64,000 nucleotides of DNA from Shewanella baltica (lineage in GTDB: Bacteria; Pseudomonadota; Gammaproteobacteria; Enterobacterales; Shewanellaceae): NCBI RefSeq assembly GCF_900456975.1, contig NZ_UGYM01000002.1:3906001-3970000 (forward strand), written 5' to 3'. Below are positions 1 to 64,000 of this stretch, in pieces (the first letter of the stretch is position 1; every line of letters begins with the position of its first letter). The position numbers were made by a program, and so were the translations under genes. Under the pieces are notes generated by a model that ran no database searches, was not told the DNA's origin, and worked only from the letters and a program-made list of their open reading frames with translations.

Positions 1-793
1 TAGAACCCGTTTTTCATTTCAGATAAGCTCCAGATAGGTTCTTCGTCCTTCCACCATACTAATGTTAGAAACTCATCATTATGGTAATGGAATGCGTGTT
101 CATGCACTACAGCACCACTTGCAAGGTCTTCTCTGCACCAAATATCACCATCTACAACTGTAGGCCCTAAATCGTTTCCTGTTTTGATCAAAGTGTATAT
201 TGCGGAACCTATTGGAACCCTTTGAGGAGGAAAAAACTCACCAGGAAGTTGAGGTGAATGATTAAAATAATTTCTAATCCCTTCTTTGTTGTAAGAGGCG
301 AAGAACGCCATATGGTGATTCATTGCGATAATCCGCCTCAGCGTTGCCATGAAACTTCCTGCGAACAAGCTTTTTACATATCTCACAGCATATCCGTACC
401 CGTAATAACAGGCTTGATCATAAAATGCGGAATTATGAGTTCAGAGGCGAAATCGTTGGCAATTTTTTCACTCGGTTTAACCTTATGTAGGCAGTTTTCA
501 CCTAAATCGCTTTTGGAACATAAATTCCCAATTTTTCCTCTGTCCTTGAACCAGTGGCCTAGCTCATGCCCAATAGAAAAATTCTGTCTTTCTATTGACG
601 ATGTTTCATTGACAGTAATAATCGCTTTACTATCAACACCTATGATTCTCGCCTCGCATCCACATAGTGGTTTTCTTTTAACGATAGCGTTTTTGTAAAA
701 AGCTATCCCTTCTAGATCAATATCTCTCGGGTCTGAAATACCAAGTTCATAATAAAGCTCAAAAACTTCATTTTGAATTTTTAGACTCGTCAT
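1..793 (-). pseudogene. ImmA/IrrE-family metallopeptidase, frameshifted, runs off the window
   Basis: The intact part (383-793, 136 aa) carries the zinc-protease motif HELGHW with a downstream Glu region typical of ImmA/IrrE proteases, which cleave phage or island repressors. The frame stops at 383-385. A sensible protein continues in another reverse frame from about 395 to the window edge (YAVRYVKSLFAGSF, later LVWWKDEEPIWSL), so a small indel near 385-400 splits the gene. Its start overlaps the stop of the 790-1059 gene in an ATGA arrangement, so the two form an operon. The end lies outside the window. The family call is firm; whether the break is biological or a sequencing error cannot be told here. 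Confidence 0.7.
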
Positions 794-1059
794 CCTACCT
801 GTAACTGCATACGCTGCGTGGCGAGCCAGAGAGCAACGTCTTTGGTCAACGCAAACTTACCGCGCCGATTTTCAATACTAAACACCGCAATAGGGAGCGT
901 TTTCTTATAAACCGCTTGCCGAAAAGCGCCCGATGACACATACCCCAATGCTTTGTGTAAGTTGCTGCCACCAATGACAGGCCCATATTGCACCATCAGT
1001 GATGCTTCCAGTTTTTCAGCAAGCTGGACGACATTCGGTAATGTGGTTTCAGTGATCAT
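790..1059 (-). CDS. Small DNA-binding-like protein, possibly PrtN-type regulator
   Basis: An 89-aa protein of unknown function. The middle (QYGPVIGGSNLHKALGY, then a basic stretch ending in LTKDVALWLATQR) is laid out like PrtN/AlpA-type small winged-helix regulators of phages and islands: an N-terminal helix, QYG, a target-recognition segment, then a terminal helix. Its last codon overlaps the start of the ImmA/IrrE-type gene by 4 bp, which suggests a regulator-protease pair controlling the element. Family membership is inferred by eye and uncertain. Confidence 0.45.
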   Translation of the reverse strand: MITETTLPNVVQLAEKLEASLMVQYGPVIGGSNLHKALGYVSSGAFRQAVYKKTLPIAVFSIENRRGKFALTKDVALWLATQRMQLQVG

Positions 1060-1213
1060 CAGAGTTTTGCGCTAACGGTTAGTGACAACTGTTTTAACCA
1101 TAGGACTAACCTAGTAAAACGTACATGAGTAAGGTTAAAACCATTTCGATCCTCACATTTGGGCTAAAATTACGTCATTATGCGTTACTAAGCGCTGTTA
1201 ATGCGTTTTTGCA
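1060..1213. promoter_or_regulatory. Divergent intergenic region
   Basis: This 154-bp gap lies between divergent genes (the PrtN-like gene leftward, the AT-hook protein rightward) and must hold both promoters. Short TTAG/CTAA and GGTTA/TAACC half-sites recur, as in operator regions, but no consensus can be assigned. Confidence 0.35.
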
Positions 1214-2185
1214 ATGGCCATTGAAAATTCGGGACGTCGAGGACGCCCGCCCAGAAATAGAGTTGAGATCTTACGTACTCGGGTATTAATGGAGAAGGTA
1301 TGTGCGTATGCAGGAATTGCCGTCAAAGGCTACCAGTGTGAGCGTTTATTTGAACCCGGAACCATCACGCGCAAAGACGACGGCACACGCATGCGTTCCT
1401 GTAAATGGGATCGTTATCTTCTCGGTACACACTCTCCATCACCGCAAACCTTGAGAAAGATTTATGGCCACATGAGTCCATCACAGGCAAAAGCCTTGCA
1501 AGTGTTTTATGAGCATCCCATGTGGGTCGCGCTGGCAGAAGGCCCACTCGATGCAGACTATTGGCAACGCTTTTACCAATCGCTTCCGCTTTCCATTCAA
1601 CAACTGATATTTAAACGCAATACCAGTGGTTCTCAGCCAAAATCATTGAAGATCATCAGAGACAGTACCGTGCAGGGGCTATTAAGAATATGGAACCATG
1701 ACGCCTTTGCCTGCCTTATCGCACTTTGTCGGGATAAGAGCATTACCGTTGATTTTCAAGCACAGCAAAGTCTGTCATTCGCCGTGCACAAATACGTTCA
1801 ATATCTGCTTATCAGTGATTTCAGCCATATCCCCATGTTGTTGTGGACGTACTTTGAGCAAGTGATTGTCGAAGACTCACGCTTATCAAAATGCGATTTG
1901 GATCTATGGCAAGGAGGGTTTGAGCAGACCTTTTGCTATGCGCAAGCCATGCTGAGTTTTCTACTAGCCGCAGAAGATTTAGGTATTGTCGGCAGTTTTA
2001 AAAGCCAACAGCTCTTTTTGTATTGGAAATTACAAGGGAATACTCAACTGATAAACCAAGAGTTAGCGCAGGCCTTCAATGACCCCCATTACGTGCTACC
2101 AGAGTCTAAGTCGGGGCTGAATTGGCTCATCGCAACGATGAACAAGCACCTAGCCAAACATCAACAAGTGAGCATAAGGCACTAA
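1214..2185 (+). CDS. Hypothetical island protein with N-terminal AT-hook-like motif
   Basis: A 323-aa protein I do not recognise. The N-terminus contains GRRGRPPRN, a good match to the AT-hook core RGRP that binds the minor groove, followed by a basic helical stretch. The rest is helical and rich in Leu, Gln and Trp, with no catalytic motif I can name. There is no signal peptide or membrane segment. It is transcribed away from the PrtN-like gene and ends 5 bp before the 22-bp repeat array at 2191. No strong Shine-Dalgarno sequence precedes the chosen ATG. An island regulatory or nucleoid-associated role is only a guess. Confidence 0.55.
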   Translation: MAIENSGRRGRPPRNRVEILRTRVLMEKVCAYAGIAVKGYQCERLFEPGTITRKDDGTRMRSCKWDRYLLGTHSPSPQTLRKIYGHMSPSQAKALQVFYEHPMWVALAEGPLDADYWQRFYQSLPLSIQQLIFKRNTSGSQPKSLKIIRDSTVQGLLRIWNHDAFACLIALCRDKSITVDFQAQQSLSFAVHKYVQYLLISDFSHIPMLLWTYFEQVIVEDSRLSKCDLDLWQGGFEQTFCYAQAMLSFLLAAEDLGIVGSFKSQQLFLYWKLQGNTQLINQELAQAFNDPHYVLPESKSGLNWLIATMNKHLAKHQQVSIRH

Positions 2186-2190
2186 GCAAG

Positions 2191-2373
2191 TGGCCAATCA
2201 TTAACGGAATGGTGGCCAACTTTTTTCGGAATGGTGGCCAAACAAAATCGGAAAACTGGTCAAAAAAGACGGAATATACACATGTATATTCCGCCCTAAC
2301 GCCACCACGATTCCGAAACAGGTTGGCCACCATTCCGAAAAAAGTTGGCCAGTGTTCCGCTGAAAACTGGCCA
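2191..2373. repeat. Inverted array of eight 22-bp repeats, MITE-like or solo transposon ends
   Basis: The left half holds four direct units of TGGCCA-N8-CGGAAT starting at 2191, 2213, 2235 and 2257 (the last is TGGTCA with N7), an exact 22-bp period. The right half holds the inverted form ATTCCG-N8-TGGCCA starting at 2288, 2310, 2332 and 2354, again with a 22-bp period. The unit at 2288 has lost its TGGCCA and that at 2354 reads GTTCCG. A near-palindrome at 2270-2293 joins the halves. The whole begins TG and ends CA. Such multiple terminal repeats are known as transposase-binding sites in IS21-family and Tn7-like elements. No transposase gene lies between them here. Confidence 0.7.
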
Positions 2374-2440
2374 CACTTCGCGAACCTACCTACGACTTAT
2401 CAGTACTTCAGAAAGGTTTGGATGTCCAGCCTCTTTCAAT

Positions 2441-2764
2441 TTAGCCGTACTTACCAATTAATATTGGCATAATGAATGCGAGTGCAGCGAGTATAGTTCC
2501 AACAATCAGCAGTGCTCGACATAAAGAGGCCGTTTTATCTAAATTTGCATCATTAAGTTCTTGATACTCTCTTTTTAGCAAGAACATAATCAATTTGTTT
2601 GAATTAGTTAGACTGTTATTGCGAACAAAACCAATTTTGCCTAATGTTTCCCACGTATCTGGATACTTGCTTTCTAACAGTGACGACATTTCTTTTAAGG
2701 AAATAAAATACCAAAAGGTTATAGGAAAGAGGCTTAGGATACTAATTGTCCAAAGAAATTTCAT
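2441..2764 (-). CDS. Two-TM membrane protein, probable immunity to the adjacent Rhs tip
   Basis: A 107-aa protein with hydrophobic segments at both ends (about residues 2-20 and 80-104) and a hydrophilic centre. The layout, and the segment KYPDTWETLGKIGF, recall UspB-like small membrane proteins. The ATG at 2762-2764 is chosen over an upstream TTG at 2777-2779 because GGAG lies 9 nt before it. The gene follows the stop of the orphan Rhs core/tip ORF (2781) within 20 bp. In Rhs loci the gene directly after a toxin tip normally encodes its immunity protein; a membrane immunity protein would suit a membrane-active tip. The function is inferred from position. Confidence 0.6.
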   Translation of the reverse strand: MKFLWTISILSLFPITFWYFISLKEMSSLLESKYPDTWETLGKIGFVRNNSLTNSNKLIMFLLKREYQELNDANLDKTASLCRALLIVGTILAALAFIMPILIGKYG

Positions 2765-2780
2765 TAAATGATGCTCCAAA

Positions 2781-3680
2781 TTAGTTTTCTAAAATGCGTG
2801 TTTCCACACCCGCGACTTTTGACTCAACACTTACGCCTGCTACAGGACCTGCATGGATTGTTACTCCAATAGAGGGCGTCCATTGAATAGTCACACCGCC
2901 TCCTAAACCATTCCCAGCCATGGCTGTGGTACTAGTGATAAGACCTTTAGCATTTGAATCAGGCTTTACTATTGTCAGATTACCAGTAACGCCAGCTGAA
3001 GCGCCATAAGCGGGTCCTGTCAATCCACCGTCTAACTTAACACCTTCCCCTTGTAGAGTCTGGGAGTCTACTTCTGCTGATATTGTAGCGCCTAGCCCCA
3101 AACCAGCTGAACCGCTGGCAGAAACTGACATACGACTGCCTATTTCATTAGAAACAGCCTCTGCAACATTTCCAGTAGAATCAATTGCGCTTTGACCTTG
3201 TTCTGTGGCCTGACTTGCACTATCAAAACCAAACATATTAGCAATTGTCTCACCCTCTTTCACAAATGCATCTATGGGATTTTGACCATCAGGATCAGTA
3301 TATTTATAGGGATTATTATTCCCATAAGCATACCGATTAAACGAATGCACATCCCTGAATCCAATAGGGTCATTCGAATAAAAACGACCTATGAGTGGAT
3401 CATAGTATCGTGCCTGCATATAAGTCAGACCTAAGTCTTTATCTTGCAGATGGCCCGTGTAGCCAATTCCTTCCTTATCACCGCCCATGCGCTTGCCGAA
3501 GGGCTCGTAGTGGCTGCGGCTGATGATATTGCCTGCACTATCCGACTCGGCAATTACTGAACCCAGCATGTCTGTGTGCTGGTAGCGTACCGTGGCCGCA
3601 GAGGACGACAAGGCGATGAGTGCCGTTGCCAGCAGTATTAGCCGCATCATAAACTTCATGCTGATTGTTCTGATATCCAT
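2781..3680 (-). CDS. Orphan Rhs core with Gly-rich C-terminal tip
   Basis: A 299-aa protein starting MDIRTISMKF with a signal-like hydrophobic stretch (about residues 10-29). The Rhs-associated core follows (YQHTDMLGSVIAES, GYTGHLQD, RYYDPLIGRFYSNDP) and ends at DPDG (residues 129-132). The 167-residue tip after DPDG is rich in Gly, Ala, Ser and Val with alternating small and hydrophobic residues, has no Cys or His catalytic cluster, and could be membrane-active. The start at 3680 matches the paralogue at 5835 and lies 2 nt after the stop of the preceding fragment. A longer in-frame start at 3716 exists but runs into that fragment. This is the displaced second tip of the locus. Confidence 0.75.
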   Translation of the reverse strand: MDIRTISMKFMMRLILLATALIALSSSAATVRYQHTDMLGSVIAESDSAGNIISRSHYEPFGKRMGGDKEGIGYTGHLQDKDLGLTYMQARYYDPLIGRFYSNDPIGFRDVHSFNRYAYGNNNPYKYTDPDGQNPIDAFVKEGETIANMFGFDSASQATEQGQSAIDSTGNVAEAVSNEIGSRMSVSASGSAGLGLGATISAEVDSQTLQGEGVKLDGGLTGPAYGASAGVTGNLTIVKPDSNAKGLITSTTAMAGNGLGGGVTIQWTPSIGVTIHAGPVAGVSVESKVAGVETRILEN

Positions 3681-4448
3681 GATTACATCTCCATCCCGGC
3701 GCCGGTGCCACTGCAACTGGCCTCTTTGGTCGTTTGCCCGCCTGCACCCGTGCAGGTCAGTGACACTGAATACAGGGTACCGTCCGCCGCCAGGCTGATG
3801 CCTGGGTTGCTGGTACCCGTCAGGAGAATCGTGCCTTTATTGGCGCCATTCAGGCTCTTGTTCACCAGCCCACTGCAGCTGCTGGCATAGCTGCTGCTCC
3901 AGGACAAGACGTGCCGGCTGCTGCCATTGGTCACTTGGGTGCAGATCATCTTGGGCGGACACTCGCCACCGCTTGACAGGGTCGTCAGGCTCAAGTTGAC
4001 CTGAGGCAGAGGAGCGGTTGTCGGCGGAGGCATAGGCGGGGGCGTGCCACCGTAGACTTCAGCCACCAGGGTCTTGCCCAGGTAGATGCTGTCGGTTTGG
4101 CTGCCATCGGCGTCCCGGCGGTGCAACAGTTGACCGCCCTGGCTGTAGACACTGTAACTGTTGGTGCCATTCTCCGTCTTGCGCACCCTGCGGTTGTGGC
4201 CGTCATAGACATAGGCTATGCCCTTGGCAGCAGTCAGCTGCTGACCGAGGTTATAGGCAAGACTATAACGGCCGTTATGGGTCACATTGCCGCGGCTATC
4301 GTACTGATAACCATAGGCGTAGGCGCCGCTGAGGTTGTTGAGACGGTTGAGGCCGTTGTAGTGGTAACCTATGTTGGAGCCGTTAAGGTTGCGACTCATG
4401 ATATTACCCAGACCATCATAGCTGTAGTCACCCGTGCCCCAGCGGCCA
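3290..4448. repeat. Duplicated Rhs segment, copy 1
   Basis: About 1.15 kb nearly identical to copy 2 at 5445-6603, with a constant offset of 2155 bp. Identity stops abruptly at 4448/6603 and fades toward the DPDG codons (3285-3296/5440-5451), beyond which the two tips are unrelated. This direct repeat would permit recombination that exchanges the tip and immunity genes. Confidence 0.85.
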
Positions 4449-4468
4449 ATCAATGACTCCGACCCCAT
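3683..4468 (-). pseudogene. 5'-truncated Rhs fragment (duplicated YD-repeat end plus Ig-like linker)
   Basis: From residue 8 onward (GRWGTGDYSYDGLGN) this 261-aa ORF is nearly identical to the C-terminal end of the large Rhs protein at 5838-10118, offset 2155 bp. The first residues, MGSESLI, come from the junction. It lacks a signal peptide and most YD repeats. Its ATG (4466-4468) is 3 nt from the stop of the upstream immunity gene, so it could be translated by coupling, and it is followed after 2 nt by the orphan core/tip. It is probably a homology arm for swapping tips rather than a functional protein. Confidence 0.75.
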
Positions 4469-4471
4469 TGG

Positions 4472-4954
4472 TCAAATTCTCTTTTTGCTACACTGCTCAA
4501 ATAATATTTCTGGCGTATATCCTAAACTGCTAAAGTCTGACCTAATAGAAACTGCACCAGGAGCTGGGGCAGTTGATATAATGATCTCTCTTTTATTCTT
4601 ACCAAGTAAGATAAGCCCGCACTCAGCAACTACATCATCCTCTTCATTTACTAGAACATCTAAAGATGAAATATCTATTGGCTCAATAGCTGTATATGTA
4701 AGTACATCTTTATTGTATTCAATTGGTTTAAAATCCACCCTTAAATACCCATATTCCTTCCATCCTGTAGAGCTCGCAACTTCTGATGAGAAGCTGAGGG
4801 TTTTATCAAGACCTTCAAAATAAATGTTAAACATCCAAGTACAAGACAAGTTCTGTGATGTTGGGACGCTATACCCAATAACTCTATTATTCAAAAGTGT
4901 ATGCTTTATAACGTCCAGTGAAACATCACCAGTACTAAATTTTAAGTATTTCAT
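4472..4954 (-). CDS. Probable immunity protein for the primary Rhs tip
   Basis: A 160-aa soluble protein, mostly beta-type, without signal peptide or membrane segment. I do not recognise the family. It starts 2 nt after the stop of the core/tip ORF at 4957, the standard place for a cognate immunity gene in Rhs and Cdi loci. The base composition is AT-rich compared with the GC-rich duplicated Rhs segment on either side, as expected for a tip/immunity pair acquired as a cassette. The stop is followed 3 nt later by the start of the truncated Rhs copy. Confidence 0.65.
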   Translation of the reverse strand: MKYLKFSTGDVSLDVIKHTLLNNRVIGYSVPTSQNLSCTWMFNIYFEGLDKTLSFSSEVASSTGWKEYGYLRVDFKPIEYNKDVLTYTAIEPIDISSLDVLVNEEDDVVAECGLILLGKNKREIIISTAPAPGAVSIRSDFSSLGYTPEILFEQCSKKRI

Positions 4955-4956
4955 GA

Positions 4957-5835
4957 CTAGTCCTGCTCTTTTGGTGGGTAGTGCAGTGTTTCATGTGGCT
5001 TGTCACCATTAGCGGGTATGTCAATACTCGAGCCTCCACTAGTATTTTCCGGTCTTCCAAAGATCCCATTTTCACCTATCTGACTTCCTGGAGGTGCTGA
5101 ATCTCCCGGTCCAGCAGGACGAGTCCCACCGGTCAAAGTTCCAAGATCTTGTTCATAATCCCCTGTCCCACCATTTTCTGGAGTGAGAACACCTGATGTG
5201 TGTTTGTTGCCACTTTTATTAGGGCCAGCCCTGTGATCACTTTGATCGCCAACTAAGCCTTTTGGTATCTCTGGAACACCAGATGGCAGATCACTTGCCG
5301 CTTGGGCAACTATAACAGCAATTTGAACAGCAGCCCCAAGGGGCCCTCTGACTATTGCTCCTCCAGCCTTACCCGTAGCAGCTTGGTGCTGAGATATTGA
5401 CACACCTTGGGGTCGATTCAGATAACTTTCCGCAGCCTTCCCATCCGGATCTACATACTTATAGGGATTATTGTTGGCATACGCATACCGGTTAAAACTA
5501 TGCACATCCCTAAATGCTAAAGGATCATTCGAATAAAACCGACCTATCAGCGGATCATAGTAGCGCTGCTGCATATAGGTCAGCCCCAGATCTTCATCCT
5601 GCAGGTGACCCGTGTAGCCTATGCCGGGTTTGTCGCCGCCCATGCGCTTGCCGAAGGGCTCGTAGTGGCTGCGGCTGATGATATTGCCTGCACTATCCGA
5701 CTCGGCAATTACTGAACCCAGCATGTCTGTGTGCTGGTAGCGTACCGTGGCCGCAGAGGACGACAAGGCGATGAGTGCCGTTGCCAGCAGTATTAGCCGC
5801 ATCATAAACTTCATGCTGATTGTTCTGATATCCAT
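4957..5835 (-). CDS. Rhs core with C-terminal toxin tip (primary)
   Basis: A 292-aa protein with a signal-like N-terminus (LILLATALIALSSSAA, residues 14-29), then the Rhs core to DPDG (residues 129-132) and a 160-residue variable tip. The tip has a hydrophobic helix (AAVQIAVIVAQAA) and a Gly/Pro-rich end containing LTPENGGTGDYEQDL and IDIPANGDKPHETLHY, which may hold an active-site His. I cannot assign a toxin family. The ATG lies 2 nt after the stop of the 1426-aa Rhs protein, so the two are translationally coupled. It is unusual that the core is encoded apart from the YD-repeat shell with its own export signal. Confidence 0.75.
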   Translation of the reverse strand: MDIRTISMKFMMRLILLATALIALSSSAATVRYQHTDMLGSVIAESDSAGNIISRSHYEPFGKRMGGDKPGIGYTGHLQDEDLGLTYMQQRYYDPLIGRFYSNDPLAFRDVHSFNRYAYANNNPYKYVDPDGKAAESYLNRPQGVSISQHQAATGKAGGAIVRGPLGAAVQIAVIVAQAASDLPSGVPEIPKGLVGDQSDHRAGPNKSGNKHTSGVLTPENGGTGDYEQDLGTLTGGTRPAGPGDSAPPGSQIGENGIFGRPENTSGGSSIDIPANGDKPHETLHYPPKEQD

Positions 5836-6603
5836 GATTACATCTCCATCCCGGTGCCGGTGCCACTGGCACTGGCCTGTTTGGTCGTTTGCCCGCCTGC
5901 ACCCGTGCAGGTCAGAGACACTGAATACAGGGTGCCGTCAGCCGCCAGGCTGATACCAAAATTGCTGGTGCCCGTCAGGAGAATCGTGCCTTTATTGACG
6001 CCATTCAGGCTCTTGTTCACCAGCCCACTGCAGCTGTCGGCATAGCTGCTGCTCCAGGACAAGACGTGCCGGCTGCTGCCATTGGTCACTTGGGCACAGG
6101 TCGTCTTGGGCGGACACTCGTCACCGCTTGACAGGGTCTTCAGGCTCAGGTTGACCTGAGGCAGAGGATCGCTTGTCGGCGGAGGCAGAGGCGGGGGCGT
6201 GCCACCGTAGACTTCAGCCACCAGGGTCTTGCCCAGGTAGATGCTGTCGGTTTGGCTGCCATCGGCGTCCCGGCGGTGCAACAGCTGACCGCCTTGGCTG
6301 TAGACACTGTAACTGTTGGTGCCATTCTCCGTCTTGCGCACCCGGCGATTGTGGCCATCGTAGACATAGGCTATGCCCTTGGCCGCGGTCAGCTGCTGAC
6401 CGAGGTTATAGGCAAGGCTGTAACGACCGTTATGGGTCACATTGCCGCGGGCATCGTACTGATAACCATAGGCGTAGGCGCCGCTGAGGTTGTTGAGACG
6501 GTTGAGGCCGTTGTAGTGGTAACCTATGTTGGAGCCGTTAAGGTTGCGACTCATGATATTACCCAGACCATCATAGCTGTAGTCACCCGTGCCCCAGCGG
6601 CCA
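5445..6603. repeat. Duplicated Rhs segment, copy 2
   Basis: This is the partner of the direct repeat at 3290-4448. It covers the last YD repeats, the Pro-rich linker, the Ig-like segment, the stop/start junction and the Rhs core of the primary locus. Confidence 0.85.
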
Positions 6604-9600
6604 TCGGCGCTGAGCAAGCGGTCGACGCCATCATAGCTGAGGTTGTCGATGTCGTTGCTGCGGTCCACCCAGTCGATCAGGCTTTCCAGATTGTCATTGG
6701 CATCATAGCCGGGATCCAGCTTGTTCCTGAGTACGCCACTCTTGCTGTCGGTGATTGCATCTATTCGACCCGTAGTATCCAGTGCGACCTTGCGCACTAT
6801 GCCATTGCCATAGGTAAACTGCTTAATTTGACCGTTAGGATGATAACTCACGCCTGTTGCATAACTGCCAACTTTAGTGGGCTGCCCTAAAGCATTCGGT
6901 GCAAAATCAATCACTGCGCCTGAAGGATATTTCAGTGAACTTAAGTCACCAAGACTGTTGTACTCCCAATCTAAGACAAAATTACGCCCATCCAGCGACA
7001 GAGTTTCCTTGTCTATGACATTTTGGCTGTTGTACAGGTAGCTCCAACTCACTGGCCCTGCAAGCAAAGATATTAAATTGCCATTGGCGTCATAACTGTA
7101 GGTTTTATCAGGGGTGCTGTCGGGGAAGTTCTCGCTGCGCAGCTGCCCCAGATTGTCATAAGCTAACAAGGTTTTATGAATGGCAGGTACTGCGCCCGCA
7201 TCACAGCTTGTAGTAGAACCAATGGTACCTTGAGCTCGCCATATCTGTTGACGTTGACCATTATAGCCAAATGCGGCAATTCCTGTTTCAGGGCGTACCT
7301 GTTTACACAATTGTTGATAAGCATCATAGAGACGCGTTTCAGTGACATTACCTTGACGAATACTGGTAACTTGGTCAAAAAGGTTATACTCAATCGTAAT
7401 GTCATCACTATCAGGTGCTTCGATTAACGTCGGCTTATCAAAGGAAGGTTCCCCATAAGCGAGATAAGTTGTAGTTGTTGTATTATTCTCACCATCAGTT
7501 ACAGCAACTTTGTTACCTGCTAGGTATTCATAACTGCTGACACTACCATCACTAGTTCGAGTCTGATTAACAATACGACCCAGCACATCATATTCGGTCT
7601 CCATACCTATACGATTACTTGCATCAGAACTTGGAAAACTCGATAGCGACTGACGGTTTTCATGGTCATATGCCATGGTTTGATATCGAACTGTCGATGC
7701 GTTAGCTGAATCACGTTCACGGGTAAAGATAGGTCGCAATAAACCATCATGATAAATACGTTTTTCGTAATTACCTTGCGAAATTGTTTTCCGCAAACTT
7801 CCAACAGAAATACCACTACCAGCAATACCATCATCGTTCGTACTTACTGCCGAATAACTTATAATCTTATCCACCCATTTAGGATCAGCATAATCAATTT
7901 TAGTTAACCAACCTACAGGGTTATAATTATATGATGTTTTATTACCATTAAAGTCCGTAATACTTTGAACAGTACCATCACTGTTCATTATTTGAAGTGC
8001 AATAATGGTGTTCGAAGTACTGCCATTGGCTGTATTACAACCATCTGTTTGCGCGCAAGGTAAAGTTATTTTCTGAGGTTTACCTCGATAGTAATTCTCA
8101 AATTTCTCATAACGGCTAGAGCCATTATATGTCGATTGCCATAGCTCACCTTTAGTGTCATAAGAATAGGTAACGAGTAGACTGCCAAACACTTTTTGTT
8201 GATATGGCTTACCAAGTGTTGAATGATAGCTCAACTCTTGGTAAGCGCTGCCATACGCATCCGTATTCGAGAGATATTTTGCAGTTGGCAAATTTATCGC
8301 CCATTTAGTGGTATCGTGGAGGAAGGTGGTTTTTCGGTATAATTGGTAACTATTAACGCTATTGTAGAAATGCTCTTTTTGAGGCACCTCGTATGCATTA
8401 AAATCACTATAATCAGTAATGTACCAGTCCGAATTCTCGATAATTTTTGATTGTATTTGTCTTAATGGATAAATCTGCGCATCCACGTTTGACATGGTAA
8501 TGTCCGTATAAACGCCGTTATCACCTCGGGCTGTACCTTTAGAAAACTTATTGATTTTCCTACTTAACAGAGACAATTCTTTTGAGTAAACCTCCTCGCC
8601 GACAATTTGCCCTTCCGTATAATCAAAACGCTTGCTGATATAATACTTAGTGAAAGAACCATCAGGTGAAATTAGCTTTAATACGCGTAAATCGAAGCGC
8701 TCAAATCCTAAGTCAGATGGGACAGCGGCACATTCAGCAATTGACGAACATAGTGTGACTTTCTCATTATCTAAAAGCGCACCTGTATTCATTCGCGCAG
8801 CAGAAGTACTACCAGTGAATCCGGTACTTACCCAATGCATTCCATCGTTACTATACTGATAATGCCATGTACTGTTTTCAAGCCCTGGCCCTGAGATGGA
8901 TTTAGCTGTAACAGCAATACTGCCTCGACACGCATTGACATTATAAACAGTACTAGTGCCATTGATTGCCGCAGGCATATCGGTAGCGCCATGGATAACA
9001 AGCCCGACGTCGAGGGTTAAATTTGCACCATTCGGATGTTTGACTGTTAACTGAGAATTAGTGGGGAGCGTTGTAATGTAGTAACAATCGCGATTATAGT
9101 TCACATAATTACTTGTTGGAATTAAAACCCGAGGAGTGTATTCTGAAAACTCGGGAAAAGAATACTGCCAGTATGTGTTGTCTGGCAGTGTTACTCTGTT
9201 TAAATTATTGCTTGAATAGGTGTATGTCCACGTCTTATTCGTAGTACTCACTGAAATGACACGCTTAGATGAGTCGTACTGAAAAGTCATAATAGATTCT
9301 GATGCGCCGCCAACTGGCTTAAAATTCACGTTGACGAGTTTCTGATTATCATATGTGTAAGTGACTTTGTTCCCAGCTAAATCGGTAACGGAACTGACTG
9401 AATAGACGACTTTACCACGTCCCGCGGCCTTAAAGTTCTTCACAGCAGAAAACCCAGCAATATTTGACTTATCCTTTAGCTCATATTTCAATCCACTAGG
9501 GGCTTCGACATAAAAATATTCATTGCCCGAAATATCAGTTTTACAGCTAACAAGATAGCTTTCATTGACAATGTAGTTCGCTCTTGAATTGTTGTAGCGA

Positions 9601-10118
9601 GTAACTTGTCCTTTGGTTACGCCAGGGATAATCAAATTAGCGCCATTATAGAATTCCCACGGTTCAAAGCTTTGTCCTAGGGCACCCATTACCCCCCCGG
9701 GTGCCAGCAACATGCTACATGCGGTGGCCGAAGTGTAGTTATTGCTATAACGAGTATCGCCCGACAAGTAATTACTTTCGATCCTTGGTAAATCAATGCC
9801 CCAATCTCCGAAAGCTAATGACTTTTTGACGTTAACCCCTGTCAACTTGTCATAATAGCGAGACAAGTTGACACTCAAATCACTCGAAAGCGGGATGTTG
9901 ATATCATTTACACTGAACTCTATGGCTCCAGTCGCTAATGAAATTTTATCGCCGGCAAAATTAGAAGACAGCACATCTAAATCGCGAGTTGGAACCGCTC
10001 GTTCCAGATAAAATTCATTGGGTAGGCCATCTATGTCAGCCAGAACCGTTTGAGAGAGAAAAAAGCTGGATAAAAGTAAACATTTACAAATGAAAGCTTG
10101 CCTTGCGATTTTCGACAT
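5838..10118 (-). CDS. Large Sec-exported Rhs/YD-repeat protein
   Basis: A 1426-aa protein with a clear Sec signal peptide (MSKIARQAFICKCLLLSSFF, likely cut after LADI or nearby). Long arrays of YD-type repeats follow (YTYDNQKL, YSYDTKGELW, YSYDANGNL, YSYDGLGNI, YQYDARGNV) that normally build the hollow shell enclosing a toxin. Near the C-terminus a Pro-rich linker (TPPPLPPPTSDPLP) leads to a Cys-containing Ig-like segment before the stop. Unlike T6SS Rhs proteins it has no PAAR or VgrG-type N-terminus. The last 320 codons are markedly more GC-rich than the AT-rich upstream part, with the change around 6800, a sign of recombination. It heads the reverse-strand operon continuing to 2441. Confidence 0.85.
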   Translation of the reverse strand: MSKIARQAFICKCLLLSSFFLSQTVLADIDGLPNEFYLERAVPTRDLDVLSSNFAGDKISLATGAIEFSVNDINIPLSSDLSVNLSRYYDKLTGVNVKKSLAFGDWGIDLPRIESNYLSGDTRYSNNYTSATACSMLLAPGGVMGALGQSFEPWEFYNGANLIIPGVTKGQVTRYNNSRANYIVNESYLVSCKTDISGNEYFYVEAPSGLKYELKDKSNIAGFSAVKNFKAAGRGKVVYSVSSVTDLAGNKVTYTYDNQKLVNVNFKPVGGASESIMTFQYDSSKRVISVSTTNKTWTYTYSSNNLNRVTLPDNTYWQYSFPEFSEYTPRVLIPTSNYVNYNRDCYYITTLPTNSQLTVKHPNGANLTLDVGLVIHGATDMPAAINGTSTVYNVNACRGSIAVTAKSISGPGLENSTWHYQYSNDGMHWVSTGFTGSTSAARMNTGALLDNEKVTLCSSIAECAAVPSDLGFERFDLRVLKLISPDGSFTKYYISKRFDYTEGQIVGEEVYSKELSLLSRKINKFSKGTARGDNGVYTDITMSNVDAQIYPLRQIQSKIIENSDWYITDYSDFNAYEVPQKEHFYNSVNSYQLYRKTTFLHDTTKWAINLPTAKYLSNTDAYGSAYQELSYHSTLGKPYQQKVFGSLLVTYSYDTKGELWQSTYNGSSRYEKFENYYRGKPQKITLPCAQTDGCNTANGSTSNTIIALQIMNSDGTVQSITDFNGNKTSYNYNPVGWLTKIDYADPKWVDKIISYSAVSTNDDGIAGSGISVGSLRKTISQGNYEKRIYHDGLLRPIFTRERDSANASTVRYQTMAYDHENRQSLSSFPSSDASNRIGMETEYDVLGRIVNQTRTSDGSVSSYEYLAGNKVAVTDGENNTTTTTYLAYGEPSFDKPTLIEAPDSDDITIEYNLFDQVTSIRQGNVTETRLYDAYQQLCKQVRPETGIAAFGYNGQRQQIWRAQGTIGSTTSCDAGAVPAIHKTLLAYDNLGQLRSENFPDSTPDKTYSYDANGNLISLLAGPVSWSYLYNSQNVIDKETLSLDGRNFVLDWEYNSLGDLSSLKYPSGAVIDFAPNALGQPTKVGSYATGVSYHPNGQIKQFTYGNGIVRKVALDTTGRIDAITDSKSGVLRNKLDPGYDANDNLESLIDWVDRSNDIDNLSYDGVDRLLSADGRWGTGDYSYDGLGNIMSRNLNGSNIGYHYNGLNRLNNLSGAYAYGYQYDARGNVTHNGRYSLAYNLGQQLTAAKGIAYVYDGHNRRVRKTENGTNSYSVYSQGGQLLHRRDADGSQTDSIYLGKTLVAEVYGGTPPPLPPPTSDPLPQVNLSLKTLSSGDECPPKTTCAQVTNGSSRHVLSWSSSYADSCSGLVNKSLNGVNKGTILLTGTSNFGISLAADGTLYSVSLTCTGAGGQTTKQASASGTGTGMEM

Positions 10119-10661
10119 CCTTATCCCTTTATAGCCAATTGCGCAGTATGATTTTTATATACCAGAACGTCACAAATGTATATAGCGATAAAACGTACTT
10201 AATCGCCACTAATATACTAGATAGCAGTTAGCCTCATAAAGCACTGACTTACAATGTCACAGAAGTAATCAACGACACAAGTATGTGATTCCTGGAAGCA
10301 TTTGCACTTTAATAACTGTTAACATGCAAAAATCGTGTGTTTTCGAGCAGATTTCAGCTGTTTTCGAAGCAGATTGCTAGATTATGTCGATAGTCTTCAC
10401 TTATGCACACAAAATTGCATAAACATTCAGATTTTGACTCATACCTTACTTCTAACTAGCTTAGGCGTGCAGAAACACGTCAGCATATAACGAACACGAG
10501 ATAGCTGAGCTTTATGTGTGAGTCTGTCTGTGAGAGACAGATTCACGGGCTCACTTTTGGACAGAAATAAACTTAGTGCTTAAGCTCTAAACTATAAGAT
10601 AGTCATTATTATTACTAATGACTATCTTAAGAAAGCAGGTTTATGTTTACTCGCAGTGTTT
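10119..10661. other. Intergenic region upstream of rhs with a strong hairpin
   Basis: This 543-bp stretch has no convincing ORF. It holds the presumed rhs promoter near its left end (AT-rich 10145-10210) and, at 10595-10629, a perfect inverted repeat. The short palindrome-like run CTGTCTGTGAGAGACAG lies at about 10525-10541. Confidence 0.5.
10595..10629. other. Perfect 14-bp inverted repeat with 7-nt loop
   Basis: The arms TAAGATAGTCATTA (10595-10608) and TAATGACTATCTTA (10616-10629) pair perfectly around TTATTAC. No T-tract follows on either strand, so it is a poor intrinsic terminator. It could be an operator, a recombination site or a transcript stem between the DUF3223 gene and rhs. Confidence 0.6.
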
Positions 10662-10994
10662 TTATAGCGATTGTAGTGCTTTCTTTATTGAAAATGGCCG
10701 AGTTTCATTGTTTGAAAAGTGGACTTTATAGCATGGGTAAGAGGCCCAAACCCCATTATTTTTACGTGGCTCGAAATCGACAAGAAAAGCTGTGATTAAC
10801 CGTCCATTTAGCTCCCAACCTGGTGATTTTTCACAGTAGCGAATATATAAATCTTTTAAAGCTTCAAACAGCTCACCTTGAGTGATCTGACTTTGATTCA
10901 TCAACTCTGGACGTTTTGACATAAAATATTCTAGTGCTTCACCTTGCTTTAAAAAATGTAGCCCTGAAATTGTTAATGGTTTCGCTTTTCCCAT
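10662..10994 (-). CDS. DUF3223-like protein
   Basis: A 110-aa soluble protein. The order of elements fits DUF3223-type domains: an N-terminal hydrophobic-aromatic strand and EALEYFMSKR helix, a helical middle (LFEALKDLYIRYCEKSPGWEL), then a strand with CYKVHFSNNETRPFSIKKAL. This domain is widespread in islands and also occurs in plant polymerase V, without an established bacterial function. The gene is in line with, and 27 bp downstream of, the GNAT-like gene at 11022. The family call is from memory of the pattern only. Confidence 0.5.
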   Translation of the reverse strand: MGKAKPLTISGLHFLKQGEALEYFMSKRPELMNQSQITQGELFEALKDLYIRYCEKSPGWELNGRLITAFLVDFEPRKNNGVWASYPCYKVHFSNNETRPFSIKKALQSL

Positions 10995-11021
10995 ACGATT
11001 AATTCCATTTCGATTATTGAG

Positions 11022-11522
11022 TTAATTCATTATTGTATTTGTTTTTTTATCTACTAACTTTTGCCAAACGAATATAGGGGTATTTCCTGATAATCGGTCT
11101 ACACTCTCAGTTGTATGTTCACCAAATAAGCTTTTCGCTACAGCAATAGACGCTAAGTTCGTTTTATCAATTGATACTTCAAGGTAGTACTTCTTGTATC
11201 TGTTCGGTAGATCTTTGTTGAACTGCGCTAGTATTTTTGTAATGAAAGGAACAGTTAACCCTTGTCCTCGTAGACTTTCTAGTGTTCCGTAGAATAACTG
11301 AAAGCAAGGTAAATCGTTTAGGGGCTCTACTTCGTTAAGTACAACCGTTTGTTGTACTTTTAACTTTAATAATTTTGCGTAAGTGTACCTATCTGCCCCA
11401 AGTGCTTTATCTTTTTCTACAAAAATATCTGTAGTAAATGATACCCTCCTCATTCTCCAACCTGTGGCAAAAGCTTGCTCAAGTGTTTTGAATCCTGTCA
11501 TTGGATCTTGTTCTTTTATCAA
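11022..11522 (-). CDS. GNAT-like acyltransferase, possibly divergent
   Basis: A 166-aa protein. ESLRGQGLTVPFITKIL resembles GNAT motif A (R-G-x-G followed by an amphipathic helix that cradles acetyl-CoA pyrophosphate), and YLEVSIDKTNLASIAVAKSL matches motif B, where Asn and the following helix are typical (N-x-x-S-x-x-V/L-x-x-K-L). The N-terminal third is atypical. The start is a TTG at 11520-11522 with GAGGG 8 nt upstream; an ATG six codons in is the alternative. The substrate is unknown. It shares an operon with the DUF3223-like gene. Confidence 0.5.
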   Translation of the reverse strand: MIKEQDPMTGFKTLEQAFATGWRMRRVSFTTDIFVEKDKALGADRYTYAKLLKLKVQQTVVLNEVEPLNDLPCFQLFYGTLESLRGQGLTVPFITKILAQFNKDLPNRYKKYYLEVSIDKTNLASIAVAKSLFGEHTTESVDRLSGNTPIFVWQKLVDKKTNTIMN

Positions 11523-11845
11523 TGGTTAACCCTCTTGTAAATCAATGTAAAACATATCGTTACCGATTATTGTTCCTTGTTTTTGTTTAGTCAATCAGTG
11601 CAGAGCTAATTTGCGATATTACAGGGGGGGTTAGTTTATCTAACTAAAAGGTGTCTAGGAAATCGGTGGCGATTCAGTCCCTGCTTTCCGTGAGTTGAAA
11701 AAGGACTTCAAATTATGGAGGTTTCAGCTATTACTGGTCACAAAAACTAAGCTATGTTGAAACGCTACTCGCATCTAAATGCAGAGAAGTTAGCTCTAAA
11801 ACTGTGAAAGTCTGGGACGCTTAGTGAATGAGCTTCCCAATGTAT
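11523..11845. other. Intergenic region containing an integrase remnant
   Basis: No intact gene is present. The stretch holds the promoter side of the GNAT/DUF3223 pair, a G7 run at 11624-11630, and the decayed tyrosine-recombinase tail described separately. Confidence 0.6.
11668..11807 (+). pseudogene. Decayed C-terminal end of a tyrosine recombinase
   Basis: Translated in pieces, this gives GDSVPAFRELKKDFKL and, after a frame change, EVSAITGHKN, an in-frame stop, then AMLKRYSHLNAEKLALKL. This is the familiar end of phage-type integrases: the GH box, then a catalytic-Tyr motif (here RYSHL) and a terminal helix. At least one frameshift and one internal stop are visible. It marks a former element boundary and suggests the island was assembled by successive integrations. 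Confidence 0.75.
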
Positions 11846-13255
11846 TCACTTATAAGAGGATATAGCCGTTTCAATAAGTTTAGTTGCGATCTGTACATTC
11901 GTTCCCTTGTACGTTAATTGTCGCAAGGCGTATGAATAAACTGTTGCTATGTATTCTCGTTCTAGGAAGCCATTTTCAGATTTCCATTGCCGAAGAAACT
12001 GGGCAACACGCGGTAACTTGCTCAGTGTAAAAAATTTGTCGTTATTAAACCAATTTTCAAACAGTTCTATATTTGGTGTCTGAATATCTTTAAGTGATGG
12101 ATGAAAATATTGACTTAACTCGAGTGTAACCACGTCTAACACAGATGGGGCCAATTTTATGTCTCCATAATCTATCAAAATTGGCTGAAGATCTTTCGAT
12201 ACTAGAATATTTAGGCCATGAAGATCTGCGTGTTGAATGCAGAAGTTTGCACTCAGATTTTTCCTCTCGAACTCATCTAAACCTAGCTGTTTTCTAATTT
12301 CAATAAGACTTTCAAATTTATGGTCTGGGCATATATTTTGTCTGATATCTCTAATAGAGATTTGTTGAGTAATCTTGGTTTGGCTCCAGTGACTGAGAAT
12401 GTCTTTTAGCCTTTCCAGAATAATTAGCGTGCTCTCTTCACAAGATAATAAATAGTTAAAGTAGTTTTTCTCATAATTTTTAGCAAATGAATAACAAATG
12501 CCTTTTCTACCAGCGCAACCTGCAACGTATTCACTAATTACATTAGGGAAACTACCAACCGGAAGTTTATTCACATGGCTCTGGAAGTTATTGCTTTCAA
12601 TATCAATTTTATGCTTTTCGTCTATTTTAAGTAGTGATGACCAAGGGAAGGGTGCTCCTTGAGTATTTACTAACTCTACTTGTAGAACTTTTGCGGATGA
12701 AAGGCCACCATTTAATGATTTTACCTTCGCGGCAATTGCGGCATGAGCCTTACAAAATATACGAATAACTCTTTTGTCAAACGCACTTAATTCACAACCA
12801 GTTTCTGATATTTCAATTGCTTCTATGGCGTTTAACTCTCTAGCTGCTTCAGAAAGCAGAGCTATCGCTGCACTGACTAACCTTTTGGGTTTCACTTTGA
12901 TAAGACTCTTTCGTGTACCATCCCAAAAAGTTGTAAGCTCTTGATCATCAACGAACTGATCTACAGCTTCTTCTGTTTGCTGCCCTGTAAGTATTAACAA
13001 AGGTGTTCCGGAATAATTTTCTCGAACGTGAGAAGCTAGCCGTAGCCCGATAGAAACATCAGGTACAGGATTCTCGAGGTTCAATGGAATTGCCAGATCA
13101 AGAACAATGTAATCAATGTCATGAGTGTTTAGGAGCTGTATAGCACTGTCATAGTACTGTTCGTGATATATATTATTCGCGCCAATTCCAATAAGTAGGG
13201 GTTTGACTGTTCGCTCAAACCAATCTTTGTCATCCTCGACCTGCAATATGTTCAA
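11846..13255 (-). CDS. Receiver domain fused to APH-like phosphotransferase
   Basis: A 469-aa protein. Residues 1-130 form a CheY-like receiver with acidic pocket D8/D9, phospho-acceptor D53 (IVLDLAIP) and T90 (LILTG). The C-terminal half has the catalytic loop of the aminoglycoside-phosphotransferase/kinase-like fold, HADLHGLN (H342, D344, N349) followed by IDYGD (D362-D365); K210 in SLLKID could be the ATP-binding Lys. There is no DNA-binding output domain. The start is a TTG overlapping the TGA of the histidine-kinase gene by 4 bp, with AAGGAAA just upstream. The coupling implies phosphorelay from that kinase to this receiver, which would gate the phosphotransferase. The substrate is unknown. 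Confidence 0.75.
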   Translation of the reverse strand: MNILQVEDDKDWFERTVKPLLIGIGANNIYHEQYYDSAIQLLNTHDIDYIVLDLAIPLNLENPVPDVSIGLRLASHVRENYSGTPLLILTGQQTEEAVDQFVDDQELTTFWDGTRKSLIKVKPKRLVSAAIALLSEAARELNAIEAIEISETGCELSAFDKRVIRIFCKAHAAIAAKVKSLNGGLSSAKVLQVELVNTQGAPFPWSSLLKIDEKHKIDIESNNFQSHVNKLPVGSFPNVISEYVAGCAGRKGICYSFAKNYEKNYFNYLLSCEESTLIILERLKDILSHWSQTKITQQISIRDIRQNICPDHKFESLIEIRKQLGLDEFERKNLSANFCIQHADLHGLNILVSKDLQPILIDYGDIKLAPSVLDVVTLELSQYFHPSLKDIQTPNIELFENWFNNDKFFTLSKLPRVAQFLRQWKSENGFLEREYIATVYSYALRQLTYKGTNVQIATKLIETAISSYK

Positions 13256-14139
13256 CTTAATTTCCTTTCCGGTATTTCAAAATAAAATTCGGCTCCATAT
13301 GGAGTCGAGTTTTTTAGATCCCATTGTCCACCCATAGAATTCACTGCTTTGTTAACGATAGCTAAACCTAAACCTCTATTTCCTGGTTTTGTGGTATGTC
13401 GACTTTTAAGCAGCACTTCGGTTTTAAATTGAAGTCCCAATCCGTCATCTATTACGGAAAACCAGATAAAGCCATCAGTTGCACTCCCTCGGACAATAAT
13501 TGGGTGTTTTTCTCGAATTGTAGATTGATTGCTCGATTCGACAGCATTTCTTAATGCATTAGATATGATTATTCTCAGTAAAGCAGGAGACAATACATAT
13601 GCGAGGTCTCTAGGAACGTCTATTTGGATCTCAACTTTAGACTTCGGGGATAATCTAGCTACTTCTGTTTGGATAACGTTAAAAACGTTTACCTCTTTAT
13701 ACGTCGGAGGCTGTTCAACTTTTCTCCAATCCTCAAAAATTTCAAGTACTTCATTTAATTTATCTAATTCATATCTGGTTTCCGAATGTAAAAAATCCGG
13801 TATCTCCTTTGCAGCGAAAACGGCAATGGAGCCTATTATCGGGTCGAGTTCATGGAGTACCTGACCTATGCTATCAGACACCGCTTCACTTTTTACGGCT
13901 TCGATATCAAAAACTTGTTCCAATACGTGAGACTGGGATTCTATAGCCACCGCAACTTTGTCAGAGTTAGCGATATCTAGTAGCGCACTTCGAATCCACG
14001 GCTGCCCAGTTTCAACGGCTGCATGCTCCAAGCACTTCTTTTGCTCAGGAGTTGCTGATTCTTTAAATGCTCTTAGCCTCTCAATTTGCTTCTCAGGGCT
14101 TAGGCTTTGTAAATCACTTAACAGCTGTTTTAGATCCAT
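13252..14139 (-). CDS. Soluble histidine kinase
   Basis: A 295-aa protein with no membrane segment. The N-terminal ~75 residues are helical and unknown. A DHp-like segment has H96 in VLHELDPIIG, and the HATPase domain shows the N box (NALRNAVES, 194-202), G1 (DDGLGL, 231-236) and G2 (GNRGLGLAIV, 253-262). It lies 3 nt after the ATPase gene and overlaps the receiver-kinase gene, so all three proteins are made together. The lack of a sensor or membrane domain suggests an intracellular cue, plausibly the ATPase partner. Confidence 0.8.
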   Translation of the reverse strand: MDLKQLLSDLQSLSPEKQIERLRAFKESATPEQKKCLEHAAVETGQPWIRSALLDIANSDKVAVAIESQSHVLEQVFDIEAVKSEAVSDSIGQVLHELDPIIGSIAVFAAKEIPDFLHSETRYELDKLNEVLEIFEDWRKVEQPPTYKEVNVFNVIQTEVARLSPKSKVEIQIDVPRDLAYVLSPALLRIIISNALRNAVESSNQSTIREKHPIIVRGSATDGFIWFSVIDDGLGLQFKTEVLLKSRHTTKPGNRGLGLAIVNKAVNSMGGQWDLKNSTPYGAEFYFEIPERKLS

Positions 14140-14142
14140 AAT

Positions 14143-15969
14143 TTAAACGCTATAAAATTCTGAACGTTTTTTAAATGCTTCCCTTCCGCCTTCCATAATC
14201 GCCTCAATAACATCTTTAACATGTTTATCTCCAGTAGACCCCATACACTTGATAAATCCACGCCGTCCATTCGAATCAAGGTTCACCACATTACTCGCGT
14301 TACCTAATACAGGGATATTTGCGTTGTGGCTAGATAATATAGTTTGAGACAAAGTAGCTCTTTGTTGAATGGCTTTTATCAAAGTTTGAGCAATAAACTC
14401 ATTGTCTAAATGATCCTCAGGCTGATCTATGATAAGTACCCTATTAGGATTTTCAAGAATGACAGAGAGAGCAACAGTGCAGCGCTGGCCGATTGACAAT
14501 TCTGAAATATTTTTATAAATACCATTATCTAAAAGAGTAAATTCAATAATATCCTCAACTTTAGCGACAAGTACATTTGCAATATCTTTCTCATTGAGGT
14601 ACGCGAGGATACGTGTTGCTCTATCTGCGGGAACACCTATTGCTGCGGCAAAATCCTCGTATTTGAGAGCATGCGAATAATAAAGTAACCATGCTGGAGA
14701 AATTTTATTAACAATTACAGGAATAAGTTCTTTATATTTTAAACCTGACCCTCGCAAAGTGTTTTCAAGAGCCTCGGCATACAAAACCAAGTTTGCCTGA
14801 GGTAATATCGAAGTTTTAATTGTTGGATATAGATTGAGATTAAGTTTTTGCACGACAGCATTGCGCTTCTCAAATATTACATTTTTGACACTGTATATTT
14901 TTTCAAGCAAGCTCTGGCATTGTTGGTAGGTTGTCGCTTGTTGATTCTCCTTGCTAAGCACCGATTGATTTAAGTTTTCTAGTTGAGCGATCTCTTGCTT
15001 TACTCGACCTAGCTCGCTAAGCACTGCACCAGCACCTTCAGTGAAGCTTTCGACTTCAGTTCTCTTTTCTCGTGCTGTTACATCAAGGGATAGTCTAAGA
15101 TTCATGAGCTGTTGATAAACGAATTCAATGTCGCTTAAGGTCGATACGTTGTTATGGATAACTTGGTTGATAGCCTGCCTATCTCCCTCGTAAACACCTT
15201 TCAGAAGTGTATTTAGATTAGAGGCTTCTACAGTATAAAGTTCAGGTAAAGCAGGCTCAGTAATCAATCCTGAAAGTTTATGAATTCTAGTTTTCAAAAT
15301 GCTTTTTATGGCGTCTAAATTTTGAATATCGACCATTAAGGTTGCTAAGCGGCCTTGTACCTCATTCAAATTCCTTTGGCTGTTTGCAACTGCTTGGTTT
15401 TGTTTTTCGAAATTAGCTTGCTGAGCTTGTAAAAGCTGCTCTCTTTGCCTTAGGGGGACGAGTAAAGCTGTTTTTTCTTTTAGTTCAGCAAGTTCTCTTC
15501 GTAATTGTATTAACTGTGCACTGCCACTTGCTAACTCTCTGTTTAAATTATTTATTAGTCCAATTTCATCTTGAATATCTGGGATAAAGCTATCTATTAA
15601 ATTCAGTTTTCCTTCTATATTCAGTCCTATGGTTTCAATTTCTGTCTGTGAAAATACAATCGGAGACATAAACGGCTCCGAGAAGATTGGCTGTTTATCC
15701 ATCGCTGAACGAGATACGTTGATAACTCGACCTTCGTGTTCAAGTTCAATAGAAACTCGACCAGAAGACTGTAAAATAGAAATAGCATGTCCACTTGAGT
15801 CATTGGAATTTACTGATAGGTTGCCTGAAGCGAGCCCGAACCGCAGCAACTCTATAATAGAGGTTTTACCAACACCTCTTCCTCCAATCAGTACATTGAG
15901 TCCTGAAGTGAATGATAAGTCTAGATTGCTAAAGAAGCCTTCCTCTACTTTTAAATTTTTTATAATCAA
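14143..15969 (-). CDS. SMC/ABC-type ATPase with long coiled coil
   Basis: A 608-aa protein. Walker A is GGRGVGKT (29-36), a Q-loop-like FSQTE lies at 107-111, and predicted coiled coil runs roughly 135-375. The ABC signature LSIGQR (491-496), Walker B VLIIDQPEDHLD (511-522) and an H-loop SSHNAN (H548) follow. The architecture matches RecF/SMC-like ATPases found in many phage-defence systems, in particular the DQPEDxLD subgroup. It is the first complete gene of the operon with the soluble histidine kinase and the receiver-APH protein, and I infer that it acts as sensor or effector for them. I cannot match the trio to a named system. Confidence 0.8.
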   Translation of the reverse strand: MIIKNLKVEEGFFSNLDLSFTSGLNVLIGGRGVGKTSIIELLRFGLASGNLSVNSNDSSGHAISILQSSGRVSIELEHEGRVINVSRSAMDKQPIFSEPFMSPIVFSQTEIETIGLNIEGKLNLIDSFIPDIQDEIGLINNLNRELASGSAQLIQLRRELAELKEKTALLVPLRQREQLLQAQQANFEKQNQAVANSQRNLNEVQGRLATLMVDIQNLDAIKSILKTRIHKLSGLITEPALPELYTVEASNLNTLLKGVYEGDRQAINQVIHNNVSTLSDIEFVYQQLMNLRLSLDVTAREKRTEVESFTEGAGAVLSELGRVKQEIAQLENLNQSVLSKENQQATTYQQCQSLLEKIYSVKNVIFEKRNAVVQKLNLNLYPTIKTSILPQANLVLYAEALENTLRGSGLKYKELIPVIVNKISPAWLLYYSHALKYEDFAAAIGVPADRATRILAYLNEKDIANVLVAKVEDIIEFTLLDNGIYKNISELSIGQRCTVALSVILENPNRVLIIDQPEDHLDNEFIAQTLIKAIQQRATLSQTILSSHNANIPVLGNASNVVNLDSNGRRGFIKCMGSTGDKHVKDVIEAIMEGGREAFKKRSEFYSV

Positions 15970-15990
15970 TGTGTTTCGCCCCCACGCAAA

Positions 15991-16235
15991 CTAGGTTTCA
16001 AGTAGATTAGTATCTAAGCCAGCTGATTTAAGACGAGACTTCAAGTTTCTCATCTTGCCAAACTCAGTTCCAATGCTTTTTTTAATACCAACACCGTCAC
16101 AGAACTCCTTGACTGTTTACTCTTAAGGTCATCAGCATACTTTAACATCTGTAGGTGTAACTCTGCTGTGAATTGATTTCTTGGTGCAACATTTAACGCT
16201 ATACGAATGTTTTCGAATATATCTTCAAGCTGCAT
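15991..16235 (-). pseudogene. Small ORF ahead of the ATPase operon, apparently frameshifted
   Basis: The first frame from 16235 gives 61 aa (MQLEDIFENIRIALNVAPRN and on) to a stop at 16050. A more convincing continuation sits in a second reverse frame from about 16118 to a stop at 15991: VKEFCDGVGIKKSIGTEFGK, then a basic helix ending GLDTNLLET. The join falls in AAACAGTCAAGG, so a single-base shift separates the halves of what would be a protein of about 80 aa. It lies 21 bp upstream of the ATPase and is probably the first gene of that operon. Real mutation, sequencing error and programmed frameshifting cannot be told apart here. Confidence 0.55.
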
Positions 16236-16832
16236 TACAGATCTCTGGATAGGTTGATTTTATATAATCTATCTAAATTATGTAAATAATCAAAGGTTTA
16301 TATTAATTTTTTTTATGAAGGTTATTTTGGTACCATTTTTCTTAGCCACCCATGATACAGAACATAACCTACAACACCTAAGTTGCATTAACCAAATGGA
16401 TTGTGGCTGAGGTTGATAGGGGATTCTTGCTGGTTATTTGTTGATTAGCGTATAATTAGTAAGGAATGGGGGCGATTTAGTTCAAGCCAGACCTGCTACT
16501 GCGGTGGATGAGGGAAGTTTGGCGTTGGACTGTTTTTGAATGTGGGCTATCTATAAATAGCTCAACTTGCCATGAAGTGCTGGCATCTATGGTGATAGTG
16601 CCGTTGTCGCTTTTCAAGGTTCACAGTAACAGGTTAGTTCTGGCAAAGTGCCCATGGGGCCTTTAAATAACTGCCCGAAATGGTGAGTTATGTTAAGCCC
16701 CCCAAAAAAAGATGAGACATGCATAACTTCTAAGTCGTATGAGCCCCTTTCACATTAACTTTTCTATAGGCAAAGCTTTACTTGGCCTATTTCCCTTTTG
16801 AACTGCGAAACGCACTTCGGGGCATATCCTCG
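16236..16832. other. Non-coding stretch between the ATPase operon and umuC
   Basis: About 600 bp without a supportable gene. The first 100 bp is very AT-rich and likely holds the promoter of the ATPase operon. The rest is of higher GC content with short remnants I cannot identify. A stem AGGCAAAG...CTTTACTTGGCCT at about 16769-16788 could help to end umuC transcription. Confidence 0.4.
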
Positions 16833-18089
16833 TTAGCACTTAATACGGGGGACACTTCGCCATTTAGTTGTGTATTGAGGTGTCAGCAAATCCCTCCGCA
16901 TTGCCCATTTTTGCTCTATGCCTTGAGCAGCGACAAACAGAGTATCACTGCCATAGCGTTGGTTAATGTGATCGAGTGTAAGCATTAGCGCTGGCTTTGC
17001 TGTTGGCGGATTGAACAAGTCTAATTGGCTGTGTCTTTCGCTCGCTAAGTCAATCAAACCTACGCCTATCTTGTAATAGCGTACACCTTCACGAAATAGC
17101 TTGGGTGCGGCTTCACATATGGCCTTAGTCAGCTCGACCGTACAGTTAGTTGGACAAGGAAAATGCACCATTGTTTTATAGCTAACAGGGCGCTCATCAT
17201 GGGGCGAGTTAGTAGCAAATAACAGCATAGTCTTGCAGACTGAGCCTTGCTTACGTGCTTTTGCTGCGGCAATACCAACATGCTTACTCAATGCTTGCAG
17301 TAATGACTCAAAATCAGTGATGCGCTCACCCATGCTCCTTGTCGAGAATATCTGCTTTTTATCAGCCCTTGCTTCATCCCATACCTTGCATACTTGGCTG
17401 TTAAGCTCTCGTACGGTGCGCTCGACTTCGATACTGAACTGTTTACGGGCTAATCCTGCAGGCATGTTAGCGAGGTCAAACGCAGTACGGATATTCATCA
17501 GTTCGAGCTTCGTGCTAATCCTACGTCCTATCCCCCAAACATCACCCACTGCAAGCTGCTTTAAAATAGCTGTTCTGTCTTGGTCATTGTCGATGACACA
17601 GACACCTTTATAGCCCTCTATTTTCTTAGCTGCATGGTTAGCTAGTTTCGCCAGCGTCAGGGTCTTAGCAATCCCCACACAAACAGGTAAACGGGCTTCT
17701 TTCCATACAGCGCGTCTTATCAATTGCCCTTGGGTACGGAGGCACTTTATTGCAGGGTAGCAGTTCTTAAATGACAGGAAGGTTTCATCGATACTGTAGA
17801 CATGCTGCTCAGGCGCAAATCGGCCGATGATATTCATCATCTTGCTCGACAAGTCAGCATACAGTTCATAGTTAGACGAACACACAATAACACCACGCTT
17901 AGCACAGAGTGCTTTGACTTGAAAGTAAGGCACAAACTTCTGAATACCCGCTTCTTTGGCCTGTCTATTGGCAGCAACAATCATCCCATCGTTATTACTG
18001 AGTACAACAACAGGCTTACCACGCCAATCAGGCCGGAACACCTGTTCCGCGCTACAGTAGAAGCTATTGGCATCGACTAGCGCAAACAT
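16833..18089 (-). CDS. umuC: DNA polymerase V catalytic subunit UmuC
   Basis: A 418-aa Y-family translesion polymerase, the usual length. The N-terminus FALVDANSFYCSAEQVF carries the first catalytic Asp (D6), and SIDETF (D101, E102) the others; a helix-hairpin-helix (VGDVWGIGRR) and little-finger region follow. With UmuD' it forms Pol V, which bypasses DNA lesions during the SOS response. It starts directly after the umuD stop with no gap. UmuDC copies of this kind are common on islands and plasmids. Confidence 0.95.
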   Translation of the reverse strand: MFALVDANSFYCSAEQVFRPDWRGKPVVVLSNNDGMIVAANRQAKEAGIQKFVPYFQVKALCAKRGVIVCSSNYELYADLSSKMMNIIGRFAPEQHVYSIDETFLSFKNCYPAIKCLRTQGQLIRRAVWKEARLPVCVGIAKTLTLAKLANHAAKKIEGYKGVCVIDNDQDRTAILKQLAVGDVWGIGRRISTKLELMNIRTAFDLANMPAGLARKQFSIEVERTVRELNSQVCKVWDEARADKKQIFSTRSMGERITDFESLLQALSKHVGIAAAKARKQGSVCKTMLLFATNSPHDERPVSYKTMVHFPCPTNCTVELTKAICEAAPKLFREGVRYYKIGVGLIDLASERHSQLDLFNPPTAKPALMLTLDHINQRYGSDTLFVAAQGIEQKWAMRRDLLTPQYTTKWRSVPRIKC

Positions 18090-18497
18090 CTACTTTTCAC
18101 TCAATATGGGACTTTTACGGTGGCAACGGATAGAACGAGTAATAACCCCTTCAATACTAAATTCATCGTATTCGTGAATGATGACAGGCTGGTGTTGTGG
18201 ATTGGAGGAAAGCAGTAAACGGCGGGGAATATCAATGATTTTGCAAACAAACTCCCTATTTAAACTGGCAACAATCACATCGCCATTACGCACTGTTTCA
18301 TGGCGGTCAATAATGAGTATATCTCCATCAAATATACCTTTACCTTGCATCGAATCCCCTTCTGCAAAGGCGAGAAAAGTCGAGCTTGGATGGTCAATCA
18401 ATAACTCATCCAAGCTTAGACCTAGCTGCGTGTATTCAGCAGCTGGTGACTCAAAACCTGTAATGCCTGCACGGGCAGGAATAGGGATAACACGCAT
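18090..18497 (-). CDS. umuD: Pol V accessory protein UmuD
   Basis: A 135-aa LexA-type self-cleaving protein. The catalytic Ser is in GDSMQGKG and the Lys in REFVCKII, aligned to Ser60 and Lys97 of E. coli UmuD. The cleavage region reads ITGFESPAAEY, so the scissile bond is Thr-Gly instead of the Cys-Gly of E. coli. RecA-stimulated self-cleavage removes the N-terminal arm to give UmuD', the active partner of UmuC. A LexA box lies 13 nt upstream of the ATG. Confidence 0.95.
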   Translation of the reverse strand: MRVIPIPARAGITGFESPAAEYTQLGLSLDELLIDHPSSTFLAFAEGDSMQGKGIFDGDILIIDRHETVRNGDVIVASLNREFVCKIIDIPRRLLLSSNPQHQPVIIHEYDEFSIEGVITRSIRCHRKSPILSEK

Positions 18498-18509
18498 AGC
18501 AATAAACCA

Positions 18510-18533
18510 CTGTGATTACATACAGTAATTATA
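18510..18533 (-). promoter_or_regulatory. umuDC promoter with LexA box
   Basis: On the reverse strand CTGTATGTAATCACAG (18510-18525) fits the LexA consensus CTG-N10-CAG. TATAAT (18528-18533) sits just upstream as the -10 element. The operator would cover the transcription start, giving tight SOS control. Confidence 0.85.
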
Positions 18534-18558
18534 GTCGTAGAATAGCAGCTAGCAAGAA

Positions 18559-18789
18559 TTATTCAACGACCTCAATGTAACACCATTGGTTCTTCTCTTT
18601 ATCGAAGGTCACGTTAATGTTCATTGGGTCGGTATAGCCTTGTTCAGCTCGGAGGGATGCAATCTCGCTTATCTCTGCTAAGTCATCAATACACTGTGGC
18701 TGCATTAACGTGTATACAAACATGGCTATAAAACCGAACAAGGTTAACAGGATTGAAGTGACTAGAACCCGTATAGGTCGGAAAATCAT
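18559..18789 (-). CDS. Small single-TM protein of unknown function
   Basis: A 76-aa protein with one hydrophobic segment (about residues 8-29, LVTSILLTLFGFIAMFVYTL) and a soluble C-terminal part of about 45 residues, including two Cys (C33, C70) that could form a disulphide in the periplasm. No family recognised. It lies upstream of umuDC on the same strand, but the LexA promoter separates them. Confidence 0.55.
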   Translation of the reverse strand: MIFRPIRVLVTSILLTLFGFIAMFVYTLMQPQCIDDLAEISEIASLRAEQGYTDPMNINVTFDKEKNQWCYIEVVE

Positions 18790-18895
18790 GAATTAGCCAT
18801 CCTTAGCCAGAGAATTGAAATACCTTTATCAATATGACGATAGTAAAGATTCCTCTCAGTGCAAGTAAGGTTGATGATAAGGGCTATTCACTTAA

Positions 18896-19219
18896 CTACT
18901 TGAGGCATTGAAACACCTTTGTAACTTTAACCCTCACACAATCGCCATTATATGTTTTAGCACAGGATTTAGTGGCACCACCGAAAGCTTCAGCGCTCAA
19001 ATACCCCCACCCCTGACATTTTTGATTTGCTATTAAATTTGCATCATGATCATCACTTGGCGGAGTATCTAAAATAGGGCGATATTCGTATGCAAGTTCT
19101 ACAGTACCATTTGATTTACTGCCATCCATTGCATTCCAATCAATAGGCACGCTAGAACAGCCACTGACAATAACTAGTGTCAATAACGCGAGTGAAACTG
19201 AGCGCATACGATATTGCAT
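18896..19219 (-). CDS. YecR-like lipoprotein
   Basis: A 107-aa lipoprotein. The lipobox is VSGC after a short hydrophobic signal. The body matches the YecR pattern: DGSKSNGTVELAYEY, then a C-x-GWGY-x-AEAFGG segment and conserved Cys residues near the end. In enterobacteria yecR belongs to the flagellar regulon, but its role is unknown. The start at 19219 is chosen because AGAAGG precedes it by about 7 nt. An upstream in-frame start (19342) overlaps the neighbouring gene and would put charged sequence before the signal. Confidence 0.8.
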   Translation of the reverse strand: MQYRMRSVSLALLTLVIVSGCSSVPIDWNAMDGSKSNGTVELAYEYRPILDTPPSDDHDANLIANQKCQGWGYLSAEAFGGATKSCAKTYNGDCVRVKVTKVFQCLK

Positions 19220-19253
19220 TATACACCTTCTCTTTTGTACAGTTTTATGAGCA

Positions 19254-19823
19254 CTATGCAACCAACTGAACCGCTTTGCGAGTAATGATGAATTTTCTCG
19301 TCCCTTTACTCCCATAATCCAACCGAAGAATTCCAAACTCAACTAGAGTCTTGAGATCGTCTTCTACAAATCTCGGCTCATTAATATTTACTCGGCCAGA
19401 GCCACCTAGAAATATAAATGCAGGCTCTCTAGTTCCTAATTCACTAGATTCCCAAATCTCACTAGCTCCTGAGACTACAAATTGCTTAACAATTGAAATG
19501 GCTTGTTCTGAAAAAATACTATCAGGCCGAATGGTTGTAGCAAGGCTAGAAAAGGTGTCGATATTCGTAGCAATTGAGGCCAAAATCATATCCAGTGAAT
19601 CTAGTCGCGTCACTAAATCGTGATGATTCAAGACTAAAAGAGATTGAAGCTGACGAGACAACATCTGATTCTGCTCAATGCCAGAAACAACATCTTCGTG
19701 GTGCTTTTCCTTTAACCATGTAATAAATTCGGATAGTTGCCCACCTGAACGCTCACTTTTAAAGTTACTGAGTAACCCAACTATCGTTGAGAAACTTGTT
19801 GCAATAGAAAGTGGATCTAACAT
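19254..19823 (-). CDS. Hypothetical protein with possible C-terminal winged helix
   Basis: A 189-aa protein of unknown family. A short hydrophobic N-terminus (MLDPLSIATSFSTIVGLL) is followed by a helical, coiled-coil-prone middle. The C-terminal 50 residues (VEDDLKTLVEFGILRLDYGSKGTRKFIITRKAVQLV) look like a winged-helix unit with helix, wing and strand. It is in line with the YecR-like gene, 34 bp upstream of it. GAGG precedes the ATG. Confidence 0.5.
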   Translation of the reverse strand: MLDPLSIATSFSTIVGLLSNFKSERSGGQLSEFITWLKEKHHEDVVSGIEQNQMLSRQLQSLLVLNHHDLVTRLDSLDMILASIATNIDTFSSLATTIRPDSIFSEQAISIVKQFVVSGASEIWESSELGTREPAFIFLGGSGRVNINEPRFVEDDLKTLVEFGILRLDYGSKGTRKFIITRKAVQLVA

Positions 19824-19876
19824 TAGGACCTCCTTGTTTTGTTAGTAAATTGGGTGATAGGATCTTCTTAGTAAGT

Positions 19877-20242
19877 CTAATCCCAATGATGTCCTAAAAA
19901 TCGCGCTAAAAGCCCTGCAAAGCTCCTCTCATTACGTTGGGCTGTTGGCAATACAAAATAATTGCGAACAGTGAAAAGCAACCCTGCCACGCCACAAGCA
20001 ATACCCACATAATGAAATACGCGTATCCAACGGTGATTAATGACTTCTAGGCCTTGGTTAATACTAGTTCCCACCTGAGTGGCATGCACAGAGCTTAACC
20101 AATAGGGAACGGCATAGTAGAAGAGTAGGAACGTGATTAGGCCATATAGGAAAGCACCATACCAAGACAACCGACTAACGATAAACACCGAGTCTGATAT
20201 TATTTGGTTGGCGTGGCTTCTGCGTCTGTAGCGTCTTCCCAT
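19877..20242 (-). CDS. Two-TM membrane protein of unknown function
   Basis: A 121-aa protein with a basic N-terminus (MGRRYRRRSHANQ), hydrophobic segments at about residues 25-49 and 77-94, and a basic C-terminal tail (RNERSFAGLLARFLGHHWD). No family recognised. It is in line with its neighbours but separated by gaps of 40-50 bp. Confidence 0.5.
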   Translation of the reverse strand: MGRRYRRRSHANQIISDSVFIVSRLSWYGAFLYGLITFLLFYYAVPYWLSSVHATQVGTSINQGLEVINHRWIRVFHYVGIACGVAGLLFTVRNYFVLPTAQRNERSFAGLLARFLGHHWD

Positions 20243-20284
20243 GACATAAATTCCTTTAGTTAAGCTTCTCTAGCACCTTAACGA

Positions 20285-20755
20285 TCACGAGCACATTGCC
20301 ACTCTAGCTCTGGGATACAATGGTAAAATTGGCTCATCAAACTTATCGTACAATGATTCAGACATAGTATGCACATAGGGTCTTGGGCCACCTATTTCTG
20401 AACCTTCGTTATATATATCCAACAAATATAAAATCACATCGTTAACACTTTTGAGTTTATGTACTTCCTTCAATGTCTGAAGCGCCACCTGAGTCTCATG
20501 TTTAAGGCGGATTTTCTTCCTACGTTTTTCGTACATTGTCCTTTTAAAGCTTTTGAGGGTTTCAGGGCTTAAATAATCAAACCAATCATTTATAGACATG
20601 AATGAACTGTCTTCTAGTTCAAGCTTGCCCGTCTTTTTAACAAAAGCATTCAAGTCATCCAGCATCCGCGGATGTTCATTTTTCTTAACCAAAACAAATA
20701 GTTTATCAAGAGAATCATTGATGACGTCAAACTTCCATTCTAGCAATTTACTCAT
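20285..20755 (-). CDS. Possible ribbon-helix-helix island protein
   Basis: A 156-aa protein. The segment KIRLKHETQVALQTLKEVHK followed by SVNDVILYLLDIYN has the strand-helix-helix rhythm of ribbon-helix-helix DNA-binding proteins. The N-terminal half is helical. The upstream region (20756-20998) is non-coding. The specific target is unknown, and the call rests on pattern only. Confidence 0.45.
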   Translation of the reverse strand: MSKLLEWKFDVINDSLDKLFVLVKKNEHPRMLDDLNAFVKKTGKLELEDSSFMSINDWFDYLSPETLKSFKRTMYEKRRKKIRLKHETQVALQTLKEVHKLKSVNDVILYLLDIYNEGSEIGGPRPYVHTMSESLYDKFDEPILPLYPRARVAMCS

Positions 20756-20998
20756 TTACTTTCCCTCTGCTACAAGCCCACAATTCCATTAATAGTAATT
20801 AAAGTACGATACTTTAAACTTGGTATAAAGCACGTTTTCCACACAAACGTCAATATGTTAGCAAGGTAGAACGAGCAACAAAGTCCTGACTAAAGCAAAC
20901 TTGAAGCTGTTCATAATTAAATTAGGTAATCTGATGAGAATGACTCCCGCATCTATATGGTCACCCACATATAGTTGCTCCTTTGCCTATAGGTTGTG

Positions 20999-23773
20999 TC
21001 AGTCGACAACTTCTAACCATTCCTCTGGTAAATCAAGGAAGATGCTCTTAGCCTTTGTACGTTTAACTTGCTTAGGACCCAATCCATAAACCGTAGTACC
21101 AGTTTCGTTAACAAATATCGTCAGTGCTTTCTTAGCCCGAGTAAAAGCGACATAGGTATTACATAGCTCTTCTTTGTATGTTGAAAGTAAGCTTTGACTA
21201 AATAAAGGATCGAATACATAGCAATGCTCAGCCTCTAATCCCTTCGATTTATGGAAAGTCAACACTTGCAGGGGTTTTCCTTCTGATGTATCAAATCCCG
21301 CTTTTAGTAGTGTATTTTTGATGCTCTCAACTTGTTTATTGTAACGACACAAAATGAGTTTATTTTCATAACAGCTATCATCTTCCTCTAAATCATTAAT
21401 TAACCAAGAAACGGCTTCATTAAACTTATCGCAGTATTTAACTCTAGCAAATCCAGTATCTTGCTTATCTGTCCTTAACATGCTTATTGAGCCGAGATAA
21501 TCGGTATTTATATCAAATCTTAGAATATTTGTTAGCTCAACGAGAGGCTCAGTCGTTCTATAATTACGTGTAAGTTGGTACCTGCCCCCGCCCTCAAACT
21601 TCTTCTTAAATTTAGTAGTTATCTGGCTGTTCGCGCCACGAAAACCATAAATTGATTGAGCGGGATCTCCCACACAAAAGAACTTAATATTGTTGTTATA
21701 TAAAGTTTTGATGATATGCCATTGAACGGCGTTAGTGTCTTGGATCTCATCGACGATCAAATGCTCATATCGATTTGTCATCTTCTCTAGAAAGTTAGCA
21801 TCGTTTAAAGCGCTTTTCATTTGTAAAAGCATGTCATTAAAATCGCGATACTTTCCTTCTTTATACTTGTTGTATGCCTTATAGATTTTGGCAAGATCAT
21901 CACTGAAATCGATTAAATCTGACGCTATCTTTTGAATAGTAAGTACAATATCTGGGTTATCGAAATCGGCCATGTGGCTAAAGATTGAAACACAACGTCT
22001 AGCTATTTCGTACTCATCATATTTTTTGACTATTTCACTGTTTTCGTCAATAAGTGACTTTATCGCATTCAACACCTCACCCGAACTCAGAACCTTGAGC
22101 TTTTTGTCTTTGTCTAGAGAACTGTTACACCAACTGCTAAACGTGCTGACAACCATATCATCTGAATACAGCTTTTGAGCATTTAGGCGGGATCTAAACT
22201 CATCAGCTGCCTTATTAGTAAAGGCAAGTACACAAATAGCACTAGGCTTGATTCCTTTTTCTAACAAATGTCTAACGCGCTCAATAATCAGACGTGTTTT
22301 GCCCGCTCCGGGGCAACCCTCAACGTAGATAGCAGGTTTCTTAGACTTAACTATTTTATTAACAGAATCACAGTTCAATAGCTGCTTTTTAATAATTTTT
22401 TTAAGTCTCTCACGGGCTTTTGTTACCGATTTTTGATAGTTCCTCTTAGGCTTAACTTCAAGCTTCTTGGTGGGGCTCTGAATAGCCTTTAACAGTGCCT
22501 GCCAGCGTCCATTGAATGCTGTATTGAGTAGGGAGGTATCAAAAGAATAATAAAGTTTTTTACCTTTTGTCCTACGAAATATAGCGCTCCATTTAGCCGA
22601 TAACGGATCTATCGATTTATCTTTAACTAATCTCTTTAATTCTGTATCCGTTAACTCTTCAAGATACCGAGGATTTAACAATCGAACATTACCGAGTAAG
22701 GACTTAACGGAATACGTACCTAGTTTACTAATAGGATTAGTATCAAGCCTTTCACGGGACTCTAGACGGTAGCTACACGCCTGAGAAGGGAACCACTCAG
22801 CAACGCCATCTAGCTCACCTGCGGCGCGCTCAAATGACCCTGCGAGCCCCTTAATTGCAAGCTCTATAAACTTCTTGTTTTCTTTAAGTGTCTTGTCATA
22901 GCCAATCAGATGGTGGCTATATCTGTCACCTATATAAGTAGTTTCTGTAGCCCAACTTTTATACTTAGGGAAACATTCACCTTTAGATACCCTATTATTA
23001 CTCGTTTTCATAAAAGCGAATAACTGAGATACTCCATACATGATATATCCTGTATGAAGTTCTAATAACAAGGCATTATCAAGTAATTGCTTATAACGGC
23101 GGGGCCCTAATACCGATTGAAATTGGTAAAGCATGAATGATATTAAAGGTAGACTAACACGAGTTGGAATAAACTCTATTTCACAGTTATAAACTAAAGC
23201 CCGTTCATTATTACGATCATGGTCAGGATTAGCTAGAAACACATTAATAAATCTATAGTCATCATTATCAGCAAACAATTCAAATCTAGATGTAAAAAAC
23301 GGGCGTTTATCGCCTCGTTTGAAGCCTTTATTCGCATTACCAACCTTATGATTTTTTACTATTAATCTAGCGTTTCTATCAATAGTTTTAACACAAGTTA
23401 TACCACTATCTTTATCTAGAAGTTTATCTATATCTGTTGATGTCAGAGATAACCCTATGCGTATATAGTCAACATCAACTGTATCTTCGCTGATGTTATT
23501 GATTGCTGCTTTAATGAGACTGTGTTGGTACTCAACTATTTCTCTATCTCGCAGCACACTCATGATCTTAGCGATATTAGTTGTATAGTTTAAAGTTTTA
23601 GGATTAGTTTTTTCAGCTATTTTACGATTAAGTTCTGGCTGAACCAATGGGTATTTAGCATTACGTGATACATTAAAAATTTTACTCGGAACGATATTAC
23701 GAAAGAATGCAGTACCCTTGGACTTGATAATAGGTGACTTAGAATTACTCTTAGATAGCTTAGAACTACTCAT
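20999..23773 (-). CDS. UvrD-type SF1 helicase with large Rep-like N-terminal half
   Basis: A 924-aa protein. Residues 480-900 are a complete SF1A helicase: Walker A GCPGAGKT (486-493), Ia AFTNKAADEF, II DEIQD (675-679), III GDPAQSIYGFRGA, IV NYRTTEP, V TFHKSKGLEAEH and VI YVAFTRAKK. Residues 1-460 are not helicase. They contain YIGDRYSHHLIGYDKTLKE and, 40 residues on, YRLESRERLD, which resembles the Y-x-G-x-R...YDK and R-x-E-x-R signature of rolling-circle initiators of the Rep_trans/filamentous-phage type. A fused initiator-helicase would be unusual. It faces three iterons and is very AT-rich. The helicase part is certain; the Rep-like part is inference. Confidence 0.8.
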   Translation of the reverse strand: MSSSKLSKSNSKSPIIKSKGTAFFRNIVPSKIFNVSRNAKYPLVQPELNRKIAEKTNPKTLNYTTNIAKIMSVLRDREIVEYQHSLIKAAINNISEDTVDVDYIRIGLSLTSTDIDKLLDKDSGITCVKTIDRNARLIVKNHKVGNANKGFKRGDKRPFFTSRFELFADNDDYRFINVFLANPDHDRNNERALVYNCEIEFIPTRVSLPLISFMLYQFQSVLGPRRYKQLLDNALLLELHTGYIMYGVSQLFAFMKTSNNRVSKGECFPKYKSWATETTYIGDRYSHHLIGYDKTLKENKKFIELAIKGLAGSFERAAGELDGVAEWFPSQACSYRLESRERLDTNPISKLGTYSVKSLLGNVRLLNPRYLEELTDTELKRLVKDKSIDPLSAKWSAIFRRTKGKKLYYSFDTSLLNTAFNGRWQALLKAIQSPTKKLEVKPKRNYQKSVTKARERLKKIIKKQLLNCDSVNKIVKSKKPAIYVEGCPGAGKTRLIIERVRHLLEKGIKPSAICVLAFTNKAADEFRSRLNAQKLYSDDMVVSTFSSWCNSSLDKDKKLKVLSSGEVLNAIKSLIDENSEIVKKYDEYEIARRCVSIFSHMADFDNPDIVLTIQKIASDLIDFSDDLAKIYKAYNKYKEGKYRDFNDMLLQMKSALNDANFLEKMTNRYEHLIVDEIQDTNAVQWHIIKTLYNNNIKFFCVGDPAQSIYGFRGANSQITTKFKKKFEGGGRYQLTRNYRTTEPLVELTNILRFDINTDYLGSISMLRTDKQDTGFARVKYCDKFNEAVSWLINDLEEDDSCYENKLILCRYNKQVESIKNTLLKAGFDTSEGKPLQVLTFHKSKGLEAEHCYVFDPLFSQSLLSTYKEELCNTYVAFTRAKKALTIFVNETGTTVYGLGPKQVKRTKAKSIFLDLPEEWLEVVD

Positions 23774-24218
23774 TCTCTAATACCTATATAATTGAATATT
23801 GATCTGACATTTAAGAGCATTTATCTAACCGATACTACCTCTATCTAAGCATGATAACCACTGCTTTTTATCTCACTACAAAGCGGTTATCACTGCACAT
23901 TAGAAATGTATAATGACGAAAGAGAGCCATACACGATTAGAGCAAGATAGCTCATCCATGTTACCTAAGTATCGTTCTACACTAAGGATTGATTAATCCT
24001 TTAGTTTTACAGATGATATCTTCGCCTTTTAGATAAACTGCACGTTTTTTTGCTATAAAATCGAGTAGCAGCAACATTTGCACGACAATAATTTAGCGTG
24101 GACAGACTATATTTTTAAGCGTGGACATGAAAAATATTTACAGGTGGACAGATGATACTTTTAGGTTAAAATAACTACCATACTGGTTCAGCATAATAGT
24201 AAATAAGGATGCTGCATT
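23774..24218. promoter_or_regulatory. Divergent intergenic region, possible replication origin
   Basis: A 445-bp AT-rich gap between the helicase gene (leftward) and the coiled-coil gene (rightward). It contains three 23-bp direct repeats and several AT-only tracts. This fits an iteron origin or multi-repeat transposon end, and it must also hold both promoters. Confidence 0.5.
24096..24164 (+). repeat. Three 23-bp iterons with GTGGACA core
   Basis: GTGGACA occurs at 24098, 24121 and 24144, exactly 23 bp apart, each followed by an AT-rich tract ending near TTTTTA. The spacing, about two helical turns, places binding sites on one face of DNA. No further units are seen on either side. Confidence 0.75.
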
Positions 24219-24938
24219 GTGGGTAGAAAACGCCAAGATCGAACAATAGAAGAATGGACATTTTATGGTGAAAACCTATTAAATATAATTGGAAAGAAAC
24301 ACAAATCATATAAAAATATTGAAACAACAATTTCAAAGTTAATAAGCGAACCCAAAAATACCACTAAACAAGAATTAACAAACACCCTTAATTTACACAA
24401 AGACAACTTAGGCAAGCACTGGTTGGCGTGGACTAAAAAAATAAAGCAAAAATCTAAAGATGAAAATAGGTCTAAATTTTACATAGAAAATAACACATAT
24501 AATAAAATACTTAGATTCATTGAATTAACCAAGGAAACAAAAAAACAAAGAAACATAAGTGACAACGAGGTTTTCAATAGAATATTTAAACTTTTATATT
24601 CTTTTGGGGTTCATAATGAATCGGAGATGAAGTCAATATTAAATCAGCTTGATAAGTTCAACTCTTCCACATCAGAACGTAATTCAAAAGATAAACTAAC
24701 TAACAAAGATGATGGTTACCAAGGTCAAACCAGCAAAATCATACACGCTATATTGAAAGAGCTAGACGACCGTAAAATCTCAAGCTTCGGAAAGTTGCAG
24801 TCAATAAAGAAAAATGTCAGAAATGAAAAGATTGATGAACTTAAATCTGAAATAGAATCACTAAAGAATAAGATTAAAAAACTTGAAAGCAAGCTAGGAT
24901 ATGATGAAATCGAACTTGATCTTGAGTTTGATAAATAG
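24219..24938 (+). CDS. AT-rich hypothetical protein with C-terminal coiled coil
   Basis: A 239-aa, very Lys/Asn-rich protein. A central helical unit (NNTYNKILRFIELTKETKKQ, then ISDNEVFNRIFKLLY) may be a ribbon-helix-helix-like DNA-binding domain, and residues 205-228 (IDELKSEIESLKNKIKKLES) form a clear coiled coil. Base composition is far more AT-rich than the chromosome, which suggests transfer. It is divergent from the helicase gene across the iterons, the usual place for an iteron-binding or partition-type protein. No family recognised. Confidence 0.55.
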   Translation: MGRKRQDRTIEEWTFYGENLLNIIGKKHKSYKNIETTISKLISEPKNTTKQELTNTLNLHKDNLGKHWLAWTKKIKQKSKDENRSKFYIENNTYNKILRFIELTKETKKQRNISDNEVFNRIFKLLYSFGVHNESEMKSILNQLDKFNSSTSERNSKDKLTNKDDGYQGQTSKIIHAILKELDDRKISSFGKLQSIKKNVRNEKIDELKSEIESLKNKIKKLESKLGYDEIELDLEFDK

Positions 24939-25101
24939 ATACAAACTTAACGGCCCCTTTTATATATCCCAACCGTGTCAAAAACAGTGGCTGAAATTTA
25001 GTCCTCAAAGTGATATTATGAACGTGTTTCTAGTATCACTTTTCCCTTCTAGTTCAACCCTCTAAACACAATTCAATTTAATACACTTACTGGAGTTCTC
25101 T

Positions 25102-26037
25102 ATGACTACAGCGACCCCTTATGCGCTGTATTTGAGCCGCCTGTCTATTAATAGTCAGCGTTCAATCAGCTCACAAATGCGCAGTATTGCGCGACTCATG
25201 CAGTGGCAAGAAGACTGTCTCGATGACAAGCTGTGTCAGATTGACTATCAACAAGCGCTGCAAATACGCGCAATGATGACCCATGCGCAGTGGTCAGCGC
25301 GTTCTATTAACCGCGCCATGATAGCGATTAAGAATATCGTCAAAGTGGCAGCCTTGATGAACAAAGCCGATTTATCGCAGGTCGCTAACTTGCAGACCAT
25401 AAATCAAGTGAAGCACGGTGAGCATCAAGGTACGCCGTTAAGCACCGAGCAAGTGACCGCGGTATTGGATTACTGCAAAACGCAAAAAGGCACCTTTGCT
25501 ACCCGTAATCTGGTGATATTCAGCCTGTTCTTGGGTACTGGATTGCGCCGCAGTGAGTTATCGGCGTTGATGCTGAGTGACTATGATGCCAACTTGCATA
25601 CCCTGACGGTAGCAGTGGGTAAAGGTAACAAGAGTCGCACCTTGTTCTTACCTGAATGGGTAGAGAAAAATCTGTTGGCATGGCTTAAGTTACGTCAGCG
25701 CCAGCAGGGTTATTTAGTGTGTAAGTCGACACTGACAGGCAAGCTTAAGCTAACCGAGCCAACCACCCCAACGGCTTTATATCGGTTAGTTAAAGATACC
25801 TTGTATGAGCTAGGAGTGGATAACGTATCACCCCATGATTTACGCCGTACCTTTATTACTCGCTTGCTTGAGCAAAATGTGGATATCAATACCGTGCGCC
25901 AAATGGCAGGACACGCCGATATCAGTACCACTACCATTTACGATAAACGTGACCATGCGTTTATGAAGCAAGCCGCTGCGATGCTGGATTACATTCCGCC
26001 TGAAAAGCCTATTAAACGGGGGCGCGGCAGTCGATGA
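25102..26037 (+). CDS. Tyrosine recombinase (XerC/D-like integrase)
   Basis: A 311-aa protein with an N-terminal SAM-like core-binding domain (about 1-100) and a catalytic domain. The catalytic residues are present: Arg in GTGLRRSEL, Lys in GKGNKSR, HDLRR, GHA and the nucleophilic Tyr in TTIYDKRD. It catalyses site-specific strand exchange for an integrative element. A 4-bp ATGA overlap couples it to the AAA+ gene downstream. Unlike the neighbouring AT-rich genes, its composition resembles the chromosome. Confidence 0.9.
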   Translation: MTTATPYALYLSRLSINSQRSISSQMRSIARLMQWQEDCLDDKLCQIDYQQALQIRAMMTHAQWSARSINRAMIAIKNIVKVAALMNKADLSQVANLQTINQVKHGEHQGTPLSTEQVTAVLDYCKTQKGTFATRNLVIFSLFLGTGLRRSELSALMLSDYDANLHTLTVAVGKGNKSRTLFLPEWVEKNLLAWLKLRQRQQGYLVCKSTLTGKLKLTEPTTPTALYRLVKDTLYELGVDNVSPHDLRRTFITRLLEQNVDINTVRQMAGHADISTTTIYDKRDHAFMKQAAAMLDYIPPEKPIKRGRGSR

Positions 26038-28067
26038 TAAACGTCAAACCCATCGCTAAACACGCTAAGCATTGTTATTGCCTTGCGACTCAAATCGCCG
26101 AAGACTTATTGCTGTCAGCCGTCAATTATGGCTTTGAATATATGCCGTCCTATGCGATTAACTCGTTAGTAGGTATCAAGCTGCAACATGGCATTAACCA
26201 TGATATCGACAGCACCCTAGCGCTGTTTCCGCTAAAGGATAATTACCCTGTAATGGCAGAAACGGTGCAGCACAATGCGCGGTTTCTGTGTGAACTGTTT
26301 AAGCTAGATGCCGCGATGAAACCCATGATGGTGCTCATCATCGTGCTCAATGCCAATGCGGGACTCAAAGAGTTGCTTAACCTGCTAGCTGACCATGATA
26401 CGGATATTCTCATTCATTGGTTAGAGCAAGAAACGGGACTCAACAGTGATGATATCCATGAGCAGCTAGAACCTTTAGCCCGTAATCGCTTTATTGAGGG
26501 AGCAGCATTACTCCTACCGCATTTGTTGAGAATACCGGAGCCGTTTAGGGTATTGCTGGTGACTGAAAAGCTCACTCGCCGTGAATCCTTGCTCGCGCCG
26601 ATTATCAAACACAGCCCTACTGCACAGTTCAAGCTTAAACAATTTGAGCATGTGAATGCCGATTTAGTGTATCGCTATCTAAGGGCTGCCATGACTCAGC
26701 GGCTTAAAGGCGTTAACATTTTACTCTATGGGGCAGCGGGAACAGGCAAGACCGAGCTATCTCGCACCTTGGCAAAGGCACTGCGGCGCAGCTTAGTGGA
26801 AGTACAAAGTGTGCAGTTTGAGGATGGTAAAGTGACTGAGGAGTTCTTAAGTAAAGAGCCGACTAGCCAACGCTTAACCTACCTTAATCTACTGCAAAGC
26901 TTGCTCGATGGCTCAGATGAAAGCCTGTTATTGGTTGATGAATGCGAAAGCGTGTTTAAGCATGCCGATGAGCATTACTCTAAAGAAGGCTTAATGCGCT
27001 TACTGGAAACCAATCCTGTACCTGCTATTTGGATTACCAACCATGTATCGCAACTGGAACCAAGCTACATACGGCGCTTTAAGTTAGTGATGGAAATCCC
27101 TGTGCCCGATGAAGCCTTTAGCTTTGCCATGAGTAAAACCATGCTCAAATCGCTTAAGGTGTCGGATGCGTTTCGGTTGGTGTTAGCCAGTAAATCTAAT
27201 GCTGCTCCGGCTTATATTGCGAACGCCGCCCATGTGGCAAGTACCTTAGCCTTAACGGGGGATGAGGCTGAAGTTGTGGTATTGGATGTTATTGATGCCA
27301 CTCTTGAAGCCTGTGGTGAAGAGCCGCCAGCGGCTAAATATCAAGGCCAGCTCAGCTTTGACCCGAGTTGCTTGAACCTTAACGCCATCGACGGACAAGA
27401 TGCACATACGATTATCAGTGATATCGACACCGCGATAGCCAACAGCCTCCCTGTCAGAGTGTTACTCAATGGCCCCCCAGGTACAGGTAAAACAGGCTGG
27501 GTACATCACTTAGCTGAAACCCACGGTATGGATATCATGCACATCAAGTGCTCTGATGTACTCAGTAAGTATGTCGGTGAGAGCGAGCAGAACATTGCAG
27601 CGCTGTTTAGAGAAGCGCACAGAACAAAGAAGCTAATGCTCTTTGATGAAGTCGATAGCTTGCTCAGTCAGCGTGAGAGCGCTCAAGCGCAGTATGAAGT
27701 GCAGCTCATCAACGAACTGCTGTCACAGCTTGAATGCAACACCATGCCCGTCTTTGCAGCGACTAACGCACTCAGCGCAATCGATAGCGCAGTGATGCGC
27801 CGCTTTGACTTCAAACTGACCTGTGACTATCTAACGGAGCAACAGCGCCAGACCTTGTATAAGCAAGTATTGGGTATCACTAAGTTAAACCAAACCGAAG
27901 CAGACCAACTTCACGCACTACAACAATTAACGCCCGGTGACTTCGCTATCGTAGCAAGGCGCATGTTATTTCAACCTAACCACAACCACAGAGCCACCGC
28001 TATTACCCTGTTAACCCAAGAAAACAACCGTAAACAAGCCACGCGCCGCATTGGCTTTATCAACTAA
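26034..28067 (+). CDS. Tandem AAA+ ATPase
   Basis: A 677-aa protein with two AAA+ modules. The first has Walker A GAAGTGKTE (near residue 236) and Walker B LLVDECESVF; the second has GPPGTGKTG (near 482) and LMLFDEVDSLL followed by the RR-type end MRRFDF. The N-terminal ~200 residues are helical and unknown. AAA+ proteins of this form are found in integrative-element cargo beside RadC-like genes. The substrate is unknown; remodelling of a protein-DNA complex is plausible. It is co-transcribed with the integrase. Confidence 0.8.
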   Translation: MINVKPIAKHAKHCYCLATQIAEDLLLSAVNYGFEYMPSYAINSLVGIKLQHGINHDIDSTLALFPLKDNYPVMAETVQHNARFLCELFKLDAAMKPMMVLIIVLNANAGLKELLNLLADHDTDILIHWLEQETGLNSDDIHEQLEPLARNRFIEGAALLLPHLLRIPEPFRVLLVTEKLTRRESLLAPIIKHSPTAQFKLKQFEHVNADLVYRYLRAAMTQRLKGVNILLYGAAGTGKTELSRTLAKALRRSLVEVQSVQFEDGKVTEEFLSKEPTSQRLTYLNLLQSLLDGSDESLLLVDECESVFKHADEHYSKEGLMRLLETNPVPAIWITNHVSQLEPSYIRRFKLVMEIPVPDEAFSFAMSKTMLKSLKVSDAFRLVLASKSNAAPAYIANAAHVASTLALTGDEAEVVVLDVIDATLEACGEEPPAAKYQGQLSFDPSCLNLNAIDGQDAHTIISDIDTAIANSLPVRVLLNGPPGTGKTGWVHHLAETHGMDIMHIKCSDVLSKYVGESEQNIAALFREAHRTKKLMLFDEVDSLLSQRESAQAQYEVQLINELLSQLECNTMPVFAATNALSAIDSAVMRRFDFKLTCDYLTEQQRQTLYKQVLGITKLNQTEADQLHALQQLTPGDFAIVARRMLFQPNHNHRATAITLLTQENNRKQATRRIGFIN

Positions 28068-28109
28068 CCCCAGCAACACAACCCACTAAACCACGAAAAG
28101 GAACACCCC

Positions 28110-28616
28110 ATGACAACATTATTGAGTTCGCTCAAGGTTATCGCTCGCCCTGAAATCGCCGTTAAGCCACCTATCATCGGCAAAAGAACCCGCTTGGTTG
28201 ACAAGCTGAAGCAGCAATTGGATATGGCCGAATGCTTTATCCAAGGCAGCGAGTTTGAAGCCTACCGCGAGAAAAGTGTCAAAGACCCAGAGACGGGAGA
28301 GCGTAAGAAGGTGCGCCGCCGTATCACAGTGCGCCCATGGTACTACGACAGTGAAGGTCACTATTACTTCGAAGTCCGTATCGGGATTAAGCCTATCGAA
28401 CTGGTAAAGGATAAACCCGCCATTGATGTCGGTGATAAAACCCTGCTACCTGACACCATCAAGCTGATTATCGATGCTGTGGAGAAAGGTGAACTAGATG
28501 AGTTCATCCTCAAGGCCGCCAAGTTCCCGACCAAGAAAGCTAAGGCTAGTGCTGAGGCCAGCACAGAACCAAAGAGTGAGGCTAAGAGCGATACCCCAGC
28601 CAAAACCACCAAGTAA
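28110..28616 (+). CDS. Conserved island protein with Lys/Ala-rich tail
   Basis: A 168-aa soluble protein. The central part (RRRITVRPWYYDSEGHYYFEVRIG) is beta-rich and the last 30 residues are a low-complexity Ala/Lys/Ser/Glu tail. I know no function. AAGG precedes the ATG, and the gene sits 42 bp after the AAA+ gene and 70 bp before radC-like, in one transcription unit. Confidence 0.6.
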   Translation: MTTLLSSLKVIARPEIAVKPPIIGKRTRLVDKLKQQLDMAECFIQGSEFEAYREKSVKDPETGERKKVRRRITVRPWYYDSEGHYYFEVRIGIKPIELVKDKPAIDVGDKTLLPDTIKLIIDAVEKGELDEFILKAAKFPTKKAKASAEASTEPKSEAKSDTPAKTTK

Positions 28617-28685
28617 TGCACACACTATCAGGAGCAGAAGGAAGCCCTTTCGCTCCTAAGTCTTTAGCACCAATAGGGATAGACC

Positions 28686-29129
28686 ATGGCGATTATCCGT
28701 GAAATCAATGTCAAATATCAGTTCAAAGAAACCCAGTGCGCCTTAGCCGAGCAAGCCATCACACGGCCTGAAGATACCGCGCAGGTATTTGACTACCTAA
28801 AGCATGAAACCAAAGAAATGTTTATCGTGGCAAACCTGACAACCCAGCACACCATTAATTGCGTAGAAGTCGTGGCGACAGGTTCAGTGAACGGTATCAG
28901 TATGCGACCCGTCGAAGTGTTACGCACGGCAGTTATTCTCAATATGCCCAGCGTTATCCTTGTTCATAACCATCCTTCAGGCGATCCAACACCAAGCACT
29001 AGCGATATCCAATTCACCCGTAAAGTCATTGAGTGCGCCAAAGTGCTGGATATCAATGTCCTCGACCATGTGATTATTGGCCTTAACCGCTTTACCAGCC
29101 TTCGCGAAACCCACAGCGATTTGTTCTAA
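28686..29129 (+). CDS. RadC-family JAB/MPN-domain protein
   Basis: A 147-aa protein containing the JAMM-type metal site HNHPSGDPTPSTSD (His-x-His then Ser and Asp) characteristic of RadC. It lacks the N-terminal helix-hairpin-helix of full-length chromosomal RadC, as is typical of island-borne copies. Its molecular function is not established; an association with mobile DNA is well known. Confidence 0.9.
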   Translation: MAIIREINVKYQFKETQCALAEQAITRPEDTAQVFDYLKHETKEMFIVANLTTQHTINCVEVVATGSVNGISMRPVEVLRTAVILNMPSVILVHNHPSGDPTPSTSDIQFTRKVIECAKVLDINVLDHVIIGLNRFTSLRETHSDLF

Positions 29130-29148
29130 CACCGACTAAGGACACACA

Positions 29149-29553
29149 ATGAATACCATCAACAAAGAGTTGGCATTGCCTGTCTCTGACAGACTGCTAT
29201 TGGCATTAATCCCGTTTATCACTAACCAAGCCGACAATGCCGTGACGATTAACTTTCGTGATCCAGATTACAGCCCCCAACGGGGTGGCTTTCATCCTGT
29301 GGAGATAAGGCTAGAGAAACACGCCGAGCAATGGCAGTTATGCTACATCACCGACTTTTGCTATGTCGGCCAAATGGGACAATGGGAGTTGGTTAAAGAA
29401 CTGGACTTTGACTTTAGCAGCGGCGTATTTCAAAGCATTAGCGGCCTATTAGTCATTGAAGCAGCAATAGAGTTTTACCCGATATGGGAGCAAAACTTCC
29501 TGTGCTACTGGCAAGAGTTAGGCGTTTTTAATGTCAGTGTGTCGGCAGATTAA
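29149..29553 (+). CDS. DUF2787 family protein
   Basis: A 134-aa soluble protein. Features such as TINFRDPDYSPQRGGFHPVEI and a C-terminal acidic aromatic part (WELVKELDFDF, LCYWQELGVF) fit DUF2787, a family mostly seen in Shewanella and Vibrio islands. The function is unknown. It starts 19 bp after the radC-like stop, with AAGGA upstream, and ends the integrase module. Confidence 0.75.
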   Translation: MNTINKELALPVSDRLLLALIPFITNQADNAVTINFRDPDYSPQRGGFHPVEIRLEKHAEQWQLCYITDFCYVGQMGQWELVKELDFDFSSGVFQSISGLLVIEAAIEFYPIWEQNFLCYWQELGVFNVSVSAD

Positions 29554-29672
29554 CCCTCAAAACACTCAAAACCACCGCAAAAGTCACATCTCAAATAAAA
29601 TGAAATCGACTACACTGATGCTCAAGCAGGAAATGTCTTCCTTGCTTGCGCTAAAGAATAAGGAGCAACCCC

Positions 29673-30005
29673 ATGTCAGGATGGTATGAATTAAGTAAAA
29701 GCAGTAATGAGCAATTTAAGTTTGTATTAAAGGCGGGAAATGGAGAAGTCATTCTCACCAGCGAACTTTACACAGGTAAGAGTGGTGCGTTGAACGGTAT
29801 TGAATCCGTGCAAACCAACTCCCCAATCGAAGCCCGATATGCCAAAGAAGTAGCAAAAAACGAGAAGCCGTATTTCAACCTCAAAGCAGCCAACCATCAA
29901 ATCATTGGCACTAGCCAAATGTATTCGAGCACTGCTGCGAGAGATAACGGGATTAAGTCGGTGATGGAAAATGGAAAAACAACCACCATTAAAGATTTGA
30001 CCTAG
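29673..30005 (+). CDS. YegP-like UPF0339/DUF1508 protein
   Basis: A 110-aa protein made of two tandem ~50-residue repeats: FKFVLKAGNGEVILTSELYTG...GIESVQTN and YFNLKAANHQIIGTSQMYSS...GIKSVMEN. This is the YegP pattern, a small alpha-beta fold of unknown function. AAGGAG sits 8 nt before the ATG. It has its own promoter region and lies between the integrase module and tRNA-Leu. Confidence 0.9.
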   Translation: MSGWYELSKSSNEQFKFVLKAGNGEVILTSELYTGKSGALNGIESVQTNSPIEARYAKEVAKNEKPYFNLKAANHQIIGTSQMYSSTAARDNGIKSVMENGKTTTIKDLT

Positions 30006-30103
30006 GCAAGCATGCCCAGTGTGGTGCTTTGCTGGAAGGTGAATGATGAACTCTAGCAAAGTAGCGAGTTGGTAAGTATCTAACATGACTGAATTTTAGA
30101 TAC

Positions 30104-30130
30104 AAAAAAACCGACACTAAGGTCGGCTTT
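30104..30130 (-). terminator. Intrinsic terminator of tRNA-Leu
   Basis: On the reverse strand CCGAC pairs with GTCGG around a 6-nt loop and is followed by seven Ts, directly downstream of the tRNA 3' end. Confidence 0.75.
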
Positions 30131-30134
30131 GAAG

Positions 30135-30221
30135 TGGTACCAGTGGCCAGACTCGAACTGGCACGCTTTTAAGGGCGCGGGATTTTGAATCCCGTGTGTC
30201 TACCGATTTCACCACACTGGC
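30135..30221 (-). tRNA. tRNA-Leu (anticodon CAA)
   Basis: The reverse strand folds as an 87-nt class II tRNA starting GCCAGTG and ending with encoded CCA. The acceptor stem is complete with a terminal G-U pair. The anticodon arm CGGGA-TTCAAAA-TCCCG gives anticodon CAA, a long variable arm follows, and the T arm contains GTTCGAGTC. TTGCAA and TATAGA motifs upstream (right side) could form its promoter. Confidence 0.95.
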
Positions 30222-30224
30222 ATA
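30183..30224. repeat. 42-bp direct repeat, copy within tRNA-Leu
   Basis: The 5' half of tRNA-Leu from the start to the anticodon loop, repeated exactly at 30326-30367. Confidence 0.9.
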
Positions 30225-30325
30225 ATCTTCAATCTATAAAACTTTGCAAATCTTTGCAAGTGAACTTTTTAAAAATAACTATTTATATCATCAGCTTAGT
30301 GACACTAAACCGTAGACACTGTGAC

Positions 30326-30367
30326 TTTTGAATCCCGTGTGTCTACCGATTTCACCACACTGGCATA
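30326..30367. repeat. 42-bp direct repeat, isolated tRNA-Leu 5' half (possible att scar)
   Basis: An exact copy of the tRNA 5' half, ending in the anticodon loop, 143 bp right of the intact copy. Anticodon loops are a known crossover site for tyrosine recombinases, so this could be the scar of an excised element. A tandem-duplication relic is the alternative. Confidence 0.75.
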
Positions 30368-30510
30368 TCAAATATGCACTTAGAAGCAATCAAAACTACT
30401 GGCTGTCTCTAAGTGCTGGGAATTATACCTTTGCCCATGACAATGGCAAGTCTTTTGCCGCGACTTTAATACAAATTGCATTTAACCGCTCAAAAATCAT
30501 GCTCTTGGGG

Positions 30511-32100
30511 TTATTCTGCGCCATGGGATAACAAAAAGGCGGTATATTCTTTATCACTTTTTTGGATATGGTTAACCAACCAAGCCTTCAAGAAAGTCAT
30601 TAATTCGTCGGCAACATCTTCCCCTTTTACAACCCGCTTTTGAAAATCAAGTACTTGCCCGACTAACTTGCCGTGCTTTTCCTTATGACTGTCGGTTTGT
30701 GGGTAGCCAAAACGGGCAAAGAGCTCTTCTTCATAGGCAAAGTGATTGGCGGTGTAATCCACCAGCCCTTGCACGATACGTTTGATGGCTTCGAGTCCAT
30801 ACTCTTCGTTTAATGTGCGATGCAGTTCATTGATCAGCGACACTAATCGTTGATGTTGACGATTGATCTCTGGCATTCCTATGTCTAACTCAGGCCCCCA
30901 TTTCACAAACAGTTTATTTTGTGCCTGACTCGAGTTAAAGAATGCCGCATTCACATGGAATCGGTGCTGCAAGGAGCCGATTTCCTGCGACATGTTATAC
31001 ACTTTCAAACTCGATAAGTTAGTGTTGTTGGTGTGGGACGCATTACTTAGGGCGAGCTCTGCCATCACAGTGATATTTTTATTAATTTCTTCAGCAACAG
31101 TGTGTTGTTGCCCCGATGCCGTGGCGATTTGATGGGACATATCGGTAATGGTCTCTACCTGCGTGACGATTTGTCCGAGCGCGCTGTGGGCTTGATTGAC
31201 CATCTCAGCGGTTTCGTCGGCAATGACCACGTTTTTCAACATGACTTCAACGCCATGTTGTGCACCTTTTTGTAATGCTGCGATTTGTTGTTGGATTTCA
31301 ACCGTGGCTTCAGATGTCCGTTTCGCAAGATTACGCACTTCATCGGCGACAACGGCAAAGCCGCGGCCATGTTCACCGGCTCTCGCACTTTCAATGGCGG
31401 CGTTTAAGGCAAGCAAGTTGGTTTGCTCAGCCACCTGTGAAATCGTTTCGATAATGCTACTGATATTGTTGCTGTCGGCGGCCAAGTGTTCAATTACAGT
31501 TCGAGTGTCATGGATCTGTGCTGACATAGCGCCAATTTTAGTCACTATGCCATTCATGATTTGGTCGCCATGCTTGGCAGAACTTTGGGCAATATCGGCA
31601 GCCTTGGCCGCACTCACGGCATTTTGCGATACTGCTTGCACGCTTGAAACCATTTGCGTCATCGCACTGGCGGCCAGTTCCGTTTGATGTTCTTGCTCTA
31701 ACACGCCTTGTTTTGCCTGCTCACTGATGACCTTGATATCCGAGGCCACTTTTTTCATCCCTTCGCAGGTATCAGACAAAGATAAAATCGTGCGGCTGAC
31801 ATCCTCGCCCATGCGGTTGATACTATGCACGACCTTAATGAACACGCCCGCATCTTTCTCTTCTAATTGATAGCTTAAATCTCCCTCGCCTAAATGATGG
31901 GCGGCACGTTCAAGCTGTCTTAAATTGCGAATTAATTTATTGATGTTGAACATTAAAATGCCGGCGAGCGCGCTTAAACACAGGATGGCGACAAAGTGCC
32001 CTGTGATCACTAAACAATAGAGTGGATAAATCAGCAACAGCAGTGGCGCAAAGATAGAATTATATCCCATTGAATCCTTGCGACTTTTATTAGAATCCAT
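30511..32100 (-). CDS. Methyl-accepting chemotaxis protein with C-terminal haemerythrin domain
   Basis: A 529-aa protein. A hydrophobic N-terminal hairpin (about 16-52) is followed by a HAMP-like segment and an MCP signalling domain with the conserved hairpin tip ([20 protein letters not shown], about 223-242). Residues 395-525 are a bacteriohaemerythrin: probable di-iron ligands H416, H453, E457, H472 or H476, H511 and D516. It has almost no periplasmic part, so it should sense O2 or redox state from inside the cell and signal to CheA. A TTGAT-N4-ATCA site lies in the upstream divergent region. Confidence 0.9.
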
Positions 32101-32414
32101 CTTTTACTCCTTTAAAAAACTGATATCACAACATTCATCTAAAAAAACAAGAACAAATAAATAGCATGGTGCGATAACAAAATATCGATCTGGTTAAGTA
32201 GATTAATCCTAGACGCTAACTGAAGAACAAACAAAGCTAAATTATTTGAACTCATCCCAGTTAAAGACCCACAGGAATATGACCAAGATCACAGAGTTAA
32301 CTAAGGGTTATGACTTTGTATTCCTATGTCGATTCTTTATTGATCAAGATCAGTATTTTAGCTATCGAATACCGCTAATTTAGAGAGGACTTCACAGGAA
32401 AGAGGATTTCAGTC
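32101..32414. promoter_or_regulatory. Divergent region with FNR/CRP-like site
   Basis: A 314-bp gap between the chemoreceptor gene (leftward) and the DUF3149 gene (rightward). TTGATCAAGATCAG at 32340-32353 fits FNR/EtrA (TTGAT-N4-ATCAA) closely, and GACCAAGATCACAG at 32281-32294 carries a CRP-like right half-site. Anaerobic control of either gene is plausible. Confidence 0.5.
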
Positions 32415-32546
32415 ATGGCATTTTGGTTAGATCTAATGTTTGGTAACCCCATAGGCTTACTTTCAATGATCGTTATCTTTAGCACAATAGGGATAGTGTC
32501 TTATATCACTTGGATGTTCATTGTGAAGTCGGCACCGAAACAATAG
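32415..32546 (+). CDS. DUF3149 small membrane protein
   Basis: A 43-aa ORF, MAFWLDLMFGNPIGLLSM then a single TM helix ending WMFIVKSAPKQ. The start (MAFWLDLxFGNPxGLLSM) is characteristic of DUF3149 proteins of Shewanella and Vibrio. The function is unknown. It is followed by a hairpin at 32593-32619. Confidence 0.8.
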   Translation: MAFWLDLMFGNPIGLLSMIVIFSTIGIVSYITWMFIVKSAPKQ

Positions 32547-32592
32547 TTTTTGCTCCAGTTGTTCTTCATGTTCTTGTATAAATGCAAAATCT

Positions 32593-32619
32593 AGGGGGTT
32601 TTTATCACCCCCATTTTTT
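32593..32619 (+). terminator. Probable terminator after the DUF3149 gene
   Basis: GGGGG (32594-32598) pairs with CCCCC (32608-32612) around a 9-nt loop and is followed by A and six Ts. Confidence 0.65.
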
Positions 32620-32688
32620 GTTGTCTCGCTTTTCAGAATACTGCAACTCATCTAAAGCCAGCACTCATCCGAGCGAGACAAAACACGC

Positions 32689-33300
32689 CTATGCAGCGTG
32701 TTTTCTGTTTTGTACTAGACCATTTAAAAATTGCGGACGCGCTTTAATCAACGACTGCATCTCTTCTTGGCTCGGCTCACCCGCAGGCAAACGCAGCACA
32801 TCGCGGTTGAGATACATGCGGGCTTTCATGGCAATCTTATAATCGGCTGTCGGTCCCTGAATCGCATAATGGCGCTCGTTACCTAGCTTTTCTAAGATGC
32901 AGGCATTCAATAAACTTTTCACTGCGGTTTCATTTTGCGGCAGAGTCAAAATTGTGGCGCCCTGAAGAAAGAACTCTCTGACTAACGCTCGCTCTGCGGG
33001 ATCAAGCAGGTTCACTTTAGCTTCAATCGTCTCAATAACGCGCTTATCACTTAAATGACGAATTGATTCATCTAAGCCTAAGTTAATCAACTGGCTCAAA
33101 AAATAGGCGATAGATATGATCAGGCCTAATCCAACAAACTGCGCATGTTCCGGCACAAATTTATCGAGCGCCAGCACTGCCAACACGTTCGGGGGAATAA
33201 GGAGTAAGACAGTACAACTCACCATTAGCCACAGCATGACTCTGAACATCATTTTCTTTGGACTAACAAACTTAACTGAATCCAGCTTGAGTTTAAACAT
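32689..33300 (-). CDS. SieB-like superinfection-exclusion family membrane protein
   Basis: A 203-aa protein with two TM segments (about 19-43 and 54-72) and a cytoplasmic part containing LDPAERALVREFFLQG, a hallmark of the superinfection exclusion B family. In lambdoid phages SieB aborts infection by some phages. This copy sits among core genes and may be a domesticated relative with another job. It is divergent from the sensor kinase gene at 33469. Confidence 0.7.
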   Translation of the reverse strand: MFKLKLDSVKFVSPKKMMFRVMLWLMVSCTVLLLIPPNVLAVLALDKFVPEHAQFVGLGLIISIAYFLSQLINLGLDESIRHLSDKRVIETIEAKVNLLDPAERALVREFFLQGATILTLPQNETAVKSLLNACILEKLGNERHYAIQGPTADYKIAMKARMYLNRDVLRLPAGEPSQEEMQSLIKARPQFLNGLVQNRKHAA

Positions 33301-33468
33301 AGTGCTATCCCAGTGACAAAAAATTGAACTTATCGGCTAATAAGCAAATTTAATGCCATAAATGAAGAGATATTTCGTTGATTTTATTCGCAAGAAAATG
33401 CACTTTCTGGATCTGTAGGTCTATGCTTATAAGCATCTCAAGCCGCTATTGCATAAAGAAAATTTAAG

Positions 33469-35100
33469 ATGCTGACATTCTTTAGCCAACTTATCAAAAG
33501 TCCCATAGGCAGGCACCTTACCTTGTCTATTGTACTTTTTAGCTCTGTTATCACCTTAATCACCACTGCCTATCAGTTGATCAGTGATTATCGCAATGAC
33601 GTTGTGCGTATCGACAGAGTGTTTTCCAATATGGAAAAGGTGAACTTAGATGTGCTCGCCGCCAGTATTTGGGTGATTGACGAGCGGCTCATTAACACTC
33701 AGCTCAATGGCTTAATTCAGCTGCCCGATATTAACTACATTTCGATTAAAGATGACAGCGGCCAAGCGTGGAATGCGGGCGTGCAAAAGCAAGAACACTC
33801 CTTAGATAAAACCTTTCCTTTAGTCTACAAATCCCCAACCGAGAGTATTAATGTCGGCACACTCGAAATACAAGTCGATGTCGATGCTATCTATCAGCGC
33901 TTGTATGATAAAGCCATTATCATTTTGCTCTCTAACGGAATAAAAACCTTCTTAGTTGCTGGATTTATTCTATTTTTAGTATGGTTCAATATCACCAAAC
34001 ACTTAGATAAACTCAGCCAATACTGTAAAAATATCGACCTCGATCAAGAATACGAGCCACTGCAATTTGCCCGCCAAGAAAAAATTGATGAGTTTAAACA
34101 AGTCGCCGACTCCATCAACAGCATGCAAGTGCAACTGAGAAGCTCCTTTGGCGCCTTAAAGAAATCTAAGACTGAACTGCAAACGGCCCTGGAAGACAGA
34201 GAGCGGCTACTCAAGCTCGAACGTAGCTATAAAGAAGAACTCGCCAGACAAGTTAAAGAAAGAACCATAGAGTTAGAGCAATCCCTTAGTGCGCTAAAAC
34301 GGGCGCAGCAGGTGTTAGTTGAGCAAGAAAAAATGGCGGCCTTGGGTGGACTGGTGTCAGGGGTTGCCCACGAGATAAACACCCCGATTGGCATTTGTTT
34401 GACGGCGGCGAGTGCGCAGCTCAGCCATATTGAAGAACTGATCGACCTGATCCACAGCGACCAAGCCACCTTAGATGAAATCAATGAGATCCTTAATGAG
34501 TATCAAGAAAGCTGTGAACTCATTGTCCGCAATATCACCAAAGCTAGTAGTTTGATCCAAAAATTCAAAACGATCGCCATCGATCGCAGTCATGAAGAAC
34601 ACCAACCTTGTAACTTAAGTCAGCAACTCCACGAGATTTTAGAGTCGACATTAATTATGCATCCGCATGTCAACGCCGTCACTGAAATCAGCGTAGAACC
34701 CACACTCAATATTCAAACCAATATCAGTTTATTAAATCAAATCGTCAGCAATATTCTGTCGAACGCCTTTACCCATGCTTTCCAAGGACGTGAAGATAAT
34801 CTCATCCACATCAGCGCCACTGTGGACGAAGAGTCGATTTTAATTAGCATTCAAAATAATGGCTTAGAAATTCCAGCCGATGTCGCAGAACACATGTTCG
34901 AGCCATTTTTCACTACGAATCGGAATAAAGGCGGCACGGGCTTAGGATTATCAGCGGCCTTTAATGCCGCGACGCTGTTGAAAGGCACTATGAGTTATCG
35001 CGCAGACTCAAAACTTGGCGGCCCGCAATTTGATATCAAATTTCCGTACACTCAATGCGAGCCTACGGTCCTAAATGGCCAACAAGATTTCTATATCTAG
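33469..35100 (+). CDS. Membrane sensor histidine kinase
   Basis: A 543-aa protein. TM helices at about 17-36 and 150-173 flank a ~110-residue periplasmic sensor domain. A HAMP-like linker and a coiled coil (225-290) lead to the HisKA-like domain with H301 in VAHEINTPIG, then the HATPase (N box NILSNAFTHAF; G2 GGTGLGL). The H-box family (AHEINTPI) is usual in hybrid-type or C4-dicarboxylate-type kinases. There is no response regulator next to it, so its partner is elsewhere. Confidence 0.9.
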   Translation: MLTFFSQLIKSPIGRHLTLSIVLFSSVITLITTAYQLISDYRNDVVRIDRVFSNMEKVNLDVLAASIWVIDERLINTQLNGLIQLPDINYISIKDDSGQAWNAGVQKQEHSLDKTFPLVYKSPTESINVGTLEIQVDVDAIYQRLYDKAIIILLSNGIKTFLVAGFILFLVWFNITKHLDKLSQYCKNIDLDQEYEPLQFARQEKIDEFKQVADSINSMQVQLRSSFGALKKSKTELQTALEDRERLLKLERSYKEELARQVKERTIELEQSLSALKRAQQVLVEQEKMAALGGLVSGVAHEINTPIGICLTAASAQLSHIEELIDLIHSDQATLDEINEILNEYQESCELIVRNITKASSLIQKFKTIAIDRSHEEHQPCNLSQQLHEILESTLIMHPHVNAVTEISVEPTLNIQTNISLLNQIVSNILSNAFTHAFQGREDNLIHISATVDEESILISIQNNGLEIPADVAEHMFEPFFTTNRNKGGTGLGLSAAFNAATLLKGTMSYRADSKLGGPQFDIKFPYTQCEPTVLNGQQDFYI

Positions 35101-35138
35101 ATATAACGCAGTGGAATGACACAATATTGCAGTGATAC

Positions 35139-35160
35139 TCACCGCTCATACGAGCGGTGA
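35139..35160. terminator. Perfect hairpin between convergent genes
   Basis: TCACCGCTC and GAGCGGTGA form a 9-bp stem with a 4-nt loop between the kinase stop and the tcdA stop. It lacks a T-tract, so it may only act as a stabilising or weak bidirectional terminator. Confidence 0.5.
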
Positions 35161-35187
35161 AATCATCAGTAGAAAAACGTTAACCCT

Positions 35188-35997
35188 TTAAAGCGTTTCT
35201 TGAGCTTGCAGCGCTAAGCGCGCTAATACTCGACTTGCCGCCACGAAGCCAAATGTCCCAGTGACCATAGTGACAGCGCCAAAACCTGACGCACAATCCA
35301 TTCTCATGCTGCCATCAGCTGCCGCTTTAGTACCACAAACAGAGCCATCGGCTTGCGGATAAACTAACTGCTCACTGGAAAAAACCGCATCTATCGCAAA
35401 TCGGCGTTGCACATTTTTAGAGAAGTTATATTCGCGGCGCAAAATATTGCGCACTTTGGCTAACAAAGGATCTTGGTAGGTTTTAGCGAGATCAGTTAAC
35501 TGAATTTGAGTCGGATCTGTCTGCCCACCCGCACCGCCGACAGTAACAATTTTGATTTTCTGACGTTTACACCAGGCAATTAACGCAGCCTTTTGCTTAA
35601 CGGCATCAATACAGTCAATAACATAATCAATATTGCCACCCTCTTTCGCCCCGAGCAAATACTCGCCTAGATTATCCAATGTAATAAAATCTTCAATTTC
35701 ATTCACTTGGCAATCAGGATTAATTTCACGGATCCGCTGCGCCATCACAGCGACTTTAGAGCTGCCGATAGTGGAACTGAGCGCGTGAATTTGACGGTTA
35801 GTGTTAGTGACACAGATATCGTCTAAATCCATCAAGCTTATCTGTCCGATGCCGCTTCGCGCTAAGGCCTCTGCCGCCCAAGTACCTACGCCACCAATAC
35901 CAATCACCACCACGTGGGATGTGGCAAATTTAGCCAGAGCCTTTTGTCCATACAAACGGCCAATTCCGCCAAATCGATTTAGATAGGCCTCAGTCAT
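35188..35997 (-). CDS. tcdA: tRNA threonylcarbamoyladenosine dehydratase TcdA (CsdL)
   Basis: A 269-aa E1-like enzyme with the nucleotide-binding glycine motif GIGGVGTWAAEALARSG and LMDLDDICVTNTNRQ. It adenylates t6A37 of ANN-decoding tRNAs and cyclises it to ct6A. Length and the RQ motif match E. coli TcdA. It stands alone here and is convergent with the sensor kinase. Confidence 0.95.
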   Translation of the reverse strand: MTEAYLNRFGGIGRLYGQKALAKFATSHVVVIGIGGVGTWAAEALARSGIGQISLMDLDDICVTNTNRQIHALSSTIGSSKVAVMAQRIREINPDCQVNEIEDFITLDNLGEYLLGAKEGGNIDYVIDCIDAVKQKAALIAWCKRQKIKIVTVGGAGGQTDPTQIQLTDLAKTYQDPLLAKVRNILRREYNFSKNVQRRFAIDAVFSSEQLVYPQADGSVCGTKAAADGSMRMDCASGFGAVTMVTGTFGFVAASRVLARLALQAQETL

Positions 35998-36423
35998 AAA
36001 TACTTACCTTATATTACCCAATAACAGCAGGAGCGCTTGCCCTAGCATCGAATGGATGCCAACAGGGGCAGCTTAGTAGCAACACCAGAAATGTGCGGTG
36101 GATTCTAAACGATCTGGACATAAATCGAAATCAGATCCGCAGACACATAACGCCAGATGCAAAGAGATACGATTGCCAAGCAAGCGTAATAAATGCAAAG
36201 ACTCATAATGCATGACCGAACAACTCGGTAATCAACATAATGAAAACCTGTATTTCACTTGTAAAACAATATGTTGAATAAACCACTCTTTATATAGAAC
36301 TTGATCCAGATCACACTTTATTGCTGACAGTCTGTGCAGACTTTGCCACACAAAAGCTCAACAGCATGCATAGATACTTAAGTTATCCATGCATATAACA
36401 GCGATAAGCACAGGAAAATGAAG
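35998..36423. promoter_or_regulatory. Porin promoter region with FNR/CRP-like site
   Basis: The 426-bp gap contains TTGATCCAGATCACAC at 36301-36316, which fits both FNR (TTGAT-N4-ATCA) and a CRP right half (GATCACA). It lies about 120 bp upstream of the porin start and suggests control by anaerobic or carbon regulators. Confidence 0.5.
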
Positions 36424-37488
36424 ATGAAAAAGACTCTGCTGACTACGGCTATTATTTCTAGCCTCACACTCTATTCATTCACAGCACTCGCCGATGGCCC
36501 TGAATTCTATGGTCATGCTGATCTTGCTATTACCAACTCAGACACAGGTTACGCAACTCAGAACCAAAAGGACGGCACTGTTCTTGAAAACAACTTCTCA
36601 TGGTTAGGCGTAAAAGGTTCTGAAGCTGTAAGCCCCTATTTTGACATCATTTATCAAATGGAATTTGGCGTCGAAAACTTTGATAACTCAAACAAGACGT
36701 TCAATGCCCGTAATACTTTCCTTGGTATCAGAAGTGCGGCTGGTACTGCTTTAGTGGGCCGTAACGACACAGTATTTAAATCAGCTGAAGGTAGCTTCGA
36801 TCTCTTCGGCAACACCAACGCCGATATCGACTTGCTGGTTGCAGGCCAAACTCGCTCCGCCGATGGCATTTCTTACTATTCACCTAAAATTGCCGATCTG
36901 GTGACGCTTAATGCCACCTATCTGATGAGCGATAACTATGATCAAGTGGATAGCAATGGCGACGAGGTGTACAGCAAAGATCACATGTATGCTCTGAGCG
37001 CCACCTTAGGGGATAAAGCCTTTAAAGCACAAAACTACTACGTCGCTGCCGCCTATAGTGATGGTATTGATAATGTCGAAGCCTACCGTGGTGTTGCCCA
37101 AGCTAAATTCGGTGACGTGATCTTAGGTGCCTTATATCAACACAGTGAACATGTGGATGATAAGTTTGCCAATCTCTCAGGTGATACCTACTTCGTCAAC
37201 GCGGCTTACTTAATTGGCGACTTAAAATTGAAGATGATGTACGGCAAAGATGACTCAGGTTTAGGTAAATACGTGAGCCGTTATGTCGGTGACCAAAACA
37301 ACAGCGGTTTGGAACAGGTTCGCGATGTCGACCTGCAACAGTTCAGTGTGGGTGCGGATTACCGTCTGAGCACTAAGACTATGGTCTATGGTCACTACAC
37401 GCGCTTCGATGGTGATCTTATGTTGGCCGATATGAAGCAAGACCTTAATGACAACATCTTTACTGTTGGTTTACGCGTTGATTTTTAA
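36424..37488 (+). CDS. Gram-negative porin 1
   Basis: A 354-aa outer-membrane porin with a signal peptide (MKKTLLTTAIISSLTLYSF, cut after ALA), the typical start DGPEFYGHADLAIT, repeated beta-strands, and a C-terminal Phe (GLRVDF) for BAM insertion. The second ATG (36424) is preferred over 36418 since AGGA lies 8 nt before it and only 3 nt before the first. It is related to the porin at 37924 (shared ENNFSxLGVKGSE, VGRNDTVFK, ADGxSYYSPKIA). It diffuses small solutes across the outer membrane. Confidence 0.9.
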   Translation: MKKTLLTTAIISSLTLYSFTALADGPEFYGHADLAITNSDTGYATQNQKDGTVLENNFSWLGVKGSEAVSPYFDIIYQMEFGVENFDNSNKTFNARNTFLGIRSAAGTALVGRNDTVFKSAEGSFDLFGNTNADIDLLVAGQTRSADGISYYSPKIADLVTLNATYLMSDNYDQVDSNGDEVYSKDHMYALSATLGDKAFKAQNYYVAAAYSDGIDNVEAYRGVAQAKFGDVILGALYQHSEHVDDKFANLSGDTYFVNAAYLIGDLKLKMMYGKDDSGLGKYVSRYVGDQNNSGLEQVRDVDLQQFSVGADYRLSTKTMVYGHYTRFDGDLMLADMKQDLNDNIFTVGLRVDF

Positions 37489-37525
37489 ATAGATTAATAA
37501 ACTAACCACAAGGTTATTTCTTGAT

Positions 37526-37550
37526 AAAAAAGCGGCTTCGGCCGCTTTTT
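37526..37550 (+). terminator. Terminator of porin 1
   Basis: The stem AAAAAGCGGC-TTCG-GCCGCTTTTT is an ideal intrinsic terminator with a UUCG tetraloop. Confidence 0.9.
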
Positions 37551-37835
37551 CTGCTTAGATATCGTCCCCAAACACATATCCATAGCCGATATGACAGACT
37601 TGCTACAGTATTAGTATATGCTACAGTTACCCTCGCCGACCCACTGTCTAAGGCAATCCGCCTTACCTACCACTTAAGTAGTAAGTGAAAAATACAGTTT
37701 TGCACCTTTCAGGTAAATTTGCAGTCAAGGTATAAGGAAATATCCTAGAAATAGCCCGAATACGGACAAGGAGAGCCAAAAACATGATCTGCACCACAGC
37801 CTACGAGTCGTAAAACTGTAAAAATCGGCTGCAAC

Positions 37836-37859
37836 TTTATTACTGAACTCAGTAATAAA
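37836..37859. promoter_or_regulatory. 24-bp perfect inverted repeat upstream of porin 2
   Basis: TTTATTACTGA (37836-37846) and TCAGTAATAAA (37849-37859) are perfect inverted repeats separated by 2 bp. They lie 64 bp upstream of the porin ATG in a 435-bp gap that otherwise holds nothing recognisable. It could be a repressor operator or a 5'-UTR stem that affects mRNA stability. Confidence 0.6.
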
Positions 37860-37923
37860 TGCGTTAAATCACACAAAAACCATGAAAAATGGAAAAGAAC
37901 TTAGGTTCGAGGGAGCACAAAAC

Positions 37924-39027
37924 ATGAAAAAGACATTCATCTCTGCATCAGTTGCATCAGTATTGGCATTAGCTTCATTCGGTGCGCTAGCCGAAGGCCC
38001 AGACTTCTATGGTCGTTTAGAGCTTGCTGTAACCCATACTGATACAGGTGCCACTCTACAATCAGGAACTAGCGGCGTTGAATCAAACTATGCCGATGAA
38101 AATAATGCAGGTACTTATTTAGAAAACAACTTTTCTCTATTAGGTGTCAAAGGTTCAGAAAAAATCGCGAATGGCTTTGAAGTTATCTACCAAATGGAAT
38201 TCCAAGTAGAAAACACTTCAAATACTGTATCAAGTAACAATGAAGTATTTAAAGCACGTAACACCTATTTAGGTTTAAAAACTAACGCAGGTACTGTGTT
38301 AGTTGGTCGTAATGACACTGTATTCAAACAATCTGAAGGCGGTGTAGATATTTTCGGTAATACTAACGCCGATATGGACCGCTTGCTAAACGCGCAGACT
38401 CGTAGCGCTGACGGTGTTTCTTACTACTCACCAAAAATCGCTAAGCTAGTAACATTAAACGCCACTTATTTGTTCGATGATAATGATACTACTGCTAAAA
38501 CTACCGAAAGCTTATACGCATTCAGTGCAACGTTAGGTGATAAAGCGTTTAAAGAACAAAACTACTATGTTGCTGCTGCATACAACAAAGGAATTGATGC
38601 AGTTGATGCATACCGTGGCGTAGCACAAGTCAAACTAGGTCAGTTCAAAGTAGGCGGTTTATTCCAAAACGCTGAAAGCGTCATAAACAGTGATGTTGAA
38701 GGTAACACTTACTTACTTAACATATCGTATGACCTAAACGGCGTAAATCTGAAAGCCGAATACGTTGTTGATAATGCAGGTTTTGGTAACTACTTTAGAA
38801 ACATTGCTGGTATCAACTTTAAAACAGCTGCTGGAGTTGCAGGTGTTACTGATACCGATATCAACATACAAAACATGAACATTGGTGCAGATTATCGCTT
38901 AGCTAAATCAACTATGGTATACGGTCAATATGCCGTGTATACAGGTGATTATAAGCTAAATGGCGGTACTAAAATTGATCTACAAGATGACAATGTATTC
39001 TCTGTAGGCGTACGCTACGACTTCTAA
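37924..39027 (+). CDS. Gram-negative porin 2
   Basis: A 367-aa porin with signal peptide (MKKTFISASVASVLALASF, cut after ALA), mature start EGPDFYGRLELAVT and C-terminal GVRYDF. GAGGGAG about 9 nt before the ATG at 37924 decides the start; an upstream in-frame ATG (37882) would put charged residues before the signal. It is a paralogue of porin 1 with slightly longer loops and a codon preference for A/T-ending codons, as seen in very highly expressed Shewanella genes. Confidence 0.9.
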   Translation: MKKTFISASVASVLALASFGALAEGPDFYGRLELAVTHTDTGATLQSGTSGVESNYADENNAGTYLENNFSLLGVKGSEKIANGFEVIYQMEFQVENTSNTVSSNNEVFKARNTYLGLKTNAGTVLVGRNDTVFKQSEGGVDIFGNTNADMDRLLNAQTRSADGVSYYSPKIAKLVTLNATYLFDDNDTTAKTTESLYAFSATLGDKAFKEQNYYVAAAYNKGIDAVDAYRGVAQVKLGQFKVGGLFQNAESVINSDVEGNTYLLNISYDLNGVNLKAEYVVDNAGFGNYFRNIAGINFKTAAGVAGVTDTDINIQNMNIGADYRLAKSTMVYGQYAVYTGDYKLNGGTKIDLQDDNVFSVGVRYDF

Positions 39028-39052
39028 TCTCTTAATTAACTAAGAGATAATA

Positions 39053-39087
39053 AAAAACCTACTGTAGCGATACAGTAGGTTTTTTTT
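39053..39087 (+). terminator. Terminator of porin 2
   Basis: AACCTACTGTA and TACAGTAGGTT form an 11-bp stem with a GCGA loop, followed by eight Ts in all. Confidence 0.9.
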
Positions 39088-39206
39088 ATGTCTTAAATCT
39101 AGTAAGTGCTTGAGGCTCGAGTCCTAAAAAGTCACCTTAGTAAAAACTCAGATGACTTTCGTTAAAGTATTAAATTCTTTCGGTATATAACTAATCCATC
39201 AAAACA

Positions 39207-41483
39207 TTAGATAATCGCTAATGACTCGCTACCGTCACCTAATTCGACGCTATCGACACGTTGTAAACCTCTAGGCAACTTAGCACCCCGACGGCCACGT
39301 TCACCACGATAATGCTCAAGATCGCTAGGCTTAAGTGTAAGCTTGCGCTTACCCGCCCACAAGGTGACAGGCGTGTCACTTGGCACTAACTGTAAGTGCG
39401 TCATTAGCTCTTCTCGACTCTTAGCTCTTTCAGTTGGGATGCCGATAATCTTATTACCTTTGCCTTTAGATAATTGTGGCAAGGCTTCAAGGGAGAACAG
39501 CAACATCCGACCTTCGTTCGTGATCGCTAAGAGCGACATTTCCTTCGTGCGATCAATCAACTTAGGCGTTAATGACTTAGCGTTTGTCGGCAAACTCAGC
39601 AAGGCCTTACCCGCCTTATTGCGCGACACCATATCATTGTACGAGCAAATAAAACCGTAACCCGCGTCAGTTGCCAACAGGTAACATTGGTCTTCCTCAC
39701 CCATCAATACATGCTGCATGGTTTCGCCAGGCGCCATATTGAAGCGAGTCGTGATAGGCTCACCTTGGCTGCGTGCCGATGGTAAAGTATGACTGTCGGT
39801 CGCAAATGCCCGCCCAGACGAATCAATAAACACCGCCGCCTGATTACTACGCCCGATGGCGCTACACAGATATTGGTCGCCAGACTTATAGGAGAGCGAT
39901 AATGGATCGATATCATGGCCCTTAGCACAACGCACCCAACCTTTCTCAGACAAGACCACTGTCACAGCCTCAGTCGGCGTTAACTCTTGTTCCGTTAAGG
40001 CGCGAGACTCGTTGCGCAGCACTATTGGAGAGCGACGATCATCACCGTAGGTTTCGGCATCTTGAATTAATTCTTTCTTGATCAAGGTCTTCAAGCGACG
40101 CTCTGAGCCCAATAACTGCTCGAGTTTCTCGCGCTCGGCTTCAAGCTCATTCTGCTCAGCCGTGATCTTAAATTCTTCTAACTTCGCTAAATGACGTAAC
40201 TTTAACTCGAGGATCGATTCAGCTTGTTTATCACTGAGTGAGAAACGGGCCATTAACTCGGCTTTAGGCTCATCGTGAAAACGAATAATCTCAATCACTT
40301 CATCAATGTTGAGGAAAGCGATCATCAAAGCTTCGAGTATGTGTAACCGCGACACGACTTTATCTAAACGGTATTCCAAACGACGTTTAACCGTATCAAC
40401 GCGGAACTCTAACCACTCAGTTAATAAGGTTTTTAGCCCTTTAACCCGTGGACGGCCATCAAGACCCAACACGTTTAAGTTAACTCTAAAGCTCTTTTCT
40501 AAATCCGTGGTAGCAAACAAATGCGCCATTAACTGATCGCAATCGACACGATTTGAGCGCGGCACGACCACCAGCCGCACAGGGTTTTCATGATCCGACT
40601 CATCGCGTAAATCGGCCACCATAGGCAATTTCTTCGCCTGCATTTGACCGGCGATTTGCTCTAAAATTTTCCCGCTACTGGCTTGATGCGGCAGCGCAGT
40701 AATGATTATTTCACCACCATCGACGGTGTAAACCGCGCGCGCTCTTAATGACCCACGGCCCGATTCATAAATCTTTGCAATATCGGCAGACGGGGTAATG
40801 ATCTCGGCTTCGGTCGGATAATCAGGCCCAGGTACAAAGGCCATCAATTGCTCGAGTTCAAGCTTAGGATCATCAAGCAATGCCACGCAGGCCGAGACTA
40901 ATTCCCTGACGTTATGCGGCGGAATATCCGTCGCCATGCCCACGGCAATACCGGTAATGCCATTGAGTAAAATATGCGGTAAACGTGCCGGCAGTACTTT
41001 TGGCTCTTTTAACGTGCCATCAAAGTTAGCGCCCCACTCGACCGTGCCTTGTCCCAGCTCGCTGAGCAACACTTCTGAGAATTTAGATAAACGCGCTTCG
41101 GTGTAACGCATGGCCGCAAATGACTTAGGGTCATCGGGCGCCCCCCAGTTACCTTGACCATCGACTAACGGATAGCGATAGGAGAATGGCTGCGCCATCA
41201 ATACCATAGCCTCATAACAGGCGCTATCGCCGTGGGGATGGTATTTACCTAATACGTCACCGACCGTACGTGCCGACTTTTTATGCTTAGATTGAGCCGA
41301 TAAACCTAACTCACTCATCGCATAGATAATTCGACGCTGTACCGGTTTAAGCCCATCACCAATGTGTGGCAGGGCTCGGTCCATAATGACGTACATGGAA
41401 TAGTTCAGATAAGCCTCTTCGGTAAAGCGCCGTAATGGCATTTGCTCTACCCCATCGAGACTTAACTTGATAGCGTCACTCAT
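39207..41483 (-). CDS. parC: DNA topoisomerase IV subunit A
   Basis: A 758-aa ParC of normal length. The catalytic Tyr is Y127 in [10 protein letters not shown]; the quinolone-resistance region [12 protein letters not shown] keeps S87 and E91 (E. coli S80 and E84), that is, wild type. A C-terminal beta-pinwheel follows (about 500-740). With ParE it decatenates daughter chromosomes. The start overlaps the stop of the preceding sugar-dehydrogenase-like gene by 8 bp. Confidence 0.97.
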
Positions 41484-42648
41484 TTTCTTCTAGTTCCTGT
41501 GGTTCTTCAGTACTATCGCCCTTGTAGAACAAGCGATACACGTTACCTTTTAAATCATCTGAGATGTACATAGCACCGTCGGCTGCCGATAACAGCGCAA
41601 AGGGACGAGCGACGGGAAATTCACCGTCAAGGAAACTGACAACCGTTTCACGACTCACCACTTTTTGATCTTCGATCTTAAGCATAACCACTTGATAACC
41701 GACTTTGCTCGAGCGATTCCACGAGCCATTTTCGGCGACAAACAACTGATTATGGTAAATATTTGGAAATTGACTGCCGCGATAAAACGCGAGCCCCGTG
41801 GGTGCAACATGGGCTGGCAGTTCATATACTGGCAGCGTAATTTTTAGATTTTTTGGCTTTTCATAGGCAGGCTCAACCACAGTACTGGCATGTAAGTAAG
41901 GGAAGCCATAATGACTCCCTATCACATCGACGCGGTTAATCTCATCGGGTGGCAAGTTATCCCCCATCCAATCACGGCCTTGATCGGCAAACCATAATTT
42001 TTCGTCAAGCGGCGACCAATCAAACCCACTCGCATCACGCACACCAGCCGCTATCTGCTCACTCGCGCCAGTATCGATATTGATCGCTATGATACTGCTG
42101 TAAGGCACTGGCGCTTCACAGACGTTACAGGGCGCACCAATAGACACGTATAAGCGACCATCTGGACCAAAATTAATTGACCGAGAACTCTTCTTCTCAG
42201 AGTAAGGCAAGTCACTGTAGATTTCTTTGGGTCGACTCGGGCGGCGCAATCTTTGCTCAATATCAACAAAGCGCACGATCTGATTTTCAGTGGCGACATA
42301 TAAGTCGCCATTGTGAAATGCAATCGCATCGGGTAATTCAAGCCCTTTGGCTATCACGTAACGCTTATCGACACGACCATCTTGATTGCTATCGACCAAG
42401 GCATGAATAGTGCCGCTCTTATGGGAGCCGACAAATAAAGTGCCATTCGCACCCATCGCCATTTGCTTAGCATCGCCAATATCCGAGGCATATAGCGATA
42501 AGCCAAACCCCTTAGCAACGGTAATCATGATCGATTGGGACCCCGCAAAGGCGCTATTGCAGAACAATAACGTTACACTCGCTAGGAGCGTAAAACCGGC
42601 AGAAAACACCTTTAAGCAATTATAATTATTAGTTTTAATACACAACAT
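41476..42648 (-). CDS. PQQ-dependent sugar dehydrogenase-like (sorbosone dehydrogenase) protein
   Basis: A 390-aa exported protein with signal peptide (about 1-35, ending NSAFA). It forms a six-bladed propeller of the soluble glucose/sorbosone dehydrogenase type, with segments such as [41 protein letters not shown] and the repeated GxxGxLYVSIG. Members use PQQ or are inactive relatives; cofactor use cannot be told here. It sits between parE and parC, and its stop overlaps parC, so the two are probably co-translated. Confidence 0.8.
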
Positions 42649-42702
42649 TGTAATTTTCTTTATGCCTATGTTTTATTGTTATCGGCAATATAGTGCACAA
42701 CA

Positions 42703-44607
<1,905 letters not shown>

Positions 44608-44645
44608 TTATATCCGGCCATGTTGCGGCTCGGCATGTCTGTTTG

Positions 44646-45221
44646 TCAAGGTAAGTGTAAAAATTGGCTTACAGTTTGCAGATGCGATTCGTAGCCAACA
44701 AAACTGTGATCGCCTCCCGCTTCAATTCGCAATTGGCAGTGATGGTACTTATTGACCGCTTCGCGATAATCAAGCACTTCATCACCCGTCTGCAATAATA
44801 CCAAAAAACGATCCGGATTGCGGATAACAGCTGTATTAAATTCAGCAACTTCCCGCTTATGCTCGGGCATGACAAGATAATGCTGTTCAGTATAGGGATT
44901 AAATTGCGGCCCCATAAACTCATCAAACAATTCAAAGGGTTTTACCGCTGGATTGACTAACACAGCTTTGCCGCCATAAGTTTCGGCTAAATAGCTGGCA
45001 AAATATCCGCCTAACGATGAGCCTATGTAAGCTAATGGCTCTTTGGCATCGAGAGCCGCCTCAACATAAGTGGTTAACAGCGTCATGGCAGCCTTGGGTG
45101 TATTAGACAATTGCGGCTGATGAAAGGTCACACTCGGGTGATGCTGCGCCATGTACTTAGCCGTCATCACAGCTTTATCTGAAAAGGGTGAGCTATTAAA
45201 TCCGTGAATATAAAGCAGCAT
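44646..45221 (-). CDS. yqiA: YqiA-like alpha/beta-hydrolase esterase
   Basis: A 191-aa serine esterase. Nucleophile elbow GSSLGGYFA, N-terminal LYIHGFNSSPFS and the catalytic His in GGDHSFVGYE define it, as does the conserved order between cpdA and parE. It hydrolyses short-chain esters in E. coli; the physiological substrate is unknown. Confidence 0.93.
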   Translation of the reverse strand: MLLYIHGFNSSPFSDKAVMTAKYMAQHHPSVTFHQPQLSNTPKAAMTLLTTYVEAALDAKEPLAYIGSSLGGYFASYLAETYGGKAVLVNPAVKPFELFDEFMGPQFNPYTEQHYLVMPEHKREVAEFNTAVIRNPDRFLVLLQTGDEVLDYREAVNKYHHCQLRIEAGGDHSFVGYESHLQTVSQFLHLP

Positions 45222-45247
45222 ATTTCCTCAGGCTGCGGTTATTCGCG

Positions 45248-46087
45248 TTAATAACCGCTAGAGTTGTTGTCGGGGGAAAAATGGTTACCCGGTACGCGAT
45301 ACACTTTAGTGTTGATGCTACCATCGGCTTTCAACTCCAGCAAACGATAACCCGGTTGGACGCTATCCAAGGCAAAATAAGGCGATAACGGCTTAAATTG
45401 AATACACGTGGAAGGCGTCGCCATCAGCTGCATGCTGCCATGGGGGCCGTTGTGGTGGGTATCGATACATTGGTGCACATGGCCCCAGAGCAATCCTTTG
45501 ACCTGCGGATACTTTGCCACTCGCGCGATAAACTCGGCGCCATTGTCCATGCAATGCTGATCCAGCCAAGTGCAATTCACGACGATGGGATTGTGGTGCA
45601 TCACCAATAAAGTGTGGCATTCGGGATGTGCGGCAATGGCTTCATCAATTAATTCAAACTGAGTCTCGGCCATATTGCCGCCGGGCTTTCCCCGCACGGT
45701 TGAATCCAACATGAGGATTTGCCAGTTTCCCGCCAGAATACGCTGCTGTCCAAAAATCTGTTCACCCTGCATATGCAGATACATGATCCGCGGATCATCA
45801 TGATTTCCAGGAAGATAATGACAAGGTAAACCAACAGGCGTGACGGCTTTCACGAATTGCTGATAGGACTCAGCCGAGTAGTCTTGACTTAAGTCACCCG
45901 TGGCAAGCATCAAATGAGCGGGATAGTCCACAGCTCTAATTGTATTTAATACGGCATCAAAACTCTTGCCAGTATTGACTCCTAATAGCTGAGCTTCAGG
46001 ATCAGCAAAAAGATGCGGATCTGTGACTTGCACGATACGCACGCTTTCCCCTTCAGCTATGGAGTAAGAGACAGCCTCTTTCAGCAC
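45248..46087 (-). CDS. cpdA: 3',5'-cyclic-AMP phosphodiesterase CpdA
   Basis: A 279-aa metallophosphoesterase with the full set of metal-binding motifs: VTDPHLF, ATGDLSQDY, GNHDDPR, MHHNP, GHVHQ. It hydrolyses cAMP and so tunes CRP signalling, which controls anaerobic respiration in Shewanella. It lies 15 bp after the DUF1249 gene and 26 bp before yqiA. Confidence 0.95.
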   Translation of the reverse strand: MLKEAVSYSIAEGESVRIVQVTDPHLFADPEAQLLGVNTGKSFDAVLNTIRAVDYPAHLMLATGDLSQDYSAESYQQFVKAVTPVGLPCHYLPGNHDDPRIMYLHMQGEQIFGQQRILAGNWQILMLDSTVRGKPGGNMAETQFELIDEAIAAHPECHTLLVMHHNPIVVNCTWLDQHCMDNGAEFIARVAKYPQVKGLLWGHVHQCIDTHHNGPHGSMQLMATPSTCIQFKPLSPYFALDSVQPGYRLLELKADGSINTKVYRVPGNHFSPDNNSSGY

Positions 46088-46102
46088 ATTGAATACCCAA
46101 TT

Positions 46103-46543
46103 CTAAGACTGGCACACGACACTATGGTGGTAACCAATCTTTAATAACTCTTCCAGGAATGCATTCACCTGGTACTTTTCATCACTTTGATACATACGGA
46201 CATTGGGATAATCATACACTGGGCGTAATTGGTAAATCTGTTGACCAGTTAACACTTCTGCTAATTTAGCATCGTGATAAATTCTCACTAACACCTTGGG
46301 AGTATTGACAAACTCCTTGATTGCGATGGGACGAGATATCTCAACTAATTGAGTATATTTGGTATTTTCTAAAATTCGTACTACTAATATACCAAACTCA
46401 CCTTCGAGTCGCCATGACTCACCGATAGCTATCTCTAACGGTAACCATTTCAACATGTAACCATAATTTCGCCCGCACAGTGCTAAAAAGTCACTGACGT
46501 TAGGTTTATAGCGCTGTTTTAGACTCGAAGTAGCCAAATTCAT
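46103..46543 (-). CDS. yqiB: DUF1249 family protein (YqiB)
   Basis: A 146-aa soluble protein. Matches the DUF1249 family by length, by the ending PVYDYPNVRMYQSDEKYQVN, and by position between nudF and cpdA. The function is unknown. It is 6 bp from nudF and probably in one operon with nudF, cpdA and yqiA. Confidence 0.9.
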   Translation of the reverse strand: MNLATSSLKQRYKPNVSDFLALCGRNYGYMLKWLPLEIAIGESWRLEGEFGILVVRILENTKYTQLVEISRPIAIKEFVNTPKVLVRIYHDAKLAEVLTGQQIYQLRPVYDYPNVRMYQSDEKYQVNAFLEELLKIGYHHSVVCQS

Positions 46544-46549
46544 CCCAAC

Positions 46550-47152
46550 TTAAACCAGTTGTTGATAGTTTAATTGTAACCATTGTAATCCAATGACGGT
46601 CGACGCATTATCGATCTCGCCCGCAACCACACTATTATAAGCTTGCTCGCGGCTCATGACATGCAATCGAATATCTTCGTGCTCTTCAGCTAATCCATGC
46701 AATCCACGGGCGTCGTTCGAATCGACATCGGCCCAATAGAAATAGAAGCGTTCTGTGCTGCCACCCGGGCTGGCAAGATAACTATTCACGCTGTGCATTT
46801 GCTTAGCAACTAAGCCGGTTTCTTCCATTAATTCGCGGTGCGCAACGTCCATAGGCGTTTCTTCGGGCGCAATCATACCCGCGACCAACTCGAGAAGCCA
46901 AGGAGATTTAGTGGTTGCTAATGCAGGAAAACGTACCTGTTCGATGAGTACCACTTTATCTTGTCTGGCATCATAGGGCAGAACGACCACGGCATGACCC
47001 CGTTCAAACACTTCTCGGGTGACAGGTTTGCTCCAGCCGCCAGCGAATAATTTATGTTTGAAAGTGTATTCCTCCATTGAGAAAAATCCTTGGTACAGGG
47101 ATTTTTTTTCTAAGATCTCAATATCCGTTTGCGAAAAAACAGGGGGTTTCAT
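46550..47152 (-). CDS. nudF: ADP-ribose diphosphatase NudF
   Basis: A 200-aa Nudix hydrolase. The Nudix box GMIAPEETPMDVAHRELMEE plus TGL fits G-x5-E-x7-R-E-U-x-E-E-x-G-U exactly. It cleaves ADP-ribose to AMP and ribose 5-phosphate. AAGGAT lies before the ATG. It is divergent from tolC. Confidence 0.95.
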   Translation of the reverse strand: MKPPVFSQTDIEILEKKSLYQGFFSMEEYTFKHKLFAGGWSKPVTREVFERGHAVVVLPYDARQDKVVLIEQVRFPALATTKSPWLLELVAGMIAPEETPMDVAHRELMEETGLVAKQMHSVNSYLASPGGSTERFYFYWADVDSNDARGLHGLAEEHEDIRLHVMSREQAYNSVVAGEIDNASTVIGLQWLQLNYQQLV

Positions 47153-47396
47153 ACTCTATCCTTAAAAGTTGAATTTGCGCTTATAATCAAGGCAATTTGA
47201 GCACATTTTTAAAATAAAATCTGTTACACTTCGAATTTGACTTGAAAGTGTCAGAGTTCTTAGACTCTAGGTCATTAAGTTTTAGCTGTATCGGGAAGCG
47301 TCGGGAAGCGCAAACCGCCTTGGTAAAGGCATTACTTAGTCTAAACGAAGTTAAAATATTCCTCCGTGGGGGGATTTTGTCTAATAAGGACAGCAA

Positions 47397-48704
47397 ATGA
47401 AATTTAAGATCCATAATTTATGCGCAGCATTAACACTTGCGGCTTCCGCTTCAGCGGTGCAAGCAGATGATTTGTTGCAAATTTATCAACAAGCACTGAC
47501 CAGCGACCCGCTCGTATTGCAAGCCCAAGCCCAGCGTAATGGTTTGTTTGAACAAATCGAACAAAACCGTGCTCCGCTGTTGCCAACCATTAGTGCAAAC
47601 GTCGGTTACGACAAAGCTTGGAATGATCCGAAGGATGATTCAAGCGGTCTAGTAGGTAGCCTGAAATTAAATCAAGTTATCTATGATCACAGTGCTTGGG
47701 TCGGTTTAAGCCTTGCTGAGAAAGCCGCTTCTCAAGCTGATTCTGCCTATGCTTCAGCATTACAAAACCTGATTACTCGTATCACTACAGCCTATTTCAA
47801 CGTATTAACGGCGAAAGACAACTACGAGTTCCAAGGTGCAGAAAAACGCGCGATCGAACGTCAACTTGAACAAACTAAACAACGTTTTGCTGTGGGTTTA
47901 ACCGCAATTACCGATGTGCATGAAGCCCAAGCTCAATATGACTTAGCCTCAGCCACTGAAATTTTAGCTGAAAACACACTCGCTAATAGCTATGAAGCCT
48001 TACGTGAAATCACTGGCATCGATCACAAGACAATTAACGTGTTAGATACCAACCGTTTCTCGGCCGTTACGCCAGCGCCAACGTCGTCAAACGAATGGTT
48101 AAAGATTGCAGAAACCAATAGCGTCGATTTGATGACTCAACGTATCGGTAAAGATATCGCTCAAGAAACCATTAAGCTTTATCAAGCAGGCCACATGCCT
48201 TCTTTAAGCTTGAATGCAGGTTACAACAAAGGTCTTGAGCAAAAAACCGGTAATATCAATGAGCCTGACTTTGATAACGTCAGTGTCGGTGTCAACTTAA
48301 GCATTCCGATTTTCGAAGGCTTTAAAGTGAGCTCACAAGTTAATCAAGCGCAATTTCAATATGTTGAAGCGAGTGAAAAACTTGAACAAGTTTACCGCGG
48401 TGTAGTGAAAAACGTCCGTAATAACTACAACAACGTAGGCGCATCTATCAGCTCAATCAAAGCCTATGAGCAATCGGTTATTTCATCAGAAAGTGCACTG
48501 AAAGCCACTCAAGCGGGTTTCGAAGTCGGTACGCGTACTATCGTTGACGTATTGAACCGTACTCGTGACTTGTACGACTCAAAACGTAAGCTATCAGATG
48601 CACGTTATAGCTACATCAACTCGGTCATTGCCTTGAAGCAAGCAGCGGGCACATTGAATGAAGATGACGTGATTGCCATCAACAATGGCTTAATTGCAGA
48701 GTAA
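47397..48704 (+). CDS. tolC: Outer membrane efflux channel TolC
   Basis: A 435-aa outer-membrane factor with signal peptide (cut after VQA), two structural repeats (IYQQALTSDPLVLQAQAQRN; EAQAQYDLASATEILAEN) and long helical stretches that form the periplasmic tunnel. It is the common exit for RND efflux pumps and type I secretion. AAGGA lies a few nt before the ATG. A bidirectional terminator follows. Confidence 0.96.
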   Translation: MKFKIHNLCAALTLAASASAVQADDLLQIYQQALTSDPLVLQAQAQRNGLFEQIEQNRAPLLPTISANVGYDKAWNDPKDDSSGLVGSLKLNQVIYDHSAWVGLSLAEKAASQADSAYASALQNLITRITTAYFNVLTAKDNYEFQGAEKRAIERQLEQTKQRFAVGLTAITDVHEAQAQYDLASATEILAENTLANSYEALREITGIDHKTINVLDTNRFSAVTPAPTSSNEWLKIAETNSVDLMTQRIGKDIAQETIKLYQAGHMPSLSLNAGYNKGLEQKTGNINEPDFDNVSVGVNLSIPIFEGFKVSSQVNQAQFQYVEASEKLEQVYRGVVKNVRNNYNNVGASISSIKAYEQSVISSESALKATQAGFEVGTRTIVDVLNRTRDLYDSKRKLSDARYSYINSVIALKQAAGTLNEDDVIAINNGLIAE

Positions 48705-48742
48705 TCTCACTCTCGGTTCTCAGCTATATAAAGTTGTCAGAT

Positions 48743-48770
48743 AAAAAAACCGCCGATAGGCGGTTTTTTT
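48743..48770. terminator. Bidirectional terminator between tolC and the OMP gene
   Basis: AAAAAAACCGCC-GATA-GGCGGTTTTTTT has A- and T-tracts on both sides, so it ends transcription from both convergent genes. Confidence 0.9.
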
Positions 48771-48794
48771 ATACTCAAACGCTAAATCAACAGA

Positions 48795-49532
48795 TTAGAA
48801 GTTGATTTCAACACCTGCGAAGTAACCTTTAAATTTAGTATCGGCACTCACACCCGAGAAGTTACTCACGTCGAATAAAAACTCACGGTAGCCTACACGT
48901 ACACGGGTATCGACGGCCAAACCATCGAATTGCCAGCCTAAACCAATCGCATAGTCGTGAACGCTTGATTCATTTACGCCCTGCATCAAATCAGCAAAAC
49001 CGTATAAACCTAAGCCAGGCATACCCACATGCGTACTGGCATAACCCATCACAATGCCGCTATCGACATCTTTCTCTTCAGGGTGACCAGGGTCTTGCAC
49101 GCGCAGTGAGCCATTCATTAACTTGTAAGCAGCACCGAGATCCAATGACACTATATCGTTATCCAATATTTCGTAATACAGCACGAAATCTGTGTTGCTC
49201 AGATCGGTATAAGCAGTCACATTACCTTTAAAATCATGACCATTGAAGTTGAAATCAGCACCAGACATGCTGCCTTTCTGATCTAAGCTATTTTCACGGA
49301 TTTTAATATTAGGGACAAATGGCAATGGATGCTCAACCGCAATCCAGTAGCTACCTTGAGCCGATGAACTGTAATCAAATGTTTGCTGTGGTTGACCTCT
49401 ATCGGCAAAAGTACCGCTAGTATCGGCGCGCCAGTAGTCACCGCCAATTGTGAAACCGACCACAGTGGCCGCTTGGGCTGATGTGGCCATGCATAATCCT
49501 AATACCGCACTGGCGAGGAGAGTTTTTTTCAT
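48795..49532 (-). CDS. TIGR04219-type outer membrane beta-barrel protein
   Basis: A 245-aa protein with signal peptide (MKKTLLASAVLGLCMATSAQA) and beta-strand alternation throughout, ending FAGVEINF with terminal Phe. VVGFTIGGDYWRADTSGTF and the length match the TIGR04219 family of small barrels. The function is unknown. It starts 2 nt after the DUF2333 stop, so the two are coupled. Confidence 0.85.
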   Translation of the reverse strand: MKKTLLASAVLGLCMATSAQAATVVGFTIGGDYWRADTSGTFADRGQPQQTFDYSSSAQGSYWIAVEHPLPFVPNIKIRENSLDQKGSMSGADFNFNGHDFKGNVTAYTDLSNTDFVLYYEILDNDIVSLDLGAAYKLMNGSLRVQDPGHPEEKDVDSGIVMGYASTHVGMPGLGLYGFADLMQGVNESSVHDYAIGLGWQFDGLAVDTRVRVGYREFLFDVSNFSGVSADTKFKGYFAGVEINF

Positions 49533-49534
49533 AA

Positions 49535-50503
49535 TTAACCTTGAGATAGCAAGTTCGTTAAATCAATCACCGCGGCATTCGCACGCGACACATAGTTAGC
49601 CATAACCAATGAATGATTAGCGACTAAGCCAAAACCGCTGCCATTAAGCACAACAGGGCTCCAGACAGTTTGCTGAGTCGCCTCCAGTTCACGTATGATC
49701 TGTCTTAGGCTCACTTCAGCATTTTTCTTCTTTAAGACGTCGGCAAAATCAACTTCAACGGCGCGCATAAAGTTCAGCAAGGCCCATGAAGCACCACGAC
49801 TCTCATAGAAAACATCATCAATTTTCCACCAGCTGGTTTTCACCTGATGGCTTGCCAAGTTAGGTGTGGATTGACGCGCCGCATTATCGCCGGCTAAATC
49901 GGTATTTAAACGCTCTTGGCCAACACTGGCCGATAAACGTTGTGACATGCTGCCCAGACGCTTCTGCACTTCTTTCAACCATTCATTGAGGTTGTCGGCG
50001 CGGGCATAAAACTGTGCATCTTGATTGTTAGGGTCCATCATGCGAGCACGATACAGCTTCAGCAATTTAATGGCATCGCGGTATTCGCTTTCGGCACTTG
50101 GCACTAACCAGCTAGTGTGATCGATATTGAGCTTAGATTGGGCTTCGCCTAAATCTTTATCCGCTGCCGATTGTGACTGCGAGCGACTAAACTCTTTACG
50201 CATAATCAAGGCTAAATCGCGGGCTTGTTCTAATGCGCCGTATTCAAATGCGGGCATGTTATCCATAAAGATGGAAGGTGGCATCACATCGTTTGATAAC
50301 CAACCGCCTTGCTTATCCAGTAATGTTTCGACCGTGAGGATCAGCGAAGTGGTGGTTGCGTATCCGACCACATTTTTATCGGTAGCCGTCAATTGTTGAG
50401 GATTGATAGGATCAGGCTCGATACTCCACCACACACTCAGGCCATAACCGATTAATACTAAAAATAAACCGACAACGGTAACTTTTTTCCATGTAATTTG
50501 CAT
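49535..50503 (-). CDS. DUF2333 family inner-membrane protein
   Basis: A 322-aa protein with one N-terminal TM helix (about 8-27) and a large periplasmic domain (TTTSLILTVETLLDKQGGWLSNDVMPP). It matches DUF2333. The ATG at 50503 is preferred over a TTG one codon upstream because GGAG lies 7 nt before it. The function is unknown; the gene lies between the PCuAC-type chaperone gene and the barrel protein, probably in one operon. Confidence 0.85.
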   Translation of the reverse strand: MQITWKKVTVVGLFLVLIGYGLSVWWSIEPDPINPQQLTATDKNVVGYATTTSLILTVETLLDKQGGWLSNDVMPPSIFMDNMPAFEYGALEQARDLALIMRKEFSRSQSQSAADKDLGEAQSKLNIDHTSWLVPSAESEYRDAIKLLKLYRARMMDPNNQDAQFYARADNLNEWLKEVQKRLGSMSQRLSASVGQERLNTDLAGDNAARQSTPNLASHQVKTSWWKIDDVFYESRGASWALLNFMRAVEVDFADVLKKKNAEVSLRQIIRELEATQQTVWSPVVLNGSGFGLVANHSLVMANYVSRANAAVIDLTNLLSQG

Positions 50504-50514
50504 CAAGCGACTCC

Positions 50515-50997
50515 TTAATGATGGTGATGATGCTCTTGCTCTGCGGCGTTTTCTGCTTCTTTACTAACAGGCAGTGTAATCGCCATTTTCTCGCCATCGT
50601 CAAACTCTAATTGCAGTTCAACTTGCTGCTCTAACACCAATGGCGCTTTTAAGCCTAGCAACATGACGTGATCCCCTGACGGCGTTAACGTTAATGTGCC
50701 ATGGGATGGGATATCAAAACCTTCAACATGGCGCATCTTCACCATGCCTTGGTCTTCGATAATAGTGTGTAATTGGGCATCCTTTGCCACAGTAGTACTG
50801 ACGCCGATAAGACGAACCGCTTTATCTGTGTGGTTTTCAAGCGTAAAGTAGGCGGCAGTATTTGGTACTGTCTCAGGCATGGCGCGTACATGACCTTCGG
50901 TCACTATCACGCTCGCCAACGCTGAAAATGATGCACAAGATAAAACTAGACAATTAAACAGCTGTTTGAATATTGGTTTCAATGTCTTAAACTCCAT
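50515..50997 (-). CDS. Periplasmic copper chaperone PCu(A)C
   Basis: A 160-aa protein with signal peptide (cut near ALA-SVIVTEG). The copper ligands of the PCuAC family are present: Met and His in GMVKMRHV and HVM in GDHVMLLGL. The C-terminus ends QEHHHHH, a natural metal-binding tail. It delivers copper to cytochrome oxidase. The start at 50997 is chosen because the longer frame (51195) runs antisense through the divergent enoyl-CoA hydratase gene and lacks a signal peptide. Confidence 0.88.
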   Translation of the reverse strand: MEFKTLKPIFKQLFNCLVLSCASFSALASVIVTEGHVRAMPETVPNTAAYFTLENHTDKAVRLIGVSTTVAKDAQLHTIIEDQGMVKMRHVEGFDIPSHGTLTLTPSGDHVMLLGLKAPLVLEQQVELQLEFDDGEKMAITLPVSKEAENAAEQEHHHHH

Positions 50998-51030
50998 GTC
51001 TACCCAATGTCGTCGTAAAGGAAACAACCC

Positions 51031-51768
51031 ATGAGTCATATACAGGTTCAGGATGATCAGGGCGTGCGTATTATCAGCTTTAATCGCCCCGATAAACGCA
51101 ATGCACTTGATCTTAATATGTATAAACAACTGACAGAATACCTGATCGAAGGTGAAGCAGACAACGACATTCGTGCCTTTATGCTCCATGGCCAAGATAA
51201 TTGCTTCACCTCAGGCAATGATGTTGCAGACTTTTTGAAAAATAGTGACTTAGGGCCAAATCACCCCGCTGTACGTTTCTTATTTTGCCTGCTGGAACTC
51301 AAAAAACCGCTAGTTGCCGCGGTTTCTGGCGCCGCCGTCGGCATTGGCACAACCGTACTACTGCACTGCGATCTGGTATATGCCGATAACACGGCGAAGT
51401 TTCAACTGCCCTTCGTCAACTTGGCACTGGTGCCAGAAGCGGGGGCTAGCCTACTGTTACCCGAACTCGTGGGTTATCAAAAAGCGGCAGAGCTATTGCT
51501 ACTCGGCGAAAGTTTTAATGCCGAGACGGCCCACAGACTCAATATGATCAACGAAATTGTGGCCCATGAAGACCTACTCAGTTATGCATTGTCTCAGGCT
51601 AAAAAGTTGGCAAATCAACCGCCACAAGCCCTACAAATCACACGTCAATTAATGCGTCCGCATAAAAATCGTGTACAACACCAAATGCATCAAGAATTAG
51701 AACAATTTAGCGCTAGGCTAAAAAGTGATGAAGCCAAGAGCAGATTTCAGGCTTTTTTGAAGAAGTAG
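51031..51768 (+). CDS. Enoyl-CoA hydratase/isomerase family protein
   Basis: A 245-aa crotonase-fold protein. Oxyanion-hole regions FTSGNDVADF and VSGAAVGIGTTVLLHCDLVYA, then FVNLALVPEAGASLLLPEL with a catalytic Glu position. It acts on acyl-CoA, with hydration or isomerisation likely; the exact substrate is not evident. It is divergent from the copper chaperone across about 30 bp. Confidence 0.9.
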   Translation: MSHIQVQDDQGVRIISFNRPDKRNALDLNMYKQLTEYLIEGEADNDIRAFMLHGQDNCFTSGNDVADFLKNSDLGPNHPAVRFLFCLLELKKPLVAAVSGAAVGIGTTVLLHCDLVYADNTAKFQLPFVNLALVPEAGASLLLPELVGYQKAAELLLLGESFNAETAHRLNMINEIVAHEDLLSYALSQAKKLANQPPQALQITRQLMRPHKNRVQHQMHQELEQFSARLKSDEAKSRFQAFLKK

Positions 51769-51896
51769 TCTGCACATACATGTCGCATGAGGGTCAAAGT
51801 GCCCTCTTGTTGATAGGTTTAACACCCTATTTTTTTTAATGATTCTTTCAATTTTTCAATCAAGACAAGCCTCAAATATGAGTCATCACTGCGGAC

Positions 51897-52097
51897 TTAA
51901 ACGGGTCTTTTCCATTGATCAACTAACAGTGCTAAAACAAAGTAAATCAACAAACTCACGCCAGGCATAAATACCGTCGCGCCAGCCCACAACACTCGAG
52001 TCCAAAAGCAAGACCAACCAAATTTCCATGCCATACCAGCGGCAACACCACACACTAATCGCTCTGGGCTCTCCATACGTGCTTTTACTCGTTTCAT
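51897..52097 (-). CDS. PspC-domain protein
   Basis: A 66-aa PspC domain: RMESPERLVCGVAAGMAWKF, then two hydrophobic segments ending FVLALLVDQW. PspC domains bind and signal envelope stress. The neighbouring 34-aa and 96-aa genes suggest a small envelope operon, but no pspA or pspF is seen nearby. Confidence 0.85.
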   Translation of the reverse strand: MKRVKARMESPERLVCGVAAGMAWKFGWSCFWTRVLWAGATVFMPGVSLLIYFVLALLVDQWKRPV

Positions 52098-52125
52098 CTA
52101 AAACCTCGACTCAATTGATTGTAAT

Positions 52126-52230
52126 TTATTTATCACTATGCCACTGAAACCAGCAAATAATGCCTGAAAACAACGCAAGACTAATTACAGGTAACAGTAG
52201 CAAAGTCATTAAAGGTGCTACAAACCACAT
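52126..52230 (-). CDS. 34-aa single-TM micro-protein
   Basis: The ORF MWFVAPLMTLLLLPVISLAL continues to FSGIICWFQWHSDK and stop: one TM helix followed by a short polar tail. AGGGG lies 8 nt before the ATG. It fills the space between the 96-aa exported protein (start side) and PspC on the same strand. It resembles the small partner proteins often found beside PspC; no family name can be given. Confidence 0.65.
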   Translation of the reverse strand: MWFVAPLMTLLLLPVISLALFSGIICWFQWHSDK

Positions 52231-52241
52231 AAGCAGATCCC

Positions 52242-52532
52242 CTACTTAGCGCTATATTCATCGGCGCTTGCCGACTCACCTTCATTCTCAGCGCTTAAGC
52301 CAAGTTGACTGTTGAAGTCATAAATACTTTCAGCAAGTTGTGCTTGCAATGACATCACAAACTCACGCTTAGCACTGACTAACATTTCTTGTGTTTGGGT
52401 AGTTAGCGTTTGCTCAATGGTTCCGACAACATCCGATATTGGCGCGGCTTCTGCGTGTACTGCAACGCTACCGACTAACGCACCTAATAACACACTCATT
52501 TGTACTGATTTTTTAATGGTTAACGTAAACAT
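52242..52532 (-). CDS. Small exported protein of unknown function
   Basis: A 96-aa protein with a signal peptide (SVLLGALVGSVAVHAEA) and a helical mature part (VVGTIEQTLTTQTQEMLVSA) ending in an acidic Ser/Glu tail. No family recognised. It is probably co-transcribed with the micro-protein and PspC genes downstream. Confidence 0.65.
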   Translation of the reverse strand: MFTLTIKKSVQMSVLLGALVGSVAVHAEAAPISDVVGTIEQTLTTQTQEMLVSAKREFVMSLQAQLAESIYDFNSQLGLSAENEGESASADEYSAK

Positions 52533-52741
52533 GATGGCATCCCTTTCGATTAATTAACTTGACGAAAGGAGTATTACAAACTGCGTGCCAACTTATAAAA
52601 ATATTTTTAAGATTATGATTTTAATCATTTTAAAAAATTTTATGTGGACAAGATGAGATATAGGGATGGATTGGAAAATAACAAGTGGTGAAAAATACTA
52701 CTCAAATTAGTAAATTTCACCATCTTTTAAGTCGAGTGGAA

Positions 52742-53761
52742 TTACTCTGTAACTTCAGCCTGAATATTCTGAAAGGCCTGCTTTACCACTTCTATCCCAG
52801 CGCCGTTTTTATGGGCATTTTCGCTCAAATAACGACGCCACGCACGGGCACCCGGTAAGCCTTGGAATAACCCTATCATATGGCGAGTAATATGATTGAG
52901 TCGCCCACCCGACAGCAAATGTGCTTCGATATAAGGCAACATAGCCTCAATCACATCCTCACGGCTGATCACCGCCTTTTGGCTGCCACATAGAATTTGA
53001 TCTACCTGCGCCAGAATATAAGGATTCTGATAGGCCTCACGCCCCATCATCACGCCATCAAGCTGCGCCAAATGGAGTTGCGCTTGCCCAAGTGTGGTGA
53101 CGCCGCCATTAATACCAATATTGAGCGTGGGATAATCGCGCTTGAGTTGATATACACGCTCATAATCGAGCGGCGGGATCTCGCGATTCTCCTTCGGACT
53201 CAAGCCTTGAAGCCAAGCCTTACGGGCATGAATAGTAAAATCCGTACAGCCTTTTGCACTGACCACATCGATAAACTGGGTTAAAAACGCATAACTGTCT
53301 TGTTCATCAATCCCGATACGTGTCTTAACAGTCACAGGAATATCAACCACTTGCTTCATGGCATCAACGCACTCAGCCACTAATTCAGGTTCAGCCATCA
53401 AACACGCGCCAAAGCGACCATTCTGCACTCGATCGGAAGGACAACCCACATTGAGGTTCACCTCATCGTAGCCACGCTCAGCCGCGAGTTTAGCGCAACG
53501 CGCTAAATCGACAGGATTAGAGCCACCTAACTGCAACGCCAAAGGATGTTCTTCTTGGTTATATGCCAAGTAGTCACCACGACCATGCAATATCGCCCCA
53601 GTCGTCACCATTTCCGTATACAACAATGCATTAGCCGACATCAAACGCGCAAAATAACGGTAATGGCGATCAGTCCAATCCAGCATGGGCGCAATGGAAA
53701 AGGTTCTATCGAGGGTTTTAGGCGCTAAACCTTGGTGTTGCTGGGTTTTATCTAAATTCAT
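52742..53761 (-). CDS. dusA: tRNA-dihydrouridine(20/20a) synthase DusA
   Basis: A 339-aa flavoenzyme. [20 protein letters not shown], the catalytic Cys in [20 protein letters not shown] and [10 protein letters not shown] define DusA. It reduces U20/U20a in tRNA. The start [10 protein letters not shown] (53761) matches DusA length; an in-frame extension to 53884 comes from the prophage side. The 5' end is a known integration target for dusA-specific integrases, and one lies just upstream. Confidence 0.95.
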
Positions 53762-53822
53762 TACAATCCGAAAAGTTAATATTTTTGCTAATTTTTGTAC
53801 GTTTTCGCATGTTTTGCATTGC

Positions 53823-53875
53823 TCGGGGAACCTATAGTGATCCACAATGGATTGGACTGAGGGGTTCGGGGAACC
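53823..53875. other. Probable attachment region at dusA/integrase boundary
   Basis: The decamer TCGGGGAACC occurs twice as direct repeats (53823-53832 and 53866-53875). Between them TGGATTGGACTGA (53848-53860) matches, in inverted orientation, the dusA codons at 53670-53682. These repeats are likely recombinase arm- or core-type sites at one end of the prophage; the exact core cannot be set from one end alone. Confidence 0.4.
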
Positions 53876-53882
53876 AAAAAAC

Positions 53883-54947
53883 ATGGCATCTTATAGCATT
53901 CAAAAACGCGAAAAAGCCGACGGTACTGTGCGGCATCGCTGCCTAGTTCGTGTAAAGAAAAACGGCAAAATATTATACACGGAGCAACGTACCTTTACCA
54001 AATATGCCGCTGCGGAGGCATGGGGTAAAGATCGGGTGATTGATATTGAGTCAAACGGGTTTGCTACTGAGGATACGGCTCCTATTACATTGGGCAGCAT
54101 CATCAGCAAAGCCCTGACAGATGAAAACATCGACAGCAGCATTGGTCGTTCGAAGCGCTTTTGTTTACGGCTGTTATCGGATTGCGATATTGCTAAATTG
54201 AATCTGACTGATATTAAGCCGCACCACATCATCGATCACTGTAAATTGCGACGCAGCGCAGGCACAGGGCCATCTACTATTGCAGTTGATGTAAGCGTGA
54301 TCCGATGGCTGCTACGAATCGCTAAATCAAATTTTGGGCATGAGGTTTCACAAATTTCGGTTATTGAGGCTTACGATGCACTGTATAGCCAAGACTTGAT
54401 CGCTAAATCGGGCAAGCGTTCGCGCAGGCCGACTACGGATGAGATTGAGAGGTTAAAAGTTGGATTAGCTGCAAGAGCAGATCAACGGGCTGCACACATC
54501 CCTTATATTGATTTGCTGGATTTCTCGATACTGAGTTGCATGCGTATTGGTGAGGTATGCCGGATAACATGGGACGATGTAGATGAGGCACAAAAGGCCG
54601 TGATCGTTCGTGACCGTAAGGACCCTCGCAAAAAAGCAGGCAACCACATGTTGGTACCACTGTTGGGTGGGGCGTGGGAGATACTGCAAAAGCAGCCGAG
54701 GAATGATGCGCGGGTTTTCCCCTACAACGAGCGTAGCGTTACTGCAGGGTTTCAGCGAGTGCGCAACGAATTGGGAATTGAAGATTTACGCTATCATGAC
54801 CTAAGGCGTGAAGGTGCCAGCCGGTTGTTTGAGAAGGGCTATAGCATTGATGAAGTGGCACAGGTGACTGGCCATAGGAATATCAATACACTGTGGCAAG
54901 TGTATACCGAATTATTCCCTAAACGGTTGCATGATAAGGATTTTTAA
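53883..54947 (+). CDS. Prophage tyrosine integrase (dusA-targeting type)
   Basis: A 354-aa integrase. N-terminal arm-binding domain ([20 protein letters not shown]), core-binding domain and catalytic residues Arg ([10 protein letters not shown]), Lys (DRKDPRKK), [14 protein letters not shown] and Tyr (LWQVYTELF). GGGGA about 10 nt before the ATG at 53883 supports this start; an upstream ATG (53847) lies inside the repeat region without a ribosome site. Position directly at dusA fits the integrase class that targets that gene. Confidence 0.9.
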
Positions 54948-55774
54948 AGATCGGCTTGAGGATAAACTATGTTTTCATTATTGATGGAATATGACTGCGG
55001 CTCCATCCAAGGTATATCACCTATTGGCTTGATAAGTTGTTTGTAGGTATCAATATCAAAACTACCAATATGAGCAATTTCTGAAACAGGGATCATCTCA
55101 ACAAAGTCATCGAGACATGCTCCACTACCATTGATCGGCTCCCCATGATCATCTAAATGATGTTGATAATGTTGATAATAATTGGTCGTAAATATGACTG
55201 TCAGTTTGTCTTTTTCTCTATAACCACTGAGTATTGGTAAAATAGTAAAGTGCTCTACTTCACCTGATTCAATAGGTATATCATTCACAATTCCAACATA
55301 AACTTTGCGGCTTTTAAGAGTTATTAACACTGTCTGTAGATTCTCGCCACACTCAAACAAAAACTTTTCTAATGCAGGACTTTTTACTTGATGAATATAC
55401 TTACGTGTATTTTCTTCATCACGTAAACAATTTTCCAGTTTAGCCCCTATAGGGGCTAATAAAACTGCAAAACCAGAACCTAGCATCAATTTAAACGTTA
55501 AATACTCTTGGAAGGTTTTTGTGTATTTGGTGATGCCTAGAAGTTGTTCTAAAGAGGTGCCGAAAAAGTAATTTAAGAGAAAAGAAGGTAGATCAAAACC
55601 ATCTAAAACGATGGCAATGATACATCCAATTGTACAAAAAAGAATCCCATAGGCCCCGCACCGAAAATAGTAACGATGCCCATCTTCGCGACGTGTAACA
55701 TGCTTTTGAAAAGTAGAAATTGAGACGTAGATGTATCCGGAGATTAAGATAAAAGCTACCGCGAAGGCTCCCAT
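54944..55774 (-). CDS. Prophage membrane protein of unknown function
   Basis: A 276-aa protein with TM segments at about 3-16, 34-57 and possibly 95-108, then a ~165-residue soluble domain (YVGIVNDIPIESGEVEHF; FVEMIPVSEIAHIGSF) that recalls small beta-barrel sensor folds. No family recognised. The stop overlaps the integrase stop by 3 bp (convergent). It may be a lysogenic-conversion or exclusion gene, a guess based on its place beside the integrase. Confidence 0.6.
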   Translation of the reverse strand: MGAFAVAFILISGYIYVSISTFQKHVTRREDGHRYYFRCGAYGILFCTIGCIIAIVLDGFDLPSFLLNYFFGTSLEQLLGITKYTKTFQEYLTFKLMLGSGFAVLLAPIGAKLENCLRDEENTRKYIHQVKSPALEKFLFECGENLQTVLITLKSRKVYVGIVNDIPIESGEVEHFTILPILSGYREKDKLTVIFTTNYYQHYQHHLDDHGEPINGSGACLDDFVEMIPVSEIAHIGSFDIDTYKQLIKPIGDIPWMEPQSYSINNENIVYPQADL

Positions 55775-55788
55775 GCAACCCTCGCTAG

Positions 55789-55950
55789 CTAAGCAGTGAC
55801 TGGAAAGTCTTTAAAACGATTGATTTTATTCATGACCTTCTGACGAATTTGCTTATCTTTTAAGTTTAAGCTGAATTCACCATTACCGCTTAAGCGATAG
55901 ACTTTGTCTGTGGATGGTGCATTTTTAGGGGTAGATTTTCTTGTGCTCAT
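55789..55950 (-). CDS. 53-aa basic ORF upstream of the membrane protein
   Basis: MSTRKSTPKNAPSTDKVYRL, then KDKQIRQKVMNKINRFKDFP and stop. An excellent Shine-Dalgarno AAGGAGG lies 8 nt before the ATG. It ends 14 bp before the membrane-protein gene on the same strand. The protein is small, basic and soluble. Function unknown. Confidence 0.65.
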   Translation of the reverse strand: MSTRKSTPKNAPSTDKVYRLSGNGEFSLNLKDKQIRQKVMNKINRFKDFPVTA

Positions 55951-56120
55951 GTCATTCCCTCCTTAAATTAAACTACATCCGCTTGGCCCAACTTACACCT
56001 AAGCATAGACAACTATCAACAAATATTGATGGGTATTAAAAATACTCACAGCTATTTACACCAATAATTTTGTGGGGCTCTTTATACAGAAATAGCAATA
56101 TATGCGCAAGAAGTATCATT

Positions 56121-56333
56121 TCAAATCTCTATCTCCACAAATGGCAAGTCGGGTGCCGTCCCTAGCACCCTGCCGTCTTGTACATAGATGTGATCGCCAA
56201 CCGTTCCTGAGCCAATGGCGCGGATAGTGTGGCCGCTGGCGCTGCTGGCTGTCACAGTGCCATCGGCGTTTACTGCAGCTACAGTCATGATCATCCGTGG
56301 CAATACTAACGCTGTTTGAAGTTGTTTAAGCAT
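56121..56333 (-). CDS. Small prophage structural protein
   Basis: A 70-aa protein: a short helical start, then NADGTVTASSASGHTIRAIG and GDHIYVQDGRVLGTAPDLPF, a compact beta-type fold as in phage baseplate or tail-hub accessory proteins. It closes the tail operon, 25 bp after the 594-aa gene. Family unknown. Confidence 0.55.
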   Translation of the reverse strand: MLKQLQTALVLPRMIMTVAAVNADGTVTASSASGHTIRAIGSGTVGDHIYVQDGRVLGTAPDLPFVEIEI

Positions 56334-56358
56334 GGTGCCTCGCTGGCTGTTAGCAGAG

Positions 56359-58143
56359 TTACGCGATTGAGCGGATCACTGTAATGGATTGTTCGATATC
56401 GATATCACCGCGATCACTGACGCTGGCGCGGATGCTCCAACTGTCACACGTTCCTTTAAAGACTTCGGCACCTTCACGAATACCAATCAGCATGCCAGGC
56501 GTTGCGGGTGGCAAATCAACCATAACGGGCAAGGATAGCGTGACGTTCAGCTTGTCGCCTGTATCTGCCAGCGCATTGGTGCCAGCGATGCGCGCCGCTT
56601 GGTTATCTACGATCAGCTGAGCGCTAATATCCGCAGCAGGAATATTGCCAGCGCTGCCGGTGCGTTTCACCTTAGCGCTAATCCCTTGTTGTTCACCACG
56701 CAGCCACACTACATCACACAACGGATTGCGGGAGACTGACTCGCTGTAGTTGGTGATCACGGCATCGTGCACTGTCAGGTCCGGTACCGCTGTTGCCATT
56801 TCCCATGGCACGGTTGGCCAGCGGGGAATGATAGTAAGTTTACGGGTGGCATCATCCGCTAAGATCATGCAGCCCAATTGGCTTGCTGCTTCGTTAATAG
56901 CGTCGATCGGTGACTTGTTACCCACACTGAACGCGCCTGCAGGGACGCTAAAATCTGGTATCCCACTTAGCTCTGCAGTCCAGCCTGTGTTTTGCAACAG
57001 ATCACTGATAATACCGCCAAGACTACGCAAAACAGTGTTGGTGTAGCTGATTGGCAAAAGGTAAGGCGATGACAGCTCTGCGGCACGCGAACGGCCTGTG
57101 CTGCTGTGGGTTTCAATCCCAAAGGCTTTACTGGCGCTTGGCTGCTCGGCAATGGCATAAAACTCATAACCGTTGATGGTGATCAGCAATAGCTCATTGT
57201 GGGCACGCTGCGCATCGATACGGCTTGAGAACTCAAGGCTAACCGACCTCGCCCACTGCCCACGGCTTTGGCTAATGCTCACACTAGTGATCACAATCGG
57301 TAAACTGTCTGATACTCGCACGCATGTGATCGTTGGCTGCATTAAGTAGTACCTGCGGATTTGTGGTTCAATCGGGATTTTAAAATCGATATTGGGTAAT
57401 GGTGGATTGGCATCAATAAGGCCGCCGCCATCGTCCCAGTAGCACACGTTCGGTGAGGCCGTAAATCTAAGCCGTGTTGGGCTGCTTGAGTTAATCCAAG
57501 GCTCACTAAAGCGCAGCGTGACCTTACCCACTGGCGGTACGTATTTACTGGAACATACCCAACGCGCCGCATGGGGAGCCCATGCCACAACCTTGTTATC
57601 ACCTTGGCTTTGAATGTTGGTATAGCTAAGCGCTATCTCAGTCGCTAGTTGCTCGCCGACATGCAATTTAACGGTAATTTGCTGACTCTTGGCGGCGGCC
57701 TGTGACCACTGCATTTCAATCATTATCTGCTGCAGTTCTGGCACTATCCAATTGCTCATGGCTTGCTGACTATGAGCCTCTGGTACCAACCAATTCATAT
57801 CGAGTTGAAAAGGTACCAACGTATTCCATTGCCAATCAACAGCAAATATTTCGCCAGCTAATGGCGGCGTATCCCATACCATTACAATTTGCTGCTTTAA
57901 GCTAAAAAAGCTATCCCATGCAAACACCGCATTGGCAGCATGTGATTGACTGCGATGGCTGAGAGTGAGTTGCTGCTCAACACTTTGGCCTGTCAGTATT
58001 GCAAGCCCACAGGCCATACCAATACTGCCGATGCGAATAGGCGGATCGGGTAACTCGGGTATGGGGTCATCATTAAAGCGAATGGTTATCGGGGATTTAG
58101 CATTTAGCCAAGGCGATTTAAAATTAATGACAATGGCGGTCAT
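56359..58143 (-). CDS. Prophage tail protein, baseplate hub-like
   Basis: A 594-aa protein. The N-terminal half is beta-rich with repeated W-N-x-P-type strands. The C-terminal half (INEAASQLGCMILADDATRK, then PDLTVHDAVITNYSESVSRN) resembles gp27/tail-hub proteins of long-tailed phages. The start overlaps the 100-aa gene stop by 4 bp. Gene order after a tape-measure-like gene supports a tail-tip role. Exact family not established. Confidence 0.6.
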   Translation of the reverse strand: MTAIVINFKSPWLNAKSPITIRFNDDPIPELPDPPIRIGSIGMACGLAILTGQSVEQQLTLSHRSQSHAANAVFAWDSFFSLKQQIVMVWDTPPLAGEIFAVDWQWNTLVPFQLDMNWLVPEAHSQQAMSNWIVPELQQIMIEMQWSQAAAKSQQITVKLHVGEQLATEIALSYTNIQSQGDNKVVAWAPHAARWVCSSKYVPPVGKVTLRFSEPWINSSSPTRLRFTASPNVCYWDDGGGLIDANPPLPNIDFKIPIEPQIRRYYLMQPTITCVRVSDSLPIVITSVSISQSRGQWARSVSLEFSSRIDAQRAHNELLLITINGYEFYAIAEQPSASKAFGIETHSSTGRSRAAELSSPYLLPISYTNTVLRSLGGIISDLLQNTGWTAELSGIPDFSVPAGAFSVGNKSPIDAINEAASQLGCMILADDATRKLTIIPRWPTVPWEMATAVPDLTVHDAVITNYSESVSRNPLCDVVWLRGEQQGISAKVKRTGSAGNIPAADISAQLIVDNQAARIAGTNALADTGDKLNVTLSLPVMVDLPPATPGMLIGIREGAEVFKGTCDSWSIRASVSDRGDIDIEQSITVIRSIA

Positions 58144-58442
58144 ACGCTGACATTCACAAGATTGCTATCAATTAAATCGGCTTCCAATCCATCAACAAAC
58201 TCTGTATTAAACATGCGATTATCGTCAAGTACCCCTACCAATAATTCATGTGATGTGGCATATCTCAGTGGGACTATCGCCTTAAATGTTCTTGAGCCTT
58301 GAAAGACAAAATTGTGAAAAACTTCGAGAGAGGATCTATCCATAATAACGACTCTTTCAGCAGCATCATCTCCGGTAACTTCAACCATAGCTTGGTAATT
58401 AAAAGCAAGTCGAATTGCCTTTGGGTGTAGAAAGTTAGTCAT
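58140..58442 (-). CDS. Prophage tail-operon protein
   Basis: A 100-aa beta-rich protein (VIMDRSSLEVFHNFVFQGSR; ATSHELLVGVLDDNRMFNTE). Overlaps its neighbours by 4 and 8 bp, a pattern usual for phage structural operons. Function unknown. Confidence 0.55.
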   Translation of the reverse strand: MTNFLHPKAIRLAFNYQAMVEVTGDDAAERVVIMDRSSLEVFHNFVFQGSRTFKAIVPLRYATSHELLVGVLDDNRMFNTEFVDGLEADLIDSNLVNVSV

Positions 58443-59388
58443 ACCACACCTCTGTATTTATCCACATTCTGTTTGCCAATGCACCTCGTAACAGAGTATG
58501 CCCCACACCGTTCATGTCCCTATCTACAGGCCAATTATTATTGATATAACCCATGAATGATGAAATGACATAACCGGGCATGTATGCTCGGCAAGCTGGC
58601 ATAATGGTACTGTCATTGCTTAACGTTCCGTTTGCATCCGTGGCGTTATACGCAAGGTCAAAAGTAGGCGTTACCATGACATGCTGGATATTGGCAGCCT
58701 CAGCATCGAGTGTAAATGCACTCGATACTGTCATGGTAAACCCCATCGTCATCGTATGTAATCTCTTAGAGTTGCTGCCATCTAATGCGTAAATATCAGC
58801 ATGATTCGTCGTTGACCAACCAATGGTGGATGATGCGGGCATACTAGAGGTATCACCACTGCTGCTATCTCCAGATGCAGTTGTAAATATGCTCTGGTCA
58901 TTGCTATAAAAACTCGCTAAGTCGCCAATAAAAAAACAGCTTTGATATGTCACTGAACCCGTCTGCATCACTGTAATATTGGTACGATGTTGTATTAAAT
59001 AAAAACCTCTTGATGTACCGATTATTTCCCAGCCTTTTGCGCTTGAGTTTAATTGCAGCATTCTTGCACCAGCCGCCTTAATAAATACATCAATATCGGT
59101 CATGCTTAATGCCGTCTTTATACGACAGTTGGCTGCAGTAGTATTTGCCCCCGTACCCGATGAAAACTGGAAATAGCCCCCTGTACCACCCGCTGATAAC
59201 GAATTACGGAATACAATTTTATATGCACCGATGTTTTCAAATTCGATTGTCCAACCTAAAGGGGCTTTATCCCCATAACCTTCGACTAAAACCTTTTTGA
59301 GAATATTGATCCACTCAGAGGGTGTGCTGTTGACTAACTGCGGCGCGCCCGCATCGGTATAACGATAAACAGTAACTGGTAAGCCCAT
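58435..59388 (-). CDS. Prophage tail protein, possible tip or fibre component
   Basis: A 317-aa Ser/Thr/Ala-rich beta-structured protein (YRYTDAGAPQLVNSTPSEWI at the start; GTSRGFYLIQHRTN; ALDGSNSKRLHTMTMG). Such repetitive beta composition is common in virion surface proteins. It lies between the 824-aa and 100-aa genes. Family unknown. Confidence 0.55.
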   Translation of the reverse strand: MGLPVTVYRYTDAGAPQLVNSTPSEWINILKKVLVEGYGDKAPLGWTIEFENIGAYKIVFRNSLSAGGTGGYFQFSSGTGANTTAANCRIKTALSMTDIDVFIKAAGARMLQLNSSAKGWEIIGTSRGFYLIQHRTNITVMQTGSVTYQSCFFIGDLASFYSNDQSIFTTASGDSSSGDTSSMPASSTIGWSTTNHADIYALDGSNSKRLHTMTMGFTMTVSSAFTLDAEAANIQHVMVTPTFDLAYNATDANGTLSNDSTIMPACRAYMPGYVISSFMGYINNNWPVDRDMNGVGHTLLRGALANRMWINTEVWYD

Positions 59389-59399
59389 TGCATTTACTC

Positions 59400-61874
59400 C
59401 TATGACTCGTTGCCGAAAAATGACAACACGGCTTTATCTGTAGTGATTTGACTGTGACCAACCTGCACATTGCGCAGTAGCATTATCGGATTTGAGGCCG
59501 CGAACGTGGCGAAACGAATCGCTTCGCCTGGTTGCCAACCACCGCCAAATGCACCTAAGCGAATAATGAAATAAGGGGCATTCGTCAATGGGTTGATAGG
59601 CGCAAAATCATTGAGTATGTCTCCTGAGGCGATTTGGCCAAGACGGCGGCCAACACAGCGAAAGGCGGTGGCTGAGATCATAATCAATACCCAATCTTCA
59701 TTCACTGCAGTGGTGTTTTTGACTTCAAACGGATAGTCAACCGCATTCACGTTGCCCGTTGCTGGATCGCCATCGATGTCCCAATTGTTGGCCCAAGCGG
59801 TCATATCCCGCACTCTGCCAACACGCGCCTGCAGGTCGCCAAGGATTTGCACACTGGCTAAAGTAGTACCTGCAGGATATTCACGGGCTAAGGGCTTGGC
59901 CAACACAACGCTATTGCCTGAAAACGATGACACTAGACCGAGTTCCATAATGGTATCGCTCAGCACAAACGGCGCAGCAAACCCAGTAAAATCACTGTTA
60001 ATCGTGACCGTTCCTGCCACCTTGTTTACGGTGAAATGGTCATTATTATGGGTCCATAGGCTTGCGCCATTGGCATCGGTAATATCAACAAACTGGGCAT
60101 TGTCACGAATAGTAAACACAGTGCCGACAGAGCCTGTGACTTGCTGCACTTGAGTATGAGAAAGCGCGACAGTGCCCCAGCGTCTGAACATATCGACAAT
60201 GCCATCATTGGGAATACGCAGTGGGTTTAACCCGTAAATCTCAGCGGGTGGTAGCTGGCGCAATTGGTCGGTAATGTCATAGCGCAGCGTGGTTAAATCC
60301 ACCGGATTGGTAAATAACAGTTCAACTAAACCATCTACGATAGTGCCGCTAATGCCACTGCCAGTTATCACGCCTTGATTGTCAGATGAGGCGCTGATAA
60401 TGGCGTGATCGGATATCCGCTCAACCTGCACGTAAAAGCTCTCTAACAATGGATTAGCCACACTCAAGGCAAATTTAGCCGTAGTATCGCCGGCAGCCGC
60501 TGCAGTGGTTGATTCAACTAAACCTGAATAGCTCAATTCAAAATCACCACGGCTGACAGTTTGCTTAGTCACTACCCCAGTAAAATAATCAATGGTCGCC
60601 AGCAACTCAGTGGCGTCATAGAGCTTACCGATACCGCTATTCACATTTTCAAATACGTCCTGAGGCACATAGTTACTATCGGCAAACACAGCGCGGCCTT
60701 TGATACTCCCGACCGTTAACTGCTTATTGGCAGGGAATGCATTAGCACTTGAGTAAATGCTGTATTTATACGCAGAAACATAATAGAGCGAGACAGTGGG
60801 ATTATTGACAAAGCGCACATCAGGCCGCAGCGTAACGGTCACGTTACCCGTTCCGACAGTAATCGACTGAACTAATGAATTACTCGCGGAGAAAACGCCA
60901 TAAGGATCGGTAGAAACTGCAGTGACAACATCAGTATCTATCAGTAAATCCGCTGTGGTGAAGGTATAGCTGTACGTCCCTTCTGCGCTTGGCTGGCTAA
61001 TCACTTTGCGGATCACTTGGCTAACAGTGGCATCGCCGTTATCACTGCCACCCGTGATGGTATTACCTGGCTTTGGCGCTAAAGTGGTGATCGCAGGCAG
61101 TAGTGACAATTGAGTCGCGCCCACAGCTAAACTTACCCCGCTGGCGGCTGCAGTCAGCTTAGTTACCCCGTGGAATTTCAATGGGGATGCAGTGTTAGAT
61201 AATCGCAAGCGAGTGCATTTACTCTGGCCATTGATTTGCAAACCTGCTTCCGGTGTTGCAAAGGTGATCGGCGGGTCGAATACTACGGTACCCACAGCAC
61301 CGTTCACTATGCTAGTGCGCGTGACTTTGCAAAAATGGGTTTTGCGTGGCCATGCCACGTTTTCAATACCAGGATATTCCACGGTGATGCAGATCACTTG
61401 GCCGACCTGCAGATAAGTCGTTTTCCAATAGTCGCGGTCATTAAAGCGATAAGACGACTGCAGGTAATCTGAGGAAAATGAGTTTTGGTTCACAAGGAAT
61501 CCGGGACCACCTTCACGGATCAATTCCCCTGCAGTGACTGACGACTCAATGATCTCTTTCATATCCGTCATGCGAGATTCATCATCCAGCGCGGCAGACT
61601 CGATCATGAATACGTTAACTAATGGGTCTATGGGTGGCTCACTGATAAACACATGCGCATCAATCAAAGTGCTGGTGTCTGGCGTATCGAGCGCAGGGAA
61701 CGCTTTTACAATGTCGATACTGGATTGGGCATGGTCGATATCGGATATCGCTGAAAATAGCTCGTTAAGCAAGCCTGACTGCACAGCGTTCTTAGTCCGT
61801 TGGCCGCCAGCCTCATTACTTGAACCCAGTAACTCGGGTTTAAATACTTTTAAATCTAAACGGGAAATAGTCAT
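59400..61874 (-). CDS. Large prophage structural protein
   Basis: An 824-aa beta-rich protein with many Thr/Val/Asp repeats (VIRKVISQPSAEGTYSYTFT; TLRPDVRFVNNPTVSLYYVS). No signal peptide. Position between the coiled-coil tape-measure-like gene and smaller tail genes points to a tail-tip or baseplate protein. I cannot name the family. Confidence 0.6.
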   Translation of the reverse strand: MTISRLDLKVFKPELLGSSNEAGGQRTKNAVQSGLLNELFSAISDIDHAQSSIDIVKAFPALDTPDTSTLIDAHVFISEPPIDPLVNVFMIESAALDDESRMTDMKEIIESSVTAGELIREGGPGFLVNQNSFSSDYLQSSYRFNDRDYWKTTYLQVGQVICITVEYPGIENVAWPRKTHFCKVTRTSIVNGAVGTVVFDPPITFATPEAGLQINGQSKCTRLRLSNTASPLKFHGVTKLTAAASGVSLAVGATQLSLLPAITTLAPKPGNTITGGSDNGDATVSQVIRKVISQPSAEGTYSYTFTTADLLIDTDVVTAVSTDPYGVFSASNSLVQSITVGTGNVTVTLRPDVRFVNNPTVSLYYVSAYKYSIYSSANAFPANKQLTVGSIKGRAVFADSNYVPQDVFENVNSGIGKLYDATELLATIDYFTGVVTKQTVSRGDFELSYSGLVESTTAAAAGDTTAKFALSVANPLLESFYVQVERISDHAIISASSDNQGVITGSGISGTIVDGLVELLFTNPVDLTTLRYDITDQLRQLPPAEIYGLNPLRIPNDGIVDMFRRWGTVALSHTQVQQVTGSVGTVFTIRDNAQFVDITDANGASLWTHNNDHFTVNKVAGTVTINSDFTGFAAPFVLSDTIMELGLVSSFSGNSVVLAKPLAREYPAGTTLASVQILGDLQARVGRVRDMTAWANNWDIDGDPATGNVNAVDYPFEVKNTTAVNEDWVLIMISATAFRCVGRRLGQIASGDILNDFAPINPLTNAPYFIIRLGAFGGGWQPGEAIRFATFAASNPIMLLRNVQVGHSQITTDKAVLSFFGNES

Positions 61875-61881
61875 AAATGGC

Positions 61882-62253
61882 CTATAAGGTCAGAAACTTA
61901 AGAACCACGTTAGTGAGCTTTTCAAACCCGCCAACTTCGTCGAATAAATCCTCACCCGTTATGGGCGAGCCTGCAGTGTTATCCCAAACCACGTTGTAAC
62001 TGGTGCCTTCATAGGCCAACGTGAAGGCGGTTAACGTGATGGCGGCATGGGCTTTTAGTTGTTCAAACTCAGTGCGCAGCATCCATCCCGATTTGGTGCC
62101 TAACTCCATGGCAATACCGGCTGGGATAATGGTTTGCTGCACCAATGGCGCACCGTTTAAGGCGCGCTTCATATTGGCCGCCACGCGGGGTGTGTTGTCG
62201 CGGTTTAGCCACAGCAAATCCACCGCGATATCGATGCTATCGATGGTTGTCAT
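61882..62253 (-). CDS. Prophage tail-region protein
   Basis: A 123-aa protein (MTTIDSIDIAVDLLWLNRDN, ending VGGFEKLTNVVLKFLTL). It lies between the tape-measure-like and 824-aa genes, 7 and 38 bp from them. The fold looks mixed; it may be a distal-tail accessory. Function unknown. Confidence 0.55.
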   Translation of the reverse strand: MTTIDSIDIAVDLLWLNRDNTPRVAANMKRALNGAPLVQQTIIPAGIAMELGTKSGWMLRTEFEQLKAHAAITLTAFTLAYEGTSYNVVWDNTAGSPITGEDLFDEVGGFEKLTNVVLKFLTL

Positions 62254-62291
62254 AGGGACCTTTGATTAATTGGAGCGAATAACAGGATTGG

Positions 62292-64000
62292 CTAACCGCC
62301 AACAGATTGCAGACGTTTGATCTCGTTCATCAATTCAGTGACGAGGCTGCGCTTCATTTGGGCATTAAACGTGCTGTTACCCACCTGCAGTTGCAGCACT
62401 TGCATATCTGAAGTGTTAGCCACAGATTGCGTGCTGGTTTGGGTGTTGGCTTTCGTGTTAACGGTAGCGGTTGCTTGAGTTTGAGCCGCGGCCTTAGCGG
62501 TCGCAGCACTAGCGTCGGCTTGCTTCTTCGCCTCGGCAGCACTTTGCTTATCGGCGGCTTGCTGGGCCTGCAGGGCCTTACGTTCTAAGTCTTGTGCCTG
62601 CTTAAGATCACTAAGACTTTTTTGCAGTTTATTGATGAGCTGACTATCACCGTATGCTTGAGCTGTGGTGATTAAATCGTTCACTTCCTTTAGCTCACTA
62701 GCAAACTTACGCTCAGCAATATCCTTCTGGTTACCCAAAGCGGTATCGAGCCGGTCTTGAATATCCATTGTGGTTTTATTAATTTCATCGGCCAATTCTC
62801 TAAAACGTGAACGGGCTTCATCGATCGCTTTGTTGAGCGGAACAAGCTGATTGTCAGAAAGCCTTACAACAGAGTTATTAGCGAGATCAGCAAGTTCACC
62901 TAGCTCTTGCAAGCTGAGTGAGCCACTCTCGATTTGAGTGACCCAATCACGCATCCGAATAGCATTATTGATTTCTCGCCTTTCGCGTTTTTGGTCAGCA
63001 CCCGCAATTTGATTATCCAATTGCGCTAACCTTTCGGTCATTGCTTGGATAGTGGCATTTGAGTAATCATATTCGGTATTCAGCGAAACAATCACATCAC
63101 GAGTAGCGGCAGCACTTCCCCTAAAGTCATCAATCGTACTTAATTGTTCCGCGATAACTTTAGCATTTTCAATACCAGCGGCAGTATTATCCTTAGTGGC
63201 CTTAGTGTTTTCCTTCGTTGCCTCGGTATTTTCATCTGTCTTTTTACTGCTTTCACCCACCACTTTATTGACTTCACTCAACGTCCCTTTGAGTATTTGT
63301 GATTGAGCATCGTACTCTTGCTTAGTTAATAAACCCGCCCTGAAATTTCGATCCAATGCTTCAAGCTGCGCTTCATAGTCACGCTGCAATATCAGCAGTT
63401 CAACATAGGTCGCGTTCTCTATCTTGGATAGCTCAACAGACTCGCGCTTCAGATCAGCTAAGTTGGCTTCTTCCTTAGCCAACTTAGCCTTGATGATAGT
63501 CAGTTCAGCCGAGGCCTTACTGTCATCTTTTAAAGCCGCTTCAAGATCACGAACCTCTTTCTCGGTCCTTAATATTTTTTCTTGCAAGTCTAGCTGGGCA
63601 TCAGACAACAACCCTGTCGCAGCAATGGATTTGTTCGACTGCTCAACGGCTTTAGTGTGTGATGCAGCTAACTCTTGCAGTGAAATATTGAGTTCTTTTT
63701 CGGTCAGCAAACCCTTTTCGTACTGCGCTTGGAGCTCTTTACGCTTAGTGATAAATGCCGACGTTAATTCCGTTTGAGTGACGGCTTTAACATTACTGTT
63801 ATCCACCTCGACGTTGTAAGCTTTGATAGTTTGATGCAGATTAGCTGAAGCTGTAACTAAATCATCAGCACTCAATTTACCCTGTTCATATAAACTGTTT
63901 AGGGTAGCTTGCTTAGCTTCAATATCTTTAAGTGCTTGTGCATAAGCCTTAGTTGAATCATTTATCGCCCCCTGACTAGCAGCAAGCGCATCGGCGGCTT
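62292..64000 (-). CDS. Tape-measure-like coiled-coil protein, 5' end outside window
   Basis: At least 569 residues, open to the window edge. Long heptad stretches rich in Lys, Glu, Gln and Ala (KELQAQYEKGLLTEKELNIS repeated with variations; KQSAAEAKKQADASAATAKA) are typical of phage tape-measure proteins, which set tail length. An apparent TTG start at 63875 is internal: the frame continues upstream with similar sequence (AYAQALKDIEAKQATLNSLY). The repeating unit QYEKGLLTxxEY recurs about every 60-80 residues. Confidence 0.65.
   Translation of the reverse strand, partial: AADALAASQGAINDSTKAYAQALKDIEAKQATLNSLYEQGKLSADDLVTASANLHQTIKAYNVEVDNSNVKAVTQTELTSAFITKRKELQAQYEKGLLTEKELNISLQELAASHTKAVEQSNKSIAATGLLSDAQLDLQEKILRTEKEVRDLEAALKDDSKASAELTIIKAKLAKEEANLADLKRESVELSKIENATYVELLILQRDYEAQLEALDRNFRAGLLTKQEYDAQSQILKGTLSEVNKVVGESSKKTDENTEATKENTKATKDNTAAGIENAKVIAEQLSTIDDFRGSAAATRDVIVSLNTEYDYSNATIQAMTERLAQLDNQIAGADQKRERREINNAIRMRDWVTQIESGSLSLQELGELADLANNSVVRLSDNQLVPLNKAIDEARSRFRELADEINKTTMDIQDRLDTALGNQKDIAERKFASELKEVNDLITTAQAYGDSQLINKLQKSLSDLKQAQDLERKALQAQQAADKQSAAEAKKQADASAATAKAAAQTQATATVNTKANTQTSTQSVANTSDMQVLQLQVGNSTFNAQMKRSLVTELMNEIKRLQSVGG

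Follow-up and report, generated by a model that had tools for sequence, protein, structure and literature searches.

Two-component systems are seen chiefly as regulators of genes, and the SMC-like ATPases of defence as proteins that bear their own effector. A two-component system of phage defence is Detocs, which consists of a cytosolic histidine kinase, a fusion of a receiver with a purine nucleoside phosphorylase and a separate receiver gene. Among the ATPases discussed below, Ppl is named 'anti-phage protein' in NCBIfam. TCAD9 (PF19974) proteins have been placed in the vWA-MoxR ternary conflict systems (PMC10910872), and receivers without histidine kinases in ternary systems have been proposed to be nucleotide-responsive switches (PMC8195603).

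The locus described here unites a phosphorelay with an SMC-like ATPase and has an enzyme of the antibiotic-kinase fold at its end. It was found in a stretch of 64,000 nucleotides of Shewanella baltica (NZ_UGYM01000002.1), hereafter the window. We lean towards reading the trio as a mobile three-protein signalling system whose most likely task is defence. The trio is undescribed in the literature among the matches listed, which is a weak test of absence, and the 2020 classification of the ABC ATPases found in conflict systems may mention it.

An operon for an ATPase, a histidine kinase and a receiver-kinase

According to the ORF listing, the operon comprises three intact minus-strand ORFs (15969-11846) for the ATPase, the histidine kinase (HK) and a receiver (REC) fused to a kinase of the aminoglycoside phosphotransferase (APH) fold (Table 1). 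The tight coupling claimed in a first-pass annotation of the locus was borne out by the listing and by a check of the junctions, which are a 3-nt gap between ATPase and HK and a 4-nt overlap between HK and REC-kinase. The G+C content of the trio is 38.2%, compared to 43.8% in the window, and no other minus-strand ORF of at least 80 aa is present at 11846-15969. The same annotation had extended the system to 16235. The trio lies inside these limits, which add a 61-codon ORF (16235-16050) preceding the ATPase; no ORF matching it was seen by eye 5' of the ATPase in the 37 trio loci of the contig scan described below, and it is not counted in the system. A conserved fourth gene was likewise rejected, the short ORFs before the ATPase having by eye no common member in the 37 loci.

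The region shows no excess of promoter-like matches such as the one in Table 1 over shuffled sequences. SOS control was considered and rejected, with SOS-box-like matches in the window at chance level (24 vs 22.0 expected); none lies between 13001 and 17997, and the exact one at 18510 is that of UmuD. A search for RNA families returned none besides tRNA.

Table 1. Features of the operon and its surroundings in window coordinates
Feature	Position	Strand	Remark
Gene 1, SMC/ABC-type ATPase	14143..15969	-	608 aa, TTG start
Walker A GGRGVGKT, residues 29-36	15862..15885	-	sequence motif
ABC signature LSIGQRC, residues 491-497	14479..14499	-	S492, G494
Walker B / D-loop IIDQPEDHLD, about residues 511-522	14404..14439	-	Gln at usual catalytic Glu
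Gene 2, cytosolic HK	13252..14139	-	295 aa, ATG start
Gene 3, REC fused to APH-fold kinase (TCAD9)	11846..13255	-	469 aa, TTG start
Receiver domain, residues 1-124	12884..13255	-	D8, D53, T90, K124
APH-fold kinase domain, residues 148-469	11849..12814	-	G184, S186, K210, H342, D344, N349, D362
Promoter-like site 5' of operon	16257..16286	-	consensus match only
UmuC, context outside system, directly 5' of trio	16833..18089	-	Pfam
UmuD, context outside system, 5' of UmuC	18090..18497	-	Pfam
Tyrosine integrase of trio-bearing island	25102..26037	+	near tRNA-Leu 30135-30221

The ATPase matches AAA_23/AAA_21 in Pfam. Its nearest NCBIfam model is TrlF (NF045780), covered from position 290 to 943 of 944 with 225.5 bits, below the curated score of 350 bits, and followed by Spaf_1101 and Ppl. 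The protein is the counterpart of the C-terminal two thirds of TrlF/Ppl-type proteins; it begins at the ATPase part and has no Pfam match to a PHP domain. Partial matches to Ppl, mad3, AriA and others were obtained with PADLOC-DB 2.0.0. In an alignment of 120 homologues, K35 of Walker A is found in 115/115 ungapped sequences, and S492 and G494 of the signature as well as Q516 of Walker B in 119/119; for Walker A in the trio set the count is 36 of 38 sequences. Walker B of ABC ATPases normally carries a catalytic glutamate. Because a glutamine occupies this place, the protein is expected to be a slowly hydrolysing ATP switch and not a motor. The E-to-Q reading comes from an alignment to the ABC consensus, and the nearby Glu518 might replace the catalytic residue.

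The HK is composed of a four-helix N-terminal part (residues 3-57), a DHp domain with H96 (79-142) and a CA domain (148-290), and matches HATPase_c in Pfam. Its motifs are H96, N198, D231xG233xG235 and G256xG258. Pfam searches detected neither a membrane domain nor a known sensor domain, and no PADLOC-DB 2.0.0 family was matched at E 0.1.

As a whole protein and over two stretches, the REC-kinase exceeds the cut-off of TCAD9 (43.6 vs 40 bits), and the best single TCAD9 stretch of a six-frame search scored below it. Its Pfam matches to Response_reg and APH (PF01636) are both below cut-off, the latter with 21.4 vs 23.2 bits; some homologues do carry PF01636. The match to PADLOC-DB 2.0.0 is a weak, receiver-only one to PDC-M60C (E 1.3e-4). 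The receiver D53 and the kinase residues K210, H342, D344 and N349 are invariant in 91/91 homologues, and D362 is present in 89/90 ungapped ones. The motifs HADLHGLN and IDYGD, the HK boxes H, N, G1 and G2, D53 and DQPED were all found where the first-pass annotation had located them. With ORFs and catalytic motifs intact, the trio is not the dead remnant that this annotation had allowed for. Foldseek places APH(3')-Ia (E 7.4e-7) and APH(2'')-Ia closest among solved structures. In a fold search with the kinase domain, LxmK, LicA, APHs and N-acetylhexosamine kinase all lie within about 2 Z units, and such searches cannot choose between a small molecule and a peptide as the substrate.

Distribution, mobile carriers and other outputs of the ATPase

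When genome contigs were scanned once with an alignment of the receiver-kinase, 46 loci were obtained, 37 of which hold the complete trio on one strand in the order ATPase, HK, receiver-kinase (L018 and L029, where the ATPase is split over two ORFs, are counted). Since the gene order is identical in 37/46 loci of one scan, the genes co-occur more often than by chance, and the reservation of the first-pass annotation that they might not do so outside this locus no longer applies. Judged by submitters' titles, the hosts are Pseudomonadota (23/37), Actinomycetota (8), Chloroflexota (4), Acidobacteriota (1) and Campylobacterota (1). Four of the nine other loci (L046-L049) are weak matches to other kinases of the APH fold. 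Gene 3 may at times act on its own or be decaying, because L033 and L036 carry it with neither ATPase nor HK, L040 and L041 (contigs from a single genome) hold an HK and a split gene 3 but no ATPase that could be detected, and the L039 contig stops short of gene 3.

The spacing of the genes is also maintained. Taking longest-ORF starts, the first junction falls within -60 to +20 nt in 33/37 trios and the second in 32/37. Pairwise distances of the three proteins are correlated (Mantel r 0.861, 0.833 and 0.829; maximum of 1000 permutations 0.331), a correlation that can also stem from shared host phylogeny. In the tree of the ATPase, a Campylobacteraceae MAG is paired with Erwinia and Phytobacter with Pseudomonas (100/100), which suggests transfer between hosts.

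Close to home the trio is scarce. Full-length gene 3 occurs in 1/60 relatives of the window's group, which is the own genome, and three further relatives show receiver-only matches. The ATPase was detected in 2/295 genomes of the order, the own genome included, and in 1/369 genomes of the class sample, again the own. Near-identity DNA searches of complete Escherichia coli genomes with the Enterobacter and Phytobacter trios gave no match.

The trio is rare and mobile, being carried by a Tn7-like transposon, a lambdoid prophage and plasmids. In Rheinheimera pacifica (L007), it adjoins genes for a TnsA-like protein, a Mu/rve transposase, a TniB-type ATPase and TniQ, and the carrier is, by this gene content, a Tn7-like transposon. 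L007 and G304/L086 are apparently one contig. Two of 11 IMG/VR loci hold trios, recognised by match and gene geometry. One (L054) lies in a lambdoid prophage, where it is flanked by P, O and CII and, on the opposite side, by NinB, RusA and Q; the second (L055) shares its flanking layout with the Phytobacter locus L017 and is found behind a tail-fibre gene, UmuDC and, by eye, a transposase. Gene 3 is matched in 47 plasmid records, of which 36 are from Piscirickettsia. Three plasmid regions were inspected: those of Klebsiella and Vibrio carry all three genes, and the Piscirickettsia copy looks decayed, because its HK is shortened and no ATPase is annotated alongside. Among 50,697 phage records of INPHARED, gene 3 had no match at E 1e-5.

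Searching 398 genomes of the phylum for distant ATPases (28-32% identity) revealed 11 genomes besides the own, with 13 places. Within a second branch, ATPase, HK and a receiver protein follow each other in the same order at 8/8 places inspected (six genomes). This receiver protein is about 305 aa long; its phosphoacceptor Asp and its Lys are invariant in 8/8, and its C-terminal 120 residues differ from the kinase. By eye this output resembles an OmpR-type winged helix, but the domain profile found no solved-structure match (best hit E 1.8, an unrelated nuclease). The neighbours include a type I methylase subunit (L108), a RapA/SNF2-like helicase (L107) and a UPF1-type helicase (L105). In the P2-like Yersinia phage vB_YenM_42.18, an 872-aa fusion of PHP (PF02811, E 6.5e-7) and ATPase is encoded between replication gene A and portal gene Q, and its ATPase part aligns with the whole trio ATPase (25% identity, E 2e-26). 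A TrlF from one of the 60 same-genus relatives (L085) has mainly C-terminal motifs in common with the trio ATPase (E 6e-9); its N-terminus is PHP-like by eye only and has no Pfam match. Fourteen ATPases from the three output types have the invariant DQPED, the signature Ser and Gly, HN.N and EGG..AF..R..Y in common.

Because the ATPase is fused to PHP in a phage and the second branch has another receiver output, one front end serves, as judged from sequence, several outputs. It is conceivable, if held with somewhat less than even confidence, that the SMC/TrlF-type ATPase together with the HEAT-like HK is a general invader-sensing front end with exchangeable outputs, namely PHP in cis (TrlF/Ppl, without HK), the receiver-kinase (the S. 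baltica trio) and a receiver with another domain (the second branch). The trio would then be the first case of immunity in which an ATPase acting as a DNA clamp feeds a His-Asp phosphorelay that ends in an APH-fold kinase, the latter modifying a metabolite or protein of the cell.

The genomic island and the rival explanations

The first-pass annotation had placed the trio in an island of conflict genes. UmuDC, a UvrD-type helicase, an RHS-repeat protein and a tyrosine integrase are indeed nearby; a complete PADLOC system was not found among the nine window proteins scanned. A more telling comparison comes from a genome of the same genus, G002, which is 93% identical to the window from 34265 to 24971 (tRNA-Leu, DUF2787, RadC, an AAA gene and the integrase). 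Past 24971 its cargo differs, apart from 467 bp that match the 3' end of umuC. Behind this end follow ORFs of 179 aa, 174 aa and 632 aa, the last SMC-like, a set which by eye we take to be ABC-3C-like. Next come a helicase of the HerA type, which matches a solved chain at E 8.5e-32, and a SIR2-like protein, which matches 8j4u_A at E 3.3e-11. SIR2 and HerA form a defence pair. On the basis of this cargo comparison, the trio occupies a site where a relative keeps other conflict genes. The start of the island adjoins the tRNA-Leu, since the similarity to another genome, G015, stops near 29601.

Sixteen of the 37 trio loci lie on contigs of sufficient length to accommodate a control stretch, placed at round positions on the same contig. 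At these loci, enrichment for defence genes was not borne out: the 116 neighbouring ORFs include three PADLOC families with one member each, vs 41 families in 116 controls, many of the 41 being redundant PtuA models. One ORF of 1975 aa (1 of 117) was left out of the PADLOC scan and has no Pfam match. Mobile genes alone are conspicuous, with Phage_integrase (5) and Resolvase (2) among the 116 neighbours, and no mobile family with at least two members per 116 is among the 25 families listed for the controls, where single members are possible.

Defence is the best reading because the trio is rare, mobile and cargo of prophage and transposon, has a Ppl-type ATPase and lies in an island whose relative carries SIR2-HerA. 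The defence system suspected in the first-pass annotation thus gains from the mobile cargo, the kinship to TrlF/Ppl and the defence-type genes of the sister island; the PADLOC excess that might have been expected is lacking at the 16 loci.

This lack would suit the main rival, a circuit for DNA damage or replication stress of the host or the element, directed at no invader, in which the ATPase senses damaged DNA and the kinase adjusts metabolism or a repair protein. The SMC/Rad50-like character of the ATPase fits as well, and so do the UmuC/UmuD genes near the trio in the window, L017, L055 and L066; the UmuC match in L023 is weaker. Yet in a survey of 50 relative loci (flanks up to about 8-15 kb) these four L loci were the only ones with such genes, and the S. 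baltica genome has five UmuDC copies, the other four followed, by eye, by ordinary genes, a GTPase-like ORF pair, RHS-like ORFs and phage genes. The absence of the trio from nearly all relatives, its carriage by transposon, prophage and plasmids and the lack of an SOS-box-like site at the trio also speak against such a circuit, which we consider unlikely. Cargo status and a kinase domain with conserved catalytic residues would also fit a toxin-like or addiction module of mobile elements, in which a growth-arresting kinase is restrained by REC and HK and freed when the element is lost or disturbed. Such a module is quite improbable, as it would require three large proteins, of which the ATPase keeps its ATP-binding motifs and HK and REC keep their His/Asp sites, and by eye no small antitoxin-like gene is shared before the ATPase. 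Following the proposal in PMC8195603, the receiver could be a nucleotide-responsive switch not fed by the HK, which would serve as an ATPase scaffold; this is very unlikely given an HK that has conserved H96 and N, G1 and G2 boxes and adjoins gene 3 in 37/46 loci. Least probable of all is an inducible drug-modifying enzyme, a kinase switched on by the relay to inactivate an antibiotic, for which the two nearest Foldseek structures speak.

Proposed alarm circuit and comparison with known systems

The trio is probably an alarm circuit that defends the cell against invading DNA. The ATPase would be an SMC/Rad50-like coiled-coil clamp that senses a sign of invasion, probably an unusual state of DNA or nucleoprotein. 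Once engaged, it would activate the soluble HK, whose short helical N-terminal part may dock the ATPase, and H96 would become phosphorylated. The invariant His, Asp and Lys residues and the coupling of the genes suggest transfer of the phosphoryl group from the HK to D53 of the receiver. This phosphorylation might free or align the fused kinase, which would phosphorylate one specific small molecule or protein, and as an outcome the growth of the infected cell would stop or the invader be disabled. The chain from ATPase to HK, receiver and kinase is inferred from the parts and their order; genes, predicted folds, conserved catalytic residues, gene order, correlated divergence and cargo status are directly supported. 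Should the trio be immune, it would provide a kinase effector under phosphorelay control whose substrate can be searched for, and a His/Asp switch open to disruption one residue at a time; it would also allow one to test whether a single sensor module is re-used with different outputs.

Detocs, TrlF/Ppl and the vWA-MoxR systems all differ from the trio in one or more of the features tested, and PADLOC-DB 2.0.0, one of the profile searches proposed in the first-pass annotation, leaves the trio unmatched as a set. TrlF/Ppl have an ATPase alike over its full length, with the DQPED Walker B and the C-terminal EGG..AF..R..Y, but carry PHP in the same protein, whereas the trio has no PHP and separate genes for HK and REC-kinase. 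With Detocs, the trio has in common a cytosolic HK and a receiver-enzyme fusion. An APH-fold kinase takes the place of the purine nucleoside phosphorylase, the stand-alone receiver gene is absent from the operon (nor does a receiver match occur in the two ORFs that follow it) and an SMC-type ATPase is added, so that the mismatch to Detocs noted in the first pass holds in the features tested. From PADLOC PDC-M60C/B, the trio obtains weak receiver-only matches. The vWA-MoxR ternary systems have the TCAD9 domain in common with gene 3, but their vWA and MoxR partner genes are absent from the operon (10 window proteins, Pfam), and an AAA protein 10 kb off (26034-28067) has a sub-cut-off bpMoxR match only. 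Aminoglycoside phosphotransferases, LxmK and the choline kinase LicA share the fold and the HxD....N...D residues with gene 3, which differs by its receiver fusion, 7-16% identity and own invariant residues after the second Asp. Like canonical two-component systems, the trio has an HK with DHp and CA domains and a receiver with D53, T90 and K124. Unlike them, it has no known sensor or membrane domain and an ATPase gene in front, and its output is a kinase in place of DNA binding, as the first-pass annotation had proposed and as Pfam and fold searches confirm.

Other partners of the ATPase and possible ones of the receiver-kinase

A second branch of the ATPase, represented by eight loci (L104-L111) in genomes of the same phylum, is accompanied by a histidine kinase and a receiver protein with a different output domain, which appears winged-helix-like by eye. 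Three copies of this set occur within a single genome, and the genes nearby include WYL-type regulators (assigned by eye) and either helicases or a subunit of a type I methylase. A PHP-ATPase fusion is found in the P2-like Yersinia phage vB_YenM_42.18 (locus L088, 5215-7833), where gene A (replication) lies on one side of it and gene Q (portal) on the other; it is likely a carried defence gene. The layout of an Anaerolineales locus (L047) suggests that receiver-kinase fusions may be used by other partners too: several receiver proteins follow each other in series, three of which weakly match the receiver-kinase profile, and beside them lies a protein of 1107 aa that matches a histidine kinase.

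The small ORF and the neighbouring island genes

No counterpart of the 61-codon ORF was seen in the wider family. Because a second reading frame remains open behind it, this ORF may be a broken small gene. UmuDC is present in five copies in this genome, each with different genes behind it.

Features around the trio and the tRNA-Leu
Feature	Window position	Strand	Remark
RHS-repeat protein	5838-10118	-	1426 aa, on island
110-aa ORF	10662-10994	-	PADLOC HamC2 (DUF3223) match, weak, full-length, E 4e-4
61-codon ORF	16050-16235	-	directly ahead of ATPase
UmuDC with its SOS-box-like site	16833-18525		
SOS-box-like site	18510-18525		exact match
924-aa protein	20999-23773	-	second half UvrD-type helicase
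tRNA-Leu repeat	30183-30224; 30326-30367		exact, 42 bp
SieB superinfection-exclusion homologue	32689-33300	-	past tRNA-Leu, outside island

The island and its cargo

The repeat duplicates part of the tRNA-Leu; perhaps an earlier insertion left it behind as a scar, or it stems from a tRNA copy that has been lost. A genome of the same genus (G002, L120/L122) has the same tRNA-Leu/integrase island with other cargo: a SIR2-HerA pair and an operon that by eye is ABC-3C-like. The long N-terminal part of the 924-aa protein is without a Pfam match; by PADLOC, the protein is similar to GajB-type helicases.
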